From: Variovorax sp. N23
GTDB lineage: Bacteria; Pseudomonadota; Gammaproteobacteria; Burkholderiales; Burkholderiaceae_C
Direction of reading: 5' to 3'
Length of the DNA stretch: 64,000 nt
Assembly (NCBI RefSeq): GCF_025486315.1
Contig: NZ_JAOOPY010000010.1
Coordinates: 1 to 64,000, forward strand
Below are positions 1 to 64,000 of the stretch, in pieces. The translations under genes were made by a program, and so were the position numbers. Each line of letters opens with the position of its first letter. Position 1 is the first letter of the stretch. The notes under the pieces are model-generated. The model did no database searches. It was given only the letters and a program-made list of their open reading frames with translations, and was not told the DNA's origin.

Positions 1-70
1 CCCGCAGCTCGCCATGTGAAAAGCAGCCCTCGGCGAAGGAACGGGCTCGTCCGCAGGGGGAGTATTTCAG

Positions 71-85
71 CAGCCTGTTAGGCTG
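71..85. repeat. Short hairpin at the IS30 remnant junction
   Basis: CAGCCTGTTAGGCTG is a perfect 6-bp inverted repeat with a 3-base loop, exactly where homology to the IS30 transposase stops. On the minus strand it continues into GCTGAAATACTCCCC, which resembles the outer end of other insertion sequences (type GGCTGTTGAAAAACTCC). This may be the edge of a second element that cut the transposase; the resemblance is from memory and weak. Confidence 0.35.
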
Positions 86-99
86 GTTGCCGTACCAGC

Positions 100-617
100 T
101 CATGGTGTTCTCGTTACTGCCGCGATGCCGCGGGCTTTGTGGATGGCAGAAGTACACCGCCACACCGGTCTGCTCGATCAGCTTGGCGTGCATTCCATCC
201 GGCCCATGGTCGTAGGTCATGTTCTGGCGCATTGGCTGGACAATGCTGTTGAGCTTGCCGTTGAAGGCCCGCAAGCACATGGGCGGCCGTTGTCGTCTTC
301 GGGTGGGGCAGCTCCACCAGCATCAGCAAACAGCTGCTGCGCTCCACCAAAGGGCGCACCGCGCTGGCGTCGCCTTCCCCTTGATCGGGTCGCCCTTCCA
401 GTGGCCGGAGAACTGGCGGTCATCGATCTCGCGTGGGCGCGCAGGGCACGCGTTACGTCGAGCCGACGGGCCTGTCGAATGGATGCTCAGCGTGTTGGGA
501 GCTGCCAGCGGTGGTCCTCGCCCTCGCTGCGGCAAATGCTGTGGTGGGCATGGCGCAGGCACGCGATCAGCTCGCGGAGCAACTCACCCACAGGCTGGGC
601 GTAGATACTTCAGATCT
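100..617 (-). pseudogene. Degenerate IS30-family transposase
   Basis: Reading the minus strand in three different frames recovers consecutive blocks of an IS30-family DDE transposase. The first is SIYAQPVGELLRELIACLR (about 617-560), ended by an in-frame stop near 490. The second is the first-Asp block DDRQFSGHWKGDPIKGKA (424-371). The third is LVERSSCLLMLVELP (about 352-305). The fourth, after another shift at about 269, runs from FNGKL through the second-Asp block MTYDHGPDG to the catalytic-Glu block RHRGSNENT (about 268-105). At least three frame changes plus the stop make it non-functional. After the Glu block the expected C-terminal sequence (NGLLRQYLPKG type) is not seen, so the 3' end is replaced or truncated near position 100. 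It lies just downstream of the pilY1 stop codon. Family assignment is from remembered motifs; frame junctions are approximate. Confidence 0.82.
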
Positions 618-669
618 GAATCCGCCTCATCTGTTGATTGACTGCGGTGCTCTCAACCAAGCCGGAAGT

Positions 670-3600
670 TCAATCCACCGTCGGCACCTCCCGCCAGTTC
701 AACAGCCGCACGCCCAAGCCCGCAGGCATCTCAAATGGCTCCCTCTTGCGCTCTGCGTTATTGGTGCCGGTGATCTCCCGCACCGAGCCATCGATATTCA
801 CGAACTTGATGTCCGTGATCGTGCTCGTGTATTCGGAATACCCCACGTCGGTCAGGACCGATCGGCCGGTCGCGAAGTCCACCGAGTACAGCCGGCTGCG
901 GCCCGACGGGCTGCAGGCGTCCGCCGTGGTCAGCATCGGGGCGAAGGACACGATGCCGCTGTAGGTGGCCAGGTTGGTCACCAGCCGCCAACCGACCCCT
1001 GTGGCGGCATCGTTGCCGAGGTCGATGTACCAGCCGCGGGACGTCGACGATAGCGTGACGCCCGTGGTCAGGTCCGTGACCTGGGTGAGTTGCGAACGGG
1101 TGACCGGCATCGTCGCGTCCGCAGGGCGGAAACCGCTGATCGTTCCATCCAGCACGCTGTAGAAGCTCTGTGCCCGGGTCGATCCGATGTCGACGGCGTC
1201 GAGCAGCTGACCGGTTCCGAACAGCACGAAACGCTTGCGGGTCTGCGGCTGGATCTCGATCAACGGCGGCGTGGTGATGGGCTGTGCCGCAGGTGTTGTC
1301 GAACCATCGCTTGTTTGCGCCAGCTTTGTCGCGGCAGGGTAGGGGGTTGTCGTCCCGCGAGCTGCCGTCACGTCGAAGCGCCACATCTGGCCGTCCAGGT
1401 CGCCGGCGTAGAAGGCATCGGCCGTGTTGTCGCTGAAGTCCTGCACATAGGCGGCGGCTTGCGCCAAGCCGTTCGAGGCGCTGCCGGTGCTGACCTTCTC
1501 CAGAAGCGCCCCGGTTTTCGGATTGACGAAGTAGAGGTAGCCGTTGCCGCCGCCGCCGTCGTTGTTGTAGCCCGAGGTCAACACCACCACCCAGCCGTAC
1601 TTCTTGGTCTTGACCACGTTGGGCGCGCCGTAACTGAAGCCCATGGTCGGGTCGGTGAACTCCCACAGCACCTTCCCTGCTGCAATCCCTTCGGTGGTCA
1701 TGGTGCTGGGGTCGCTCACGTCGATGGCGTAGAAGCTGCGCCCGCCCTTGCCGAGTCCGCCGATCAGGACGGAGCGCCAGTCGGAGGTCGCGGCATTGGT
1801 CGTCGTGAAGGTGCCGCCTGCATGATTGAAGTCGACGTCGAACACCTTCGGCGTCGCATCGACGTAGTAGTGGTGCTGGTAGTTCGGGCTGCCCAACTGG
1901 GCCAGCCCATCGACCTGCGGTGTTCCATTCGGACCGCTGATGATGGCGCTGGGCACGTAGGCGAACTGTTCCGCACCGGTGCTGCCGTTGAAGGCGTGCA
2001 GCATCCCGTCGTTGGCTCCGACGTAGACCATGGTCGGCCGCGACGCCTTGGCCGTCTTGAAGGCCGTGTAGCCTGGGTTGATCGACTCCGAGAAGGACTT
2101 GGCTGGCGGTGCGACGGGTGTCACCTTCGAGTTGACGACGTCCCCCAGCAGCAATGCGCGTTTGCGGTAGGGCTTGCTGCCGTCGCTGTCGGTCTTCTCC
2201 ATGCTGCGGTCGCCACGCAGGTAGTCGAGATAGCTGGACTTGTCGCTGCCGCCGCCGTAAGAAGTGTTCAGGGCATTGGCCTGCGCCGTATTCAGGCTGG
2301 CCAGGCGAAACGGCACACCGAGCGAGCCATTCCAGGTCATGACGCGGCGGTTGGTATTCCAGCCGGTGCCGTTCAACTGCGCCGGCAGCGTCGTGGAGGT
2401 GCTCCATAGCGTGGCCCCGCCCGGCGCCGGGTTGCCCTGCGCGTCGAAGGTGATCTGGGTCGCGCTCACGATACCGGTCCAGTCCTTCGAGTCGTACTGG
2501 GCGCCATAGGACGCTACGCCGCTGGACTGCGCGTCCACGCTCGAAAGCGAGAACGAGGTGGTGTAGGCATCGATGTCGCTGGAGATGCGCTCGAAGGCCT
2601 GCTTCAGGCCGGCCACCATGGTGTCGGGGCGGCCTGCCGTGAAGTAGTTGTCGGGGCGCTTGACGTTGCCCGGCAGGAGGTCGCCGTTGGTGGTCCACCA
2701 GTCGTCCGGGATGCCTGCAGCCGTCACGGTGTCCGGGTTGAAGTTCTCAGGCAGCTTCTTCTGGTTGAGGCCGCCGAACTTGGCCGCCATGTAGAACTTG
2801 TTGTTGGCGACGAAGGGGGCCTCCAGCACGTCGACCCAGTACGTCTGCACGGTCTGTTTGCCCGTGAGGTCGCTGCGGATGTCCTTGGTGTTGGCGTAAT
2901 AGGCCATGCCCGCCATGTAGTCGGTGGAGTAGGCCGAGCCGGTCGCCGCTGTTGCCTTGTTTTCCCCCAGGCCCTGCAAGCTCTTGACCTTGTTGGTCGA
3001 CGCGACGGCATCCGCGACAGCTGCATTGTTCGTGAAGTCGGCGCGCACCTCCGTCGGCATGGTCGGCTCGTGATCGGTGAGCGTATTGCCGGGCACGTTC
3101 TTGTCCCGGTGCGTATAGATATCGCCGATGCCCAGCACGAAGTTGCGCTGGCACGAGTACTGGATCGGGTCGCCCCAGTTGGTGATGACCGGGAAGCCAT
3201 CGACCCATTTGGTGCGCGTGGCAGCGTTGCTTGCCCCGCTCATGTCGCTCCAGGCGGGCACGTTGCCCAGGTTGCGGTAGTAGCGCAGCGCTGCATAGAA
3301 CAACTCGTTGACCGGGTCGATGGCCTTGTAGGTTCCAGGCATGAGCTGCCCGAACTTGTTGAGGTAGTTCATCACGCCGCTGTCCTGAACGGTGGCGGCG
3401 GTCGTGTTGGTGGCGTCGGTCGGGTCGGGGTTGCGCAGGAAGACGCCGGTGCTGGCGTCCCACTCGCGTCCGGTGTTGATCGCCGGCACCTGGCCCGGCA
3501 CCGGGTAGGTGGGGCCGACGAACTTCTGCCGCGCTCGCAGCACCGCACCGTCCCGGTACTCGTTGTCGTCGTTCAGGTAGCCGAATGCGCTGTAGCGCAT

Positions 3601-4845
3601 CTTGTCGGCGTATTGCTGGATCAGCCCTTCGGGCTTGTAGTTGCTGCCATAGGCTTTGCAGTTTCCTTCCAGTCCGCCCGCGGCGGCCGAAGGGTCGCAC
3701 ACCTTCACGCGCACGGTGTAGTCGTTGGTGCCCGAGTCGTCGCTGAAGGTGGTGAAGCTGCCGGAAGAAGGCTTGCGCCACATCAATTGCATGACGGCAC
3801 CACCGGCGGATTCGTAGTACTCGACCCGCACGCTGAAGGTCTGGCCACCCGTCATGGGAATGGCCACGGAGTCATCGAGGAGCGGCCCGTGGTCCGTCCA
3901 GTTGTTGATGACGCAATTGCCCCCGGTGGTGCCGCAAGCGGTGAAGGTGCCCCCGTTGGTCGACACCCACACGCGCACACCGTCGTCCGAGTTGGTGCGA
4001 AACACATAGTTGCCCGTCTCGGGGGCCGTAAAGGTGCCTTCGAAGCGGGCCGAGAAGTTGTCGGCATTGATGCCCGTTGCCGGACTGCCGGTGCCCCAAT
4101 CGTGATAGGCGGAATCGTTGTTCTTGACAACCGGCGAGCCACTGAACGTGGTGTTGTTGTAGTAGTACGCCGTCATGGTCCGTGTGACAGCACCACTGAC
4201 GCCGAGCCGCATCGCGAAGCCGCGTCCATTGATCTCCACAGACAGCGCGGTCGCGGTCGAGAACGGCGTGGCGCCAGCGACCTGATTCAGCGGAATGCGG
4301 CCTTCGGTACGGGCCGTCTGGTCGCGGGTGGGGAAGTAGCCTTGTCCGGCATTCCGGCCTTTTTCGATGATGGTCTCGGTCGCGGTGTCGACGACGCGGC
4401 GCCCCCCCGTCATGGCCCAGCGAAAGGGGTCGATGGCGGTGAGCGTGGCCCAGTTGAGAAAGTTGCCGCTCCATCGGCCGCTGCAGGTCCGGTTGGTGGC
4501 TCGGCCTACCGGTTTGAAGTAACTGGAGTCGCCCAGCGTGGTGTCGGTGAGCACGCCGTTCGGCGTTGCGTCCGGCACATACTCGTAGCACTTTTCGGGA
4601 TCGAAGTACCCCAGGAAGCTGCTGGCGCTGCTGTAGTCGGCGACGTGGGCCACGCGCGACACGGTGGGATATTCCACCGACAGCGTCAGCGCCAGATTGC
4701 CCGGGACACTGGATGTCGAGAACACCGGCTGGTCCGCCAGCGTCGTGGCCGAGACGATCATGGCGCTGGCCAAGCCCAGCCCCAGAGCGGTGGCGATGCT
4801 GGCTCGCAGCAGCTTGCCAGCTAGCCGTCGAATACGTCTGTTCAT
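670..4845 (-). CDS. pilY1: PilY1-type type IV pilus tip adhesin with PA14 domain
   Basis: Large secreted pilus-biogenesis protein of 1391 residues, last gene of the minor-pilin operon. It begins with a signal peptide (MNRRIRRLAGKLL then a hydrophobic stretch to about residue 36). Residues about 223-365 form a PA14-like domain (APETGNYVFRTNSDDGVRVW is its hallmark), a fold linked to carbohydrate binding. From about residue 890 comes the PilC/PilY1 beta-propeller (YVGANDGMLHAFNG, GGRSFYAIDV). The loop before YAGDLDGQMWRFDV (about 1135-1150) reads DFSDNTAD, so the usual calcium loop (DxDGDGxxD type) looks degenerate. No canonical von Willebrand A MIDAS motif was found. The start is 16 bases after the pilX stop. 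PilY1 proteins work with minor pilins to prime pilus assembly and mediate adhesion and twitching; the exact ligand is unknown. Confidence 0.93.
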   Translation of the reverse strand: MNRRIRRLAGKLLRASIATALGLGLASAMIVSATTLADQPVFSTSSVPGNLALTLSVEYPTVSRVAHVADYSSASSFLGYFDPEKCYEYVPDATPNGVLTDTTLGDSSYFKPVGRATNRTCSGRWSGNFLNWATLTAIDPFRWAMTGGRRVVDTATETIIEKGRNAGQGYFPTRDQTARTEGRIPLNQVAGATPFSTATALSVEINGRGFAMRLGVSGAVTRTMTAYYYNNTTFSGSPVVKNNDSAYHDWGTGSPATGINADNFSARFEGTFTAPETGNYVFRTNSDDGVRVWVSTNGGTFTACGTTGGNCVINNWTDHGPLLDDSVAIPMTGGQTFSVRVEYYESAGGAVMQLMWRKPSSGSFTTFSDDSGTNDYTVRVKVCDPSAAAGGLEGNCKAYGSNYKPEGLIQQYADKMRYSAFGYLNDDNEYRDGAVLRARQKFVGPTYPVPGQVPAINTGREWDASTGVFLRNPDPTDATNTTAATVQDSGVMNYLNKFGQLMPGTYKAIDPVNELFYAALRYYRNLGNVPAWSDMSGASNAATRTKWVDGFPVITNWGDPIQYSCQRNFVLGIGDIYTHRDKNVPGNTLTDHEPTMPTEVRADFTNNAAVADAVASTNKVKSLQGLGENKATAATGSAYSTDYMAGMAYYANTKDIRSDLTGKQTVQTYWVDVLEAPFVANNKFYMAAKFGGLNQKKLPENFNPDTVTAAGIPDDWWTTNGDLLPGNVKRPDNYFTAGRPDTMVAGLKQAFERISSDIDAYTTSFSLSSVDAQSSGVASYGAQYDSKDWTGIVSATQITFDAQGNPAPGGATLWSTSTTLPAQLNGTGWNTNRRVMTWNGSLGVPFRLASLNTAQANALNTSYGGGSDKSSYLDYLRGDRSMEKTDSDGSKPYRKRALLLGDVVNSKVTPVAPPAKSFSESINPGYTAFKTAKASRPTMVYVGANDGMLHAFNGSTGAEQFAYVPSAIISGPNGTPQVDGLAQLGSPNYQHHYYVDATPKVFDVDFNHAGGTFTTTNAATSDWRSVLIGGLGKGGRSFYAIDVSDPSTMTTEGIAAGKVLWEFTDPTMGFSYGAPNVVKTKKYGWVVVLTSGYNNDGGGGNGYLYFVNPKTGALLEKVSTGSASNGLAQAAAYVQDFSDNTADAFYAGDLDGQMWRFDVTAARGTTTPYPAATKLAQTSDGSTTPAAQPITTPPLIEIQPQTRKRFVLFGTGQLLDAVDIGSTRAQSFYSVLDGTISGFRPADATMPVTRSQLTQVTDLTTGVTLSSTSRGWYIDLGNDAATGVGWRLVTNLATYSGIVSFAPMLTTADACSPSGRSRLYSVDFATGRSVLTDVGYSEYTSTITDIKFVNIDGSVREITGTNNAERKREPFEMPAGLGVRLLNWREVPTVD

Positions 4846-4861
4846 GGGAGCCTCTTCGCCG

Positions 4862-5518
4862 TTATTCCGGCTTGCTGAAAGATGTCTGCAAGAAGACCTG
4901 CGTGTCGCGAGGCCCGTCCACGCGCACGCTCAGGCGGTACATGGCCGGCGGCGGAACAGGCGGGCGCTCCTCTCCAGCGGTGCCACCCGTCACCTGTGAC
5001 GCGGCCGTCGGAGAAAAGGTGCAGCGGGTCTTGCCGAGCGTCGCGAACGTGCCTGTGGTGTTGCACAGTCGATCGATCACGTAGCGAATCTTCACGCCGT
5101 CCCGGCCGCTGATCTCGACGATGCCCGGCGTGAAGCTGTTGCCTGCCACATCGAAGCCCGTCGGAGCGGCGGACCGTTGCAGCAGCAGCCTTGGAATGCC
5201 GCGGTCGTTCGTCTGCAGTTCGATGGCGCTGTAGTTGAGTTGGGGCTGACTGGCGGCCGTCTGCAATGCCGAACCCAGGCCGCCCGTGCTGGAAAACGAA
5301 CGCAGCACCGTGGACACGGCCTGCTCGCCCTGGTTGACCAGATCGCGCTTGAACGCCAGGTTGCCGGCGCTGAACATCGACGCGTTCATCGATCGCAGGA
5401 TGGCCACGCCCCCGGCCAGCAGGATGGCGAGGATGACCAGGCAGAAAAGCAGGACCACCCCGTGCTGACGTCCTGCCCTGCGAGACGCTGCGCCATTCGG
5501 CTTTCGGTTCTTCATCAT
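4862..5518 (-). CDS. pilX: Type IV pilus minor pilin PilX
   Basis: 218 residues with the PilX N-terminal pattern: a basic leader, then GVVLLFCLVILAILLAGGVA as the hydrophobic helix, followed by the typical region with MNASMFSAGNLAFKRDLVNQ. PilX sits in the tip complex with PilV, PilW and PilY1 and helps initiate pilus polymerisation. The start ATG (5518) overlaps the pilW stop as ATGA, so the two are probably translationally coupled; a second ATG follows immediately at 5515. It lacks a classical F/E pair after the cleavage Gly, which is common for PilX-type minor pilins. Confidence 0.88.
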   Translation of the reverse strand: MMKNRKPNGAASRRAGRQHGVVLLFCLVILAILLAGGVAILRSMNASMFSAGNLAFKRDLVNQGEQAVSTVLRSFSSTGGLGSALQTAASQPQLNYSAIELQTNDRGIPRLLLQRSAAPTGFDVAGNSFTPGIVEISGRDGVKIRYVIDRLCNTTGTFATLGKTRCTFSPTAASQVTGGTAGEERPPVPPPAMYRLSVRVDGPRDTQVFLQTSFSKPE

Positions 5519-6723
5519 GATGTCGCCAGCAGCAGCATGTTGCGCAGCGGGATCGTGGTGTCGATCACCCGCAGGCGGAAGTGCCGGTTGTCGCTGTCCT
5601 CGGTGTAGGTGTCCGCCGCGATCTCACCGGGCGTGCCCTCGAACAGGACCTGCCGCTCGCGCGTGACCTCCGCCTTCTCGTAGTGGTCGCCGCGCATCAC
5701 GATGGCCACGCGCACGGCCACGATCTGACGCATGAGGTTCGGGTCGGCCAGGACATTGGCGATGGCCCACGTCCCTGTGGGGGCGACCCATTGCAGGTGC
5801 GCGCCTGTATGGGGCGCTGTGGGGTCGATGCCGTACATGGCATGCAGCTCGGTGACGCCGTCGGCCAGCGCCTGCAGGGCCGCCGCATCGGTTCCGTCGC
5901 CGACGGTACGCAGCAGGTCGTAGGAAAACAGGGTGCGGTTCGTATCGACGCCGAACACCTGGAACTGCAGGCTTCCCGCCGCATTGCGATTGCCCAGCAC
6001 CGAGAAGAACGAGGCGCCGCTCGCGGCCATGGTGGCCAGGTTGCTGCTGGCGTTCAGGTAGTCGCCGCCCAGTGGCAGCACATCGTTGCCTGCGGCAGCA
6101 AAGCTCGCGTCGGTCGTTCCGACCTGTTCGAGTAGGCAGTCCGTCGCGCCGGGCTGGGTGATGAGCCCGATGTCGCCTGCGCGCATCCCGACCGTGTTGT
6201 CCAGTCGAAGGTTGTTGCTGCCTGTCACGTCGGAGCGGATGGGGCGGGCCACATCCCCCGCTGGGCTGTTGCCGGTCATCACCATCAGAACGTCGGACCC
6301 GCCGGCCGATTGACCGTCGCCGATGAGGACCGGGGCCAGTCGCAAATTGGCCACGCCCGCAGCGCCGCCCAGGAAGCCTGCAAACGGGACGGGCAGCGCT
6401 GTTGCGCGCGGCAGGATGGTCGTGGCGGCGCTACCGCTACTCACGATCCGTGCCGCGCTCAGGCGGCAACCGAACATGCCTTGATCCCAGGCCAGCGCGA
6501 AGCCGGAGCCCGCGCTGCGCAGCGCGCGGTCGAGCGAATAGGCCACGTAGGCGCCGCTCTGGCTGGTGTCGTTGTTGCTGCTGGTGCTGCGCTTGTGTGT
6601 TTCGCCGACCAGCACCACGCTGGTGGCCGCCAGCACGACCACCAGCCCGATGACGACGGCCACCAGCAACTCGACCAAGGTGACGCCGCGTTGTGCGTCT
6701 GGTGCATTGCGAGGAGTTTTCAT
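5515..6723 (-). CDS. pilW: Type IV pilus minor pilin PilW
   Basis: 402 residues. I place the start at 6723 (MKTPRNAPDAQRG) because it gives a short type III leader ending at the prepilin peptidase site RG|VTLVELLVAVVIGLVVVLAA, and because this ATG overlaps the pilV stop as ATGA; the frame is open upstream to 6801 without pilin character. The hydrophobic N-terminal helix has Glu at +5. The remainder is a large soluble domain usual for PilW (about 400 residues). It acts in the minor-pilin priming complex beneath PilY1. Confidence 0.9.
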   Translation of the reverse strand: MKTPRNAPDAQRGVTLVELLVAVVIGLVVVLAATSVVLVGETHKRSTSSNNDTSQSGAYVAYSLDRALRSAGSGFALAWDQGMFGCRLSAARIVSSGSAATTILPRATALPVPFAGFLGGAAGVANLRLAPVLIGDGQSAGGSDVLMVMTGNSPAGDVARPIRSDVTGSNNLRLDNTVGMRAGDIGLITQPGATDCLLEQVGTTDASFAAAGNDVLPLGGDYLNASSNLATMAASGASFFSVLGNRNAAGSLQFQVFGVDTNRTLFSYDLLRTVGDGTDAAALQALADGVTELHAMYGIDPTAPHTGAHLQWVAPTGTWAIANVLADPNLMRQIVAVRVAIVMRGDHYEKAEVTRERQVLFEGTPGEIAADTYTEDSDNRHFRLRVIDTTIPLRNMLLLATS

Positions 6724-7151
6724 AGAGGTGGCGCAAGAGTGACGCGCGTGGTGAGACGGCTTCTCGCGGCTTCGTTGGTCTTGCGTTGGGGCGGCGCCCA
6801 ATCAATGGTGACGTTGGCGCTGTTGGGGATGGTCGCTTCTGGCGCCACCACCACCGTGCCACCGGGCAGGGCTGCACTGACACGGTCCGCCCAGGAGGGC
6901 GTACCGGCTTCGGTATCGATCGTGACGCTGTTGGACAGCCACATCGCGCTGGCGATCTCGTTGGCGAGCATGGCAGCGCGGTTGCGGTCCTCCACCTCGA
7001 CGGAGTAGTTGATGGCACGGGCCTGGAGGCCGATCAGCCCGAGGATGCCCAGCGAGAACAGCAGCACCGACACCAGCACTTCGAGGAGGGCCATGCCGCG
7101 TTGGGGCCGCCGCTCAGCAAGCAAGAGTTGGGGGCAACGTTGTTTCTTCAT
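6720..7151 (-). CDS. pilV: Type IV pilus minor pilin PilV
   Basis: 143 residues with leader [19 protein letters not shown] and cleavage site G|MALLEVLVSVLLFSLGILGL, Glu at +5, then the conserved LQARA and the MLANEIASAMW segment typical of PilV. The ATG at 7151 overlaps the preceding fimU stop as ATGA (an upstream in-frame ATG at 7160 lies inside fimU and is less likely). It is a minor pilin of the priming complex, coupled to both neighbours by ATGA overlaps. Confidence 0.88.
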   Translation of the reverse strand: MKKQRCPQLLLAERRPQRGMALLEVLVSVLLFSLGILGLIGLQARAINYSVEVEDRNRAAMLANEIASAMWLSNSVTIDTEAGTPSWADRVSAALPGGTVVVAPEATIPNSANVTIDWAPPQRKTNEAARSRLTTRVTLAPPL

Positions 7152-7744
7152 GGCGCACATCCATCGGGATGACTGGCGGAAAGCGTCTTATCGAGGTCGC
7201 ACATGCGAACTTGACCACCGAGCGCAACGGTGACGCGCAGCCGCCGCGTATCGGTGGAGTCGGGCACCGAGAGGTTGTAGTCGACCGCCGCATTGGCCGC
7301 GCAATCGGCGCCATCGATGCCGGGCGTCGCATTGGCGATCAGTCGCCCGAGCGAGCTGAAGCAGATCGACGCCGGCCCTGTGATCGACACGCCTGTGTTG
7401 GTCAGCACGCCCGACTGCACGAACGCGGCGACGTCCGTCGTTTCGCCGGTCAGCACCACCGTGTTGATGGACCAGTAGCGTCCGTTCGTGACCGCTGTCA
7501 GGCCCGTTTCCGGAGAGGCGCTGTTGGTCAGCGAGAACACCGTTTGCCGATTGCGGCGCAGCGCTTCGGCCTGTGCCAGGCGCAAGCCGTTCTGCAATGC
7601 CTCGGCGGTCGCGCGCAACTGGCTGTTCTTGATCCAGGTACTGAACGAGGGCGCAGCCAGCATGGCCAGAATGGCCAGCAGCGTGATGGTGACCATCAAT
7701 TCGATGAGGGTGAAACCCGCTGCGCGGGCACGTCGGCGGCTCAT
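7148..7744 (-). CDS. fimU: GspH/FimT-family minor pilin (FimU-like)
   Basis: 198 residues. Leader [10 protein letters not shown] then cleavage at [21 protein letters not shown] (+1 Phe, +5 Glu), followed by [20 protein letters not shown] and the GspH/FimT-type domain ([20 protein letters not shown]). The start at 7744 is preferred over the longer frame from 7780 because it yields a standard prepilin leader and overlaps the upstream pilE-like stop as ATGA. FimU/FimT pilins belong to the tip-priming complex with PilV/W/X and PilY1. Confidence 0.88.
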
Positions 7745-8208
7745 GATGCCGGGCAGGCCATGCCCTTCCTGGTCAGCCACGCGGTGTCACACAGCGTCCA
7801 ACCGGCGCCGGCCGAGGGCGTGGCCCGCGTGTCCTGCTGATTGATGGTGAACTTGAAATCGTTGGTCGGACCGCTTCCGACCGCCAGCGCTGTGAACGTG
7901 GTCGCCGTGAGCGTCGAGCACGTGATGGTGAAGGTGCCGGCGCGGATGGGTGTTCCGTCGGGCGGGCACGGGGTGGTGAAGCTCCCTTGCGTTGTGTACT
8001 GCCGGTTGTCCTGAAAATGCCGCTCCAGGTTGGCGCGCAATGTCGAAAGAGCGTTCTGGGCTTCCACGATCTGCCCGCGCAGCACGTAGTCGCGATAACT
8101 CGGCAGTGCGATCGCAGCCAGGATGCCGATGATCCCGACAACGATCATCACCTCGATCAACGTGAAACCTCGGGAAGCTCGCAGTCGGCGATGTACGGCT
8201 TTGGACAC
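7741..8208 (-). CDS. pilE: PilE-like type IV minor pilin, first gene of the operon
   Basis: 155 residues from a GTG start at 8208, chosen because AAAGG lies about 6 bases upstream; the longer alternative begins with TTG at 8247 without a good ribosome site. The leader [14 protein letters not shown] precedes cleavage site [21 protein letters not shown], then [20 protein letters not shown], the classical PilE N-terminal helix. Four cysteines in the C-terminal half (TPC, ITC, TLC, MAC) could form two disulfides. It opens the operon, whereas in Pseudomonas the pilE-like gene comes last. Given its place with fimU/pilV/W/X/Y1 it is more likely a minor pilin than the main pilus subunit, but a major pilin role is not excluded. 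Confidence 0.85.
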
Positions 8209-8240
8209 TGGATGACCTTTGTGGATTGCAATTGGCAATA

Positions 8241-8255
8241 GTGACAAATTGTCAC
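8241..8255. promoter_or_regulatory. 15-bp perfect palindrome upstream of the pilin operon
   Basis: GTGACAAATTGTCAC has 7-bp perfect arms around one central base, 33-47 bases upstream of the pilE GTG start and within the gap shared with the divergent pglL. Its position suits an operator for a dimeric regulator of the pilin operon. No clear sigma70 or sigma54 promoter was recognised next to it, so its role is inferred. Confidence 0.5.
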
Positions 8256-8356
8256 CAAAACAGGGACTCAGACGTTAACCGCTTGTCCGCCCGCTGCCGC
8301 CTTCCGTCCATGACGCGATGGAAAAAAGCAACTGATTCGGTCGGCACAATCGCCCC

Positions 8357-10063
8357 ATGCGTTCTCCCGCCACCCCGCTTGCCACCCCCTCGGCCGGCGC
8401 GCCGGGCTTCGTCCCTGCGGCCCTGATCGCCTTCCCCTTCCTCTCCCCCCTCGTCGCCGGCCCCTCCGCCAACGTCTGGCAACTGCTGGTCGCCTGGGCC
8501 TGCGCGACGGCGCTGTGGGCGCTCAGCCCGCGGGCGTTGCCGTCGCGGGGCGTGCTGGCGCTCCTGGCATTTCTGGCTGCGTCGATCGCGCTGCGTCGCG
8601 GGCACGATCTGTCGCAGAGCCTGGGCGCCTGCGTGGCGCTGGCGATGGCGGCCGTGGCCGCGTCGGTCGGGGCGGGGTGGGCGCGTGGGCGTGGCGGGCA
8701 TGATGGGCGTGACGAGGCGGCGGCGCCGCTGGCGCGCGGGCTCTTCGCCGCCGGCGTGCTCAGCGCCGTGCTCGGCCTGTGCCAGTACTACGGGGCGGCC
8801 GACTGGCTGGGCCCCTTCACCACCGCGCCCGACGTCGGGCAGGCCTACGGCAACCTGCGCCAGCGCAACCAGTTCGCCACGCTGATCTCGATGGCGCTGG
8901 TCGCGGCGCTGTGGCTGCATGCGGGCTTCGGCGTCGGCGGGCGCGCCCGGCTGGCATGGTGGGGCGGCGTGGGGCTGCTGACGCTGGCGGCCGCCGCGTC
9001 GACCTCGCGCACCGGGCTGCTGCAGTGGCTGGCGATCAGCGTGGCGGCGGCCGCGCTCGCGTGGGGGGAGCGTCGGGGCCGGGCGGCCGCGGCGCCGCGG
9101 CTGCCGCACCCGGTGGGGCTGCTGTCGCTGGTTCCGGCCTATTTCGTCGCGGCCAGCCTGCTGCCGAGGCTGGCCGGCCCGGCCGTCGAAGACATGCTGC
9201 GCCGCCTGCGCGAAGGCGCGCCCGACGGCCACAGCCGGCTGCTGCTGTGGCGCAACGTGCTCGACCTGGTCGCCGAGCGCCCCTGGGGTGGCTGGGGCTG
9301 GGGGGAGCTGAGCTTCGCGCATTTCAGTCATCTGTACGCCGGGCCGCGCTTCGTCGAGATCCTGGACAACGCCCACAACCTGCCGCTGCACCTGGCGGTG
9401 GAGCTGGGTGTGCCCGTGGCGGTGGCGGTCTGTGCCGGCTTCATGGCGCTGGTGCTGGGCGCCCGGCCCTGGCGCGAACGCGACCCCACGCGGCTGATGG
9501 CCTGGGGCGTGCTCGGCGCGATGGTGCTGCACAGCCTGCTCGAGTACCCGCTGTGGTACGGCCCCTTCCAGCTGGTGTTCGGCCTCTGCCTGGGGCTGCT
9601 GTGGCCGGCGACCTCGGCGGTCGACGTGGCGGCGCCCCGGCGCACCGGGCCGGTCGCGGTGCACGCCGTGACGGCGCTGCTGGTGGCCGTGGTGGCCTAC
9701 ACCGGCTGGGACTACCTGCGCATCAGCCAGATCTACGTGGCCCGCGCCGAGCGGCTGCCGCCCTGGCAGGAGCACACCCTGGAAAAGCTCCGCGCCTCCT
9801 GGCTGTTCGCCGGCCAGGTGCAGTTCGCCGAGCTGTCGCTCACGCCGGTGGTGCGCGCCAATGCGGCGGCGGTGAACACGCTGGCGCGGGGTGTCATGCA
9901 CTTCTCGCCGGAGCCGCGGGTGGTCGCCAAACTTGTCGAAAGCGCCACGCTGCTCGACCGCGACGACGAGGCGCTGGCCCTGGCGGCGCGCTTCAAGATC
10001 GCCTATCCCGTGGAATATGCCCGGTGGATCCTAGGGGAAGCACCCGACGCACCGGGAGATTGA
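8357..10063 (+). CDS. pglL: PglL/Wzy-family O-oligosaccharyltransferase, probable pilin glycosylase
   Basis: 568-residue polytopic inner-membrane protein with about a dozen hydrophobic segments. Motifs of the O-antigen ligase/PglL family are visible: GNLRQRNQFATLISMALV (about residues 165-185), STSRTGLLQWL (about 215), the periplasmic loop segment LLWRNVLDLVAERPWGGWG (about 295) and NAHNLPLHLAVELGVP (about 338), where the AHN histidine is the conserved functional residue. The C-terminal part is a soluble-like tail typical of PglL. These enzymes transfer lipid-linked glycans to Ser/Thr of pilins in the periplasm. It is divergent from a complete pilin operon and followed by two glycosyltransferases, which supports a pilin O-glycosylation role over O-antigen ligation; ligase function (WaaL) remains possible. 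No strong ribosome site is seen before the ATG. Confidence 0.8.
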   Translation: MRSPATPLATPSAGAPGFVPAALIAFPFLSPLVAGPSANVWQLLVAWACATALWALSPRALPSRGVLALLAFLAASIALRRGHDLSQSLGACVALAMAAVAASVGAGWARGRGGHDGRDEAAAPLARGLFAAGVLSAVLGLCQYYGAADWLGPFTTAPDVGQAYGNLRQRNQFATLISMALVAALWLHAGFGVGGRARLAWWGGVGLLTLAAAASTSRTGLLQWLAISVAAAALAWGERRGRAAAAPRLPHPVGLLSLVPAYFVAASLLPRLAGPAVEDMLRRLREGAPDGHSRLLLWRNVLDLVAERPWGGWGWGELSFAHFSHLYAGPRFVEILDNAHNLPLHLAVELGVPVAVAVCAGFMALVLGARPWRERDPTRLMAWGVLGAMVLHSLLEYPLWYGPFQLVFGLCLGLLWPATSAVDVAAPRRTGPVAVHAVTALLVAVVAYTGWDYLRISQIYVARAERLPPWQEHTLEKLRASWLFAGQVQFAELSLTPVVRANAAAVNTLARGVMHFSPEPRVVAKLVESATLLDRDDEALALAARFKIAYPVEYARWILGEAPDAPGD

Positions 10064-10124
10064 GCATCGCTAGTCACAATTTGGGTCAAAATGTAAACTT
10101 TCGACTGCCTATCGTTTGCCCCGA

Positions 10125-11321
10125 ATGAAGATCCTGAGCGTCATTTCCAGCATGGACCCGGTCAAGGGCGGGCTGTCGCAGGGCGTCCGCAACCTGGTGC
10201 CGGCGCTGGCGACGCTCGGCGTCCACAGCGAGGTATTGAGCTTCGACGCGCCCGACGCGGGCTTTCTCGGGCAGGACGACTTCCCCGTCCACGCCATCGG
10301 CCCGGCCAAGGGGCCCTACGCCTACTGCGCCGCGCTGCGGCCATGGCTGGAGGAAAACGTCTCGCGCTTCGACGCGGTCATCGCGCAGGGGCTCTGGCTG
10401 CACAACAACGCCGGCACCTGGCGCGTCTTGCGGCAGCTGCGGCGTGCGCAGTCGGCGGCCGGCCCGCGCTTCTACGTGATGCCGCACGGCATGCTCGACC
10501 CCTATTTCCAGAAAGCCCCCGAGCGTCGGTGGAAGGCGCTTCGCAACGTGCTGGCGTGGAAGCTGTTCGAAGGCGCCGCGGTCAACGGTGCCGACGGCGT
10601 GCTCTTCACCTGCGCGCAGGAACTGCTCCTGGCCCGCGAGCCCTTTTCGCCCTACCGGCCGCAGCGCGAGCTCGACGTCGGCTTCGGCATCCAGGCGCCG
10701 CCGCCGCTGACGCCCGCCATGGCGCCGGCCTTCGCGGCCCGCTGCCCCGGCCTGGCGGGCAAGCCCTACCTGCTCTTTCTCGGCCGCGTCCACGAGAAGA
10801 AGGGCACCGACCTGCTGCTGCGCGCCTACCTCGAGCTGTGCCGCGAGCGGCCCGACATGCCGGCGCTGGTGATCGCCGGCCCCGGCCTCGACAGCGACCA
10901 TGGCCGCAGCCTGCTCGCGCTGGCCGACGGCCACCCCGACGTGCATTTCCCCGGCATGCTGCGCGGCGACGAAAAGTGGGGCGCGCTCTACGGCTGCGAG
11001 GCCTTCGTGCTGCCGAGCCACCAGGAGAACTTCGGCATCGCGGTGGTCGAGGCGATGGCCTGCGGCAAGCCGGTGCTGATCAGCCCGCAGGTCAACATCT
11101 GGCGCGAATGCGCGCCGGGCGGCCTGGTCGACGAGGACACCGAGGTCGGCGTGAAGCGCCTGCTGACGCGCTGGTTCGCGCTGACGCCCGCCGAGCGCAC
11201 GGCGCGTGGCGTGGCCGCCTTCGCCGCCTACCGGCGCCACTTCGCCGCCAGCGAGGCGGCCCAGCGATTGCTCCGCGCCCTGCGCGCGGTGCAGAACGAA
11301 CCCATGGGTGCCGTCGCATGA
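10125..11321 (+). CDS. GT4-family glycosyltransferase
   Basis: 398 residues from ATG 10125 (MKILSVISSMDP); a TTG three codons upstream is the only other nearby start. The N-terminal Rossmann half begins with a typical GT-B pattern with PVKGGLSQGVRNLVPAL. The C-terminal half carries LFLGRVHEKKGTDLLLRAYL (about 220-240) and the nucleotide-sugar EX7E motif in ENFGIAVVEAMACGKPVLIS (about 305-325). GT4 enzymes are retaining transferases using nucleotide sugars at the cytosolic membrane face. It lies 61 bases after pglL and overlaps the next gene region as ATGA, so it probably builds the glycan that PglL transfers. The sugar specificity cannot be read from sequence. Confidence 0.85.
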   Translation: MKILSVISSMDPVKGGLSQGVRNLVPALATLGVHSEVLSFDAPDAGFLGQDDFPVHAIGPAKGPYAYCAALRPWLEENVSRFDAVIAQGLWLHNNAGTWRVLRQLRRAQSAAGPRFYVMPHGMLDPYFQKAPERRWKALRNVLAWKLFEGAAVNGADGVLFTCAQELLLAREPFSPYRPQRELDVGFGIQAPPPLTPAMAPAFAARCPGLAGKPYLLFLGRVHEKKGTDLLLRAYLELCRERPDMPALVIAGPGLDSDHGRSLLALADGHPDVHFPGMLRGDEKWGALYGCEAFVLPSHQENFGIAVVEAMACGKPVLISPQVNIWRECAPGGLVDEDTEVGVKRLLTRWFALTPAERTARGVAAFAAYRRHFAASEAAQRLLRALRAVQNEPMGAVA

Positions 11322-11345
11322 ACATCGTCCTATGAACATCGTCCT
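11318..11345 (+). repeat. 14-bp tandem duplication at a start codon
   Basis: ATGAACATCGTCCT occurs twice in tandem (11318-11331 and 11332-11345). Copy 1 overlaps the upstream stop as ATGA, and would encode only MNIVL before a TGA. That TGA overlaps the second ATG, which opens the real glycosyltransferase. The duplication thus shifted the start by 14 bases yet preserved a stop/start overlap. Confidence 0.95.
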
Positions 11346-12537
11346 TTTTGCGCACCCGACCTTCCTCGGCTCGGCCAGCATGCCGCGCTACACGCAGTGG
11401 CTGGCCGACGGCATGGCCGCGCGCGGCCACCGGGTGCGCATCTGGGCGCCGCAGCCGGGCTTCCATGCGCTGCCGGTGCCCGAGCGCCTGAAGAAGTGGA
11501 TGGGCTACCTCGACCAGTTCGCGGTGTTCCCGCGCTGGGTGCGCCGGCAGATGGCGGCCCTGCCGGCCGACACGCTGTATGTCTTCAGCGACCATTCGCT
11601 CGGGCCGTGGGTGCCGCTGGTGGCGGCGCGGCCGCACGTCATCCACTGCCACGACCTGCTGGCGCAGCATTCCGCCCTGGGCCGGGTGCCGCTGAACCGC
11701 CCGGGGTGGAGCGGCCGGCTGTACCAGCGCTACATCCGCCGGGGCTTCGCGCAGGGGCGGCGCTTCATCGCCATCTCGAAGAAGACCGAGCAGGACCTGC
11801 GCGGCTTCGTCGGGCCGGCACCGACCATCGAGGTGGTCTACAACGGCGTCAATCCGCAGTTCGTTCCGGCCAAGGACGTCACGGCCCAGCGTGCGGCGCT
11901 CGGGCGTCGGCTGGGCATCGACCTGTCGCGCGGCTTCCTGCTGCACGTCGGCGTGAACGTCTGGTACAAGAACCGCGCCGGGGTGCTCGCCATGGTCGAC
12001 CGCTGGCGCCGCAGCACGCCCGAAGGCCTGCCGCTGCTGATGGTCGGCCCGCCGCCGCCGGACGCGCTGGCCAGCCAGCGGCTGGCCATGCATGCGCCGA
12101 ACGAGGTGCACTTTCTGTCGAAGGTCGACGACGACGTGCTGATCGGGCTCTACGGCACCGCCACCGCGTTCCTGTTTCCGTCGATCGCCGAGGGCTTCGG
12201 CTGGCCCATCGCGGAAGCCATGGCCTCGGGCTGCCCCGTCATCACCACCGATGCCGCGCCGATGAACGAGGTCGGCGGCAGTGCCGCGTTCTATGTGCCG
12301 CCGGCCGATGCCAAGGCGCCCGCCGATGCGGCATGGGCGGCGGCCGCCGCCGGCGTGATCGCGAAGGTGCTGGCGCTGTCGCCGCTCGAACGGCAGCTCG
12401 CCATCGACCAGGGGCTGTCGCAGGTGCGCCGTTTCGATTCCGAAAGTGCGCTCGACCGCATCGAGGCCATCTACCGCCAGACGCTGGCCGCGAACGCCGC
12501 CGCGCAGCCGGCCGCGGCGCGTCAGTCGGCCACGTAG
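11332..12537 (+). CDS. GT4-family glycosyltransferase
   Basis: 401 residues beginning [23 protein letters not shown]. The N-terminal domain has the glycine/serine loop and [15 protein letters not shown]; the C-terminal domain has the UDP-sugar EX7E pattern in [20 protein letters not shown] (about 284-303) followed by [15 protein letters not shown]. Typical GT-B fold, retaining. Start set at 11332, where the ATG overlaps the stop of a 5-codon mini-frame made by a 14-bp duplication; the earlier open frame from 11206 is the shadow of the previous gene. Third gene of the pglL cluster, likely acting in the same glycan assembly. Its 3' end overlaps the convergent moaC by 16 bases. Confidence 0.85.
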
Positions 12538-13001
12538 CTCCCGGACTTACCGCCGTGCTTCTCCAACACCCGCACGTCCGTGATCGTCATGCCGCGGTCG
12601 ACCGCCTTGCACATGTCGTAGATGGTGAGCAGCGCCACCTGCACGGCGGTCAGGGCTTCCATCTCGACGCCGGTGGGGCCGACCGTCTCGACGGTCGCGG
12701 TGCACACCACCTCGGGCACGCCGCCCTCGGAGAGCGCGAAGGCCACGGCCACGCGGGTGAGCGCGAGCGGGTGGCACAGGGGAATCAGGTCGCTGGTCTT
12801 CTTGGCCGCCTGGATGCCGGCGATGCGCGCGATGCCGAGCACGTCGCCCTTCTTGGCGGTGCCCGATTCGATCAGCGCCAGCGTGTTGGCCTGCATCTGG
12901 ATGCGGCCGGTGGCCACCGCGACGCGGTGCGTGGCGGGCTTGGCGGCCACGTCCACCATGTGGGCCTGGCCTTGTGCGTCGAAGTGGGTGAGCTTGCTCA
13001 T
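12522..13001 (-). CDS. moaC: Cyclic pyranopterin monophosphate synthase MoaC
   Basis: 159 residues, normal MoaC length. It converts the MoaA product 3',8-cyclo-dihydro-GTP into cyclic pyranopterin monophosphate in molybdenum cofactor synthesis (cytosolic hexamer). Recognisable blocks: [17 protein letters not shown] at the N-terminus, [17 protein letters not shown] (about residues 65-81) with the conserved [25 protein letters not shown] (about 100-117), and the C-terminal [13 protein letters not shown] with catalytic Lys/Asp. Start MSKLTHF at 13001. No other moa gene lies nearby; the gene stands alone, divergent from the M48 protease 63 bases away and convergent with the glycosyltransferase. 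Confidence 0.96.
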
Positions 13002-13064
13002 GATGAACGTTCGCGTCGTGTGTGCATCATACGGGGCCCTCGTTACCTGGAGAAGCTGCACGCC

Positions 13065-14711
13065 ATGCCGCGCCCGACCGTCCGCCCCTGCGCCCAGAGC
13101 CGTCCTCTGCGCCGCCCCCTGCGCCGCACGCTGCGTGCGGCCGCCGTGGCCGTGCTGGTCGCGTCGCAGGTGCTGGTGCCGTTGGCCGCCCAGGCGCAGC
13201 TGCTGCCGGGCCTGGGCGACGGCGGCGAGATGACGGCGGCGGCCGAGCGCCGGCTGGGCGACCAGATCGCCCGCGAGCTCTACCGCGACCCCGACTACAT
13301 CGACGACCCGGTGCTGGTCGACTACGTGCAGGCCATCTGGCAGCCGCTGCTGGCCGCGGCGCGGGTGCGCGGCGAACTCACGCCCGAACTCGACGAGCGC
13401 TTCGCCTGGGCCGTGCTGCTGGGGCGCGACCGCAGCATCAACGCCTTCGCGCTGCCCGGCGGCTACCTCGGCGTGCACCTGGGGCTGATCGCCGTGACCG
13501 ACAGCCGCGACGAACTCGCCACCGTGCTGGGCCACGAGCTGTCGCACGTCACGCAGCGGCACATCGCCCGCATCATGGCCAAGCAGAGCCGCGACATGCC
13601 GCTGATGCTGGCGGCCCTGGTGCTGGGCGTGATCGCCGCCAGCAAGAGCCGCAACGGTGACGCGGGTCAGGCCATGATCATGGGCAGCCAGGCCATGGCC
13701 ATGCAGAACCAGCTCAACTTCTCGCGCGACATGGAGCGCGAGGCCGACCGTGTCGGCTTCGGCGTGATGACGCAGGCCGGCTTCGCGCCCCAGGGCGCGG
13801 CCTCGATGTTCGAGAAGCTGCAGTACGCCTCGCGCCTGAACGACAACGGCTCCTACCCCTACCTGCGCAGCCATCCGCTCAACAGCGAGCGCATCTCCGA
13901 CATGCAGGCGCGCTTCCAGTTCCGCGGCGACGGCGCCGCGCCCGAAGATGCGAGCGCCGGGCTGGGGCTCGCCGGCGCCGCGCGGCCGGCCGGCCCGCGC
14001 ACCGCGGCGGCACCCGCGCTGCGCATGGACCACGCCATCGTCGCCGCCCGCGCCCGCGTGCTGTCGCGCCCGGGTGTCGACGTGCTGCGCCTGTGGATCG
14101 ACGCCGCCTCGGGCACCGAGTTCGCGCGGCGTTCGCCGGCCCAGCAGGCCGGCATGCTCGCCGCCGCGGCGCTGGCGGCCAACGAGCTGCGCGACGGCCG
14201 CGCCGCCCGCGCGCTGTCCGATCGGCTCACCCCGCTCGCCGCGGCCGACCCCGCGTCGGCGCGCCTGGCGCGGCTGCTCAGCGCCGAGCTGTACCTCGCC
14301 GCGGGCGCCGCCCCGCAGGCGGCCGCGCTGCTCGATGTGCGCGCCGGCACGCGCGCCGAAATGCTGCTCGCGGCACAGGCGGCCGTCGCCATGCGCCAGG
14401 CGGGGCCGGCCGCTGCGCCCTTGCGCGACTGGGTGGCCACGCATCCGCGCGATGCCGGGGCGTGGCAGATGCTCGCCTCCGTCTATAGCGCGCAGAACGA
14501 CACCTTGCGCGCGGTACGCGCCTACGCCGAAGCGAACGTGGCTGTGCTCGACTACGCCGCGGCGCGCGACCGGTTCAAGGCCGCCCAGGATCTGGCGGCC
14601 CGGGGCACGGGCGGTACGGTCGATCACTACGAGGCCTCGATCATCGATACCCGGGCGCGCGCCGTCGAAGCCCTGCTGCGCGAGCAGCAGGCCGAACCAC
14701 CCTTGCGCTGA
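13065..14711 (+). CDS. Periplasmic M48 metalloprotease, BepA/YfgC-like
   Basis: 548 residues. A signal peptide follows the start ([24 protein letters not shown]). The zinc protease motif HELSH is at about residue 157 in [19 protein letters not shown], with the third ligand in [14 protein letters not shown] (about 222-230), and SHPLNSERI later. The C-terminal 230 residues are Ala-rich helical repeats like the TPR domain of BepA, which degrades or assists stalled outer-membrane proteins such as LptD. Start at 13065 (ATG with GGAG upstream); the frame is open much further upstream only as a shadow. Ends 118 bases before the lipopeptide synthetase, with no evidence that it serves that pathway. 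Confidence 0.88.
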
Positions 14712-14829
14712 GAGCTGTGGACGATGATTCCCCCCATCGCCGGGCTTGCCCCGGCCGCGACCACCTTTCCCCGCAGGTCGATGCGCCATCTCCGCTGCCT
14801 GGCAGCACTGCGCCGGAGCCGCGCCGACC

Positions 14830-17800
14830 ATGAACCATGATGCAGGCCTTGTGTCCCTGAATTCCCTGACCGCCGTCTTCGAGTCGCGCTGCGCCGAGCA
14901 CCCCGACCGTCTCGCCTACATCTTCCTGAAGGACGACCTCTCCCCTGGCGAGCAACTGAGCTACGGGGACCTGTCCATCGACAGCCATCGGCTGGCCGCG
15001 CGTCTGGCGGCGTTCGCGCGGCCCGGTGACCGCGTCCTGCTGGCGCTGCCGCCGGGGCTCGACTTCGTGCGCGCCTTCTGGGCCTGCATGCTCAGCGGCT
15101 GCGTGGCGGTGCCGGTGCCGGCGCCCGACCCGGTGCGGCTGCTGCGCTCGGCGCCGCGCCTGCGCGGCATCCTCGAGGACACCGGCGCCTCGCTGGTGTG
15201 GACCGCCGCCGACCTGCTCGACAGCGCGCGCCAGACGCTCGAGCCGTCGCTGTTCACCGCGGCGCGCTGGATCTCGACGGCCGAACTCGAGGCGGCCGAG
15301 CCTGCCGTGCCCGCCCAGCTGCCCTTCGTCGGCGCCGATGCGCTGGCCTACCTCCAGTACACCTCGGGCTCGACGCTGGCCCCGCGCGGTGTGCGCATCA
15401 GCCACGCGCAGGCGCTGGCCAACGTGCAGGCGCTCAACGCGGCCGGCCGGGTCGACGCCCAGACCCGCATGCTCACCTGGCTGCCGCACTTCCACGACTA
15501 CGGGCTGGTCTGCGGGCTGCTGGTGCCCTTCTATGCCGGGGCCACCGGCTGGCTGATGTCGCCGCTGACCTTCCTGCGCCGTCCGCTGCGCTGGCTCGAG
15601 GCGGTCGGTGCGCTGCGCATCACGCACACCGGCGCGCCGATGTCGGCCTACGTGGCGTGCCTGCGGGCGCTCGCCGACGCCCCGCTCGCGAGCGACCTCT
15701 CGTCGCTGGTGTCGCTCAGCTGCGGTGCCGAGCCGCTGCGTGCCGATGCGGTCGAGCGCGTGCTCGAGGTGTTCGGCGCCGCGGGCCTGCGCCCCGAGGC
15801 CTTCATGCCCGCCTACGGCATGGCCGAGACGGTGCTGGGCGTCACGCTGTCGGCCACCGACCGGCCGCCGCGCCTGCTGGCGCTCGACGCCCAGGCGCTC
15901 CGGCAGGACCGCGTCGTGCCCGCGCGGAGCGACGGCACGGGGGCGGTCCGCATCGTCGGCTGCGGCCAGCCACTCGCGCACACCACCCTGCGCATCGTCG
16001 ACCCGGCGACCGGCGCCGTGGCGGCGGCCGACGCGGTGGGCGAGATCTGGGTGCAGTCGCCCAGCGTCGGCCATGGCTACTGGCGCCAGCCCGAGCTGAC
16101 CGAGGCCGGCTTCGGCGCGCGCCTGGCCGATGTCGATGGCCCCTTCCTGCGCACCGGCGACCTCGGCTTCATGGCCGACGGCGAACTCTTCGTCACCGGC
16201 CGGCTCAAGGACCTGGTGATCGTGCACGGCGGCAACCACTACCCGCAGGACATCGAGTGGACGGCCGAGCATGCGCACCCGGCGCTGCGGCCGGGCTACG
16301 GTGCGGCCTTCTCGGTGGACACGCCCGACGGCGAGGCGCTGGTGCTGGCGCTCGAGACCGAACGCCGCACCCGTGACGACGACGCCCTCGCCGCAGCGGC
16401 CGCGGTGCGGCGCGCCGTCGGCGAGGCGCACGGCCTGCCGGTCGAGGCCGTGGTGCTGGTGCGCTCCGGCTCGCTGCCGCGCAGCTCCAGCGGCAAGATC
16501 CAGCGCCGCGCCATCCGCCAGCGCTACCTCGACGGTGCGCTCGACATCCAGGCCGCCGTCACGCGCGAGGCGCTGCCGCCGAGCGTCGACGAGGCCGCCG
16601 ACGGCGCCGCCGCGCCCTCCATGCACGAGATGCCGCGCGACGCCGCCGAGCAGACGATCTGGGACATCTGGCGCGAGGTGCTCGACACCACCGCCTTCGG
16701 TGTGCACGAGAACTTCTTCGAGCTGGGCGGTACCTCGCTGCTGATGACGCAGGTGGCGTCGCGGGTGAGCCAGCAGCTCGGGCTCGACCTGCCGCTCGGC
16801 GCGCTGTTCGACCACACCAGCGTCGCGGCGCTGGCCGACCATGTCACGCGGCTGCTGGCCGAGCGCGGCGGCGTGGCGCCGGCCGTGCCTGCGGCCATTG
16901 CGCGCGTGCCGCGCGGCGTGCCGCTGCCGGTGTCGCTGTCGCAGCGGCGCATGTGGATCATCCAGCAGTTCGACCCGGCCTCCACCGCCTACAACGTCGC
17001 GGTCTCGCTGCGCATCCGCGGCGCGCTCGACGTGGCGCTGCTGCAGCGCGCGTTCGACCACATGGCCGAGCGCCACGAGAGCCTGCGCACCCGCCTCGTG
17101 CTCGACGGTGCCGAGCCTATGCAGGTCATCGAGCCCTCGGCGCCGGCGCCGATCGAGCAGATCGACCTCGCCGATCGGCCCGACCGCCTGGCGCAGGCGC
17201 GCACGCTGCTGGCCGAGCGGCTGGACACGCCCTTCGCGCTCGACCGCGCCCCGCTGCACCGCGCCACGGTGCTGCGCCTGGGCGCCAACGACCAGGTGCT
17301 GCTCTGGGTGATGCACCATGCCATCGCCGACAACTGGTCCTTCGCGGTGCTGATGCGCGAGGCCCTGGCCGCCTACGCCGCCTGGCAGGCCGGGCGCGAG
17401 CCCGAACTCGACCCCATCCCGGTCGCGTATGCCGACTACGCCGCCTGGCAGCGCAGCCCGTCGTCGGTGGCGCAGCGCCGGCCGCAGATGGACTACTGGC
17501 GCTGGCGGCTGGCCCACCTGACGCCGCTCGACCTGCCGACCGATTTTCCGCGGCCGCTGCGCCCGAGCTTCCGCGGTGCGCGTGTTTCCGCCACGCTGCC
17601 GGTCGGCCTGCGCGCGGCCCTGCGGGCCTACGGTGCGCGCGCATCGGTCACGCCCTTCGTCGTGCTGCTGGCGGCCTTCAAGCTGATGCTCACGCGCCAG
17701 GCGCGCAGCACCGACATCGCCGTGGGCACGCCGGTCGCCAACCGCCACCGCTTCGCGGCCGAGCACCTGGTCGGCACGCTGGTCAACACGCTGGTGATGC

Positions 17801-20052
17801 GCACCGACCTCGGCGGCGATCCGAGCTTCGACACGCTGGTGCAGCGCGTGCGCGCCACCGCGGTCGAAGCCTATGCCCACCAGGAAGCGCCCTTCGACGA
17901 ACTGGTCGAGTCGCTCGGCCATGACCGCGCGGCGCACCCCGAAGGGCTGGTGCGCGTGCTCTTCAACGTGCTGAACGCACCGCTCGGCCGGCTCGACCAT
18001 GCCGGCCTGGAGGTGGAGGAATTCCCGTTCGACCGTGCCACCGCGCAGTTCGACCTGTCGGTGCACATCGACACCGAGTTCACCCACCGCGTGCACTTCG
18101 AGTACTCCACCGACCTGTATGCGCCTGGCACGGTCGAGCGCATGCTCGAGAACTACCTCGCGCTGATCGAGCGGCTGCTCGCCACGCCCTCGCTGCCGCT
18201 GTCGCAGGTGCCGACCGTCGCGCCGTCGCAGCAGGCCTTCCTGCGCGACGGCTGGAACGCCACGCGGCGCCCGTTGCCCGCGGCGCAGACGGTGCACCGC
18301 TACCTGCTCGGCGCGCGCCCGGTGGGCGACGATGCCGTGGCGCTGGTCGACGCGCAGGGCGCCACCCTGTCGTTCGGCGAACTCGAAGCCCGCGCCAACG
18401 CACTCGCACGCACGCTGCGCGCCCGCGGCATCGGCCGGGGCCAGCGCGTGGGCCTGGGCGTCGCACGCGATGCCGGCCTGCTGGTGGCGCTGCTGGGCGT
18501 GCTCAAGTCGGGCGCGGCCTACGTGCCGCTCGACCCGGGCTTTCCGGAAGAGCGCCTGCGCTTCATGGCCGAAGACGCCGGCCTGTCGGCGCTCGTCACG
18601 CGCGGCGTGCCGGCGGGCTGGCTCGCCGCGGCCGGCGTGCCGGTGCTGGCGCTCGACATGGACGGGCCCGTCGCGCCGGGGCAGGGCGAAGCGCTCGCGC
18701 CCGATGCGTCGCAGGACGCCGGCCCGCTCGACGCGGCCTACATGATCTACACCTCCGGCTCCACCGGCCTTCCCAAGGGCGTGGCGGTGCCGCACCGGGC
18801 GGTGGTCAACTTCCTCGCCAGCATGGCGCACACGCCGGGGCTGGCCGCGGACGATCGGCTGGTGGCGGTCACCACGCTGTCCTTCGACATCGCCGTGCTC
18901 GAACTGCTGCTGCCGCTGGCCGTCGGCGCACGCGTCGTGCTGGCCGATGCCGCGCAGGTGCACGACCCGCACGCGCTGCGCGACCTGATCGCACGCGAGC
19001 GCGCCACCGTCATGCAGGCCACGCCGACGCTCTGGCGCATGCTGCTCGACGCCGGCTGGCAGCGGCCCGACGGGGTGCCGCATTTCAAGGCGCTGATCGG
19101 CGGCGAGGCGCTGCCGGCCGCGCTGGCCGAGCGGCTGCTCGAGCGCGGCGTCGAGCTCTGGAACATGTACGGGCCGACCGAGACCACCGTGTGGTCGAGC
19201 GTGTGGCGCGTCAGCGCGCCGCGCGACGGCATCTCCATCGGCCGGCCCATCGACAACACCGACATCCAGGTGCGCGACGCCGACGGCCAGCTGTGCCCGA
19301 TCGGCGTGCCCGGCGAGCTGTGCATCGGCGGGGTCGGTGTCACGCTGGGTTACCACCAGCGCGACGAACTCACCGCCGACCGCTTTCCGCCCGACCTCGA
19401 CAGCGACGAGCCCGGCGCGCGCTTCTACCGCACCGGCGACCTGGGCCGCTGGCGGCACGACGGCTGGCTGGAGCACCTGGGCCGGCTCGACCGACAGGTG
19501 AAGCTGCGCGGCCTGCGCATCGAGCTGGGCGAGATCGAGGCCGCGCTGCGCGACCACCCGTCGGTGGCCGAAGCCGTTGTCGCGACGCACGCGCAGAGCG
19601 AGGACGACGTGCGGCTGGTGGCCTACGTCGTTCCGCGCGGCGAAGCGCCCGACACGTCATTGCTGCGCGACCACCTGCGCACGCGTCTGCCCGAGTACAT
19701 GCTGCCGCAGCACGTCGTGGTGCTGGACGCGCTGCCGCTGCTGCCCAACGGCAAGATCGACCGCAACGCCCTGCCGGCGCCGCATGTGGAGGTGCGCGCG
19801 GCCACCCGCGTCAGCCGTGTGGCACCCAGCACGTCGGCCGAGCGCGCCATCGCCGAGGTCTGGTGCGAACTGCTGGGCATCCACACGGTCGACCTGCGCG
19901 ACAACTTCTTCGACCTGGGCGGCCATTCGCTGCTCGCGATGCGCGCCGTGATGGCCATCCGCGAGCGCTTCGGCTGGGAGATCCAGCCGCCGCGCTTCGT
20001 CTACGAGACGCTCGGGCAGCTGGCCCGCGAAGAGAACCTCAGCGCTTCGTGA
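14830..20052 (+). CDS. Single-gene lipopeptide synthetase: FAAL-ACP-C-A(Gly)-PCP
   Basis: 1740 residues, five domains. Residues 1-577: fatty acyl-AMP ligase, with [29 protein letters not shown] and [13 protein letters not shown]. About 590-675: acyl carrier, Ser near 636 in [12 protein letters not shown]. About 690-1130: condensation domain, [14 protein letters not shown] and active site HHAIADNWS near 828 (the usual HHxxxDG has Asn for Gly). About 1150-1640: adenylation domain with [29 protein letters not shown] and LLPNGKIDR. By-eye specificity residues are D-I-L-Q-L-G-M-V-W-K, nearly the known glycine code DILQLGLIWK. About 1670-1740: peptidyl carrier, Ser near 1700 in [13 protein letters not shown]. 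There is no thioesterase, reductase or epimerase domain, and no phosphopantetheinyl transferase in this window. Predicted to load a fatty acid and join it to one amino acid, giving an N-acyl-glycyl thioester; release is unexplained. Start 14830 chosen at [13 protein letters not shown] with GGAG about 11 bases upstream. Confidence 0.92.
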
Positions 20053-20389
20053 AGCCGCCCAGCGCGGCTTCGATGAGCAGGCGCAGCAGCGAATAGATCA
20101 GCGAGCCGATCAGCGCGGCGACGAAGCCCCGCACGACGAAGCCGCCGAGCAGGCCCGATGCGGCCCAGAACATCAGCGCGTTGATGACGAAGAGGAAGAG
20201 GCCGAAGGTGACGATGGTGACCGGCAGCGTCAGCACCACCAGCACCGGCCGCACGATCATGTTGAGCAGGCCGATCACCGCGGCCGCGATCAGCGCCGAG
20301 GTGAAGCTGCTCACCTGCACGCCGCTGTAGAGGTAGGTGACGGCGAGCAGTGCCGCCGCGCTGAGGAGCCATCGTAGGAGGAGTTGCAT
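20039..20389 (-). CDS. Phage-holin-4-superfamily (PF04020-type) small membrane protein
   Basis: 116 residues, four hydrophobic segments. It starts MQLLLRWLLSAAALLAVTYL and contains the family signature GLLNMIVRPVLVVLTLPVTIVTFGLFLFVINALMF (positions about 42-76), then a last helix LIGSLIYSLLRLLIEA. Members are common small inner-membrane proteins annotated as phage holin family but are housekeeping genes of unknown role rather than lysis proteins. There is GGAGGAG ahead of the ATG. Its stop overlaps the 3' end of the convergent synthetase by 14 bases. Confidence 0.85.
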   Translation of the reverse strand: MQLLLRWLLSAAALLAVTYLYSGVQVSSFTSALIAAAVIGLLNMIVRPVLVVLTLPVTIVTFGLFLFVINALMFWAASGLLGGFVVRGFVAALIGSLIYSLLRLLIEAALGGFTKR

Positions 20390-20423
20390 GGCGGGCAGGA
20401 TAACCCGACCGGCCGCCAAAAAG

Positions 20424-20449
20424 AAACGGCCGCCCGAAGGCGGCCGTTT
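20424..20449 (-). terminator. Rho-independent terminator
   Basis: A perfect 11-bp stem (AAACGGCCGCC pairs with GGCGGCCGTTT) closes on a 4-base loop, followed on the minus strand by a T-rich run (TTTCTTTTT). It lies 23 bases beyond the stop of the minus-strand 154-residue gene and before the holin-like gene, so it ends the transcript from terC and that gene. Confidence 0.85.
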
Positions 20450-20472
20450 CGGCAGGAGCGATGGGTCGAGGC

Positions 20473-20937
20473 TTATTCGGCCAGCTCGTTCGCCAGCACC
20501 AGCAGCGCGCCCAGGCCCATCGTCGCGCCGGGCAGTGCCCAGCCGCTGTGGCCGGCCGGCTTCTGGTCGGGCGACACGGGCTCCATGTCGACGCCGAGCT
20601 TCGGGCGGCGCGCATCGATGACGCGCGCGGCACCGTGCTCGTGCTTCAGGCGCTGCGTGAGATCGGTCAGCGAGCCCTGCGCCAGCACCGGCGTGATCGT
20701 GTCGCCCGAGCGCTGCAGCAGCGGCAGCATCTGGTCCTGCGTCTTCGCGAACCACTTGCCGCGCCAGTTCTCGCGGGCGCTGTGGCTGACCCACTTGCTG
20801 ATGCGGTGCGTCATGCGCGGGGCGCAGGCCACCAGCACCCAGTGCTTGGCGCCGGCGCTCACGGTGCCGGCCGGCGCCTTGGCGAGGAATTCGCGGGCGT
20901 AGGCCGCGTCGTCGACGTACAGGATGATCTTTTCCAC
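20473..20937 (-). CDS. Conserved hypothetical protein next to terC
   Basis: 154 residues, no signal peptide. The N-terminus (MEKIILYVDDAAYAREFLAK) and the central HWVLVACAPRMTHRISKWV suggest an alternating beta/alpha fold resembling a nucleotide- or USP-like domain, with SARENWRGKWFAKTQDQMLPLL after it. The C-terminal part is rich in Gly/Ala (GWALPGATMGLGALLVLANE), possibly one hydrophobic segment. I do not recognise a characterised family. It follows terC by 48 bases on the same strand and ends at a strong terminator, so it probably shares the riboswitch-controlled transcript. Confidence 0.7.
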   Translation of the reverse strand: MEKIILYVDDAAYAREFLAKAPAGTVSAGAKHWVLVACAPRMTHRISKWVSHSARENWRGKWFAKTQDQMLPLLQRSGDTITPVLAQGSLTDLTQRLKHEHGAARVIDARRPKLGVDMEPVSPDQKPAGHSGWALPGATMGLGALLVLANELAE

Positions 20938-20985
20938 GATGCGCTCCTTCAGGTAGTGAGAGTGGCAGAGACTTCGGTCGCGAGA

Positions 20986-21723
20986 TCAGACGGTGGCTGT
21001 ATCGTGCGCCCTCGGACGGCGCGAAGCAACCCACTTGCCGATGGCCAGCACCAGCAGGGCGCCGGCGATGCCGGCGGCGTACTTGACGGTGTCGGTCTGC
21101 GGAATCTTCGGCACCCAGGTCCAGGCGGCGGTGTTCGACACGGCCGGGTCGGAGATCAGCATCGTGCCGGCGATCCAGCCCAGCAGCATGCCGCCCAGCG
21201 TAATGATCAGCGGGAAGCGGTCCATCAGCTTGATGACCAGCTGGCTGCCCCACACGATGATCGGGATGCTCACCAGCAGACCGAAGATCACCAGCGGCAT
21301 CTGGTGGTCGCCGCCGGCACCCTGTGCGGCACCGGCAATGGCGATCACGTTGTCCACGCTCATCACCAGGTCGGCCACGATCACGGTCTTGACGGCGGCC
21401 CACAGCTTGTCGCTGCCGGCGATGTTGCCGTGCGCGTCGTCATGCTCGGGCGCCAGCAGCTTCACGCCGATCCACAGCAGCAGCAGTGCGCCGACGATCT
21501 TCAGGAACGGAATGGCCAGCAGCGTGAGCGCGAAGAAGATCAGGACGACGCGCAGGACGATGGCGCCGGCGGTTCCCCACAGGATGCCCTTGGTGCGTTG
21601 GGCGGGCGGCAGCTTGCGGCAGGCCAGCGCGATGACGACGGCGTTGTCGCCGCCCAGGAGAATGTCGATCATGATGATCTGACCGACCGCGACCCAGAAT
21701 TCCGGGGTCAAAAAAGCTTCCAT
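20986..21723 (-). CDS. TerC/Alx-family membrane transporter, probable manganese exporter
   Basis: 245 residues with about seven membrane helices. The two acidic TerC signatures are present: IDILLGGDNAVVIALA (about residues 19-35) and DLVMSVDNVIAIAGAA (about 120-135), whose paired Asp residues are thought to bind metal. A His/Asp-rich loop (APEHDDAHGN) lies between. TerC-family proteins such as Alx and YkoY export Mn(II) or help metallate exported proteins. The 5' leader contains a yybP-ykoY Mn(II) riboswitch and its promoter, which strongly favours manganese export here over tellurite resistance. No other ter genes are present. Confidence 0.9.
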   Translation of the reverse strand: MEAFLTPEFWVAVGQIIMIDILLGGDNAVVIALACRKLPPAQRTKGILWGTAGAIVLRVVLIFFALTLLAIPFLKIVGALLLLWIGVKLLAPEHDDAHGNIAGSDKLWAAVKTVIVADLVMSVDNVIAIAGAAQGAGGDHQMPLVIFGLLVSIPIIVWGSQLVIKLMDRFPLIITLGGMLLGWIAGTMLISDPAVSNTAAWTWVPKIPQTDTVKYAAGIAGALLVLAIGKWVASRRPRAHDTATV

Positions 21724-21811
21724 GGCGTCCTCTGTGCATTTCGATAAGGGCCGAGCGGATCGGATCGAAGCGACTGAATGAAAAGACCAGAGTCAACGGG
21801 CCGCGCAAACG

Positions 21812-21843
21812 CTTCGATCGAACCTGCCAGGTTCAAATCGAAG
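21812..21843 (-). promoter_or_regulatory. Possible riboswitch expression-platform hairpin
   Basis: CTTCGATCGAACC pairs imperfectly with GGTTCAAATCGAAG around the 5-base loop TGCCA (plus-strand reading). On the transcript its upstream arm includes the CTTCGAT that ends the aptamer, so folding of this hairpin and of the aptamer 3' side would compete. No U-run follows directly, so classical termination is unclear. Confidence 0.5.
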
Positions 21844-21960
21844 GTCTTGCTCGGCAACGCACATGGCGATGCCCGACAGGCCGGAAGTGTTGTGCTTCGT
21901 ATTGACGACCTGGCGATACCCGTGGCGTGGACCGCGGGCGGGAGCTACTCCCCTTCGTGC
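21838..21960 (-). ncRNA. yybP-ykoY manganese riboswitch
   Basis: On the minus strand the leader begins ACGAAGGGGAGTAGC, the conserved 5' motif of yybP-ykoY, continues with CCAGGTCGTCAATACGAAG, GGCCTGTCGGGCATCGCC, and closes with GTTGCCGAGCAAGACCTTC. These match the conserved blocks of the proteobacterial class that senses Mn(II). The aptamer ends about 115 bases before the terC start codon. Ligand binding normally turns on exporter expression. Boundaries are approximate; recognition is from the consensus, not from a covariance search. Confidence 0.85.
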
Positions 21961-21964
21961 GCGG

Positions 21965-21994
21965 ATTAGAGCATCCGGTGCGCGAGGCTGGCAA
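21965..21994 (-). promoter_or_regulatory. Sigma70-type promoter of the riboswitch-terC transcript
   Basis: On the minus strand TTGCCA (21994-21989) and TCTAAT (21970-21965) are separated by 18 bases; each differs from consensus at one base. Transcription would begin near 21958, immediately at the 5' edge of the riboswitch aptamer, which makes the pair more convincing than either box alone. Confidence 0.65.
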
Positions 21995-22141
21995 CCGGGC
22001 CTGCCAAGGGCTTGAGAAGAAGCGTCCTGAAAGCGGCGCAGCCAAAGGCGAGAATGCTCCTGAATGCATAGCGACGCATAACCTTGGAGGAGCCCGGGAC
22101 TTTGCCGCACTATGATGCCGCTCCGCAGTTTTTACCGACCC

Positions 22142-22594
22142 ATGGCCGCCATACACATCACCGACATCGAGGCCGCCATCAACCACTGGCGCGAGAAGGC
22201 GCCCTCGCCCGACGGCATCACGCTGGGGCCCGAATTGCGCGCGCTGGCGGAGGTCTACGCGCTCATGGTGTTCCACCACGAAGACGAGGTCGACGAGGTC
22301 GGCTTCCCCGCCAAGGCGTGGGCCGCGTGGATGGCCTGGTACGAGACCACCATCGACACGCCCTGCATCGCCATCTGCTCGACCAGCCAGGGCGACGACG
22401 AGTGCAAGGGATGTGGCCGCAGCTTCGACGAGGTGCAGCACTGGCCCGCCATGACGCCCGCCGAGAAGCGCCAGACCTGGCGCCGCATCACGATGGAAGA
22501 CCGCGCCTGGCGCTTCAACACCTACGCCGAGCGGGCGCGCGAGGCGCAGCCGCCCACACCGCCGGCCACCGGCGACGACAGCACGCCGGACTGA
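22142..22594 (+). CDS. Small protein fusing DUF3717 and DUF1289
   Basis: 150 residues from ATG 22142 (MAAIHITDIEAAINHWREK), the usual beginning of DUF3717; an upstream in-frame ATG at 22112 would add ten residues, and neither has a clear ribosome site. Residues 1-75 are the DUF3717 module. Residues about 78-125 form DUF1289, a short cysteine domain: PCIAICSTSQGDDECKGCG has four Cys (C-x3-C, C-x2-C), then SFDEVQHWPAMTPAEKRQTW. DUF1289 proteins are thought to bind metal or Fe-S but have no settled role. The tail is Pro/Thr-rich. It is divergent from the terC riboswitch transcript and six bases from the next gene. Confidence 0.82.
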   Translation: MAAIHITDIEAAINHWREKAPSPDGITLGPELRALAEVYALMVFHHEDEVDEVGFPAKAWAAWMAWYETTIDTPCIAICSTSQGDDECKGCGRSFDEVQHWPAMTPAEKRQTWRRITMEDRAWRFNTYAERAREAQPPTPPATGDDSTPD

Positions 22595-22600
22595 GGCCGG

Positions 22601-22906
22601 ATGCGCCGACTCGCCCAGGCCCCCAACCTCGCGATCGCCACGCTCTGGGTGCATGCGCTGCGCGAGGACGGCATCGCGGCCTCGGTGCAGCGTGAGTTTC
22701 TCGGTGCGGCCGCCGGCCAGCTGCCGCCGGACCAGTGCCTGCCCGAGATCTGGATCGAAGACGACGCGCAGTTCACGCAGGCGCAGGCCGCGCTGCGCGA
22801 ACTGCAGCACCGTCCGCAGCGCCGCTGGCATTGCCGCTGCGGCGAGCTGGTCGAGGGCGGCTTCGAGCAGTGCTGGCAGTGCGGCGCGATGATGCCCGCT
22901 GCCTGA
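22601..22906 (+). CDS. DUF2007-type protein with C-terminal zinc ribbon
   Basis: 101 residues. The N-terminal 70 residues (NLAIATLWVHALREDGIAAS, then LPEIWIEDDAQFTQAQAALREL) match DUF2007, a ferredoxin-like fold annotated as putative signal-transducing protein. The last 25 residues add CRC and CWQC pairs (HCRCGELVEGGFEQCWQCG), a likely zinc ribbon. It begins 6 bases after the DUF3717/DUF1289 gene, so the two are probably cotranscribed. Function unknown; protein or nucleic-acid binding by the ribbon is a guess. Confidence 0.78.
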   Translation: MRRLAQAPNLAIATLWVHALREDGIAASVQREFLGAAAGQLPPDQCLPEIWIEDDAQFTQAQAALRELQHRPQRRWHCRCGELVEGGFEQCWQCGAMMPAA

Positions 22907-22915
22907 GCCGTCGAC

Positions 22916-23475
22916 TTACTTGAGCCGTTGAAGCTCGATGTCGATGCTGTGCTTGCCGTCGCCCAGCATCAGCGCGTTTTCCTGGATCGTCGCCTGCAGC
23001 TGCATGCTGCGCTGCGCCAGGGCGGCGACCGCTTGCGAGGTCTCGCTCGGGATGCGCCACACCGCGAGGTTCTGCAGGCGCGTGAGCTTGGTCTCGATGC
23101 CTTTCCACCAGATGCCCGCGGCGTGGCTGAAGCAGTACAGCAGCACCTCGTCGGCCTTGCCGCAGGCCTTCTGAAGCGGCTTCTCTTCCGGCTGGCCGAC
23201 CTCGATCCAGACGCGCGTGCGGCCGGTGAAGTCGCGCAGCGACACGTCGGGGTCGTCCGGGTTCGACAACCCCGCGCCGAAGCCCAGCACGCCGTCGCCG
23301 CCGCACACGCTCTGCAGCTTGTAGGCGTTCAGCGCCAGCGCGATGAGCCGCACCATCATCCGCTCGTCGTTCTCGCTCGGATGCCGAGCCAGCGTGAGCG
23401 CGTGGTCGGCGTAGTAGTTGTGGTCGATGTCGGCGACCGCGAGGTTCGCCTTGAAGATGGTGGATTTGAGGGCCA

Positions 23476-23476
<1 letters not shown>
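22916..23476 (-). CDS. yaeQ: YaeQ family protein
   Basis: 186 residues starting MALKSTIFKANLAVADIDHN, the standard YaeQ beginning, followed by LTLARHPSENDERMMVRLIALAL and WIEVGQPEEKPLQKAC. YaeQ has a PD-(D/E)XK nuclease-like fold; in E. coli it was linked to suppression of rfaH haemolysin defects but has no proven biochemical role. The start overlaps the purB stop (TGATG), so it is translationally coupled downstream of purB. It is convergent with the DUF2007 gene. Confidence 0.93.
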
Positions 23477-25956
<2,480 letters not shown>

Positions 25957-25960
<4 letters not shown>

Positions 25961-27126
25961 ATCCCGATGTCCAGGCCGAACAGGTCGGCGGCCATGTCGC
26001 CCGCGGCGCTCGGGTCTTCCTCGACCGCCGTGCGGCTCAGTTCGTCGAGCGGGGTGCGCGTCTCCAGCGTGACCGCTTCGAGCTGGGCGCGCCGCGTGCC
26101 GATCACGGCAAAGGGCCAGTACAGGCCGAGCGTGAGGAAGATCAGCAGGTAGTTCTTCAACTGCAGGCCGAGGTAGGGGCCGAGCTTCAGGCGACTGTCG
26201 AAACGCAGCACCTCGTTGCCCGTGGTCGACCACAGCAGGTTCTGCAGCCGCACCTGCAGGTACGACTTGGGCAGGATGTTCAGAAGCAGCACGCTGGCCA
26301 GGCCGATCACCGCCATCAGGATGATGAGGGCGACACCCAGACCGCTGCCCTTGCGCCCGATCACGCCGATGGCGCCGAACAGGCCGAACACCAGCCCGGC
26401 CAGCACCACCGCCGCGATGAGCAGGCCGATCAGCTTGATGAAGACGCCGTAGACCACGCCCACGTCGGCCTCGAGCCGCGTCTGCAGCCCGCCGTAGGCA
26501 TAGTGCCCGTGCTGGTAGCGCCGCAGCTTCCAGAGGAAGAAGGGCAGGCCGACGACAAAGACCAGCATGCACAGGCCGATCAGCCCGGCGGCGGCGGCCG
26601 ACGGCGCGCCGGGCTTGCCGCCCTCGCCGCTGGCAACCGTGAGGCCGGCCACGGCGAAGGGCAGCAGCACCAGGGCGAGCGGCGGCAGCAGAGCGCCGTA
26701 GGCCCCGGCCGTGTCGCCGGTGAAGCGAAAGCGCAGCCCGCGCCAGCTGGTGTTCGCCAGCCGGAAGCGCATCGACGCCCGGAACAGCGCCGGCCAGAGC
26801 CCGATGAAGGCCAGGGCCGCGAGCAGCGCGGCCCAGCCGGAGAAATGGCTGCCGACCGAATAGACGATCAGGAAGGCCGCGGCGATCAGCGTGCCGCGCA
26901 GCATCTTCGCCGGCTCGCCATGGAAGCCGAGCGCGTCGCCGTCGACCCAGGTGTTGGCGTGGAAGTACCGCAGTTTCCGCACCTTGGCCCAGGGCAGGTA
27001 AAGCCCCAGGGTGACGACGATGAGCAGCAGGTTCACGATCCAGATACGGAAGTATTCGCTGCCGCTGGCGGTGAAACCGATCGGATGGCGTTCGGGGCGC
27101 TGCCCCGCGGGCGTGTCGATGTCCAT
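25957..27126 (-). CDS. YjgN/DUF898 family membrane protein
   Basis: 389 residues with multiple hydrophobic segments. Start at 27126 (MDIDTPAGQRPERHPIGFTA) with GGAGG upstream; the frame to 27231 is not supported. The repeated family pattern is seen twice: FRIWIVNLLLIVVTLGLYLPWAKVRKLRYFHANTWVDG (positions about 26-63) and LKNYLLIFLTLGLYWPFAVIGTRR (about 325). A Gly/Ala-rich central region carries the other helices. Function unknown; translationally coupled to an M48 protease by a GTGA overlap, which suggests a membrane-quality role. Confidence 0.88.
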
Positions 27127-27270
27127 GGTCCTGAGTCCTCCCTCGTTGGTGATGCGCCACGATTCTGCATGCCAGGGACGGCTGCGCATCGGGGCGTCCG
27201 GCGCCCGCCCGGGGTCGCACACTAGAATCAAAGCGCTAAAACGATGACACAGAGGGAAGAGAGAAGCCGA

Positions 27271-27882
27271 ATGAAACTGATTGGATCCAACGCCAGCCCG
27301 TACGTGCGCAAGGTCCGCGTCGTCATGGCCGAAAAGCGCCTCGACTATCAGTTCGTCCAGGAAGACGTCTGGGCGCCCGACACCACCATTGCCAGCTCGA
27401 ACCCGCTGGGCAAGGTGCCCTGCCTGGTGATGGAAGGCGGCGAGGCGATGTTCGACTCGCGCGTGATCGTCGAATACCTCGACACCCTGTCACCGGTGGG
27501 CAAGCTCATTCCGCAGCAGGGCCGCGAGCGCGCCGAGGTCAAGACCTGGGAAGCCCTGGCCGACGGCGTGATGGACGCCGGTGTGCTGTGCCGCCTCGAA
27601 GCCACCTGGGCCGGCCGCGCCGACGGCGAACGCAGCCAGGCCTGGATGGACCGCCAGCGCGCCAAGATGGCGGGCGGCATCGCCGCCATGGCCAAGGGCC
27701 TGGGCGACAAGCCCTTCTGCAGCGGCATCCACCTGAGCCTGTCGGACATCGCGGTCGGCTGCGCGCTCGGCTGGATCGAGTTCCGCTTCCCGGACATCGA
27801 CTGGCGCAGCCAGTACGGCAACCTGGCCAAGCTGCAGGACAAGCTGATGTTGCGCCCCAGCTTCGCCGACACCAAGCCTTGA
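27271..27882 (+). CDS. Glutathione S-transferase family protein
   Basis: 203 residues. The thioredoxin-fold N-terminal domain starts MKLIGSNASPYVRKVRVVM with the substrate-site Ser, then NPLGKVPCLVMEGG (the conserved cis-Pro) and DSRVIVEYLD (glutathione-binding Ser). The C-terminal helical domain carries LSLSDIAVGCALGW, the structural N-capping motif. Start chosen at 27271 rather than the upstream ATG 27244 because it begins the fold directly. Substrate unknown. Ends at a bidirectional terminator shared with the convergent oxidoreductase gene. Confidence 0.9.
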   Translation: MKLIGSNASPYVRKVRVVMAEKRLDYQFVQEDVWAPDTTIASSNPLGKVPCLVMEGGEAMFDSRVIVEYLDTLSPVGKLIPQQGRERAEVKTWEALADGVMDAGVLCRLEATWAGRADGERSQAWMDRQRAKMAGGIAAMAKGLGDKPFCSGIHLSLSDIAVGCALGWIEFRFPDIDWRSQYGNLAKLQDKLMLRPSFADTKP

Positions 27883-27909
27883 AGAAGCCGCCGCCGCAAG
27901 GCTGAAACG

Positions 27910-27935
27910 AAAAAAGCGCCGCGAGGCGCTTTTTT
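27910..27935. terminator. Bidirectional rho-independent terminator
   Basis: AAAAAAGCGCC and GGCGCTTTTTT form a perfect 11-bp stem with a GCGA loop between the convergent GST and oxidoreductase genes. The A and T tracts make it functional for transcripts from either side. Confidence 0.9.
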
Positions 27936-27950
27936 CATGGGCGAACGGGT

Positions 27951-30900
27951 TCAGGCGGCTGCGCGTTCCGTCGACGGGTTACGCCACTTGGCCATCAGCT
28001 CGGTCCAGCGCGTGCGTGCCGCCGCCAGGTTGCGTTCCTTCACATGGCCATAGCCGCGGATCTGCTCCGGCAGCTTCGCGATCTCCAGCGCCACGTCATG
28101 GTTGCCCGCATTCAGCCCGGCAATCACTTCCTCGAGGCTCGCGCGGTACTCGCCGATCAGGGCGCGTTCGGTCTTGCGCTCCTCGGTGCGGCCGAAGATG
28201 TCGAGCGCCGTGCCGCGCAGGCCCTTGAGCTTCGCCAGCACCCTGAAGCCGGTCAGCATGCCCGGGCCGAACTTCTGCTTTAGCAACTGGCCCTTGCTGT
28301 TCTTCTTCGCGATGAGCGGTGGCGCGAGGTGGTAGTTGAGCTTGAAGTCGCCCTCGAACATGCCTTCGACGCGGTCGAGGAAGGCGCGGTCGGTGTGCAG
28401 GCGCGCCACCTCGTACTCGTCCTTGTACGCCATCAGCTTGAAGAGGTAGCGCGCCACCGATTCGGTGATCGTCGTCTTGCCGACGGCGGCCTGCTCGGCC
28501 TGCCGCACCTTGGCGACGAAGTCCTGGTACTGCGCGGCATAGGCGGCGTTCTGGTAGCCGGTGAGGAACTCGACGCGGCGAGCCACCAGCGCCTCGACCG
28601 TTTCGCGCTTCTTGAATTCGACCACCTGGCCGGGCGACACCAGCTTCTGCACCGCCGCCAGGTCGTGCGCCGCGCGGCGGCCCCACTCGAAGGCCGTCTT
28701 GTTGTTCTCGATGGCCACGTTGTTGAGCTCGATCGCACGCATCAGCGACGCGTAGTCCAGCGGCACCCAGCCCTTCTGCCAGGCATAGCCCAGCAGCATC
28801 GGGTTGGCGTAGAGGCTGTCGCCCATCAGCGAGACGGCGGCCGCGTCGGCGTCGAAGCTGCCGAGGCCTTCGATGCCGACGATGCGCGCGATCTGGTTCG
28901 CGCAGTCGTCCTGCGGGTTCACCCAGTTGGCGTTGCGCACGAAGGCCGCGGTCGGCGTGCTGTGGCTGTTGAGCGCGACATGCGTGCGCCCTTCGCGCAT
29001 GCGCGCCAGCGTCTCGGCGTTCACCGCCACCAGCGGGTCGGCCGCCAGCACCAGGTCGGCCGCTGCCGTGCCCACGCGCGTGGTGCGGATCGCCTCCTGC
29101 GTGTCGCCGATCAGTGCGTGGCTCCAGGTCGCGCCGCCCTTCTGCGCGAGGCCGGCCGCGTCCTGCGTGACGATGCCCTTGCCTTCGATGTGCGCGGCCA
29201 TGCCGAGCAGCTGGCCGATGGTGATCACGCCGGTGCCGCCGACACCGGCGACCACGATGCCCCACACCTGGCCGCGGGCCAGTTGGGGCACGGCCGGCTC
29301 GGGCATCGCGCCCATCTCGAAGGGTGAGTTGGCCTTGGCCTTCGACTTCTTCTTCAGCGCGCCGCCTTCGACCGTGACGAAGCTCGGGCAGAAGCCCTTG
29401 AGGCAGCTCATGTCCTTGTTGCAGGTGCTCTGGTTGATGGTGCGCTTGCGGCCGAATTCGGTCTCCAGCGGCTCGACCGATAGGCAGTTGCTCTGCACGC
29501 TGCAGTCGCCGCAGCCCTCGCACACCAGCTCGTTGATGACCACGCGCTTGGCCGGGTCGACGGCCGTTCCGCGCTTGCGGCGGCGGCGCTTCTCGGTGGC
29601 GCAGGTCTGGTCGTAGATGATGGCGGTGGTGCCCTTGATCTCGCGGAACTCGCGCTGGATGTCGTCCAGCAGGTCGCGGTGCTTCACTTCCGGATCGCCC
29701 GCCACCTTCACGCCCTCGTACTTCTCCGGCTCGTCGGTAACGATCACGACCTTCGTCGTTCCTTCGGCCAACAGGCTCTGCGCGATCTGCAGCACCGAAT
29801 GGCCCTCGGGCCGTTCGCCGACCTGCTGGCCGCCGGTCATCGCGACTGCGTCGTTGTAGAGGATCTTGTAGGTGATGTTCACGCCCGCCGCGATGCTCTG
29901 GCGGATCGCGAGCAGGCCGCTGTGGAAGTAAGTGCCGTCGCCCAGGTTCGCGAAGATGTGCTGGTCGGTCGTGAAGGGCTGCTGCCCCACCCACGGCACG
30001 CCCTCGCCGCCCATCTGCGTGAAGCCGATGGTGCTGCGGTCCATCCAGGTCGCCATGAAGTGGCAACCGATGCCGCCCATCGCGCGCGAGCCTTCGGGCA
30101 CCACGGTGCTGGTGTTGTGCGGGCAGCCCGAGCAGAACCAGGGCTGGCGGTCGGCACCCTGCACGCCATCGAGTTTGATCACGTCCATCGAGCGCTCCTT
30201 AGCCTCGAGGATCGCGAGCTGCGCATCGATGCGCGCACGCATGTCGGCGCCGACCTGGTCGAGCAGCCCGGTCTTGCGCAGGCGCTGCGCAATGGCCTTG
30301 GCGATCAGCGCGGGGTTCAGGTCGGCATTGGCGCGCAGCAGCGTGTGCGAGGTCGGGTTGGGCATCGACCATTCGCCGCCGGAGTAGCCGTCGGCACTGG
30401 CGCCCACGCCCTCGTCGAACTTGCCGACCACGTTGGGCCGCACGTCGGAGCGCCAGTTGTAGAGCTCTTCCTTCAGCTGGTACTCGATGACCTGGCGCTT
30501 CTCCTCGACCACCAGGATCTCCTGCAGGCCGGTCGCGAAGTCGCGCGTGAGCTGCGCCTCCAGCGGCCACACCACGCCGACCTTGTGCAGCCGGATGCCG
30601 ATCTGCCGGCAGGCCGCGTCGTCCAGGCCCAGGTCGATCAGCGCCTGGCGCGTGTCGTTGAAGGCCTTCCCGCTGGCCATGATGCCGAAGCGGTCCCCTC
30701 TTCCCCCGCCATGGCCTTCGATCACGTTGTGGTTGAGCCTGTTGGCGCGGATGTACGCGAGCGCCGCGTACCACTTGTAGTGCATCAACCGCGCTTCCTG
30801 CTCGAGCGCGTGGTCGGGCCAGCGGATGTGCAGGCCGCCGGGCGGCATCTCGAAATCGGTGGGGATGACGATGTCGACGCGCTCGGGGTCGATCATCGCG

Positions 30901-31568
30901 GTGGCACTGGATTCGACGATCTCCTGGATCGTCTTCATGCCCGACCACACGCCGGAGAAGCGGCTCATCGCGAAGGCGTGGATGCCCAGGTCGAGGATCT
31001 CCTGCACGTTCGTCGGGAAGAACACCGGCGTGCCGCAGGCCTTGAAGATGTGGTCGCTCTGGTGCGCGGCGGTGGAGCTCTTGCTGATGTGGTCGTCGCC
31101 CGCCACCGCGATCACGCCGCCGAATTCGGTGGTGCCCGCCATGTTGGCGTGCTTGAACACGTCGGAGCAGCGGTCCACGCCCGGCCCCTTGCCGTACCAG
31201 ATGCCGAACACGCCATCGAACTTGTTGGTGCCCGGCGGCGAGAAGCCCAGCTGCTGCGTGCCCCACAACGCGGTGGCCGCCAGCTCTTCGTTCACGCCCG
31301 GCTGGAACACGATGTTCTGCGCCTTGAGGTACTTGCTCGCCTTCCACAGCGCCTGGTCGTAGCCACCGAGCGGCGAGCCGCGGTAGCCGCTGATGAAGCC
31401 GGCGGTGTTCTTGCCGGCTTGCTGGTCCCGCAGGCGCTGCAGCATCGGCAGCTTCACCAGGGCCTGAACGCCCGACATGAAGGCGCGGCCGTAATCGAGG
31501 GAATATTTGTCGTCGAGCGTGACGGTCTCGAGGGCCTTGCGGATGTGCTCGGGCAGGGGGGCGTTCAT
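27951..31568 (-). CDS. Fused indolepyruvate ferredoxin oxidoreductase
   Basis: 1205 residues, single-chain enzyme fusing the TPP-binding alpha and gamma parts. It oxidatively decarboxylates arylpyruvates (indolepyruvate) or related 2-oxoacids to acyl-CoA, passing electrons to ferredoxin. The N-terminal pyrimidine-binding part has GFISGYRGSPLGGYDQAL (about 58-75). The TPP site is near 543 (NLGDGTYFHSGLL, ILYNDAVAMTGGQ). A ferredoxin-like cysteine cluster lies at about 685-735: CEGCGDCSVQSNC then CNKDMSCLKGFC. The gamma part begins near 770 (GIVVAGVGGTGVITIGQLLG). The divergent Lrp gene upstream is its probable regulator. A related possibility is a branched 2-oxoacid oxidoreductase. Confidence 0.9.
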   Translation of the reverse strand: MNAPLPEHIRKALETVTLDDKYSLDYGRAFMSGVQALVKLPMLQRLRDQQAGKNTAGFISGYRGSPLGGYDQALWKASKYLKAQNIVFQPGVNEELAATALWGTQQLGFSPPGTNKFDGVFGIWYGKGPGVDRCSDVFKHANMAGTTEFGGVIAVAGDDHISKSSTAAHQSDHIFKACGTPVFFPTNVQEILDLGIHAFAMSRFSGVWSGMKTIQEIVESSATAMIDPERVDIVIPTDFEMPPGGLHIRWPDHALEQEARLMHYKWYAALAYIRANRLNHNVIEGHGGGRGDRFGIMASGKAFNDTRQALIDLGLDDAACRQIGIRLHKVGVVWPLEAQLTRDFATGLQEILVVEEKRQVIEYQLKEELYNWRSDVRPNVVGKFDEGVGASADGYSGGEWSMPNPTSHTLLRANADLNPALIAKAIAQRLRKTGLLDQVGADMRARIDAQLAILEAKERSMDVIKLDGVQGADRQPWFCSGCPHNTSTVVPEGSRAMGGIGCHFMATWMDRSTIGFTQMGGEGVPWVGQQPFTTDQHIFANLGDGTYFHSGLLAIRQSIAAGVNITYKILYNDAVAMTGGQQVGERPEGHSVLQIAQSLLAEGTTKVVIVTDEPEKYEGVKVAGDPEVKHRDLLDDIQREFREIKGTTAIIYDQTCATEKRRRRKRGTAVDPAKRVVINELVCEGCGDCSVQSNCLSVEPLETEFGRKRTINQSTCNKDMSCLKGFCPSFVTVEGGALKKKSKAKANSPFEMGAMPEPAVPQLARGQVWGIVVAGVGGTGVITIGQLLGMAAHIEGKGIVTQDAAGLAQKGGATWSHALIGDTQEAIRTTRVGTAAADLVLAADPLVAVNAETLARMREGRTHVALNSHSTPTAAFVRNANWVNPQDDCANQIARIVGIEGLGSFDADAAAVSLMGDSLYANPMLLGYAWQKGWVPLDYASLMRAIELNNVAIENNKTAFEWGRRAAHDLAAVQKLVSPGQVVEFKKRETVEALVARRVEFLTGYQNAAYAAQYQDFVAKVRQAEQAAVGKTTITESVARYLFKLMAYKDEYEVARLHTDRAFLDRVEGMFEGDFKLNYHLAPPLIAKKNSKGQLLKQKFGPGMLTGFRVLAKLKGLRGTALDIFGRTEERKTERALIGEYRASLEEVIAGLNAGNHDVALEIAKLPEQIRGYGHVKERNLAAARTRWTELMAKWRNPSTERAAA

Positions 31569-31715
31569 CGTCTGTGTCTCCGGTTTGGCATGGCCTTGTG
31601 GGCCTGGCTGGGCGACATGGGGCGCCCGGTGGGGTGCTGCGCCCTCATGATGCGCTCAAAGTGTATGTCTGGGTGCGAGACAGGTGCTTTCAGATAAGGG
31701 CCGGGAAACCCTAGT

Positions 31716-31738
31716 TTCTGGAAGATCCTTTCTTAGAA
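31716..31738. promoter_or_regulatory. Candidate Lrp-type operator between the oxidoreductase and lrp genes
   Basis: TTCT at 31716 and AGAA at 31735 bound a 23-bp A/T-richer imperfect palindrome ten bases before the lrp start codon, in a 179-bp divergent gap. Lrp-family proteins bind such degenerate palindromes. The match is modest. Confidence 0.35.
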
Positions 31739-31747
31739 TCGCACTTC

Positions 31748-32242
31748 ATGGAAAGCCTTGACAAGTTCGACCTCGCCATCCTGAAAGAACTCCAGGCGAA
31801 TGGCCGCCTGACCAACGCCGAGCTGGCGCAGCGCGTGGGCCTGTCGGCCGCGCCCTGCTGGCGCCGCGTGCGGGCGCTGGAAGAGTCCGGCTTCATCAAG
31901 GGCTACCACGCCGAGATCGACCGCCGCAAGATCGGCCTGGGCGTGCTCGCCTTCGTGCGCCTGGACACCGAGCGCGCCACCAGCGAGGTCACGAAGAAGA
32001 TCGAGGAAGCCATCCGCAAGCTGCCCGAGGTCATCGCCTGCCACTACATCAGCGGCACCGGCATGTTCGAGCTGCAGGTGGTCGCGCAAGACCTCGACGC
32101 CTTCTCCCGCTTCGCGCTCAACAGCCTGATGCACCTGCCCAACGTGAAGGACCTGCACACCAGCTTCTCACTGGGCGAGGTGAAGGCGAGCCATGCGTTG
32201 CCGCTGGGGCATCTGGCGGCCAAGCGGCTGCGCGCCGCGTGA
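31748..32242 (+). CDS. Lrp/AsnC family transcriptional regulator
   Basis: 164 residues. The N-terminal winged helix reads LDKFDLAILKELQANGRLTN, then AELAQRVGLSAAPCWRRVRAL (recognition helix about 30-46) and EESGFIKGY. The C-terminal RAM domain includes HYISGTGMFELQVVAQDLDAF and MHLPNVKDLHTSFSLGEVK. Lrp proteins bind amino acids and form octamers. Divergent from the indolepyruvate oxidoreductase gene across 179 bp, which is the usual arrangement for an Lrp regulator of aromatic/branched amino-acid breakdown. Twenty bases before the MFS gene. Confidence 0.92.
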   Translation: MESLDKFDLAILKELQANGRLTNAELAQRVGLSAAPCWRRVRALEESGFIKGYHAEIDRRKIGLGVLAFVRLDTERATSEVTKKIEEAIRKLPEVIACHYISGTGMFELQVVAQDLDAFSRFALNSLMHLPNVKDLHTSFSLGEVKASHALPLGHLAAKRLRAA

Positions 32243-32262
32243 CAGCCTGACAATCGAGTCCG

Positions 32263-33885
32263 ATGCCCCCCATCTCCCCCGACGAATCCCCCATCCCGCC
32301 GATGCGCGCCGCGCCCGCGCGCATCGGCCCTTTCACCCCCCTGAAGCTGCCCGTCTTCCGCATGCTGTGGAGCACCTGGCTGCTCGCGAACATCTGCATG
32401 TGGATGAACGACGTGGCGGCGGCGTGGATGATGACCACGCTGACCACCACGCCGCTGTGGGTGGCGCTGGTGCAGTCGGCGTCGACGCTGCCGGTGTTCC
32501 TGCTGGGCTTGCCCAGCGGTGCGCTGGCCGACATCCTCGACCGCCGCCGCTGGTTGATGGCGACGCAGTTCTGGCTGGCCGGGGTGGCGATCGTGCTGTG
32601 CGCGGCGGTGGCGTTGGACATGATGACGGCGCCGCTGCTGCTGGCGCTGACCTTCGCCAACGGCATCGGCCTGGCGCTGCGCTGGCCGGTGTTCGCGGCC
32701 ATCGTGCCGGAACTGGTGCCGCGGCTGCAGCTGCCGGCCGCGCTCGGGCTCAACGGCATCGCGATGAATGCGTCGCGCATCATCGGCCCGCTGGTGGCGG
32801 GCGCGCTCATCGCCAGCGCCGGCACCCTGTGGGTCTTCGTGCTCAACGCGGTGATGTCGGTGGCCTCGGGCTTCATCGTGCTGCGCTGGCGGCGCGAGCA
32901 CACGCCCAACCCGCTGGGCCGCGAGAAGCTGGTGAGCGCGATGCGCGTGGGCGTGCAGTTCGTGCGCCAGTCGCTGCGCATGCGCGCGGTGCTCACGCGC
33001 ATCTCGATCTTCTTCCTGCACTCGACCGCACTGCTCGCGCTGCTGCCGCTGCTGGCGCGCGGTCTCGAAGGCGGCGGCGCCGGCACCTTCACGCTGCTGC
33101 TGGCGGCCATGGGCTCCGGCGCTATCAGCGCAGTGCTCGTGATGCCGCGGCTGCGCCAGGCCTATGTGCGCGACCAGCTGGTGCTGCGCGGCGCGCTGCT
33201 GCAGTCGGCGGCCACGGCGGTGATGGCCGTGGCGCCCAACACCTGGGTGGCGGTGCCGGCCATGTTCTTCGGCGGCGCGGCGTGGATCACGGTGGCCAAT
33301 TCGCTGTCGGTGTCGGCGCAGCTCGCGCTGCCCGACTGGGTGCGCGCCCGCGGCATGTCGATGTTCCAGATGTCGATCATGGGCGCCAGTGCCTTCGGCG
33401 CGGCGCTGTGGGGGCACATCGCCACGGTCGGCTCGCTGCAGGCCAGCCTGCTGATCGCGTCGGTGACCGGCGTGCTGATGATGGGCGCGGCACTCCGTTA
33501 TGTGCTCGACGGTGGCGTCGACGACGACGTGAGCCCCGCCGCGCCGGGCTGGGCCGACGCCCCGCCGCATGCGCCGCCGGGTGATGGGCGGCTGGTCATC
33601 AACGTCGAATACCTGATCGACCCGGCGCGCGCCGCGGCCTTCCTCGTCGTGATGCAGCAGACGCGCCGCACGCGGCTGAGCGAAGGCGCGGTCGGCTGGG
33701 AGCTGCTGCACGACATCGCAGAGCCGGGCCGCTACGTGGAGCAGATCATCGACGAGTCGTGGACCGGCCACCTGCGCCGCTTCCACCGCGCGACGGCGGC
33801 CGACCTGGCGCTGCGCGAGCGCCGGCTGGCCTTTCACCTCGGCGACGGGCCGCCGAGGGTGACGCGCTACGTCGTCAAGCGCTGA
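32263..33885 (+). CDS. MFS exporter of the EntS-like MFS_3 family with C-terminal domain
   Basis: 540 residues. Twelve hydrophobic segments lie between about residues 28 and 420, with the MFS_3 signatures [20 protein letters not shown] and [19 protein letters not shown] (loop 2-3 motif). The last 100 residues form an additional soluble domain ([21 protein letters not shown], then [19 protein letters not shown] and [12 protein letters not shown]), typical of this subfamily. MFS_3 proteins export siderophores or drugs, but no substrate is evident. Start taken at 32263; an internal Met at residue 14 is also possible. The 3' end overlaps the convergent otnI by 11 bases. Confidence 0.85.
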
Positions 33886-34696
33886 GCGCTTTCGCCGCGC
33901 GCAGCCAGCCCAGGCCGTCCGACGTGCCGTTGGGCACCGCGCCGCGAGCCGGCCGGTACTCGCCGCCGACCCAGCCGTCCCAGCCGCATTGCGCGGCGAC
34001 TTCGTCGATCACCTTGAACAGGTAGGGGTGGTTCAGCTCGCCGATGTCGGGCTCGTGCCGCTCGGGCACGCCGGCGATCTGGATGTGGCCGACGCGGCCG
34101 GTCGGCAGGTATTTTCGGATCTTCATCGCCACGTCGCCCTCGACGATCTGGCAGTGGTACAGGTCGAACTGCACCTTGAGGTTGGGTGCGCCGACGGCTT
34201 CGACGATGGCATGGGCCTCGTCCTGGCGGTTGAGGAAGAAGCCGGGGATGTCGCGCGTGTTGATGGGTTCGATCAGCAGGTCGCGCCCGGCCTTCGCGGC
34301 TTCGGCCGCGGCCCAGCGCAGGTTGTCGACATACGTCGATTTGGCGGTCTCGCGGGGCAGGCCGGCGGGCAGCAGGCCGGCCATCACATGGACGCGCGGG
34401 CAGTCGAGCGCTACCGCGTAGTCCAGTGCCTTGGCGATGCCGTCGCGGAACTCGTTCTCGCGCCCCGGCAGGCAGGCCAGGCCGCGCTCGCCGCCGTCCC
34501 AGTGGCCGGGCGGCGCGTTGAAGAGCACCTGCTTCAGGCCGTTGGCCTTCAGCCGTGCCGCGATCTCGGCCGCGGGGAAGGCGTAGGGGAACAGGTATTC
34601 GACGCCCTCGAAGCCGTCCTTGGCAGCGGCGTCGAAGCGGTCGAGGAAGTCGAGCTCCGGGTAGAGCATCGAGAGGTTGGCGGCAAAACGGAGCAT
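33875..34696 (-). CDS. otnI: 2-oxo-tetronate isomerase (hydroxypyruvate isomerase family)
   Basis: 273-residue TIM-barrel sugar isomerase. Characteristic blocks: [40 protein letters not shown] (about 70-90), [20 protein letters not shown] (about 135-155) with the metal-binding Glu, [15 protein letters not shown] (about 175), [19 protein letters not shown] (about 205) and GGEYRP (about 245). Hyi and OtnI share this fold; the otnK-otnC-ltnD context points to OtnI, which interconverts 2-oxo- and 3-oxo-tetronate in threonate/erythronate catabolism. Last gene of the operon, 26 bases after otnC. Confidence 0.9.
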
Positions 34697-34722
34697 GGTG
34701 TTCTCAGGGAAAGGTGTGGGGG

Positions 34723-35385
34723 TTACCAGCGCGCGCCGAAGGTGCGGCGCAGGTCGTCGATCGCGTCCTCGTCAAGCGGCGTGGGTTCTATGGCGGACAG
34801 CAGGCGCAGGCGCGCCGTCTCCTCGAGTTCTTCGAGCACGGCCATGGCCGCGGCCGGCGTGTCGTGCCAGACGTTGGGGCCGAGGCGCGCGAGCATCACG
34901 GCGCGGATCGGCGTGCCCGCGTCGCCGTACCGCGTGATCGCGGCGGCCACCGCTTCGGCGGCTTCCGCGGCGCCGGGCCGGTGGTACGGAATCACCGGCA
35001 CATGGCCGACCTTCATCACGAAGTAGGGCGTCAACGCCCCCAGCAGCTCTTCGCCGGTGGGCCGCAGCGTGAGGCCGACGCAGTGCGTGCTGTGCGTGTG
35101 GATGACGCAGGCCGTGCCCGCGTCGAAGCGCCGCGCCGCGGCATAGATGCGGGTGTGCAGCGCGATGGTCTTGCTGGCGCGGTCGCCGCCGGTCTGCACG
35201 CCTTGCGCATCGAGGCGGGCCAGCCGTGCCGGGTCGAGAAAGCCCAGGCAGGCGTCCGTCGGGGTGATGAGAAAGCCGTCGTCGAGCCGCACGCTGATGT
35301 TGCCGGCGGTCGCATGCACGTAGCCACGCTCGAACAGGCTGTGGCCGACGCGGCAGATTTCTTCTCTGGCTTCGGATTCGTTCAT
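34723..35385 (-). CDS. otnC: 3-oxo-tetronate 4-phosphate decarboxylase, class II aldolase family
   Basis: 220 residues. Class II aldolase fold: [21 protein letters not shown] (about residues 24-44) carries the phosphate-binding part, and [14 protein letters not shown] (about 93-106) the zinc His-x-His. [13 protein letters not shown] lies later. OtnC decarboxylates 3-oxo-tetronate 4-phosphate to dihydroxyacetone phosphate. Its neighbours otnI, otnK and ltnD identify this member of a large fold family. Separated from otnK by 326 bases that contain two palindromic elements, so part of its transcript must read through them. Confidence 0.9.
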
Positions 35386-35430
35386 TGAAGTTGCTGGGTT
35401 GGCTGTGGATCAACGCTCTGGTTCGGGGCG

Positions 35431-35526
35431 CGTGCGCAGGCCACCGGGTACTCCCCTCCGCGAATGTCCCCCGCCTTCGGCTCCTCCTTGATTTCGCTGC
35501 GGGGAGCACCCGATACCCTGCGCACG
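35431..35526 (-). repeat. Palindromic intergenic element, copy A
   Basis: Arms 35431-35456 and 35501-35526 are complementary at 22 of 26 positions and enclose a 44-base core (35457-35500). On the minus strand the core runs from GCAGCGAAATCAAGGAGGAG to GGACATTCGCGGA. The inner stem has the motif GTGCTC before and GAGTAC after the core, giving one G.U pair in RNA. Copy B nearby shares core and inner motif in the opposite orientation. Located between otnK and otnC. Confidence 0.88.
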
Positions 35527-35588
35527 TGGACGCGCTGGAGGCAGGCTGCCGCCGGAGATCAACCACTGCGCGTCTGGATCGCGTCGAT

Positions 35589-35658
35589 GGCGTGCTCTGC
35601 GCAGCGAAATAAAGGAGGAGGCCGCAGGCCGGGGGACATTCGCGGAGCAGAGTACGCC
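35589..35658 (+). repeat. Palindromic intergenic element, copy B (inverted)
   Basis: Arms GGCGTGCTCTGC (35589-35600) and GCAGAGTACGCC (35647-35658) pair completely in RNA (one G.U) around a 46-base core that matches the reverse complement of copy A's core except for two single-base gaps and two substitutions. The arms differ in sequence from copy A's yet remain self-complementary, so the stems covary while the core is conserved. Flanking GTTCGGGGCG / CGCCCCGAAC at 35421 and near 35680 gives a further outer inverted repeat around both copies. Confidence 0.88.
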
Positions 35659-35711
35659 GTCGGCGCGAGCCCGCCCCGAACGACGCCTCCCTTGCACTGC
35701 GAAACCTGCTG

Positions 35712-36983
35712 TCATTCCAGTACAGCAAAGGCTTTGGTGAAAAAGTCGTCCGCCCCGAAGTTGCCGGACTTCAGCGTGAGGTGCACGCCCGCGCCATCGG
35801 CGGCTTCTGCCAGTGCATGGCACCACGGCACGCCGGGGTCGATCTGCGGCCCGATCTGCATCTGCGTGACGCCCAGCGCCTGCACGCAGGCGCCCGAGGT
35901 TTCGCCGCCGGCCACGACCAACTGGCGCACGCCGAGCGCGACCAGGCCGCGCGCGATGGCGGCGATGGTGCGCTCGACCATCGCGCCGGCCTCTTCCACC
36001 CCGAGTCGGCCCTGCACCGACTTCACGGCACCGGTCTCTGCGGTGGAGTAGACCAGCACCGGGCCGTCTGCCAGCAACGGCTCGGCCCAGGCCAGCGCCT
36101 CGGCGGTCACGTCGACGCCCGCCGCGATGCGCAGCGGGTCGATGGCCATCGCCGGGCGGCCGGTCTGGATGAAGTTCATCACCTGCCGGTTGGTCGCGAT
36201 CGAGCAGCTGCCCGAGACGATGGCGCTCAGCCCGCCAGCCGCCGGCAGCGCGCTCGCCTTCGACGAGGGCGCGATGCCGAAGTTGGCCGGCAGCCCGATC
36301 GCCACGCCCGAGCCGGCCGTGACCAGCGGCATCGCCGCCAGCGCCGGGCCGAGGCGCAGCAGGTCGTCGTTCGACACCGCGTCGACCACCGCCATGGCCA
36401 CGCCCGCAGCACGCAGTTCGGCGATGCGTTCGCGCACCGCGTCGGCACCGCGTGCCACCACGGTGTGGTCGATCAGCCCGACCTTGCGCGTCGTCTGCGC
36501 CTGCAGCACGCGCACCAGGTTCGGGTCGGTCATCGGCGTGAGCGGATGGTTCTGCATGCCGCTCTCGTTGAGCAGCACATCGCCGACGAACAGGTAGCCC
36601 TTGAACACCGTGCGCTTGTTGTCGGGGAAGGCCGGCGTCGCGATGGTGAAGTCGCTGCCCAGCGCGTCCATCAGCGCCTCGCTCACCGGGCCGATGTTGC
36701 CGGCGGCCGTGCTGTCGAAGGTCGAGCAGTACTTGAAGTAGATCTGCTGCGCGCCCTGGGCCTGCAGCCAGGTCATCGCGTCGAGCGACTGCGCGATGGC
36801 GTCGGCCGGTGCGATGGTGCGCGACTTGAGCGCCACCACCACGGCATCGACGTCGGCCGCGAGCGGTGTGCTCGGCACGCCGATGGTCTGCACCACGCGC
36901 ATGCCGGCGCGCACCAGGTTGTTGGCGAGGTCGGTCGCGCCGGTGAAATCATCCGCAATGCAGCCAAGCACCATCTTGCTCAT
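35712..36983 (-). CDS. otnK: 3-oxo-tetronate 4-kinase (four-carbon acid sugar kinase)
   Basis: 423 residues. Phosphorylates 3-oxo-tetronate at C4 before decarboxylation by OtnC. The N-terminal domain starts MSKMVLGCIADDFTGATDLANNL, where the ADDFTGA block binds substrate, then YFKYCSTFDSTAAGNIGPV (about 85-103) and ATPAFPDNKRTVFKGYLFVG. The C-terminal nucleotide-binding domain includes LVVAGGETSGACVQALG (about 365-381). Length fits the DUF1537 kinase family. The start overlaps the ltnD stop as ATGA. Translation coupling implies matched amounts of dehydrogenase and kinase. Confidence 0.93.
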   Translation of the reverse strand: MSKMVLGCIADDFTGATDLANNLVRAGMRVVQTIGVPSTPLAADVDAVVVALKSRTIAPADAIAQSLDAMTWLQAQGAQQIYFKYCSTFDSTAAGNIGPVSEALMDALGSDFTIATPAFPDNKRTVFKGYLFVGDVLLNESGMQNHPLTPMTDPNLVRVLQAQTTRKVGLIDHTVVARGADAVRERIAELRAAGVAMAVVDAVSNDDLLRLGPALAAMPLVTAGSGVAIGLPANFGIAPSSKASALPAAGGLSAIVSGSCSIATNRQVMNFIQTGRPAMAIDPLRIAAGVDVTAEALAWAEPLLADGPVLVYSTAETGAVKSVQGRLGVEEAGAMVERTIAAIARGLVALGVRQLVVAGGETSGACVQALGVTQMQIGPQIDPGVPWCHALAEAADGAGVHLTLKSGNFGADDFFTKAFAVLE

Positions 36984-37885
36984 GCCGCGCCGTCCTTCTT
37001 CTTGGGCAGTTCGATGCCCGGGAAGATCTTGATCACCGCGCTGTCGTCTTCCTTCGCAAAGCCCGCGGTCGAGGCCTGCATGAACATCTGGTGTGCGGTC
37101 GAGGCCAGCGGCAGCGGGAATTTGCTGGCGCGTGCCGTGTCGAGCACCAGGCCGAGGTCCTTCACGAAGATGTCGACGGCCGACAGCGGCGTGTAGTCGG
37201 CGGCCAGCACGTGGGCCATGCGGTTCTCGAACATCCAGCTGTTGCCGGCGCTGTGCGTGATCACCTCGTACAGCGCGGCGGCGTCGACGCCTTCGCGCAG
37301 GCCCAGCGCCATCGCTTCGGCCGCGGCGGCGATGTGCACGCCGGCCAAGAGCTGGTTGATGATCTTCACCTTGCTGCCCGCGCCGGCACCGTCGCCCAGG
37401 CGGTAGACCTTGCCGGCCATCGCGTCGAGCACGGCGTCGGCCGCGGCGTAGGCCGCGGGCCTGGCCGAGGTCATCATCGTCATCTGGCCCGAGGCGGCCT
37501 TGGCGGCACCGCCGGAGATCGGGGCGTCGACGTAGTTCACGCCCTGCGCTTCGAGGCGGGCCTCGAGCGCGATCGACCAGTTCGGGTCGACCGTCGAGCA
37601 CATCACGAAGGTGCTGCCGGCCGGCATGGCGGCGGCGGCGCCGTTGTCGCCGAACAGCACCGACTCGGTCTGCGCCGCATTCACCACCACCGACACCAGC
37701 ACCGGGCAGGCGGCGGCCAGGGCCGCGGGCGATGCGCAGGCCACGCCGCCTCCTTTGGCGAAGTCATCCGCCGCGCCGGGCCGCACGTCGCACACGTGCA
37801 CGTTGAAACCGTTGCTGCGCAGGGTCTTGGCAATGCCCAGGCCCATGGCGCCGAGCCCGATCACGCCGACATTCTTGGAGGTCAT
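36980..37885 (-). CDS. ltnD: L-threonate dehydrogenase
   Basis: 301 residues, beta-hydroxyacid dehydrogenase family. NAD-binding Rossmann start NVGVIGLGAMGLGIAKTLRS (residues 5-24), substrate loop VDAPISGGAAKAASGQ (about 118-133), and catalytic Lys in KVKIINQLLAGVHIAAAAEA (about 168-187). LtnD oxidises L-threonate to 2-oxo-tetronate; D-erythronate-type substrates are possible in related enzymes. Its linkage to otnK, otnC and otnI identifies the tetronate pathway. Second gene after the permease, coupled to otnK by ATGA. Confidence 0.92.
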   Translation of the reverse strand: MTSKNVGVIGLGAMGLGIAKTLRSNGFNVHVCDVRPGAADDFAKGGGVACASPAALAAACPVLVSVVVNAAQTESVLFGDNGAAAAMPAGSTFVMCSTVDPNWSIALEARLEAQGVNYVDAPISGGAAKAASGQMTMMTSARPAAYAAADAVLDAMAGKVYRLGDGAGAGSKVKIINQLLAGVHIAAAAEAMALGLREGVDAAALYEVITHSAGNSWMFENRMAHVLAADYTPLSAVDIFVKDLGLVLDTARASKFPLPLASTAHQMFMQASTAGFAKEDDSAVIKIFPGIELPKKKDGAA

Positions 37886-37952
37886 GCTGGATTGTTTCTC
37901 TGGAAGGAGGAAGAAGGAAGGATTCAGGGGCCGCTGCGCGGGAAAACCCCGG

Positions 37953-39320
37953 TCAGGCGACCAGCGTCCACAGTGCCGCCGTCATCAGGAAGCCGGCCAC
38001 GCCGAGCACGGTGGTCAGCACCGTCCAGCTGCGCAGGCCGTCGGCCACGCTGAGGCCGAGGTAGCGGGTCACGATCCAGAAGCCGGAGTCGTTGACATGC
38101 GACAGGCCCAGGCCGCCGAAGCCGATGGCCACGGCCAGCAGCGCCACCTGCACGGCGCTGTAGCCGCCCGCCACCACCGCCTCGGCCAGCAGGCCGGCGG
38201 TGGTCAGGATGGCGACGGTCGCCGAGCCCTGCGCGGCGCGCAGCGCCAGCGAGATGACGAAGGCAGCGAGGATCAGCGGCAGGTGCGCCGCGGTGATGCT
38301 CTGCGACAGCGCCGCGCCGATGCCGGTGGCCGTCAGCACCTTGGCGAACACGCCGCCCGCGCCGGTGACCAGGATGACGGTGGCGGCCGGCGGCAGCGCC
38401 GATTCCATGACTTCGTTGGTGTGCGTCTTCGACCAGCCCTGGCGCTTGGCGATCATCACGAAGGCCAGGCCGATGGCGACCATCAGCGCGAAGATCGGCG
38501 AGCCGATGAAGCCCAACACGCCGCGCAGCGGGTCGCCCTTGGGCAGCAGCGTGGCGCCGGTCGTGCCGGCCATGATGAGCAACAGCGGCACGACGATCAG
38601 CGTGAGCACCACGCCCACGCCTGGGGCCTGCAGCTTCTGGCGCGCGGAGGCGTCGGCGCCGGCGTCGAAGGCCGCGAACTGTTCGGCCGTGGTCGGCAGC
38701 ATGGCGTAGCGCTTGCGGTTGAGCCAGCGCGAGACGAACTGCGAGAGCACCGCCAGCACCAGGCAGATGGAGAGGCCGATCAGCGTGATCCAGCCGATGT
38801 CGGCCTTCAGCACGGCCGCGCCGCCGACGATGCCCGGGTGCGGCGGCACCACCACATGGGTGGCCAGCATGATGCCCGCCACCGGCAGGCCGAACTTCAC
38901 CGGATCGACCTTCGCCGCCTTGCAGAAGCCATAAATGATCGGCACCAGGATGATGAAGCCCACGTCGAAGAAGACGGGGATCGACAGCACCAGGGCGGCA
39001 GCGGTGAGCGCGGCCGGCACCCGCTTGGGGCCGAGCCATTCGGTGAAGCGGTGGGCCATGCTGCCCGCGCCGCCGGAGACCTCGATCATCCGGCCCAGCA
39101 TCGCGCCCAGCGCCACCAGGATCGCGACCGAGCCGAGCGTGCCGCCCATGCCGCTGATCAGCGTGGGGATGATGTCGGTGATCGGCAGGCCGGCCGCGAG
39201 CGCGACCAGGAAGCTCACCAGCATCATGGCGATGAAGGCGTGGACCTGGAACCGGATGATCAGGACGAGCAGCAGGGCGATGCCGGCGGCTGCGATACCG
39301 AGAAGGGCGGGAGTGGACAT
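37953..39320 (-). CDS. GntP-family permease, probable threonate/tetronate uptake
   Basis: 455 residues and about 12-14 hydrophobic segments. Start MSTPALLGIAAAGIALLLVL at 39320 (the frame upstream to 39407 is not supported). Family motifs: GMGGTLGSVAILVALGAMLG (about 57-76), VFFDVGFIILVPIIYG (about 118), the conserved GIMLATHVVVPPHPG (about 150-164) and GGLGLSHVNDSGFWIVTRYL (about 410-429). GntP transporters are H+ symporters for gluconate and related sugar acids. As first gene of the ltnD-otnKCI operon it most likely imports the four-carbon acid substrate. Confidence 0.9.
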   Translation of the reverse strand: MSTPALLGIAAAGIALLLVLIIRFQVHAFIAMMLVSFLVALAAGLPITDIIPTLISGMGGTLGSVAILVALGAMLGRMIEVSGGAGSMAHRFTEWLGPKRVPAALTAAALVLSIPVFFDVGFIILVPIIYGFCKAAKVDPVKFGLPVAGIMLATHVVVPPHPGIVGGAAVLKADIGWITLIGLSICLVLAVLSQFVSRWLNRKRYAMLPTTAEQFAAFDAGADASARQKLQAPGVGVVLTLIVVPLLLIMAGTTGATLLPKGDPLRGVLGFIGSPIFALMVAIGLAFVMIAKRQGWSKTHTNEVMESALPPAATVILVTGAGGVFAKVLTATGIGAALSQSITAAHLPLILAAFVISLALRAAQGSATVAILTTAGLLAEAVVAGGYSAVQVALLAVAIGFGGLGLSHVNDSGFWIVTRYLGLSVADGLRSWTVLTTVLGVAGFLMTAALWTLVA

Positions 39321-39413
39321 GGGAGAACGAGGGAAGTGAAGGTGTCTGAGCGCCAGACGGAACCGTTCACCCGAAAGGCGCACGACACCCTTCCATGACC
39401 GCATCATCGTCTG

Positions 39414-39434
39414 TTGATATGGTCATCATATGAA
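39414..39434. promoter_or_regulatory. Candidate FadR-type GntR operator upstream of gntP
   Basis: Arms TTGATATG and CATATGAA flank the 5-base centre GTCAT; only one of eight arm positions mismatches. It is 94 bases upstream of the gntP start and in the gap after the same-strand GntR gene, the expected location for the operator of the tetronate operon. FadR-subfamily regulators bind short A/T-rich palindromes of this kind. Confidence 0.6.
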
Positions 39435-39480
39435 TTGAAGGGACCGACGGCCATGATGGTTTGTCCCTAGATGCGCCCGC

Positions 39481-40269
39481 TCAGTGCGGGGTATGCGGCG
39501 TCAAGCCCGTGGTCAGGGCGCGCGCCAGCACGGCGCCTTCCTGGCGCCAGAAAGCCGGGTCCGCCTCTTCGATGCGGCGGATCGCGTTGTTCATGTGGTC
39601 GAAGGCCGCGGCCCGGGCGGCCATGGCGTCGCCGGACTCGATGGCCTCCAGGATCGCAGCGTGCTCCTCCTTCACCTGGCGGGCGAAGTCGCCCCGCCGC
39701 GCCTCGTTGGCCCGGGTGACCCGCGTGGCGCCGTGCAGGAAACGGCTGAGGTACTGCAACGTGCTGAGCAGGAACGGGTTGCGCGCCGCATCGGCGATGG
39801 TCCGATGCAAGGCCACGTCTTCGGGAACGCCGTCGCCACCGGCTTCGACGGCCCGGTCGAGGGCGGCGACGGCCTGCCGGATGCGCTGCAGGTCTTCCGG
39901 CGACCGGCGCTGCGCGGCCAGTCCGGCGACTTCGGCCTCGAGGGCGCGCCGCACTTCCACCATCTGGATCACGGCCTCGCGCGAGACGGCGTCATTGGCA
40001 TCGAAGCTCAGCGGCGGGATCGTGGCTTCGAGCACGTAGACGCCGCTGCCCTGCCGGGATTCGACCAGGCCGATCGACTTGAGCCGCGACACGGCCTCCC
40101 GGACCACCGTGCGGCTGACCGCGAACTGCGCCACCAGCTCGGGCTCCGTGGGCAACTTGTTGCCGGGCTGCAGACGGCCCGACCGAATCTCGGCGGCCAG
40201 GGCCTCGGCCACGCGCTCGGACAAACGGACCGAGGGCGCCATCGCGGCGAACGACGGCGCAGTGCTCAT
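39481..40269 (-). CDS. GntR/FadR-family transcriptional regulator of the tetronate operon
   Basis: 262 residues. Winged-helix domain at 14-80: RLSERVAEALAAEIRSGRLQ, then PGNKLPTEPELVAQFAVSRT and VVREAVSRLKSIGLVESRQ (recognition helix). The C-terminal FCD ligand domain shows the metal/ligand pattern VALHRTIADAARNPFL (about 150) and KEEHAAILEAIESGDA (about 200), with a late His (FDHMNNAIRR). It is the gene directly upstream of the gntP-ltnD-otnK operon on the same strand, so it probably represses that operon through the palindrome at 39414-39434 and responds to a pathway acid. Confidence 0.92.
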   Translation of the reverse strand: MSTAPSFAAMAPSVRLSERVAEALAAEIRSGRLQPGNKLPTEPELVAQFAVSRTVVREAVSRLKSIGLVESRQGSGVYVLEATIPPLSFDANDAVSREAVIQMVEVRRALEAEVAGLAAQRRSPEDLQRIRQAVAALDRAVEAGGDGVPEDVALHRTIADAARNPFLLSTLQYLSRFLHGATRVTRANEARRGDFARQVKEEHAAILEAIESGDAMAARAAAFDHMNNAIRRIEEADPAFWRQEGAVLARALTTGLTPHTPH

Positions 40270-40333
40270 GGGGTCTTTCCGGGATGCATGCGATGACTCT
40301 AGCGCATGAAGCCGGGCCCTCCGGTGGCGCTGC

Positions 40334-42985
40334 TCAGCGCAACGCGTGCTTCACCGCCCGCACGATGCTCGCCGCATCGACGCCGAAGAAGCCGCGCAGC
40401 GCGGCGCGCGTGTCGCTGCGGCCGAAGCCGTCGGTGCCCAGCGTGAGGTAGCGCCGGCCTTCGGGCAGGAAGGCGCGGATGCTCTCGGGCACGGCGCGCA
40501 CGTAGTCGGTGGCGGCGACGACGGGGCCGCGCGATGTCGCCAGCTGCTGCGCGATGAAGGGCGTGCCGGCGTCCTGTTCGCCCGCGATCGCGCGTCGCTC
40601 GCAGGCCTGGCCGTCGCGCGCCAGTTCGCTCCAGCTGGTCACGCTGATCACCTCGGCGGCGATGCCTTCGGCGGCGAGCTGCTGCGCCGCCTTCACGACC
40701 TCGGTGAGGATCGCGCCCGAGCCCATCAGCGTCACCTGCGTCTCGCCTGCGCTGGACGATGCATCGCGCCAGCCCTCGTAGCGCCAGCCCCCGCGCAGGA
40801 TGTCCGCGGCGGCTTCGGGCGGCACGTCGGGCTGCGCGTAGTTCTCGTTCATCAGCGTCACGTAATAGAAGACGTCCTGCTGCTCGACCATCATCTCGCG
40901 GATGCCGGCGTCGACGATCACCGCCATCTCGCCGGCGAAGCCGGGGTCGTAGGCCTTGCAGTTCGGGATGGTCGCGGCCACGAGGTGGCTGGTGCCGTCC
41001 TGGTGCTGCAGGCCTTCGCCGCCGAGCGTGGTGCGGCCCGAGGTGGCGCCCAGCAGGAAGCCGCGTGCGCGCTGGTCGGCCGCGGCCCAGATGGCGTCGC
41101 CCACGCGCTGGAAGCCGAACATCGAGTAGTAGATGTAGAAGGGCAGCATGGCCAGGCCATGCACGCTGTAGCTGGTGGCCGCGGCCGTCCAGCTCGCGAT
41201 GGCGCCGGCCTCGCTGATGCCTTCTTCCAGGATCTGCCCGTCGGTCGCCTCGCGGTAGCTGAGGATCGAGTCGATGTCTTCCGGCGAATAGCGCTGGCCC
41301 ACGCTCGAGTAGATGCCGACCTGCTTGAACAGGTTGGCCATGCCGAAGGTGCGCGCCTCGTCGGCCACGATCGGCACCACGCGCGGGCCGAGCGCCTTGT
41401 CCTTCATCAGGTTGCCGAGCATGCGCACGAAGGCCATCGTCGTGCTCATTTCCTTGCCGGCCGCTGCGACGGCGAACTGCCCGTAGGCCGCGAGTTCGGG
41501 CTTGGCGACCACGTCGCACGCGGTCTCGCGCCGCGGCATCGAACCCCCGAGCGCTTCACGGTGCGCCTTCAGGTAGCGCATCTCCGCGCTGTCTTCGGCC
41601 GGCTTGTAGAAGGTGAGCGAGGTGGCCTGCTGGTCCGACAGCGGCAGGTTGAAGCGGTTGCGAAAGCCGATCAGGTCCGCGCTCTCGAACTTCTTGTGCG
41701 AGTGCGTGGTCATCTTGCCCTGGCCCGCCGCGCCCATGCCGTAGCCCTTCTTGGTGTGGGCGAGGATGACGGTGGGCTGCCCCTGGTGCGCGGCCGCTGC
41801 GGCGTAGGCGGCGTGGATCTTCACCAGGTCGTGGCCGCCGCGCTTGAGGCGGTCGATCTGCTCGTCGGTCATGCCCTGCGCGAGGCGCGCGAGTTCCGGG
41901 TCCTGCCCGAAGAAGGTCTCGCGGTTGAAGCGGCCGTCCTTGGCGGCGAAGGTCTGCATCTGGCCGTCGACGGTGTTGGCGAACGCGCGCACCAGCGCAC
42001 CGGTGGTGTCGCGGGCGAACAGGCCGTCCCAGTCGCTGCCCCACACCAGCTTGATGACGTTCCAGCCAGCCCCGGCGAAGAGCTTCTCCAGCTCGTCGAT
42101 GATGCGGCCGTTGCCGCGCACCGGGCCGTCGAGCCGCTGCAGGTTGCAGTTGACCACCCACACCAGGTTGTCGAGCTTTTCGCGCGCGGCCAGCGTCAGC
42201 GCGCTCATCGACTCGGGCTCGTCCATCTCGCCGTCGCCGAACACGCCCCACACTTTTCGTGCGCTGCAGTCGAGCAGCTGCCGGTCGGTGAGGTAGCGCA
42301 TGAAGCGCGCGTGGTAGATCGAGCTGATCGGCCCGATGCCCATCGAGCCGGTCGGGAACTGCCAGAAGTCCGGCATCAGGTACGGATGCGGGTAGCTCGA
42401 CAGGCCGCGTGCGCCCGCGCCTTGCGTGAAGGCCGGCGCGGTCAGCTCCTGGCGGTAATGCGCCAAGTCCTCTTCGCTCAACCGCCCTTCGAGGAAGGCG
42501 CGGGCGTAGACCCCCGGCGAGCTGTGCGGCTGGAAGAACACCAGGTCGCCCCGGTGTCGTTCGTTGCGCGCATGGAAGAAGTGGTTGAAGCCGACCTCGA
42601 ACAGGTCCGCCGCGCTCGCGTAGCTGGCGATGTGGCCACCCAGTTCGCCGTACGCCTGGTTCGCGCGCACCACCATCGCGAGCGCGTTCCAGCGCATCAG
42701 CGAGGCGAGCCGTTCCTCGATCGCGAGGTCGCCCGGGAACGCCGGCTGCCGGTCGACCGCGATGGTGTTGACGTACGGCGTCGCCAGCTCGGGCTGCCAG
42801 CCGATGCGGCGGTCGCGCGCCACGCGGGCCAGTTCGTCGAGCATCCGGCGCGCGCGCTCGGCGCCGTGCGTCTGTACCAGCGCTGCGAAGGCGTCGCGCC
42901 ATTCGGCGGTTTCCTGCGGGTCCGGGTCGGTCGCTGCGGGATGCGGCAACGCGGGCATCGGGGGGGTGGAAATCGGGGCGTTCAT
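40334..42985 (-). CDS. aceE: Homodimeric AceE-type 2-oxoacid dehydrogenase E1 (AceE/MdeB-like)
   Basis: 883 residues from ATG 42985 (MNAPISTPPMPALPHPAATD); a GTG three codons earlier is a weaker choice. TPP motif begins VFGDGEMDEPESMSALTLAA (about 247) and ends in NCNLQRLDGPVRGNGR. The N-terminal half also has YVNTIAVDRQPAFPGD and FFQPHSSPGVYARAFLEGRL. The later transketolase domain includes DEARTFGMANLFKQVGIYS and TSGRTTLGGEGLQHQDGTSH. Such E1 decarboxylates pyruvate and transfers acetyl to E2 lipoyl; the MdeB relative prefers 2-oxobutyrate from methionine breakdown and is also next to an Lrp regulator. No E2 or E3 gene is present here, so partner subunits must be encoded elsewhere. MdeB-type is favoured by context. 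Confidence 0.88.
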   Translation of the reverse strand: MNAPISTPPMPALPHPAATDPDPQETAEWRDAFAALVQTHGAERARRMLDELARVARDRRIGWQPELATPYVNTIAVDRQPAFPGDLAIEERLASLMRWNALAMVVRANQAYGELGGHIASYASAADLFEVGFNHFFHARNERHRGDLVFFQPHSSPGVYARAFLEGRLSEEDLAHYRQELTAPAFTQGAGARGLSSYPHPYLMPDFWQFPTGSMGIGPISSIYHARFMRYLTDRQLLDCSARKVWGVFGDGEMDEPESMSALTLAAREKLDNLVWVVNCNLQRLDGPVRGNGRIIDELEKLFAGAGWNVIKLVWGSDWDGLFARDTTGALVRAFANTVDGQMQTFAAKDGRFNRETFFGQDPELARLAQGMTDEQIDRLKRGGHDLVKIHAAYAAAAAHQGQPTVILAHTKKGYGMGAAGQGKMTTHSHKKFESADLIGFRNRFNLPLSDQQATSLTFYKPAEDSAEMRYLKAHREALGGSMPRRETACDVVAKPELAAYGQFAVAAAGKEMSTTMAFVRMLGNLMKDKALGPRVVPIVADEARTFGMANLFKQVGIYSSVGQRYSPEDIDSILSYREATDGQILEEGISEAGAIASWTAAATSYSVHGLAMLPFYIYYSMFGFQRVGDAIWAAADQRARGFLLGATSGRTTLGGEGLQHQDGTSHLVAATIPNCKAYDPGFAGEMAVIVDAGIREMMVEQQDVFYYVTLMNENYAQPDVPPEAAADILRGGWRYEGWRDASSSAGETQVTLMGSGAILTEVVKAAQQLAAEGIAAEVISVTSWSELARDGQACERRAIAGEQDAGTPFIAQQLATSRGPVVAATDYVRAVPESIRAFLPEGRRYLTLGTDGFGRSDTRAALRGFFGVDAASIVRAVKHALR

Positions 42986-43059
42986 GCCCGGCACTTTAGG
43001 CTGCTCCGCCCCGAATGGGCTGCCGTCCCGCCGGCTCGTTATCCCGCATTCGAGAAATA

Positions 43060-43091
43060 AAATGCCGGGAAATCAAGGAAAAACGGCATTT
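43060..43091. promoter_or_regulatory. Inverted repeat in the aceE-like/lrp divergent region
   Basis: AAATGCCG (43060-43067) and CGGCATTT (43084-43091) are perfect 8-bp arms with a 16-base A-rich spacer, ending just before the lrp ATG at 43093. It lies in the 107-bp gap between the divergent aceE-like and lrp genes and could be the autoregulatory binding site of that Lrp protein. Confidence 0.5.
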
Positions 43092-43092
43092 C

Positions 43093-43560
43093 ATGAAACT
43101 CGACGCCATCGACCTGCGCATCCTCGACGAACTGCAGCGTGACGGCGCGCTGTCCAACGTCGAACTCGCGCGCCGCGTGCACCTGTCGCCCTCGCCCTGT
43201 CTGGCGCGGGTCAAGGCGCTGGAGACGGCCGGCGTGATCGACCGCTACGTCGCCCTGGCCAGCGCGAGCGCGCTGGGCCTGGGCCTGAACGTCTTCATCT
43301 CGATCAGCCTCAAGTCGCAGAGCAAGGCGTCGCTGGGCGACTTCGAGCGGCGCATCGCCGAGCACGACGAGGTGATGGAGTGCTACCTCATGACCGGCGA
43401 CAGCGACTACCTGATCCGCATCGCCGTGGCTGACATGGCGGCGCTCGAGAAATTCATCCTCGAACAGCTCACGCCGATCCCGGGCATCGAGAAGATCCGC
43501 TCGAGCTTCGCGCTCAAGCAGGTGCGCTACAAAACGGCGCTGCCGCTGCCTCGGGGGTGA
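43093..43560 (+). CDS. Lrp/AsnC family transcriptional regulator (MdeR-like position)
   Basis: 155 residues, start MKLDAIDLRILDELQRDGAL. HTH: LSNVELARRVHLSPSPCLARV (about 20-40) then ALETAGVIDRYVAL. RAM domain: GLGLNVFISISLK, EVMECYLMTGDSDYLIRIAV (about 96-115), TPIPGIEKIRSSFALKQVRY. Divergent from the orphan E1 gene, as mdeR is from mdeB in Pseudomonas putida, so it probably controls that enzyme in response to an amino acid or oxoacid. The last codons are encoded inside a strong hairpin that looks like a terminator. Confidence 0.92.
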   Translation: MKLDAIDLRILDELQRDGALSNVELARRVHLSPSPCLARVKALETAGVIDRYVALASASALGLGLNVFISISLKSQSKASLGDFERRIAEHDEVMECYLMTGDSDYLIRIAVADMAALEKFILEQLTPIPGIEKIRSSFALKQVRYKTALPLPRG

Positions 43561-43574
43561 GGCAGCGGCAGCGC
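43537..43574 (+). terminator. Strong hairpin spanning the lrp stop codon
   Basis: A perfect 16-bp GC-rich stem (43537-43552 with 43559-43574) and a 6-base loop covers the last lrp codons and stop. It stands 19 bases before the convergent phoX stop. No T-run follows on either side, so it may block read-through or protect RNA rather than act as a classical terminator. Confidence 0.6.
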
Positions 43575-43593
43575 GGGGTGGCGTGCGTGGCGG

Positions 43594-45573
43594 TCAGGCC
43601 TTCGCGAGCGCGGGCTGCTTCGGGTCGGCCGTCAGGTAGCCGACGGCGGCGCCGAACTTGCCCTTGTAGTTCGCGCTGATCAGCGGCTCCAGCGTGGCCT
43701 TCACGTTGTTGTGGATGCTGCCCCAGTCACCGGCGTGCTGGAAGTTGCTCATGATGTAGGTCCAGCCGTTGAGCTCGTCCACCGCATGCAGGCCGGTCGA
43801 CTCGCCGCCCGCGGGGATCGACATCAGGCGCGACAGCGTCTTGGTGTCGATGTTGTAGGCCCACAGGAAGTTGTTGACGTGCTGGCTGCTGTCCTCGCCG
43901 ATGAAGAGCGTGCGCATCTTCTCGGAGAACTTCAGGTTGTCCGGATTGCCGATCTTCGCGGGATTGGCCGTGTTGCCGATGGCGTCGGCCGCGATGTCCT
44001 CTCCGACGAGCAGCGCCTTGGTGTCGACCGGCATCCATTCGCTGGCGATCGCCGCGCCGGCCGTGTCCTTCACGCCGCCCTGCAGCTTGAGCGCCATCAC
44101 GGCGCCGGCGTTGACGGCCTTGGCGAGTGCCACGCCCTTGGCCGGGTCGTTCAGCGCGTTGCCTGCGACCATCGAGCTCTGGCAGTTCTGCAGCGCCGAG
44201 TAGGCGATCTTGTCCTTGATGTTGACGGTGGTGCCTTCCATCTTGGTGAACGCCGTCGAGGCGCCGACCAGGCTGGCGTAGCGGTGGGTCTCCAGGAAGG
44301 CGGCGGCCTTCTCCATGCCCGGCACCAGCTTGATCCACTCGGTCTTGCCGTTCGCAAACACCTTGGTGTACGTCGCATCGACCGGGTCGGCCGTCTTCAC
44401 GTCCATGATGTCGGTCGCCTTGAGCGTGGTGGCCAGCTTCTTGATCTCGGCGCTGGTGGCGGAGCCCAGCTTGATCCAGGTCAGCGGCGCACCGGCGGCA
44501 GCCGGGTCGAGCGAGAAGCCGGCACCCACCTTGGCGACATACAGGCTGCCGGAAGACAGGTCCTTTTCCTTGTCGGCCACGAAGACGAAGTAGGCGCTGT
44601 TGGTCGCGTCGTCACCCATGAAGACGGTGCGGTTGTCCGGCATCACCTGCACCAGCTCGTGCGAGATGCGGCCCATGCAGTAGTGCTTCTTGATCGAGCC
44701 GGTGCCGTCGGCGTTCACCGTCACTTCCGGCATGTGGCCGTAGTTGTAGGGGTTGGCGGCCGTCTCGCTGCCGTAGAGGTTCTTGCTGAAGGCCTTGAAC
44801 CCGGCGTCGGTGGCGGCGGTGAAGGCGTTCGGCTCGTACTCTTCGCTCGAGAGATGCGTGCCCCACGGCGACAGGCTGGCGCCGCAGGTGATCCAGAGGC
44901 CCGCCACGTTCGACGTGTCGACGTTGTGGTACTTCACCAGGCTGAGCTTGCCGGTGGCCGGGTCCTGGTCGAGCGTGAGCACGGCGATCGGCGAGGGCAG
45001 CTTGCCGTACATGTCGGTGGTCTTGTCCTGGGCCCAGGTGGTGTATTCGAACTGCACCACGGCGAACACGGTGTTGCCCTTGACGCCGTCGACCTTGGCG
45101 CCGGCCACGCTCAGCAGCGAGGTGCCGTCCGGCGCATCGGAGAAGAACTGGCGCGGGCTGGCGGGCACGGTCGTGTCGATGATCGGCTGGTTGTAGATGT
45201 CGACGTAGCCGCCGGCGAGGATCGTGCCGCCCTTGCCGTCCGGCACCATGTCGCCGGTGATGAAGAAGGGCTTGTACGCCAGGGCGTAGTCCGTGCTGCT
45301 GCCGTCGTCGTAGGCGACCTTGAGCGACGAATGGACGCTGGTCGTGGCCATCGCCGCCGAATCGGACAGGGCCGGTGCGGCCATGCCGGTGAAGGTCGCC
45401 GACACGTAGTTCGGCTTCGGCGTGGGGGTGGGGGTCGGCGCGGGGGCCGGGTCATCGTTGCCGCCGCCACAGGCGGTGAGAAATGCGACGCCGCCCAGGG
45501 GCAGCATGGGTGCGGCGCTGAGGAACTTGAGGGCTTGGCGGCGGGATGCGCGGGGTGCGGCGGTTTCGGACAT
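43594..45573 (-). CDS. phoX: PhoX-family alkaline phosphatase, Tat-exported
   Basis: 659 residues. The N-terminus has a twin-arginine signal (ASRRQALKFLSAAPMLPLGG) followed by a lipobox-like LTACGGG and a Pro/Thr linker. PhoX signature stretches include YDDGSSTDYALAYKPFFITG, GLWITCGASLSPWGTHLSSE (about 212-231), EYEPNAF with metal-binding Glu, YCMGRISHELVQVM and DDATNSAYFVFVAD (about 315). PhoX enzymes are Ca/Fe-dependent monomeric phosphatases that release phosphate from organic esters outside the cytoplasm. A row of 11-bp-spaced PHO-box repeats is 103-142 bases upstream, so it is probably PhoB-controlled. Only gene of its transcript; ends convergent to lrp. Confidence 0.88.
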   Translation of the reverse strand: MSETAAPRASRRQALKFLSAAPMLPLGGVAFLTACGGGNDDPAPAPTPTPTPKPNYVSATFTGMAAPALSDSAAMATTSVHSSLKVAYDDGSSTDYALAYKPFFITGDMVPDGKGGTILAGGYVDIYNQPIIDTTVPASPRQFFSDAPDGTSLLSVAGAKVDGVKGNTVFAVVQFEYTTWAQDKTTDMYGKLPSPIAVLTLDQDPATGKLSLVKYHNVDTSNVAGLWITCGASLSPWGTHLSSEEYEPNAFTAATDAGFKAFSKNLYGSETAANPYNYGHMPEVTVNADGTGSIKKHYCMGRISHELVQVMPDNRTVFMGDDATNSAYFVFVADKEKDLSSGSLYVAKVGAGFSLDPAAAGAPLTWIKLGSATSAEIKKLATTLKATDIMDVKTADPVDATYTKVFANGKTEWIKLVPGMEKAAAFLETHRYASLVGASTAFTKMEGTTVNIKDKIAYSALQNCQSSMVAGNALNDPAKGVALAKAVNAGAVMALKLQGGVKDTAGAAIASEWMPVDTKALLVGEDIAADAIGNTANPAKIGNPDNLKFSEKMRTLFIGEDSSQHVNNFLWAYNIDTKTLSRLMSIPAGGESTGLHAVDELNGWTYIMSNFQHAGDWGSIHNNVKATLEPLISANYKGKFGAAVGYLTADPKQPALAKA

Positions 45574-45675
45574 GACGGTACTTCGCTTCCAGGTCGTGGG
45601 TTGGATTTATGACCGAACAGCGAATGCGGGCGTGCGCCCCGAGCCGCGTCGGTCAGGCGAGCTTAAGAATCGCTC

Positions 45676-45715
45676 GTGACGCGGCTGTGCAGTGCGTGTG
45701 ACGAAACGGTGACGG
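45676..45715 (-). promoter_or_regulatory. PHO box array upstream of phoX
   Basis: On the minus strand CCGTCAC and TCGTCAC lie 11 bp apart (45715-45709 and 45704-45698), then a weak unit ACTGCAC (45693-45687) and GCGTCAC (45682-45676), all on an 11-bp period. This is the CTGTCAT-N4-CTGTCAT architecture of PhoB sites, in tandem. A clear -10 box was not recognised after it. Confidence 0.7.
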
Positions 45716-45748
45716 CCTGCGCTGCAGGCAGCCCGTTGCCGTGCCGGA

Positions 45749-46882
45749 TCACCTCGGCCAGAAGACCCAGAGCTTCAGCGGCTGGTTCACGGTGGCTGCC
45801 AGTTTCCCGGCGTCCTGGCCGGTGCCCGCGAAGTAGTCGGCCCGCACTGCGCCGAGGATGGCGCTGCCGGTGTCTTGCGCCACGACCAGCTTCTGCAGCG
45901 TCACCGTCGGCCCCGGCGAGGCCAGCCAGACCGGCGTGCCGTAGGGGATGCTTTCGCGGTCGACCGCGATCGAGCGCCCTGCCGTCAGCGGCACGCCCTG
46001 TGCGCCGCGCGGCCCGAAGGCGGCATCGACCTCGTTGAGCGTCTCTTCACGGAAGAACACGTAGCGCGGGTTGCTCCACATGAGCTGCGGCACCCGCTGT
46101 GGGTTCTGGGCGACCCAGGCCTTGGTGTCGTCGGGCCAGCGGCTCACGCGCGTCGTGCCCTGGCTGACGAGCCACTGCTGGATGCTGCGGTAGGGCTGTT
46201 CGTTGGTCGCGGCGAAGGCCACGCGCACGGTGCGCTGGCTGCCGTCGGCTTCGGTGATGCGCAGGCGCCCCGATCCCTGGATGTGCAGCATCATCGCGTC
46301 GACCGGGTCGGCCATCCACGCGATCTCGCGGCCGCGCAGCGCGGCCTGCGCCTCGGGCATCGTCTCGATCTGCTGGCGCGTGTACCAGGGGCGGCGCGGC
46401 ACCAGCCCGGCGGGCGGTGCGTACAGCGGCACGTTGAACTGCGTCGTCGGAACCCGCGACGCGTCGTACACCGGTTCGTAGTAGCTCGTGAGCTGGCCTT
46501 CGCTCTGGCCGCTGAGCGATTCCACCCGATAGGGCTGCAGCCGCTCGGTCATCCACTGGCGTTGTGCATCCGGCTCGGCGATGGCCAGGCGCCGGACCTC
46601 CGGGCAGAGCGGCGCGAAGGCTGCGTTGGGGCGGGCGCAGTTGCTCACCATCGCGTCCCAGCCCTCGTGCAGCGCGTCGTCGGCGAAGCCGGGCAGTTCG
46701 GACCATGCGACCGGCACCCAGCGGCTCTTGGGGTGGGTGAGCGATCCGGTCAGCGGGCCCTGCACCGGCGCCTGGGCGGCGGGCGGGGGCGCGGGCGAGG
46801 GGGGCAGACGTGTGCCGGTCGAGCAGGCGGCCAGCATTGCTACGATCGCCAGCCCTGCCAGTCTCCGGAGTCCTTGTGTCAT
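45749..46882 (-). CDS. mltA: Membrane-bound lytic murein transglycosylase A
   Basis: 377 residues. Lipoprotein signal MTQGLRRLAGLAIVAMLAAC with Cys at the lipobox, then a Pro/Ala linker. MltA fold motifs: SYYEPVYDASRVPTTQFNVP (about 137-156), DAMMLHIQGSGRLRI (about 196), and the C-terminal 3D (catalytic Asp) domain RSIAVDRESIPYGTPVWL (about 310), VVAQDTGSAILGAVRADYF (about 340). It cleaves peptidoglycan glycan strands with anhydromuramoyl ends at the outer membrane inner face. The start codon overlaps, on the other strand, the ATG of a 48-residue membrane peptide; AAGGAG is 12 bases upstream. Confidence 0.95.
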   Translation of the reverse strand: MTQGLRRLAGLAIVAMLAACSTGTRLPPSPAPPPAAQAPVQGPLTGSLTHPKSRWVPVAWSELPGFADDALHEGWDAMVSNCARPNAAFAPLCPEVRRLAIAEPDAQRQWMTERLQPYRVESLSGQSEGQLTSYYEPVYDASRVPTTQFNVPLYAPPAGLVPRRPWYTRQQIETMPEAQAALRGREIAWMADPVDAMMLHIQGSGRLRITEADGSQRTVRVAFAATNEQPYRSIQQWLVSQGTTRVSRWPDDTKAWVAQNPQRVPQLMWSNPRYVFFREETLNEVDAAFGPRGAQGVPLTAGRSIAVDRESIPYGTPVWLASPGPTVTLQKLVVAQDTGSAILGAVRADYFAGTGQDAGKLAATVNQPLKLWVFWPR

Positions 46883-47027
46883 GGGTCTGATTCTCCTTGA
46901 AGCGCTCGGCGCGCTCGTGCTGCTGGTGTTCATCGTGTGGTGGACCATGTTCTCGGGCCGCAAGGGCGGCGAGATCGACGAGCCGGCCGAGAAAGAGGGG
47001 TCGGACGACGTCGGGCCGCGCGGCTGA
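46881..47027 (+). CDS. Small membrane protein divergent from mltA
   Basis: 48 residues: MGLILLEALGALVLLVFIVWW is one hydrophobic helix, followed by TMFSGRKGG and an acidic tail (EIDEPAEKEGSDD). ATG 46881-46883 overlaps the mltA ATG on the opposite strand by two bases, and CCGGAG lies about 11 bases upstream. The helix-plus-charged-tail pattern and own ribosome site support a real gene, but no function is recognised. Topology would put the tail in either compartment; the Trp pair suggests the membrane edge. Confidence 0.6.
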   Translation: MGLILLEALGALVLLVFIVWWTMFSGRKGGEIDEPAEKEGSDDVGPRG

Positions 47028-47278
47028 ATATCAGGTATTCCTGTCGGGCGAAGGCTCAAGGTATCGTGGGGTAACAGCGGGCGTGCTCCGCTTTCGGGAG
47101 CGCGGCAGCCCGGCGCGGCGGGCCCTGCGGGATGATCGATCCACCCCCGGGTGGCGGGGCGAGGGGGGAATTGCTCTGCCCAGGCCGGCGCCCGGTCGAC
47201 ATAATCCTTCGACGCTCCGCAGCCATGACGCCATCGCGCCGCTGCGGTTTCTCTCCTGATCGATCGAAGGGAATCTCC

Positions 47279-47926
47279 ATGAAAAAAATCGTCCTCTCCA
47301 CCGCCGCCCTGGCCGTCCTCCTCACCGGCTGCGCCGGCGGCATGACCGACACGCAGCGCAACACCGGTATCGGCGCCGGCGCGGGTGCGCTGGGCGGCGC
47401 GGCCATCGGCGCCATGACCGGCGGACGGGCCGGCACGGGTGCCGTGATCGGCGCCGGCGTGGGCGCACTGGGTGGCTACCTGTGGTCGCAGCGCATGGAG
47501 AACCAGAAGCGCGAAATGGAAGCCGCCACGCGCGGCACCGGCATCGGCGTGACGCAGACCGCCAACAACGAACTGAAGCTGGCGATCCCGAGCGATGTGT
47601 CCTTCGACACCGGCCGCTCGGCCATCAAGCCGAACTTCGCGCCCGTGCTGAACCAGTTCGCCAACGGCCTGCGCAACAACCCGAACGCCGAAGTGCGCAT
47701 CATCGGCCACACCGACAGCACCGGCACCGACGCCATCAACAACCCGCTGTCGGTCGACCGCGCCGCCGCGACCCGCGACTACCTGATCGCCCGCGGCGTG
47801 CCGTCGACGGCTTTCCGCATCGAAGGCCGCGGTTCGCGCGAACCGATCGCCGACAACAACAGCGATGCCGGCCGCGCCCAGAATCGCCGCGTCGAGATCT
47901 ACGTCGGCGAACGCCCGCAAGGCTGA
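47279..47926 (+). CDS. OmpA-family lipoprotein with glycine zipper
   Basis: 215 residues, start MKKIVLSTAALAVLLTGCAG with GAAGGGA upstream and Cys at residue 18 (lipobox LLTGC). Residues 30-70 form a Gly/Ala zipper (NTGIGAGAGALGGAAIGAMT and a second repeat) that may insert in the membrane. The C-terminal OmpA/MotB domain includes LKLAIPSDVSFDTGRSAIKP, EVRIIGHTDSTGTDAINNPL (peptidoglycan-binding Asp) and GRGSREPIADNNSDAGRAQN with the conserved Arg. It anchors the outer membrane to the wall. The unrelated frame upstream (from 47132) is not used. Convergent with the response regulator 6 bases away. Confidence 0.92.
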   Translation: MKKIVLSTAALAVLLTGCAGGMTDTQRNTGIGAGAGALGGAAIGAMTGGRAGTGAVIGAGVGALGGYLWSQRMENQKREMEAATRGTGIGVTQTANNELKLAIPSDVSFDTGRSAIKPNFAPVLNQFANGLRNNPNAEVRIIGHTDSTGTDAINNPLSVDRAAATRDYLIARGVPSTAFRIEGRGSREPIADNNSDAGRAQNRRVEIYVGERPQG

Positions 47927-47932
47927 TCGCGC

Positions 47933-48559
47933 TCAGAGCCCTCGGAGCAGGTTGGCCAGTTCGACGGCCGACTTCACTTCCATCTTCTCGAACACGCGCG
48001 CGCGGTGGACCTCCACCGTGCGCACGCTGATCGCCAGCTGATCGGCGATCAGCTTGTTCGGCAACCCCCCGACCACCAGCCGCATCACGTCGCGCTCGCG
48101 CTCCGTGAGCTCGTCGATGTGCGCGCGCAGGGCGGCGCGCGCGGCGGCCGCCTCGACGGCACGCAGCGACACGCCCAGGGCCTTCTCGATGCGGTCGACC
48201 AGGGCGTTGTCCGAGAACGGCTTCTCGCAGAAGTCGAAGGCGCCGCGCTTGACGGCATCGACGGCAGTCGGCACGTCGGCATGGCCGGTGAGGAAGATCA
48301 CCGGCAGGGTGTCCAGCAGGCCCCGTTCGGCCAGCCGGTCGAACAGCACCAGCCCGCTCGTGCCGGGCATGCGCACGTCCAGCAGCAGAACGTGCGGTTG
48401 CGGGGGCAGCGCCGTGCTGTCGAGGAAGGCCTCGAAGGCCTCGGCGCTGGCGAAATGTTCGCTGGCCAGGCGGCGTGAACGCAGCAGCCAGGCGAGCGCC
48501 TCGCGCACGCTGGCGTCGTCGTCCACGATGAAGATCAGGCCGTCGATAAGAGGTTGCAT
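47933..48559 (-). CDS. FixJ/NarL-type response regulator
   Basis: 208 residues. Receiver domain: acidic pocket DDD at 13-15, phospho-acceptor Asp near 61 in LLLDVRMPGTSG, switch Thr in IFLTGHAD and Lys in CEKPFSDNALVDRI (about 113). C-terminal LuxR-type HTH: LTERERDVMRLVVGGLPNKL, then ADQLAISVRTVEVHRARVFE (about 170-189). This is the FixJ/TodT/DctR-like pattern. Seven bases after the PAS histidine kinase, same strand, so they form a two-component pair. The regulated genes are not identifiable; the operon has no transporter nearby. Confidence 0.92.
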   Translation of the reverse strand: MQPLIDGLIFIVDDDASVREALAWLLRSRRLASEHFASAEAFEAFLDSTALPPQPHVLLLDVRMPGTSGLVLFDRLAERGLLDTLPVIFLTGHADVPTAVDAVKRGAFDFCEKPFSDNALVDRIEKALGVSLRAVEAAAARAALRAHIDELTERERDVMRLVVGGLPNKLIADQLAISVRTVEVHRARVFEKMEVKSAVELANLLRGL

Positions 48560-48566
48560 GGGTGAT

Positions 48567-50648
48567 TCACGCGATCGGTAAGGTGAAGCGGAAGACGGTG
48601 CCGCGGGGCTGATGGGGCTCGTGCATCAGCACGCCGCCGTGCTGTTCGACCACCGTGCGGCACAGGCTCAGGCCGAGCCCCATGCCGTCGGCGCGTGTCG
48701 TGAAGAAGGCCGTGAACAGCCGCACGGCCACCTCGGCGTCGATGCCGCTGCCGATGTCGGCCACCGAGAATTCGAGCCACTGGCGCGTGTCGGCCGGTGC
48801 GTCGGGTGTCCCGATGCGGCCGGCCCGGGCCACGCGCAAGGTCAGCACACGGTCGCGCAGCTCGGGCATGTCCATCGCCTGCATCGCGTTGCGGGCCAGG
48901 TTGAGCAGCACCTGTTCGACCAGGGTGCGGTCGCACAGCACGGCTGGCAGCACGTCGGCCAGCACCACGTCGATGCGCACGCCGAGCTTGCGCGCCTGCA
49001 GCCGCACCAGGGGCAGCACGGCATCGATCAGCGCTTGCGGCGCCGCGGGCTCGCGGGTGCGGTCGCGCCGCCGCACGAAGTCGTGCACGCTGCGGATCAC
49101 CTGGCCGGCGCGGTCGGCCTGTTCGGCGATGCGCCGCACCGCCATCGCGACCTCGGCGCCGTCGCCTCGCGCGCCCTGCAGCAGGTTGAGCGAGCCGCTC
49201 GCGTAGCTGGCGATGGCGGCCAGCGGCTGCGTCAGCTCGTGGCTCAGCAGCGAGGCCATCTCGCCGACGGTGGCGAGCCGGGCGCTGGCCTGCAGCCGCT
49301 CCTGCGTGGCGCGCGAGAGCTCTTCCACGCGGCGCTGTTCGCTCACGTCGATGAAGGCGCTCATCCAGCCGGTCTGCACGCCATGCGCGTTGATCAGCGG
49401 GGCCTCGAAGATCAGCACCGGGAAGCGCGAGCCGTCCTTGCGCATGAAGACGGACTCGAAGCCTTCGCGCGGCGGCATGCCGCCGGCCAGGCGGTGCGTC
49501 TGGCGCTTCTGGTATTCGTGCGCCAGTTCGGTCGGCCAGTAGGGCGCTTCGCCGACGCCGGCCTGGATCAGCTCCTCGGCGCTGAAGCCGACCATTTCGC
49601 AGAAGGCGGGGTTGACGTAGGTGATGCGGCCCTGCAGGTCGCGTGCGCGCAGGCCGGTGATGACCGAGTCCTCCATCGCCTTGCGGAATGCCAGCGCGTC
49701 GGCCAGCTCGTTCTCGGCGCGCAGCCGGCGCCGCGTGTCGCGCGCCAGCAGCACCAGCACCGACACCAGGGCGATGGAGATGGCCGTGACCAGGCCGGTC
49801 AGCAGGTTGGGGAACACGTCCGGCGCCGCGCGCCAGCCGTCGACGCGCAGCACCAGCGCCGCACCGGGCAGGTCGATCAGCTGCTGCGTGCTGAACACGC
49901 GGCTGCCGCTGCGCCGCGCGGTGCCGACGGACGCCAGGCGCGTGCCGTCGGGCTCGGTCAGCGACACCTCCTGGCCGCGCCGCAGCGTCGGCGCCACCAG
50001 TTCGATCAGCACGTCGCGCAACGTGTAGGTGGCGATCAGGTGGTCGCCGTTGTCCATCGGCACGCACAGTTCCATCACCTCGATGCCGCCGCTGTCGGGC
50101 AGCGCGACGTAGTGGCTCGGCGAGTAGGCGGCGCCGTCGGTCTTGCGGGCCGAGGCGCAGGCGAGCGCCACGTCGGACTGCGCGCCGCGGCGGTTGTCGT
50201 CGTCGACGCTGCGCACGCGATACGGGGTGTCGGCGGCCGCCACCGTGCGCAGCGCGCGGTCGCGCCATTCGAGGCGCAGCCACTCCCGGTGGCCGCGCAT
50301 GAGGGCGGTCGATTCGGTGGCCCAGCGTTTGCTGTCGAGCCCGGTGGACTGGAGGGCATGCAGGCTCTGCACGTTGCGCTGCAGGCCGGCGCGTAGGTCG
50401 GCCGCGGCGTCGGCCGTGTCGCGGTCGAGCGCGGCCTGCACCTGCTCGGCCTCGTGCCGGCCGGCCAGCCACACGACGGTGACCAGCAGGGCCGACACCA
50501 GCACCGCCAGCAGCACCCACAGGAACCAGCGCTGCCACACGGAGCGCAGGCGCAGGAAGGCCTGGCCGCCGATGCGGATCGCCAGCCGCGTGGCGAGGTT
50601 CTCGCGCGGCAAGGCGGGGCCGGGTGTGTCGATGGGCGGCGCGGACAC
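48567..50648 (-). CDS. PAS-domain membrane sensor histidine kinase
   Basis: 693 residues from a GTG at 50648 (VSAPPIDTPG); upstream frame is open to 51251 but lies inside the amidase gene. Membrane helix 1 near 38-60 (WFLWVLLAVLVSALLVTVVW); periplasmic region to about 285 (dCache-like); helix 2 TGLVTAISIALVSVLVLLA. PAS domain at about 320-430 (DLQGRITYVNPAFCEMVGFS, WMSAFIDVSEQRRVEELSRA). HisKA: SLLSHELTQPLAAIASYASG with His near 469. HATPase: NLARNAMQ, FSVADIGSGID and DGMGLGLSLCRTVVEQHGG. Signals by phosphorelay to the FixJ-type regulator. The external ligand is unknown. Confidence 0.88.
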   Translation of the reverse strand: MSAPPIDTPGPALPRENLATRLAIRIGGQAFLRLRSVWQRWFLWVLLAVLVSALLVTVVWLAGRHEAEQVQAALDRDTADAAADLRAGLQRNVQSLHALQSTGLDSKRWATESTALMRGHREWLRLEWRDRALRTVAAADTPYRVRSVDDDNRRGAQSDVALACASARKTDGAAYSPSHYVALPDSGGIEVMELCVPMDNGDHLIATYTLRDVLIELVAPTLRRGQEVSLTEPDGTRLASVGTARRSGSRVFSTQQLIDLPGAALVLRVDGWRAAPDVFPNLLTGLVTAISIALVSVLVLLARDTRRRLRAENELADALAFRKAMEDSVITGLRARDLQGRITYVNPAFCEMVGFSAEELIQAGVGEAPYWPTELAHEYQKRQTHRLAGGMPPREGFESVFMRKDGSRFPVLIFEAPLINAHGVQTGWMSAFIDVSEQRRVEELSRATQERLQASARLATVGEMASLLSHELTQPLAAIASYASGSLNLLQGARGDGAEVAMAVRRIAEQADRAGQVIRSVHDFVRRRDRTREPAAPQALIDAVLPLVRLQARKLGVRIDVVLADVLPAVLCDRTLVEQVLLNLARNAMQAMDMPELRDRVLTLRVARAGRIGTPDAPADTRQWLEFSVADIGSGIDAEVAVRLFTAFFTTRADGMGLGLSLCRTVVEQHGGVLMHEPHQPRGTVFRFTLPIA

Positions 50649-50665
50649 GGCTCTGGGCTGTCCCG

Positions 50666-51481
50666 CTAGAGCACGGCGTGCGACAGCGCCGGCAGCTGGC
50701 TGCGCGAGGTGGCGGTGCGCCGCGCGTCGATGTCGAACAGCACCACGCCTTCGCCCGTCGCCTGCTGCGCGACCACCGCGCCCCAGGGGTCGACGATCAT
50801 CGACTGGCCCCAGGTCTGGCGGCCGTTCTCGTGCAGGCCGCCCTGCGCCGGCGCCACCACCCAGGCGAGGTTCTCGACCGCGCGGGCGCGCAGCAGCAGC
50901 TCCCAGTGCGCGGCGCCGGTGGTGTGGGTGAAGGCGCTGGGCACCAGCAGCAGGTCGGCGCCCTGCTTCGACAGCGTGCGGTACAGCTCGGGGAAGCGCA
51001 GGTCGTAGCAGACCGACAGCCCGATGCGCCAGGTATGGCCGTCGCGCGAGGGCAGGTCGAAGTGCACCGGCGCGCTGCCGGGCGTGATGACGCGGCGCTC
51101 GTCGAAGCGCTCGCGTCCGTTGTCGAAGAAGAAGAGGTGGATCTTGTCGTAGCGCGCGACGCACTCGCCCGTCGGCGCATAGGCCAGCGAACTGTTGAAG
51201 ACGTGCCGGTCGTCGCCGGCCTCGATCGGCAGCGTGCCGCCGACGATCCACATCCGGAATTCGCGCGCCGCATCGGCCAGGAAGCGCTGCACGACGCCGT
51301 CGCCCGGCCTCTCGCGCAGCGCGAGCTTGTCGGTGTCCTTGGCGCCCATGACGCAGAAGTACTCGGGCAGCACGGCCAGCTCGGCACCCGCCGCTGCGGC
51401 CTCGGCCAGCAGCGCATGCGCGCGCGCAAGGTTGGCTTCGCGGGTGACGGCCGAGACCATCTGCAGGGCGGCGACCTTCAT
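50666..51481 (-). CDS. Carbon-nitrogen hydrolase, Nit1-like (deaminated glutathione amidase type)
   Basis: 271 residues of the nitrilase fold. Catalytic triad visible: Glu in [12 protein letters not shown] (about 41), Lys in [12 protein letters not shown] (about 114) and Cys in [13 protein letters not shown] (about 155). Nit1-like members remove amide from deaminated glutathione as metabolite repair; ureide and amide substrates are alternatives. Start [12 protein letters not shown] at 51481 overlaps the yhdP stop as ATGA. Linkage after yhdP is common in betaproteobacteria. Confidence 0.88.
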
Positions 51482-54400
51482 GGCGTGATCTCCTTGGTCA
51501 GCGCGTCGCCCGCGGCCGGCAGCGCCCGGCGCGCCACCTTGGTGATCTTCGGGTCGGTCCAGGTGCCTTCGATCTGGAACTCCTGCGTGGCCGCGGCCGC
51601 CAGCGGCTTGCTCAGCAGCGCCTGCGCGAGGAAGGTGCTCAGGCCGATCAGCGGGTTGATGGCGGTGGCCACCAGCGCGGCGGTGCCGGCGCTGATCTCG
51701 GGCACGACCACCACGCGCAGGTTCTGCGTCTCGTGGGCGATGTCGGCCGCCCCGTCCATCAGCACGGCGGCGTTCACGCCCTTCATCTGCAGGTTGTTGG
51801 TGTTGGCCACGCCGTTGGCGATCTTCGCGTCGCCGCGGATGAAGTCGAAGGCGAAGCCCTCGCTGAAGATGTCGCGGAAGTCCAGCGTGAGCCGCCGCGG
51901 CAGCGCCTGCAGGCTCAGCACGCCCAGCAGCTTGGCCAGGCCCGGGTCGGCCTTGAGGAACTGCCCGGTCGCCACGTCGAGGTGCACCTGGCCGTTGAGG
52001 CTCGGGTAGTCGAGCGACAGCGGCGAGCCGCGCCAGTCGACGTTGCCCTCCAGGCGGCCGCGGCCTCGCCGGATGACGTCCTTCATGTTGAAGCGCGCCA
52101 GCAGCGTGCCCGCATCGGCGATGTCGAGCTTGAAGTTCATCGCGGTGCGGCGCTGCGCCGCGTCGTTGCCGGCCCAGGTGCCCTGGGCGGTGAAGCTGGC
52201 CTCGGGCATGGTGAAGGCGAGCTTGTTGAGCCGCCATTCGCGCCGCTCGCCGCCGCGGTTGACGGCGTCGATCTCGGCGCGGCCCAGGTGCCGGCCCAGC
52301 AGCTCGAAGTCGTCCACCACGATGTCGAGCGCGGGCAGCGCGCCCGGCTGTTCGTCGAGCAGCGACTCGACGTTCTTTGCCTCGCTGGCCGCGATCTTCA
52401 GCCGCGACAGCCGCGCATAGATGCGGCCGTCCTGCGACTGGCGGTATTCCACGTAGCCGCTCAGCTCGGAGGCGTCGACGTTCGCGCGCCACAGGGCGCC
52501 TTCGCGCGAGCCGCCCAGCACCACGTCGTGCAGCGTGCGGCCGCCGCCGATGTCCAGCGCCCGCGCGCGCACCGCCAGGGCGGTCGGCAGGTAGGGCGAG
52601 GGGTCGGCCGGGCCACCGCCGGTGGGCGTCGCTGGCCCGGTGGCCTCGCCGAACAGGGCCTGCCAGGCCGGCAGGTCGAACTCGGCCAGGTGCAGGGTGG
52701 CCTGCACGCCGCGCGGCGGCGCGGCGGGCGATTCGCCGGGGGGCAGGCCCACGCCGATGGCGCCCTGCAGCACCCGGGCCTCCGCACCGCCGAGCTCGCG
52801 CACGTAGTGGGCCGAGGCGACGTTGCCCAGCTCGAGCGAGATGCGGTCGTGCAGCAGGGGCGCCGCGCCGGTGCGGGCCTCGCGCAGCACCACCTTCTTC
52901 TCGACCTGCAGCGCCATCGTTTCGTCGGCCCGCTTGGCCAGTGGCGCGGGCAGGTCGAGGGCGAGGCCCTGCAGGGTGCTGGAGACGGAGAACTCGGGCG
53001 TGCCGTCGCGCACCGACAGCGTCGCGGCGTAGGCCGTGCCGCCGTGGGCCTGGGCGGCCAGCCGCGGCAGCCAGTCGACTTCGCGCAGGGTGCGCAGGCC
53101 GTCGGCCGTGATGTCGCCCTGGGCGCGAAAGCTCATCTCCGACGCGGTGCCGGTGCCGTAGCGGCCACGCCCTTCGAGGCGGGTGTCGCCGCCCGCGACG
53201 CGGCCCTGCACGCCGGCCAGCTGGAAGCCGCTTTCGGTGAAGCTCAGGGTGCCGTGCGCCTGGCTGAAGACGGGCGCTTCGGGCGCCAGTTGCAGGTCGT
53301 TGCCGCCGAGCACGACGCTGGCCTGGAGCTTGGCCTTGTCCATGCCTTCCAGCGGCAGGTCGAGCTTGAGGCGGTAGTCGGCATTGCCGGTGGCACGCAC
53401 CGCGGCCACCGTCGAGGCCGACTCGCCGGCCAGCGGCGCGCCCACCCGCAGCAGCTCGCCCACCGGCCCGCGGGCCTGGGCGTCGACCACCAGCAGCGGC
53501 GCAGCGTGCGACAGGTCGTCGATCTGCACGTCGGCCTTGGTCACCTCGATGCCCGGCGCACCCACGATGCGGCCGCGCGCGTTGCGCACCTGCATGCCGG
53601 CACGCTCGAAGATCAGGTCGCCCGAGACGCCGCTGAGCGCCGGCCAGGCCAGCGACTTGCCGGCCGCGATCGCCGACGGCGGCACGTAGGCGTAGGTCAC
53701 GTCGCTCACCTTCGCGGCGATGCGGAAGTCGCCGTCGCGCGGGTCCGCGAAGGGCATGTCGTACAGGTCGCCGCGCACCCGGAAATCGACCGTGCTCGCC
53801 GTGCCGCGGGTCACGCTGTCCTGCACGTAGGTCCGCGTGTGTCTGGGGATGTCCAGCGGCAGGTAGCGGAACACCCGGGTGCCGTTGGCGCGGGTGAGCT
53901 GGCCCTGCAGGTCCAGCACGCCGGGGTAGCGCGACTTGCCGTGCGAGACGGCCGGGTCGCTGGTGCGCCAGGTGGCGCGGGCCTCGCCGGCGGCGTCGAC
54001 GTTCTCGAAACGCAGGTCGTTCACCTGCAGCTGGGCGGTGTCGCCGTCGCGCTGCCACCGCAGCTGGGTCGAGAGCCGGTCGATCGGAATGCGCGGCTCC
54101 TCGAACACGCCCGGGAAGTCGAGCGCGCCCTGCGTGATGGCCAGCGTGGCCTGCCCGCCGTCCTGGGTGGTGTCGAAGGTGATGGCCGCGCCGCTCAGGC
54201 CGGGCGTGCCGGCGTGGGCGGTGGTCTCGACGCTCGCCTTGCCGTCGGCGGGGGCAGGCGGCGGGGTCGCCGGCTGGGCCGCCAGGCTGAAGTCGCTCAG
54301 GCTGCCGCGGGCCTGGTACCGGTGCGGGTCGCCGAGCGAGCCCTGCCAGCTGGCGTCGATGTGCTCGACCACGCCGCGCGGCGCATAGGCGGCCAGCACG

Positions 54401-55560
54401 CGGTGCGTCGCGTCGCCCAGTGGCAGGCGCGCGGCGATCAGGCTCAGCGCGGCCAGGTCGAGCCGGTCGGCGCGCAGGGCGCCGCGCTCGGGCGTTCGGC
54501 CCTGAACGGGCGTGTGCTGGAACCACAGGTTGCCGCCGGGCCAGCGCAGGCCGTCGGCGGTGTCGAACTGCAAGGCGGTCGTCGAGAACTCGAGGGTCTG
54601 GTCGCTCAGCCGCCCGGCGACGCGGCCCGTGACCGAGCGCAGCACCAGGGGCTCGAGGGCGGCGTCGAGCGAGGCGTCGATGTGCTCGAGCGCGAGGTCG
54701 ACCGCGCCGCCCACGACCTGGCCGTCGCGCACGTCGGCCCAGGCGCGCACGCCGCCGCGGCCGTCGCGGATGCGTGCGTCGAGCGACACGTAGGTGCCGA
54801 GACGGCGCACGTCGATGTGCGGCAGCTCGGCGTACAGCTGGCCGGCCCAGCGCCGCCAGTTGCCGCGGCGCACCGACAAGAGCGGCTGGCGAAAGTCGCC
54901 GCGCAAGGTGAAGCGCTCGCCCCAGCCTTCGGGCGGCGTGGCGTCCAGGCGCAGGGTGTGGCGGCGGCTGCCGTTGCGGGCGACGAAGCGCACGTCGGTC
55001 AGCAGCAGCGGCTCGGCGCGGCGGCGCTCGTCGGTCCAGCGCACCGTGCCGCCTTCGATGACGAATTCGCGCTGGCTGAAGAACCAGTCGGCGGCATGGG
55101 TGTCGTCGCTGCTGGTCTCGCCCGACATGTCCAGCCCGGCCACATGCAGCTTGCCCAGGGCGTCGAGCCGCACGTCGAGCTGCGGGTTCTCGATGTAGAG
55201 CTGCACGAAGCTCAGGCGCCACAGCGAGCGCGGCGACACGCTGGCGACCACGCGCGCCAGGCGCAGCGCCTCGCGTTCGCTGGCGTCGCGCACGACCACG
55301 TCGCGCAGCTCGAAGGTGGGGAACAGGGTGCCAGATTTCGCGGTGATGGCGCCGATGCGCACCGGTACCCCGATGATCCGGCTGGCTTGCGCTTCGACGA
55401 AACCGCGGTAGTCGCCGATTCGCGGCACAATCCAGCCGTGTAGGACCACCACCGACACCGCGAACAGGAGCCACGCGGCGATCAGCACACCGAGCAGCCA
55501 CTTCGCCGAGACAGCGGTGATCTTGAGCAGCATGGAAGGGTGAGTCGCCGTGTCGTTCAT
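51478..55560 (-). CDS. yhdP: YhdP family AsmA-like membrane protein
   Basis: 1360 residues. Start MNDTATHPSMLLKITAVSAK at 55560 (a second Met ten codons on is possible). One N-terminal membrane helix (WLLGVLIAAWLLFAVSVVVL, residues 20-39), then a long periplasmic chain of DUF3971/AsmA-type beta-repeats: GTLFPTFELRDVVVRDASER, LSFVQLYIENPQLDVRLDAL. The C-terminal part carries LQMKGVNAAVLMDGAADIAH and EFQIEGTWTDPKIT. YhdP, TamB and YdbH carry phospholipids between inner and outer membrane as bridge-like proteins. Divergent from glnE by 24 bases. Length matches the E. coli protein (about 1270). Confidence 0.9.
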   Translation of the reverse strand: MNDTATHPSMLLKITAVSAKWLLGVLIAAWLLFAVSVVVLHGWIVPRIGDYRGFVEAQASRIIGVPVRIGAITAKSGTLFPTFELRDVVVRDASEREALRLARVVASVSPRSLWRLSFVQLYIENPQLDVRLDALGKLHVAGLDMSGETSSDDTHAADWFFSQREFVIEGGTVRWTDERRRAEPLLLTDVRFVARNGSRRHTLRLDATPPEGWGERFTLRGDFRQPLLSVRRGNWRRWAGQLYAELPHIDVRRLGTYVSLDARIRDGRGGVRAWADVRDGQVVGGAVDLALEHIDASLDAALEPLVLRSVTGRVAGRLSDQTLEFSTTALQFDTADGLRWPGGNLWFQHTPVQGRTPERGALRADRLDLAALSLIAARLPLGDATHRVLAAYAPRGVVEHIDASWQGSLGDPHRYQARGSLSDFSLAAQPATPPPAPADGKASVETTAHAGTPGLSGAAITFDTTQDGGQATLAITQGALDFPGVFEEPRIPIDRLSTQLRWQRDGDTAQLQVNDLRFENVDAAGEARATWRTSDPAVSHGKSRYPGVLDLQGQLTRANGTRVFRYLPLDIPRHTRTYVQDSVTRGTASTVDFRVRGDLYDMPFADPRDGDFRIAAKVSDVTYAYVPPSAIAAGKSLAWPALSGVSGDLIFERAGMQVRNARGRIVGAPGIEVTKADVQIDDLSHAAPLLVVDAQARGPVGELLRVGAPLAGESASTVAAVRATGNADYRLKLDLPLEGMDKAKLQASVVLGGNDLQLAPEAPVFSQAHGTLSFTESGFQLAGVQGRVAGGDTRLEGRGRYGTGTASEMSFRAQGDITADGLRTLREVDWLPRLAAQAHGGTAYAATLSVRDGTPEFSVSSTLQGLALDLPAPLAKRADETMALQVEKKVVLREARTGAAPLLHDRISLELGNVASAHYVRELGGAEARVLQGAIGVGLPPGESPAAPPRGVQATLHLAEFDLPAWQALFGEATGPATPTGGGPADPSPYLPTALAVRARALDIGGGRTLHDVVLGGSREGALWRANVDASELSGYVEYRQSQDGRIYARLSRLKIAASEAKNVESLLDEQPGALPALDIVVDDFELLGRHLGRAEIDAVNRGGERREWRLNKLAFTMPEASFTAQGTWAGNDAAQRRTAMNFKLDIADAGTLLARFNMKDVIRRGRGRLEGNVDWRGSPLSLDYPSLNGQVHLDVATGQFLKADPGLAKLLGVLSLQALPRRLTLDFRDIFSEGFAFDFIRGDAKIANGVANTNNLQMKGVNAAVLMDGAADIAHETQNLRVVVVPEISAGTAALVATAINPLIGLSTFLAQALLSKPLAAAATQEFQIEGTWTDPKITKVARRALPAAGDALTKEITP

Positions 55561-55584
55561 GGAGGATCGCGCTGTGCAGGAATT

Positions 55585-58371
55585 ATGACCCCCAGCCTCT
55601 CGACAGGTTCCGATCCGGCCGATGCCCTTGTGCATCCCTCGCCTGCCGCCGAGACGCCGCAGCCCACGCTGGCGTTGTCGGCCCATTCCCGCTTCGTGCA
55701 GCGGCTGCGCCGACGCTATGCCGGCGAGCTGCACCTGCTGCCGGCCGGCGCGCCGCTGCGTCCGGCCATGGCCCAGGCCTACGCGCAATTGCGGGCGCGC
55801 GGCGACAGTGCCGCCGATGCGCTGCGCATCGTCCGTCAACTGGTCATGGAGCGGCTCGTCACGCTCGACTGCGACGCAGAGGCACCGCTGGCCGTCGTCA
55901 CCACGGCCGTCACGCAGCTGGCCGAGTTCGCGCTCGACATCGCCTGCACCGAGAGCGCGGCCGAACTCGACGCGCGCCACGGTGCGCCGATGGGGCCGGA
56001 CGGCCGCCGCGCGCAGTTCTGGGTCGTCGGCATGGGCAAGCTCGGCGCGCGCGAACTCAACGTGTCGAGCGACATCGACCTCATCTATCTGTACGACCAG
56101 GACGGCGAGACCGCCGGCGACGCGGCCGGCCGCGGCCGCATCTCGAACCACGAGTACTTCGCCCACGCGGTCAAGCGCCTCTATGCGCTGGTCGGCGACA
56201 CGACCGAGCACGGCTTCGTCTTCCGCGTCGACCTGGCGCTGCGGCCCAACGGCAACTCGGGGCCGAGCGTGGTGTCGGTCGACGCGCTCGAGGAATACCT
56301 GCAGGTGCAGGGCCGCGAATGGGAGCGCTTCGCCTGGATGAAGAGCCGCGTGGTCGCGCCCACATCGGTCATCGTCGACGGCTCGGCCCAGGCGCTGCGC
56401 GGCGTGGTGCTGCCCTTCGTCTTTCGCCGCTATCTCGACTACAGCGTGTTCGATGCGCTGCGCACGCTGCACCGCCAGATTCGCGAACAGGCGCTGCGCC
56501 GCTGCGCCGGTCGGCCCGAGCGGGCCAACGACGTGAAGCTGTCGCGCGGCGGCATCCGCGAGATCGAGTTCACCGTGCAGCTGCTGCAGGTGGTGCGCGG
56601 CGGCCAGTTCCCCGAACTGCGCACGCGGCCGACCCTCGACGCGCTGCAGCGGCTGGCCCGCGCCGGCCTGATGCCGCAGGAGACGGCCGATACGCTGGCG
56701 GCGGCCTACACCTTCCTGCGCCGCGTCGAGCACCGCATCCAGTACCTGGACGACCAGCAGACCCATGTGCTGCCGGTCGACGACGAGGACGTGCGCTGGA
56801 TCGCCCGTTCCATGGGCCTGGCCGACAGCTGCGTCTTCCTGGCCGAGCTCGACGGCCACCGCGAGTTCGTTGCGCAGGAATTCGACAAGCTGCTGGGCGG
56901 CGACAAGCCCTGCGTCGGCTGCAACGGCAAGACCAAGCTCGAGCCGGCGATCGACCTGAACGACCTGATCGCGCAACTGCCCGCGGCCTTCGGCGCGCGC
57001 ATGGAACGCTGGCGCGAGAGCCCGCGCATCCTGGCGCTGCGCGACGAGACGCGCGCCCGGCTGCGGCAACTGGTGCGCCGCACCGGCCACTGGATCCAGG
57101 CCGCCGATGGCGAAGAAGCCACCGCGCAGCGCACCGAAGCCGCGCTGCGCTGGGCCGACTGGATCGAGCCGCTGCTGCGCCGCGAGAGCTATCTGGCGCT
57201 GCTGGTCGAGCGGCCCACCGTGCAGGAGCGGCTGCTGCGCCTCTTCGGTGCCGCCCGATGGCCGGCGCGCTACCTCATGCAGCACCCGGGCGTCATCGAC
57301 GAACTGGCCAGCGACGAGATGCTGGCCGGCCGCTTCGTGGCGGACGAGTTCGAGCGTGAGCTGGAAGCGCGGCTGGCCTCGCTGCGCCGCACCGGCGAAG
57401 ACGACGAGGAGCGCCTGCTGAACCTGCTGCGCCATGCGCACCATGCCGAGGTGTTCCGCACGCTGGCACGCGACGTCGACGGCCGCATCACGGTCGAGCA
57501 GGTGGCCGACGACCTCAGCGCCATGGCCGACACCGTGCTGCGCATCACCGCGCGCTGGTGCTGGCCGCATGTGCGCAACCGCCACCGCGAGACGCCGCAG
57601 TTCGCCATCATCGGGTACGGCAAGCTGGGCGGGAAGGAGCTGGGCTACGGCAGCGACCTGGACATCGTCTTCGTCTACGAAGACGACGACGAGCGCGCCG
57701 GCGAGGTCTATGCGGCCTACGTGCGCAAGCTGATCAACTGGCTCACCGTCAAGACGCGCGAGGGCGACCTGTTCGAGATCGACACCGCGCTGCGGCCCAA
57801 CGGCAACTCCGGGCTGCTCACCACCAGCTTCGCCGCCTACGAGAAGTACCAGCTCGGCCGCGGTGGCAACACGGCGTGGACCTGGGAGCACCAGGCCATG
57901 ACGCGTGCCCGCTTCGTGCTGGGCGACCCGGCGCTGGGCGCGCGCTTCGACCGCGTGCGCGACGCTGTCATCTGCGCGCCGCGCGATCGCGATGCACTCA
58001 AGGCCGAGATCGTGGCGATGCGCGACAAGGTGCGCGCGGCGCACCCCGTCAAGGCCGGGCGCTTCGACGTCAAGCACAGCCCGGGCGGCATGGTCGATGC
58101 GGAATTCGCCGTGCAGTACCTGGTGCTGTCGCAGGCCTGCGCCCATCCCGAACTGGTGCCGAACGTCGGCAACATCGCGCTGCTGCAGCGCGCGGAGGCC
58201 TCGGGCCTGTTGCCCGACGACATCGGCCGCAGCGCGGCGGCGGCCTATCGCGAGCTGCGCCGCGTGCAGCACCGCGCCCGGCTCAACGAAGAACCCACGC
58301 AGGTGCTGCTGCCGGCGCTGGCGGCGGAGCGCGAAGCCATGCTGGCGCTGTGGCATGCGGTCTTCGGCTGA
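55585..58371 (+). CDS. glnE: Bifunctional glutamine synthetase adenylyltransferase/deadenylase
   Basis: 928 residues. Two homologous nucleotidyltransferase domains separated by an RNA/regulatory linker: N-terminal deadenylase with GMGKLGARELNVSSDIDLIY (about 150-169) and C-terminal adenylyltransferase with GYGKLGGKELGYGSDLDIVF (about 675-694); Asp pairs bind Mg. Both are followed by FRVDLALRPNGNSG and FEIDTALRPNGNSG. GlnE sets glutamine synthetase activity under PII control. Start at MTPSLSTGSD (55585), after the frame's earlier Met. Divergent from yhdP; its last 17 bases overlap rlpA. Confidence 0.95.
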   Translation: MTPSLSTGSDPADALVHPSPAAETPQPTLALSAHSRFVQRLRRRYAGELHLLPAGAPLRPAMAQAYAQLRARGDSAADALRIVRQLVMERLVTLDCDAEAPLAVVTTAVTQLAEFALDIACTESAAELDARHGAPMGPDGRRAQFWVVGMGKLGARELNVSSDIDLIYLYDQDGETAGDAAGRGRISNHEYFAHAVKRLYALVGDTTEHGFVFRVDLALRPNGNSGPSVVSVDALEEYLQVQGREWERFAWMKSRVVAPTSVIVDGSAQALRGVVLPFVFRRYLDYSVFDALRTLHRQIREQALRRCAGRPERANDVKLSRGGIREIEFTVQLLQVVRGGQFPELRTRPTLDALQRLARAGLMPQETADTLAAAYTFLRRVEHRIQYLDDQQTHVLPVDDEDVRWIARSMGLADSCVFLAELDGHREFVAQEFDKLLGGDKPCVGCNGKTKLEPAIDLNDLIAQLPAAFGARMERWRESPRILALRDETRARLRQLVRRTGHWIQAADGEEATAQRTEAALRWADWIEPLLRRESYLALLVERPTVQERLLRLFGAARWPARYLMQHPGVIDELASDEMLAGRFVADEFERELEARLASLRRTGEDDEERLLNLLRHAHHAEVFRTLARDVDGRITVEQVADDLSAMADTVLRITARWCWPHVRNRHRETPQFAIIGYGKLGGKELGYGSDLDIVFVYEDDDERAGEVYAAYVRKLINWLTVKTREGDLFEIDTALRPNGNSGLLTTSFAAYEKYQLGRGGNTAWTWEHQAMTRARFVLGDPALGARFDRVRDAVICAPRDRDALKAEIVAMRDKVRAAHPVKAGRFDVKHSPGGMVDAEFAVQYLVLSQACAHPELVPNVGNIALLQRAEASGLLPDDIGRSAAAAYRELRRVQHRARLNEEPTQVLLPALAAEREAMLALWHAVFG

Positions 58372-59443
58372 TCGGGCGCCATCGCGTAGTGGCGTCGGCG
58401 GCCTGGCGCTGACTGCGACGTTGGCGGCGCTGGTGCTGGCGGGCTGCGCGAGCGGCCCCAGGGGCGGATCGTTCGGCCGCGACAGTGCGCCTGCGTCCCC
58501 GCCCTCGAACCTCGCCGCCGTGCCCGACGCCGAGCCGCGCGTCGAGCCCATCCGCAGCGGCGGCGGCACCAGCAAGCCCTACACCGTGCTCGGCCGCTCG
58601 TACGTGCCGATCACCGACGACCGGCCGTTCCGCGAATCGGGCCTGGCCTCCTGGTACGGCACGAAGTTCCACAGCCAGTCGACCGCCAGCGGCGAGCCCT
58701 ACGACATGTACGCGATGACGGCCGCGCACAAGACGCTGCCGCTGCCGAGCTACGTGCGCGTGCGCAACCCGGCCAACGGCCGCGAGGTGATCGTGCGGGT
58801 GAACGACCGCGGTCCATTCCACGACGGGCGCGTGATCGACCTGAGCTACACGGCGGCGCTCAAGCTCGACCTGCTGCGCGGCGTCGCGCCAGTGGAGATC
58901 GAGCGCCTCACGAACGAGGACATCCGCGCCGGCGCCTGGCGCCGCGGCGGCGACATGATGCTGGCGGCGGCCCCGCCAGCGCCGGCCGTCGGCACGGCGG
59001 TGCCGGTGCCCTCGGGCTGGGCTGCGAACGTGGCCGCGACATCCACCGAAGCACCGGCGCAGGCGGTCGTCCCCGCCGCACCGCCGCCGCCCGCGCCGCT
59101 GGTCGTGACGGAGCTTCCGCCGATGACGCCTATCGCGCCGATGCCGGCGGCAGCGCCCATGGCATCGTCCGCACCTCCGGCGGTCGATGGCCCGGCTCGC
59201 ATCGTGCCCGCCGGCTTCTGGGTCCAGCTCGGCGCGTTCCGCGAACGCGACGGCGCCGAGAGCCTGCGCGCCCGTGCGTCGCGCGGCCTGCCGACGCTGG
59301 CGCCGCTGCTGCGCGTCTTCGACGACGCCGACACGCATCGGCTGCAGGCCGGCCCCTTCGCCACGCGCGAGGCGGCATCGGCCACGGTCGCGCAGGTGCG
59401 CGACGAACTGCGCATGGCGCCGATCGTCGTCGAGCGCCGTTGA
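58355..59443 (+). CDS. rlpA: RlpA-like septal lytic transglycosylase lipoprotein with SPOR domain
   Basis: 362 residues from ATG 58355, inside the glnE end. The N-terminus has SGVGGLALTATLAALVLAGC, with lipobox Cys. The double-psi beta-barrel domain includes FRESGLASWYGTKFHSQSTA and VRVNDRGPFHDGRVIDLSYT, the catalytic-Asp region. A Pro/Ala-rich linker precedes the C-terminal SPOR domain (GFWVQLGAFRERDGAESLRA), which binds denuded peptidoglycan. RlpA acts at cell division sites. The first 15 residues before the hydrophobic core lack strong start support, but no other in-frame start precedes the signal. Confidence 0.9.
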   Translation: MRSSADRAPSRSGVGGLALTATLAALVLAGCASGPRGGSFGRDSAPASPPSNLAAVPDAEPRVEPIRSGGGTSKPYTVLGRSYVPITDDRPFRESGLASWYGTKFHSQSTASGEPYDMYAMTAAHKTLPLPSYVRVRNPANGREVIVRVNDRGPFHDGRVIDLSYTAALKLDLLRGVAPVEIERLTNEDIRAGAWRRGGDMMLAAAPPAPAVGTAVPVPSGWAANVAATSTEAPAQAVVPAAPPPPAPLVVTELPPMTPIAPMPAAAPMASSAPPAVDGPARIVPAGFWVQLGAFRERDGAESLRARASRGLPTLAPLLRVFDDADTHRLQAGPFATREAASATVAQVRDELRMAPIVVERR

Positions 59444-59449
59444 TGCGGC

Positions 59450-59908
59450 TCAGTCGATCGCCTTGTCGGCCACCGGCAGGTGCATGCCGACGCCCAGCCG
59501 GTTCCACGCATTGATCTGCGCGATCAGCACCGTCAGGTCGACGATCTCGGGGTCGCTGAAGACGGCCTGCAGCTGCGCGAAGTCGGCGTCGCGGTCGCCG
59601 TGGTGCTCGACCAGGCGCGTGAGGCTCTCGGCCCAGTTCAGCGCGGCACGTTCGCGGGCGTCATAGAAGCCGACTTCGCGCCAGGTGGTGATGCTGTTGA
59701 TGTGCTGCCAGGGCACGCCGGCCTTGCGCAGGTCGCGCACATGCATGTCGACGCAGAAGGCGCAGCCGTTGAGCTGCGAGACACGGGCCTGGACCATCTC
59801 GTAGAGCCGCTGGCCGAGGGTATGGCTGGCCAGTGCCGCGTTGACGCCGAGCATGGCCTGGTAGGCCTTGGGCGCGATCTTGAACCAGGGGAGGCGGGGG
59901 GCGTTCAT
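59450..59908 (-). CDS. Carboxymuconolactone decarboxylase/AhpD-like protein, ECF41 target
   Basis: 152 residues of the alkylhydroperoxidase/CMD fold. Redox motif: LNGCAFCVDMHVRDLRKAGV (about residues 46-65) with CxxC and nearby His, then INSITTWREVGFYDARERAA and LNWAESLTRL. Proteins of this kind reduce peroxides or related substrates; the role is not settled. It lies 66 bases downstream of the ECF41 sigma gene on the same strand, the arrangement typical for ECF41 systems, and a matching promoter covers 59947-59973. Confidence 0.9.
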   Translation of the reverse strand: MNAPRLPWFKIAPKAYQAMLGVNAALASHTLGQRLYEMVQARVSQLNGCAFCVDMHVRDLRKAGVPWQHINSITTWREVGFYDARERAALNWAESLTRLVEHHGDRDADFAQLQAVFSDPEIVDLTVLIAQINAWNRLGVGMHLPVADKAID

Positions 59909-59946
59909 GGCGGTTTCCTTGTCTTGAAAAGTGATGACACCCTCAA

Positions 59947-59973
59947 GACGCGCCAGCCGCTGCGTTTGTGACG
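59947..59973 (-). promoter_or_regulatory. ECF41-type promoter for the CMD/AhpD-like gene
   Basis: On the minus strand CGTCACA (59973-59967) and CGTC (59950-59947) are separated by exactly 16 bases. The known ECF41 promoter is TGTCACA-N16-CGTC, so one of eleven bases differs. It directs transcription of the downstream gene starting at 59908 and overlaps the end of the sigma gene, giving a leader of about 30 bases. Confidence 0.75.
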
Positions 59974-59974
59974 C

Positions 59975-60856
59975 TCAGCGTGAAAATTCTGTCGTGACGC
60001 GCGCCAGCTTGTCCGGATTGCGCTGGGCGTGGATGCGCGCGATGCGCTCGCCGTCCCACTCGATGCTCTGCACCGACTCCAGCACGCCGTCGACCCAGCG
60101 CAGCAGCCCGGGCACGCCGTTCACGTCGGCCACCTCGATGCGCACCGCGCCCGGGAAGCGGCGCGCGACCGCGAAGTAGATCTGCGCCACGCGCTGGCCG
60201 CCGATGACGGGCCTGCCGAAGGACGGCACCTTGCCGCCGCCGTCGCCGATGATCGCGACGTCTTCGGTCAGCATCGCCTTCAGGCGTTGCAGGTCGCCTT
60301 TCTCCGCCGCCTCGGCGAAGCCGCGCAACAGGCGCAGGTGGGTCTCGCGCGGCACGGTGCTCCGGGGGCGATCGTCCGCGCGCACTTGTGTCTTCGCGCG
60401 GTGCACGAGCTGGCGGCAGGCGGCCTCGGACTTGCCCAGCGTCTGCGCGATCTCGTCGTAGTCCACATCGAAGACCTCGCGCAGCAGGAAGGCGGCGCGC
60501 GCCTCGGGCGTGAGCCGCTCCAGCACGGTGAGGAAGGCCATCGAGAGGTCCTCGGCGCGGCCCAGCAGCTGCTCGGGCGTGGCCGGCCCGTCGCTCACGA
60601 TCGGTTCCGGCAGCCAGGTGCCGACGTACTGCGTGCGCTGCGCCTGGGCGGCGCGCAGGCGGTCGATGGCGATGCGCGTGGTCACGGTGACCAGCCAGGC
60701 CTCGGCGCTCTCGAGCGCGTCGTGCGCGGCCTCCTGCCAGCGCAGCCAGGTGTCCTGCACCACGTCCTCGGCCTCCGCCACGGAGCCGAGCATCCGGTAG
60801 GCGATGCCCTTCAGGCGCGGGCGGTGGCGGTCGAAGGCGAGGGTGGCGGCGTCCAT
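59975..60856 (-). CDS. sigJ: ECF41-family sigma factor with SnoaL-like C-terminal domain
   Basis: 293 residues. Start MDAATLAFDRHRPRLKGIAY at 60856; earlier GTG/ATG options lack support. Sigma2 region: AYRMLGSVAEAEDVVQDTWL (about 18-37). Sigma4: LLREVFDVDYDEIAQTLGKS EA (about 135). A C-terminal domain of about 115 residues follows, with the three ECF41 signatures: WLPEP (about 90), DGGGK (about 210) and NPDKL near the end. ECF41 factors have no anti-sigma protein; their C-terminal domain regulates them. The downstream gene fits the known target class. Confidence 0.95.
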   Translation of the reverse strand: MDAATLAFDRHRPRLKGIAYRMLGSVAEAEDVVQDTWLRWQEAAHDALESAEAWLVTVTTRIAIDRLRAAQAQRTQYVGTWLPEPIVSDGPATPEQLLGRAEDLSMAFLTVLERLTPEARAAFLLREVFDVDYDEIAQTLGKSEAACRQLVHRAKTQVRADDRPRSTVPRETHLRLLRGFAEAAEKGDLQRLKAMLTEDVAIIGDGGGKVPSFGRPVIGGQRVAQIYFAVARRFPGAVRIEVADVNGVPGLLRWVDGVLESVQSIEWDGERIARIHAQRNPDKLARVTTEFSR

Positions 60857-60911
60857 GGCGCGATGATGGCATCGCCCGCATGCCGCCATGGTCCGCCGGG
60901 GCAGTCCGGGC

Positions 60912-61769
60912 TCAGGCGCCCTGGTATTCCGGCTTCGGGCCGAGCGAGGCGGCCAGTTCCTTGCGGTACTTGTTGAGTTCCTGCACGGTCTTGAAGCTGC
61001 GGTTCATCAGCAGGCTCAGGTTGTGCAGGATGCGCTCGCCCACCTTGGTTTCCCACGCTGCGTCGAACTTGATCTGGTGGTCCAGCCAGTGCTCGAGCCA
61101 GTCGGGGTCGGGCATGCGGCTCTGGATCGTGTCGTTGGGGAACAGCGCCTTGCTGACGTGCAGGTTGGTCGGGTGCAGCGCCTGGGCCGTGCGGCGCGCG
61201 CTGGCCATCAGCACGCCGACCTTGGTGAAGGCGGCGCGGGCCTCGTCGCCGAACTTCTCCATGGCGCGCTTCATGTAGCGCAGGTAGGCGCCGCCGTGGC
61301 GGGCTTCGTCCTGGCTGAGCGTCGTGTAGATGTGCTTGATCACCGGCTCGGTGTGCCATTCGGCGGCGCGGCGGTACCAGTGGTTCAGCCGGATCTCGCC
61401 GCAGAAGTGCAGCATCAGCGTCTCGAGCGGCGGTGCCGGGTCGAAGTCGAAGCGGATGTCGTGCAGTTCCTGCTCGGTCGGCGCGTGCTTCGGGCTGAAG
61501 CGCTTGAGGTATTCCATCAGCACCAGCGAGTGTTTCTGCTCCTCGAAGAACCAGATCGACATGAAGGCGGAGAAATCGCTGTCGTGCCGGTTGTCGCGCA
61601 GGAACATCTCGGTGGCCGGCAGCGCGGCCCATTCCGTGATGGCGTTCATCTTGATGGTCTGCGCCTGTTCATCCGAGAGCTTGGTGCCGTCGAACGACTG
61701 CCACGGGATGTCCTTGTCCATGTCCCAGCGGACGGACTCGAGCTGTCTGAAGAGTTCTGGATAAAGCAT
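60912..61769 (-). CDS. Diiron ferritin-like protein
   Basis: 285 residues, all-helical. Metal-ligand pattern of ferritin-like diiron proteins: NAITEWAALPATEMFL (about 42-57), IWFFEEQKHSLVLMEYL (about 73-88, EExxH), LHFCGEIRLNHWYRRAAE (about 120-137), and LSQDEARHGGAYLRYM (about 152-167, DExxH). Two ExxH-type pairs suggest an oxidase/desaturase or ferritin-like site. No signal peptide. It is transcribed alone, upstream of the sigma gene by 55 bases on the same strand; whether it belongs to the same transcript is unclear. Substrate unknown. Confidence 0.82.
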   Translation of the reverse strand: MLYPELFRQLESVRWDMDKDIPWQSFDGTKLSDEQAQTIKMNAITEWAALPATEMFLRDNRHDSDFSAFMSIWFFEEQKHSLVLMEYLKRFSPKHAPTEQELHDIRFDFDPAPPLETLMLHFCGEIRLNHWYRRAAEWHTEPVIKHIYTTLSQDEARHGGAYLRYMKRAMEKFGDEARAAFTKVGVLMASARRTAQALHPTNLHVSKALFPNDTIQSRMPDPDWLEHWLDHQIKFDAAWETKVGERILHNLSLLMNRSFKTVQELNKYRKELAASLGPKPEYQGA

Positions 61770-62390
61770 GGGCGTCCTTCGTGAGCCGGCGCATTCTAGT
61801 GTCGCGAGGTGACGGCGCGGCCGGCTTCAAACCGAGAGACTAAGCGTCCCGCGCGAGCGCCGCGTCATCCACCCTGGGTCTCGCAGGGTCGGACGGCGCG
61901 CCGCGTCGCGAAGCAATTGGTCACAAAACCCTGGCGATGCGGCGGGAACCCGGTTCCTTCACCGGTGCTCATACCGGCTCGTGCTCTTCGGAGCCCACTG
62001 TTTTCATGTTGCGAGGTCTTCGCGGCGCCTCTGCGGTGCCGCGTTGAAATCCCGAGGCGATTCTCCTCCTCCTCCCTCCCTCCCCTCCTTCGCGTCGGGG
62101 CGCCTCGCAACATTTTTGTCTCTCCCGACGGGCCCGTTCAGGGCTCGTCGTCTTCCTCCTCACGCCGCTCCCGTTCTCATCGCGCCATGGATGAGGGCCG
62201 TGTCGCGGCGGCGTTCGGAATGCCCCGGGGGCTTCCGCGGGGAAGGTCCTGAAGCGCCGCGCCTCGCCGAATACAATGCCCGGTGCTGCGCGTAGGCCCC
62301 CTGCCGCGCGCCGTGGCCGCCCCATCGCGGCCACGCCGGCGCGAACCCGGTCCGCGCTCTTCCCACCTCTCTCTTCTGCTGGAGACTCTC
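61770..62390. other. Intergenic region of about 620 bases upstream of yajC
   Basis: No convincing gene is seen. Frames present are short, arginine/serine-rich and unlike any family; homopyrimidine runs (CCTCCTCCTCCCTCCCTCCC near 62070-62089) mark low complexity. An 11-bp inverted repeat lies inside at 62006-62113. The usual neighbours of yajC (queA-tgt) are not found here, so the yajC promoter probably lies close to 62300-62380. Confidence 0.7.
62006..62113. repeat. Inverted repeat pair in the yajC upstream region
   Basis: ATGTTGCGAGG (62006-62016) is perfectly complementary to CCTCGCAACAT (62103-62113), with 86 bases between including the polypyrimidine run. GGCGCC copies adjoin both arms. 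It may be the ends of a small mobile or palindromic element; no coding content. Confidence 0.5.
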
Positions 62391-62723
62391 TTGTTCATTT
62401 CCTCTGCTTTCGCCCAGACCGCACCGGCCGCTGCCGCGGGCGGCGACATGTTGTCCTCGCTGGGCAGCATGCTGCCGCTGGTGCTCATGTTCGTGGTGCT
62501 GTACTTCGTCATGATCCGCCCCCAGATGAAGCGCCAGAAGGAAGCGCGGGCCATGATCGAAGCCCTGGCCAAGGGCGACGAGGTCGCCACGGCCGGCGGC
62601 CTGCTGGGCAGGATCACGTCGCTGGGTGACCAGTACCTCGGCCTCGAGATCGCGAATGGCGTGGAAGTGAAGATCCAGCGTACCGCCGTGGTCCAGGTGC
62701 TGCCCAAGGGCGCCATCAAGTAA
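62391..62723 (+). CDS. yajC: Sec translocon accessory protein YajC
   Basis: 110 residues. A TTG at 62391 is the likely start because GGAGA precedes it and the following FISSAFAQTAPAAAAGGDML is the usual YajC beginning; the longer ATG frame from 62283 is Arg-rich. One membrane helix (LPLVLMFVVLYFVMI, about residues 27-41), then RPQMKRQKEARAMIEALAKG and a conserved DEVATAGGLLGRITSLGDQY beta domain. YajC binds SecDF and helps protein export. Followed 41 bases later by secD. Confidence 0.95.
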   Translation: MFISSAFAQTAPAAAAGGDMLSSLGSMLPLVLMFVVLYFVMIRPQMKRQKEARAMIEALAKGDEVATAGGLLGRITSLGDQYLGLEIANGVEVKIQRTAVVQVLPKGAIK

Positions 62724-62764
62724 GTTTTGTCAGTCCATGCGGCACTGCCGCACAAAGCGCGATC

Positions 62765-64000
62765 ATGAACCGTTACCCGGTGTGGAAGTACGCGATCATC
62801 GTGATCGTGCTGCTGGTGGGGCTCGTCTATGCCCTGCCCAATTTCTTCGGCGAGGCCCCTGCGGTGCAGGTGTCGCCTGCCAAGGCGACCGTGAAGGTCG
62901 ATGCCGGCACGCAGGCCCGCGTGCAGGAGGCGCTCAAGGCGGGCGGCCTGACGCCGGACATGCTGACGATGGACGCCACCTCGGTGCGCGCCCGCTTCGC
63001 CAGCACCGACGACCAGCTCAAGGCGCGTGACGTCCTGCAGCGTGCGCTGGTGCCGGACGCCAGCGACCCACCCTACGTGGTAGCGCTCAACCTGGTGTCG
63101 CGTTCGCCGACCTGGCTGACGGCGCTGCATGCCTTCCCGATGTACCTGGGCCTCGACCTGCGCGGCGGCGTCGATTTCCTGCTGCAGGTCGACATGAAGG
63201 GCGCCATCGACAAGCGGGCCGAGTCCTTCGCCGGTGACCTTCGCACCGGCCTGCGCGACAAGAACATCCGCGGCAGCGCCGTGAGCCGCAACGGCCAGAC
63301 GATCGAAGTCCGCTTCCGCGATGCGGCCAGCCTCGACGCCGCCAAGCGGCTGGTGCAGGACCAGTTCCCGGACCTCGCCACCGTCGACAGCCAGGAGGGC
63401 AGTGACTGGAAGCTGACGGCCTCCATCAAGCCCGAGGCGGCCCTGCGCCTGCAGGACGCGGCGCTCAAGCAGAACATCACCACGCTGCACAACCGGATCA
63501 ACGAACTCGGCGTGGCCGAGCCGGTGATCCAGCAGCAGGGCATCGACCGCATCGTCGTGCAGTTGCCCGGTGTGCAGGACACGGCCAAGGCCAAGGACAT
63601 CCTGGGCCGCACCGCCACGCTCGAGATGCGCCTGGTCGACGAATCGACCGAGGGCCGCGCGGCGGAGCTGGGCAACGGCCCGGTGCCCTTCGGCTCGGAG
63701 AAGTTCCTGGACCGCGAAGGCCGCGCCGTCATCGTCAAGAAGCAGGTGCTGGTCACCGGCGAGAACCTGACCGACGCGCAGCCCGGCTTCGACTCGCAGA
63801 CCCAGCAGCCCAAGGTCGACCTGACGATGGACGCCAAGGGCGGCCGCATCATGCGTGACGTGAGCCGCGACAACTTCAGGAAGCGCATGGCCATGCTGAT
63901 CTTCGAGAAGGGCAAGGGCGAAGTGCTCACGGCCCCCTCGATCAACGGCGAACTGGGCAATCGCTTCCAGATCTCCGGCTCGATGAGCGTGGTGGAAGCC
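62765..64000 (+). CDS. secD: Protein translocase subunit SecD (5' part)
   Basis: The first 412 residues are visible; the gene runs past the window. Start MNRYPVWKYAIIVIVLLVGL (one helix), then the P1 periplasmic domain with FPMYLGLDLRGGVDFLLQVD (about 120-139, the conserved D1 motif) and NITTLHNRINELGVAEPVIQ (about 238-257). QLPGVQDTAKAKDILGRTAT follows. SecDF uses proton motive force to pull exported proteins. Directly behind yajC as in most proteobacteria. Confidence 0.97.
   Translation, partial: MNRYPVWKYAIIVIVLLVGLVYALPNFFGEAPAVQVSPAKATVKVDAGTQARVQEALKAGGLTPDMLTMDATSVRARFASTDDQLKARDVLQRALVPDASDPPYVVALNLVSRSPTWLTALHAFPMYLGLDLRGGVDFLLQVDMKGAIDKRAESFAGDLRTGLRDKNIRGSAVSRNGQTIEVRFRDAASLDAAKRLVQDQFPDLATVDSQEGSDWKLTASIKPEAALRLQDAALKQNITTLHNRINELGVAEPVIQQQGIDRIVVQLPGVQDTAKAKDILGRTATLEMRLVDESTEGRAAELGNGPVPFGSEKFLDREGRAVIVKKQVLVTGENLTDAQPGFDSQTQQPKVDLTMDAKGGRIMRDVSRDNFRKRMAMLIFEKGKGEVLTAPSINGELGNRFQISGSMSVVEA

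Follow-up and report, generated by a model that had tools for sequence, protein, structure and literature searches.

A stretch of 64,000 nucleotides from Variovorax sp. N23 (referred to here as the window, meaning all of the DNA that was analysed) carries a single gene whose predicted protein joins a lipid-loading unit to one amino-acid module and then stops at a carrier domain. This raises the question of what such a protein would make, and how the product would leave it. The reading that we favour, at a probability of roughly 55%, is a self-contained lipoamino-acid synthetase whose chain would be released in trans by a shared enzyme.

Domain organization of the synthetase

The gene forms one uninterrupted frame of 1740 amino acids, with an ATG at 14830 and a stop codon that ends at 20052. 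Within the protein, Pfam (E ≤ 0.001) finds two AMP-binding, two PP-binding, one Condensation and one AMP-binding_C match, together with PF23024 (a DIP2-like AMP domain), which is placed where the first ligase ends; the length of the frame and these seven domain matches in order exclude a chance open reading frame. The features are listed below, with FAAL for fatty acyl-AMP ligase and ACP, C, A and PCP for acyl carrier, condensation, adenylation and peptidyl carrier domains.

14830..20052, + strand: whole gene, FAAL-ACP-C-A(Gly, predicted)-PCP (1740-aa frame, Pfam domains)
14860..16554, + strand: fatty acyl-AMP ligase region, residues 11-575 (alignment to FAAL structures)
16657..16845, + strand: acyl carrier domain, residues 610-672, with the GGTSL serine site (PF00550)
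16927..18243, + strand: condensation domain, residues 700-1138, with HHAIADN (PF00668, 319.9 bits)
18331..19356, + strand: adenylation domain, large subdomain (PF00501)
19531..19755, + strand: adenylation domain, C-terminal subdomain (PF13193)
19795..20049, + strand: terminal peptidyl carrier domain with GGHSL, to the protein end (second PF00550 stretch; borders drawn by eye)
13065..14711, + strand: M48 peptidase gene, upstream flank, outside the pathway (PF01435)
20039..20389, - strand: Phage_holin_4_2 gene, downstream flank, overlapping the synthetase tail to tail (PF04020)

An in-frame TTG at 14746, upstream of the ATG, would as an alternative start add 28 amino acids.

The first ligase aligns over its full length with FAAL structures, reaching 412.6 bits with 7r7f (residues 25-573) and 345.7 bits with 3kxw (residues 11-575), and FadD32 and others among these structures also align to it; the NCBIfam fatty acyl-AMP ligase models score 354-432 bits against the protein, every one of them below its curated cut-off. 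Based on the structure alignment and PF23024, the adjoining carrier, and a C domain with HHxxxD, we identify the protein as a FAAL-initiated nonribosomal peptide synthetase (NRPS). The order FAAL-ACP-C-A-PCP in one gene, as the original prediction had read it from the letters, is borne out by the intact frame and the Pfam domain order. The same is true of its claim that no release domain is built in: Pfam reports no thioesterase, reductase or second condensation domain in the 1740-aa protein at E ≤ 0.001, and the chain stops with the last carrier. A hidden thioesterase-like domain at the C-terminus was also sought; Pfam finds none, and only 39 residues run from the carrier GGHSL motif to the end of the protein (as in most family copies), which leaves no space for one.

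The adenylation pocket and the predicted product

Mapping of the GrsA pocket positions onto the window A domain gives the code DILQLGMVWK, letter for letter the one that had been picked out by eye. The residues D-I-L-Q-L-G-M-V-W lie between 18886 and 19194, and the equivalent of Lys517 is residue 1642. Besides the window, 22 of 22 distinct family A domains that were read carry either DILQLGMVWK or DPLQLGIVWK. A glycine code given in passages of PMC12283262, DILQLGMIWK, differs from that of the window at one position; the exact word DILQLGMVWK was not found in a literature text search. The pocket is thus of glycine type, with glycine as the predicted substrate, and no code for another amino acid, which the original prediction had named as a point to check, emerged.

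In the proposed mechanism, the FAAL would activate a free fatty acid to acyl-AMP and load the neighbouring ACP, the A domain would load glycine onto the terminal PCP, and the C domain would join the two, giving N-acylglycyl-S-PCP, an intermediate whose formation the domain content makes quite probable. The genome also has a phosphopantetheinyl transferase. Removal of the chain in trans, by an enzyme that also serves a different pathway, would then yield an N-acylglycine, the most likely predicted product, or a simple amide or ester. That some enzyme acting in trans performs the release appears rather likely.

A conserved family in Variovorax and Xenophilus

Among 101 Variovorax genomes scanned, we found 22 full-length copies (57-100% identity) and two cut copies, in G036 (at a contig end) and G136 (at a run of Ns). 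An apparent porin fusion in G136 (L190) was rejected, because the Ns inside the frame mark an assembly gap, and this genome was scored as having a cut copy; likewise, an in-frame TAG in G129 was rejected as a premature stop and most likely ends the gene in the ordinary way, given that this contig, in L060, stays open to ...QIAREDNL. A scan of named genomes (best 80 of 248) added four Xenophilus-type copies, from two Xenophilus aerolatus records and two metagenome-assembled genomes (MAGs), below which identity drops from 56% to about 40%; a partial Xenophilus copy (L118) gave no usable frame and was excluded. The gene had been described as an orphan, which needs correcting: it belongs to a Variovorax/Xenophilus family and to a wider group of release-less synthetases ending on glycine.

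The catalytic motifs are intact in all 23 copies aligned (an alignment without the copies of G111, G136, G142, G143 and G150): HHxxxDN and GGHSL are each kept in 23/23 and the A10 lysine motif in all, while GG[TNS]SL at the ACP is present in 22/22 copies that reach this region, in which the FAAL motifs are kept too. The dN/dS of the window gene in close pairs is 0.22 (against G022), 0.36 (against G001) and 0.33 (against L061), and the close pairs thus indicate purifying selection on the synthetase gene; in distant pairs dN/dS is 0.63 and 0.55, values judged less reliable at the given base composition.

A one-gene unit at several genomic sites

The window neighbours, which had been called non-biosynthetic, are indeed so: besides the M48 peptidase and Phage_holin_4_2 genes there are a 154-aa protein without a Pfam family and TerC. 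Placement of 24 Variovorax copies, with the window included, showed that two sites predominate, next to five or more further ones. The window-type site (moaC/M48 upstream, holin or TerC downstream) holds 6/24 copies (the window, G001, G036, G116, G143 and G142) as well as 4/4 of the Xenophilus-type copies. The second main site, with a class V aminotransferase, a methylpurine glycosylase or a VOC protein adjoining, holds 11/24; G150 was assigned to it by a single marker. One further copy, that of G046, has a diverged VOC gene as its only site marker. Five of the 24 copies lie at other locations (G022, G043, G039, G049 and G111), and G136 is unplaced.

Of the 30 best Variovorax M48 loci, 28 are empty, with the M48 gene directly against the holin gene and 13-67 bases between the aligned ends, and two bear the synthetase (our own genome and G001). 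The nearest copy, that of G022 (87% identical), is located elsewhere, and the M48 site of that genome is empty. Given these varying surroundings and empty sites, the synthetase behaves, as far as the genomic arrangement indicates, as a one-gene unit.

A conserved partner gene beside the synthetase, which would alter the predicted product, was sought across the sites by clustering the genes around 23 loci. No constant neighbour appeared within five genes, the best family being present in 10/23 loci, and thus no local release partner was found. The class V aminotransferase, methylpurine glycosylase and VOC-type protein were rejected as partners, being tied to one site (site C) and not to the gene. 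As related copies stand alone at several places, the release step is probably supplied from elsewhere in the cell.

Relationship to other glycine modules

Two trees of Gly modules were built from samples gathered by similarity to the query, the first without five short modules; L052, L054, L057, L059, L062, L063, L072 and L107, duplicates of fetched genomes, were excluded both from these and from the tail count given below (of these, L057 is another record for strain E41). The Gly-ending modules of Variovorax fall into a single group (with support of 85 and 88, unstarred in the two trees), and the same last-module lineage occurs in this genus beneath other front ends. The last module of dimodular C-A-PCP-C-A(Gly)-PCP proteins (L047-L050) branches from within the family (99, starred, in the first tree; 96, starred, in the second), and a last module of this lineage is also borne by tailed proteins (L133-L140) with a ligase front or a front that is presumably Gln-type. 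Pfam finds no release domain in the three of these proteins that were scanned (L047, L135 and L138). They differ from the window protein in their front ends, and L133-L140 additionally in a basic tail.

The branch that unites the Variovorax group and the terminal module of L065 (a gammaproteobacterial MAG) is starred (98 and 95). This module is the nearest of all those from beyond the genus group; it is the last of a three-module line that carries a built-in thioesterase (PF00975, 69.4 bits), on which grounds a thioesterase may possibly have been lost on the way to the lipo-Gly family. Some FAAL-start Variovorax NRPSs at a greater distance (identity of about 39-41%), such as L141, belong to larger NRPS clusters and have a longer C-terminal stretch.

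A hydrolase pair as a candidate for release in trans

The glycine module also leads to a specific candidate for the releasing enzyme. Two alpha/beta-hydrolase genes, the first TIGR03101-like and the second TIGR03100-like, follow NRPSs that end on a carrier and have an apparently related Gly module. Among all loci examined and the window, both hydrolases occur in 16 fetched loci besides our own genome, and in two Luteimonas loci (L078 and L080) the first is fused to the end of the NRPS. The window Gly module and the pair-linked ones share a branch (96, starred, in the second tree; 91, unstarred, in the first); in the second tree this branch includes one Verrucomicrobiota module, whose branching order relative to the genus and pair-linked groups is uncertain. 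L074 and L123 are pair-linked, yet their Gly modules fall outside the group in both trees.

The hydrolases resemble TIGR03101 and TIGR03100 with scores below both cut-offs. In the TIGR03100-like protein, a G-x-C elbow and a C-terminal His are present in 25/25 sequences, eight of them from synthetase genomes; a protein of the TIGR03100 type is reported from a Burkholderia exopolysaccharide cluster (PMC3584217). The window contains no match to the pair; our own genome has it on contig C42 (approximately 20607-22407), where a phosphopantetheinyl transferase and an NRPS/PKS lie close by. Matches to the pair were found in 57/61 Variovorax genomes (12/12 with a full-length synthetase gene, G036 via a fragment, and 44/48 others), and the TIGR03100-like hydrolase was matched in 10/10 further carriers, six of them Variovorax genomes beyond the set of 61, which together with the 12 makes 22/22 tested genomes with a full-length synthetase. 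Since the pair is near-universal in Variovorax, non-carriers included, this co-occurrence says little and does not discriminate.

The pair-linked NRPSs differ from the window gene in three respects: they comprise several modules, have the hydrolases next to them and, in most cases, carry a basic tail at the C-terminus. They lack a classical terminal thioesterase, and end on glycine in Marinobacter, Aquabacterium, Luteimonas and Pseudoxanthomonas (L073, L078, L080, L082, L086-L088, L091, L094 and L100); an internal Gly module is found in Caldimonas L102 and L121 and in the MAG L101. Under a criterion fixed once the tails had been inspected, and in a count without proteins extending >110 residues past the last carrier motif (which drops L078 and L080), a basic amphipathic C-terminal tail is present in 12/14 pair-linked NRPSs and 7/8 tailed Variovorax forms, compared with 0/22 family copies, 0/4 dimodular proteins and 1/22 others; the window protein ends as the family does.

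Release by the TIGR03101-like and TIGR03100-like pair beside the C42 NRPS/PKS is, on sequence grounds, the best specific candidate, and a tentative one. Against it stand its near-universality in the genus, the lack of the typical tail in the window protein, and the thioesterase of the nearest relative, L065. It is a less likely proposition still that this single pair acts in trans on every release-less Variovorax synthetase of this Gly-module lineage, whether one-module lipo-Gly, two-module or tailed; if so, several separate genes would share one off-loading station, beside the near-universal NRPS/PKS of Variovorax, with a cysteine nucleophile in one hydrolase. Should the pair indeed act in trans, a way of releasing the product would also be at hand for many NRPSs that current annotation treats as incomplete. 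Among the matches listed in a search of titles and abstracts of open-licence PMC articles, we recognised none that deals with this gene family or that describes release from an NRPS by the hydrolase pair.

Type II thioesterases were set aside as releasers. The five PF00975 matches in our own genome are weak (28.4 bits at best, where the cut-off is 26.4, with three above it by ≤2 bits), and the family also matches in 10/14 control genomes. We read these proteins as general alpha/beta-hydrolases, one of which could serve as an alternative releaser.

Alternatives to enzymatic release in trans

The alternative that survives best, and that we still consider unlikely, dispenses with a dedicated enzyme: a small amine or water would take the chain, or it would close to an oxazolone (azlactone) and then hydrolyse. 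N-acylglycyl thioesters close easily to the oxazolone, and the 23 copies examined, all of them without a release domain, have no constant neighbour; however, a slow uncatalysed step would stall the assembly line. A precedent comes from OaaC, in a pathway by which gut bacteria make fatty acid amides: according to PMC13142362, a C domain joins a carrier-bound fatty acid to an amine without a classical release domain. OaaC-type domains, however, are free-standing and act on free amines without an A or PCP partner, whereas the window synthetase would load its glycine on an in-chain PCP.

It is quite improbable that the gene is an inactive remnant, left as the opening module when a once larger lipopeptide line lost its downstream genes. 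The three-module thioesterase line of L065, the larger clusters opened by distant relatives, and the higher dN/dS of the distant pairs would fit such a history, but reading frames are intact, as are the motifs of all 23 copies at several sites, and dN/dS in the close pairs is low.

We regard as very improbable that the acyl-glycine is passed in trans to another assembly line. The larger clusters and longer C-terminal stretches of the L141-like NRPSs lend this some plausibility, but the window protein has no extension past its carrier that could act as a docking region. Our own genome has condensation-domain matches only in the window gene and C42 (4 matches), and the C42 assembly line has its own start, so that no downstream NRPS acceptor is available and hand-over to C42 was rejected as unlikely. 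Cleavage of the bound glycine to a fatty acid amide by a monooxygenase in trans is hardly credible: MOX-type Gly-activating domains do share DILQLGMIWK, one position off, in passages of PMC12283262, but the code is also common to ordinary Gly modules, and no such domain was found in the protein by Pfam or noted adjoining it.

Comparison with known lipopeptide assembly lines

Read in the favoured way, as a self-contained enzyme with release in trans, the synthetase is built of ordinary parts whose minimal arrangement is unusual, and it is conserved and present at several sites. It is about the smallest lipopeptide line that could be drawn, contained in one gene at different sites, and release from a carrier without a release domain thereby becomes testable with a single protein. 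If it makes an N-acylglycine, common root-associated bacteria would have in that product a candidate for a lipid that acts on membranes or as a signal. The FAAL-initiated lipopeptide lines, such as those for acidobactin/vacidobactin in Acidovorax and Variovorax (PMC4598715; review PMC11837247), are alike in that a carrier receives its fatty acid from a FAAL and C-A-PCP chemistry follows; the window line differs from them in comprising one module in one gene, without other modules, tailoring genes or a thioesterase.

Apparent exchange of the front end among glycine-ending synthetases

Compared with L042 and the remaining members of the FAAL family, the dimodular C-A-PCP-C-A(Gly)-PCP proteins (loci L047-L050) are nested within that family; the entire front end appears to have been swapped in these proteins while the Gly-ending module was retained.

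Release-less synthetases elsewhere

Some NRPSs that lack a release domain, mostly those with the hydrolase pair next downstream, carry a basic, amphipathic tail at the C-terminus, KGWFKRLFQRA being one example (L073, L074, L082, L086-L088, L091, L094, L100-L102, L121 and L051; L133-L140). By eye, the tailed one-module gene of L138 and L139, listed with the L072-type loci, encodes ligase-PCP-C-A(Gly)-PCP and adjoins an acetolactate-synthase-like gene.

The window's own genome carries a further system on another contig:

C42, about 20607-35916: NRPS/PKS of two proteins (loci L051 and L132)

One protein reads A-PCP-KS-AT-PCP-aminotransferase (order partly by eye) and the other C-A-PCP-C-PCP. This NRPS/PKS has no thioesterase, and is accompanied by a phosphopantetheinyl transferase and the two-hydrolase pair. 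A hydrolase match is present in 57 of 61 Variovorax genomes.

Upstream genes of the window

Translations read by eye place the following 5' of moaC and the M48 peptidase gene:

within 7741-12537: type IV pilin-like gene
within 7741-12537: oligosaccharyltransferase/ligase-like membrane protein
within 7741-12537: two glycosyltransferase-like genes
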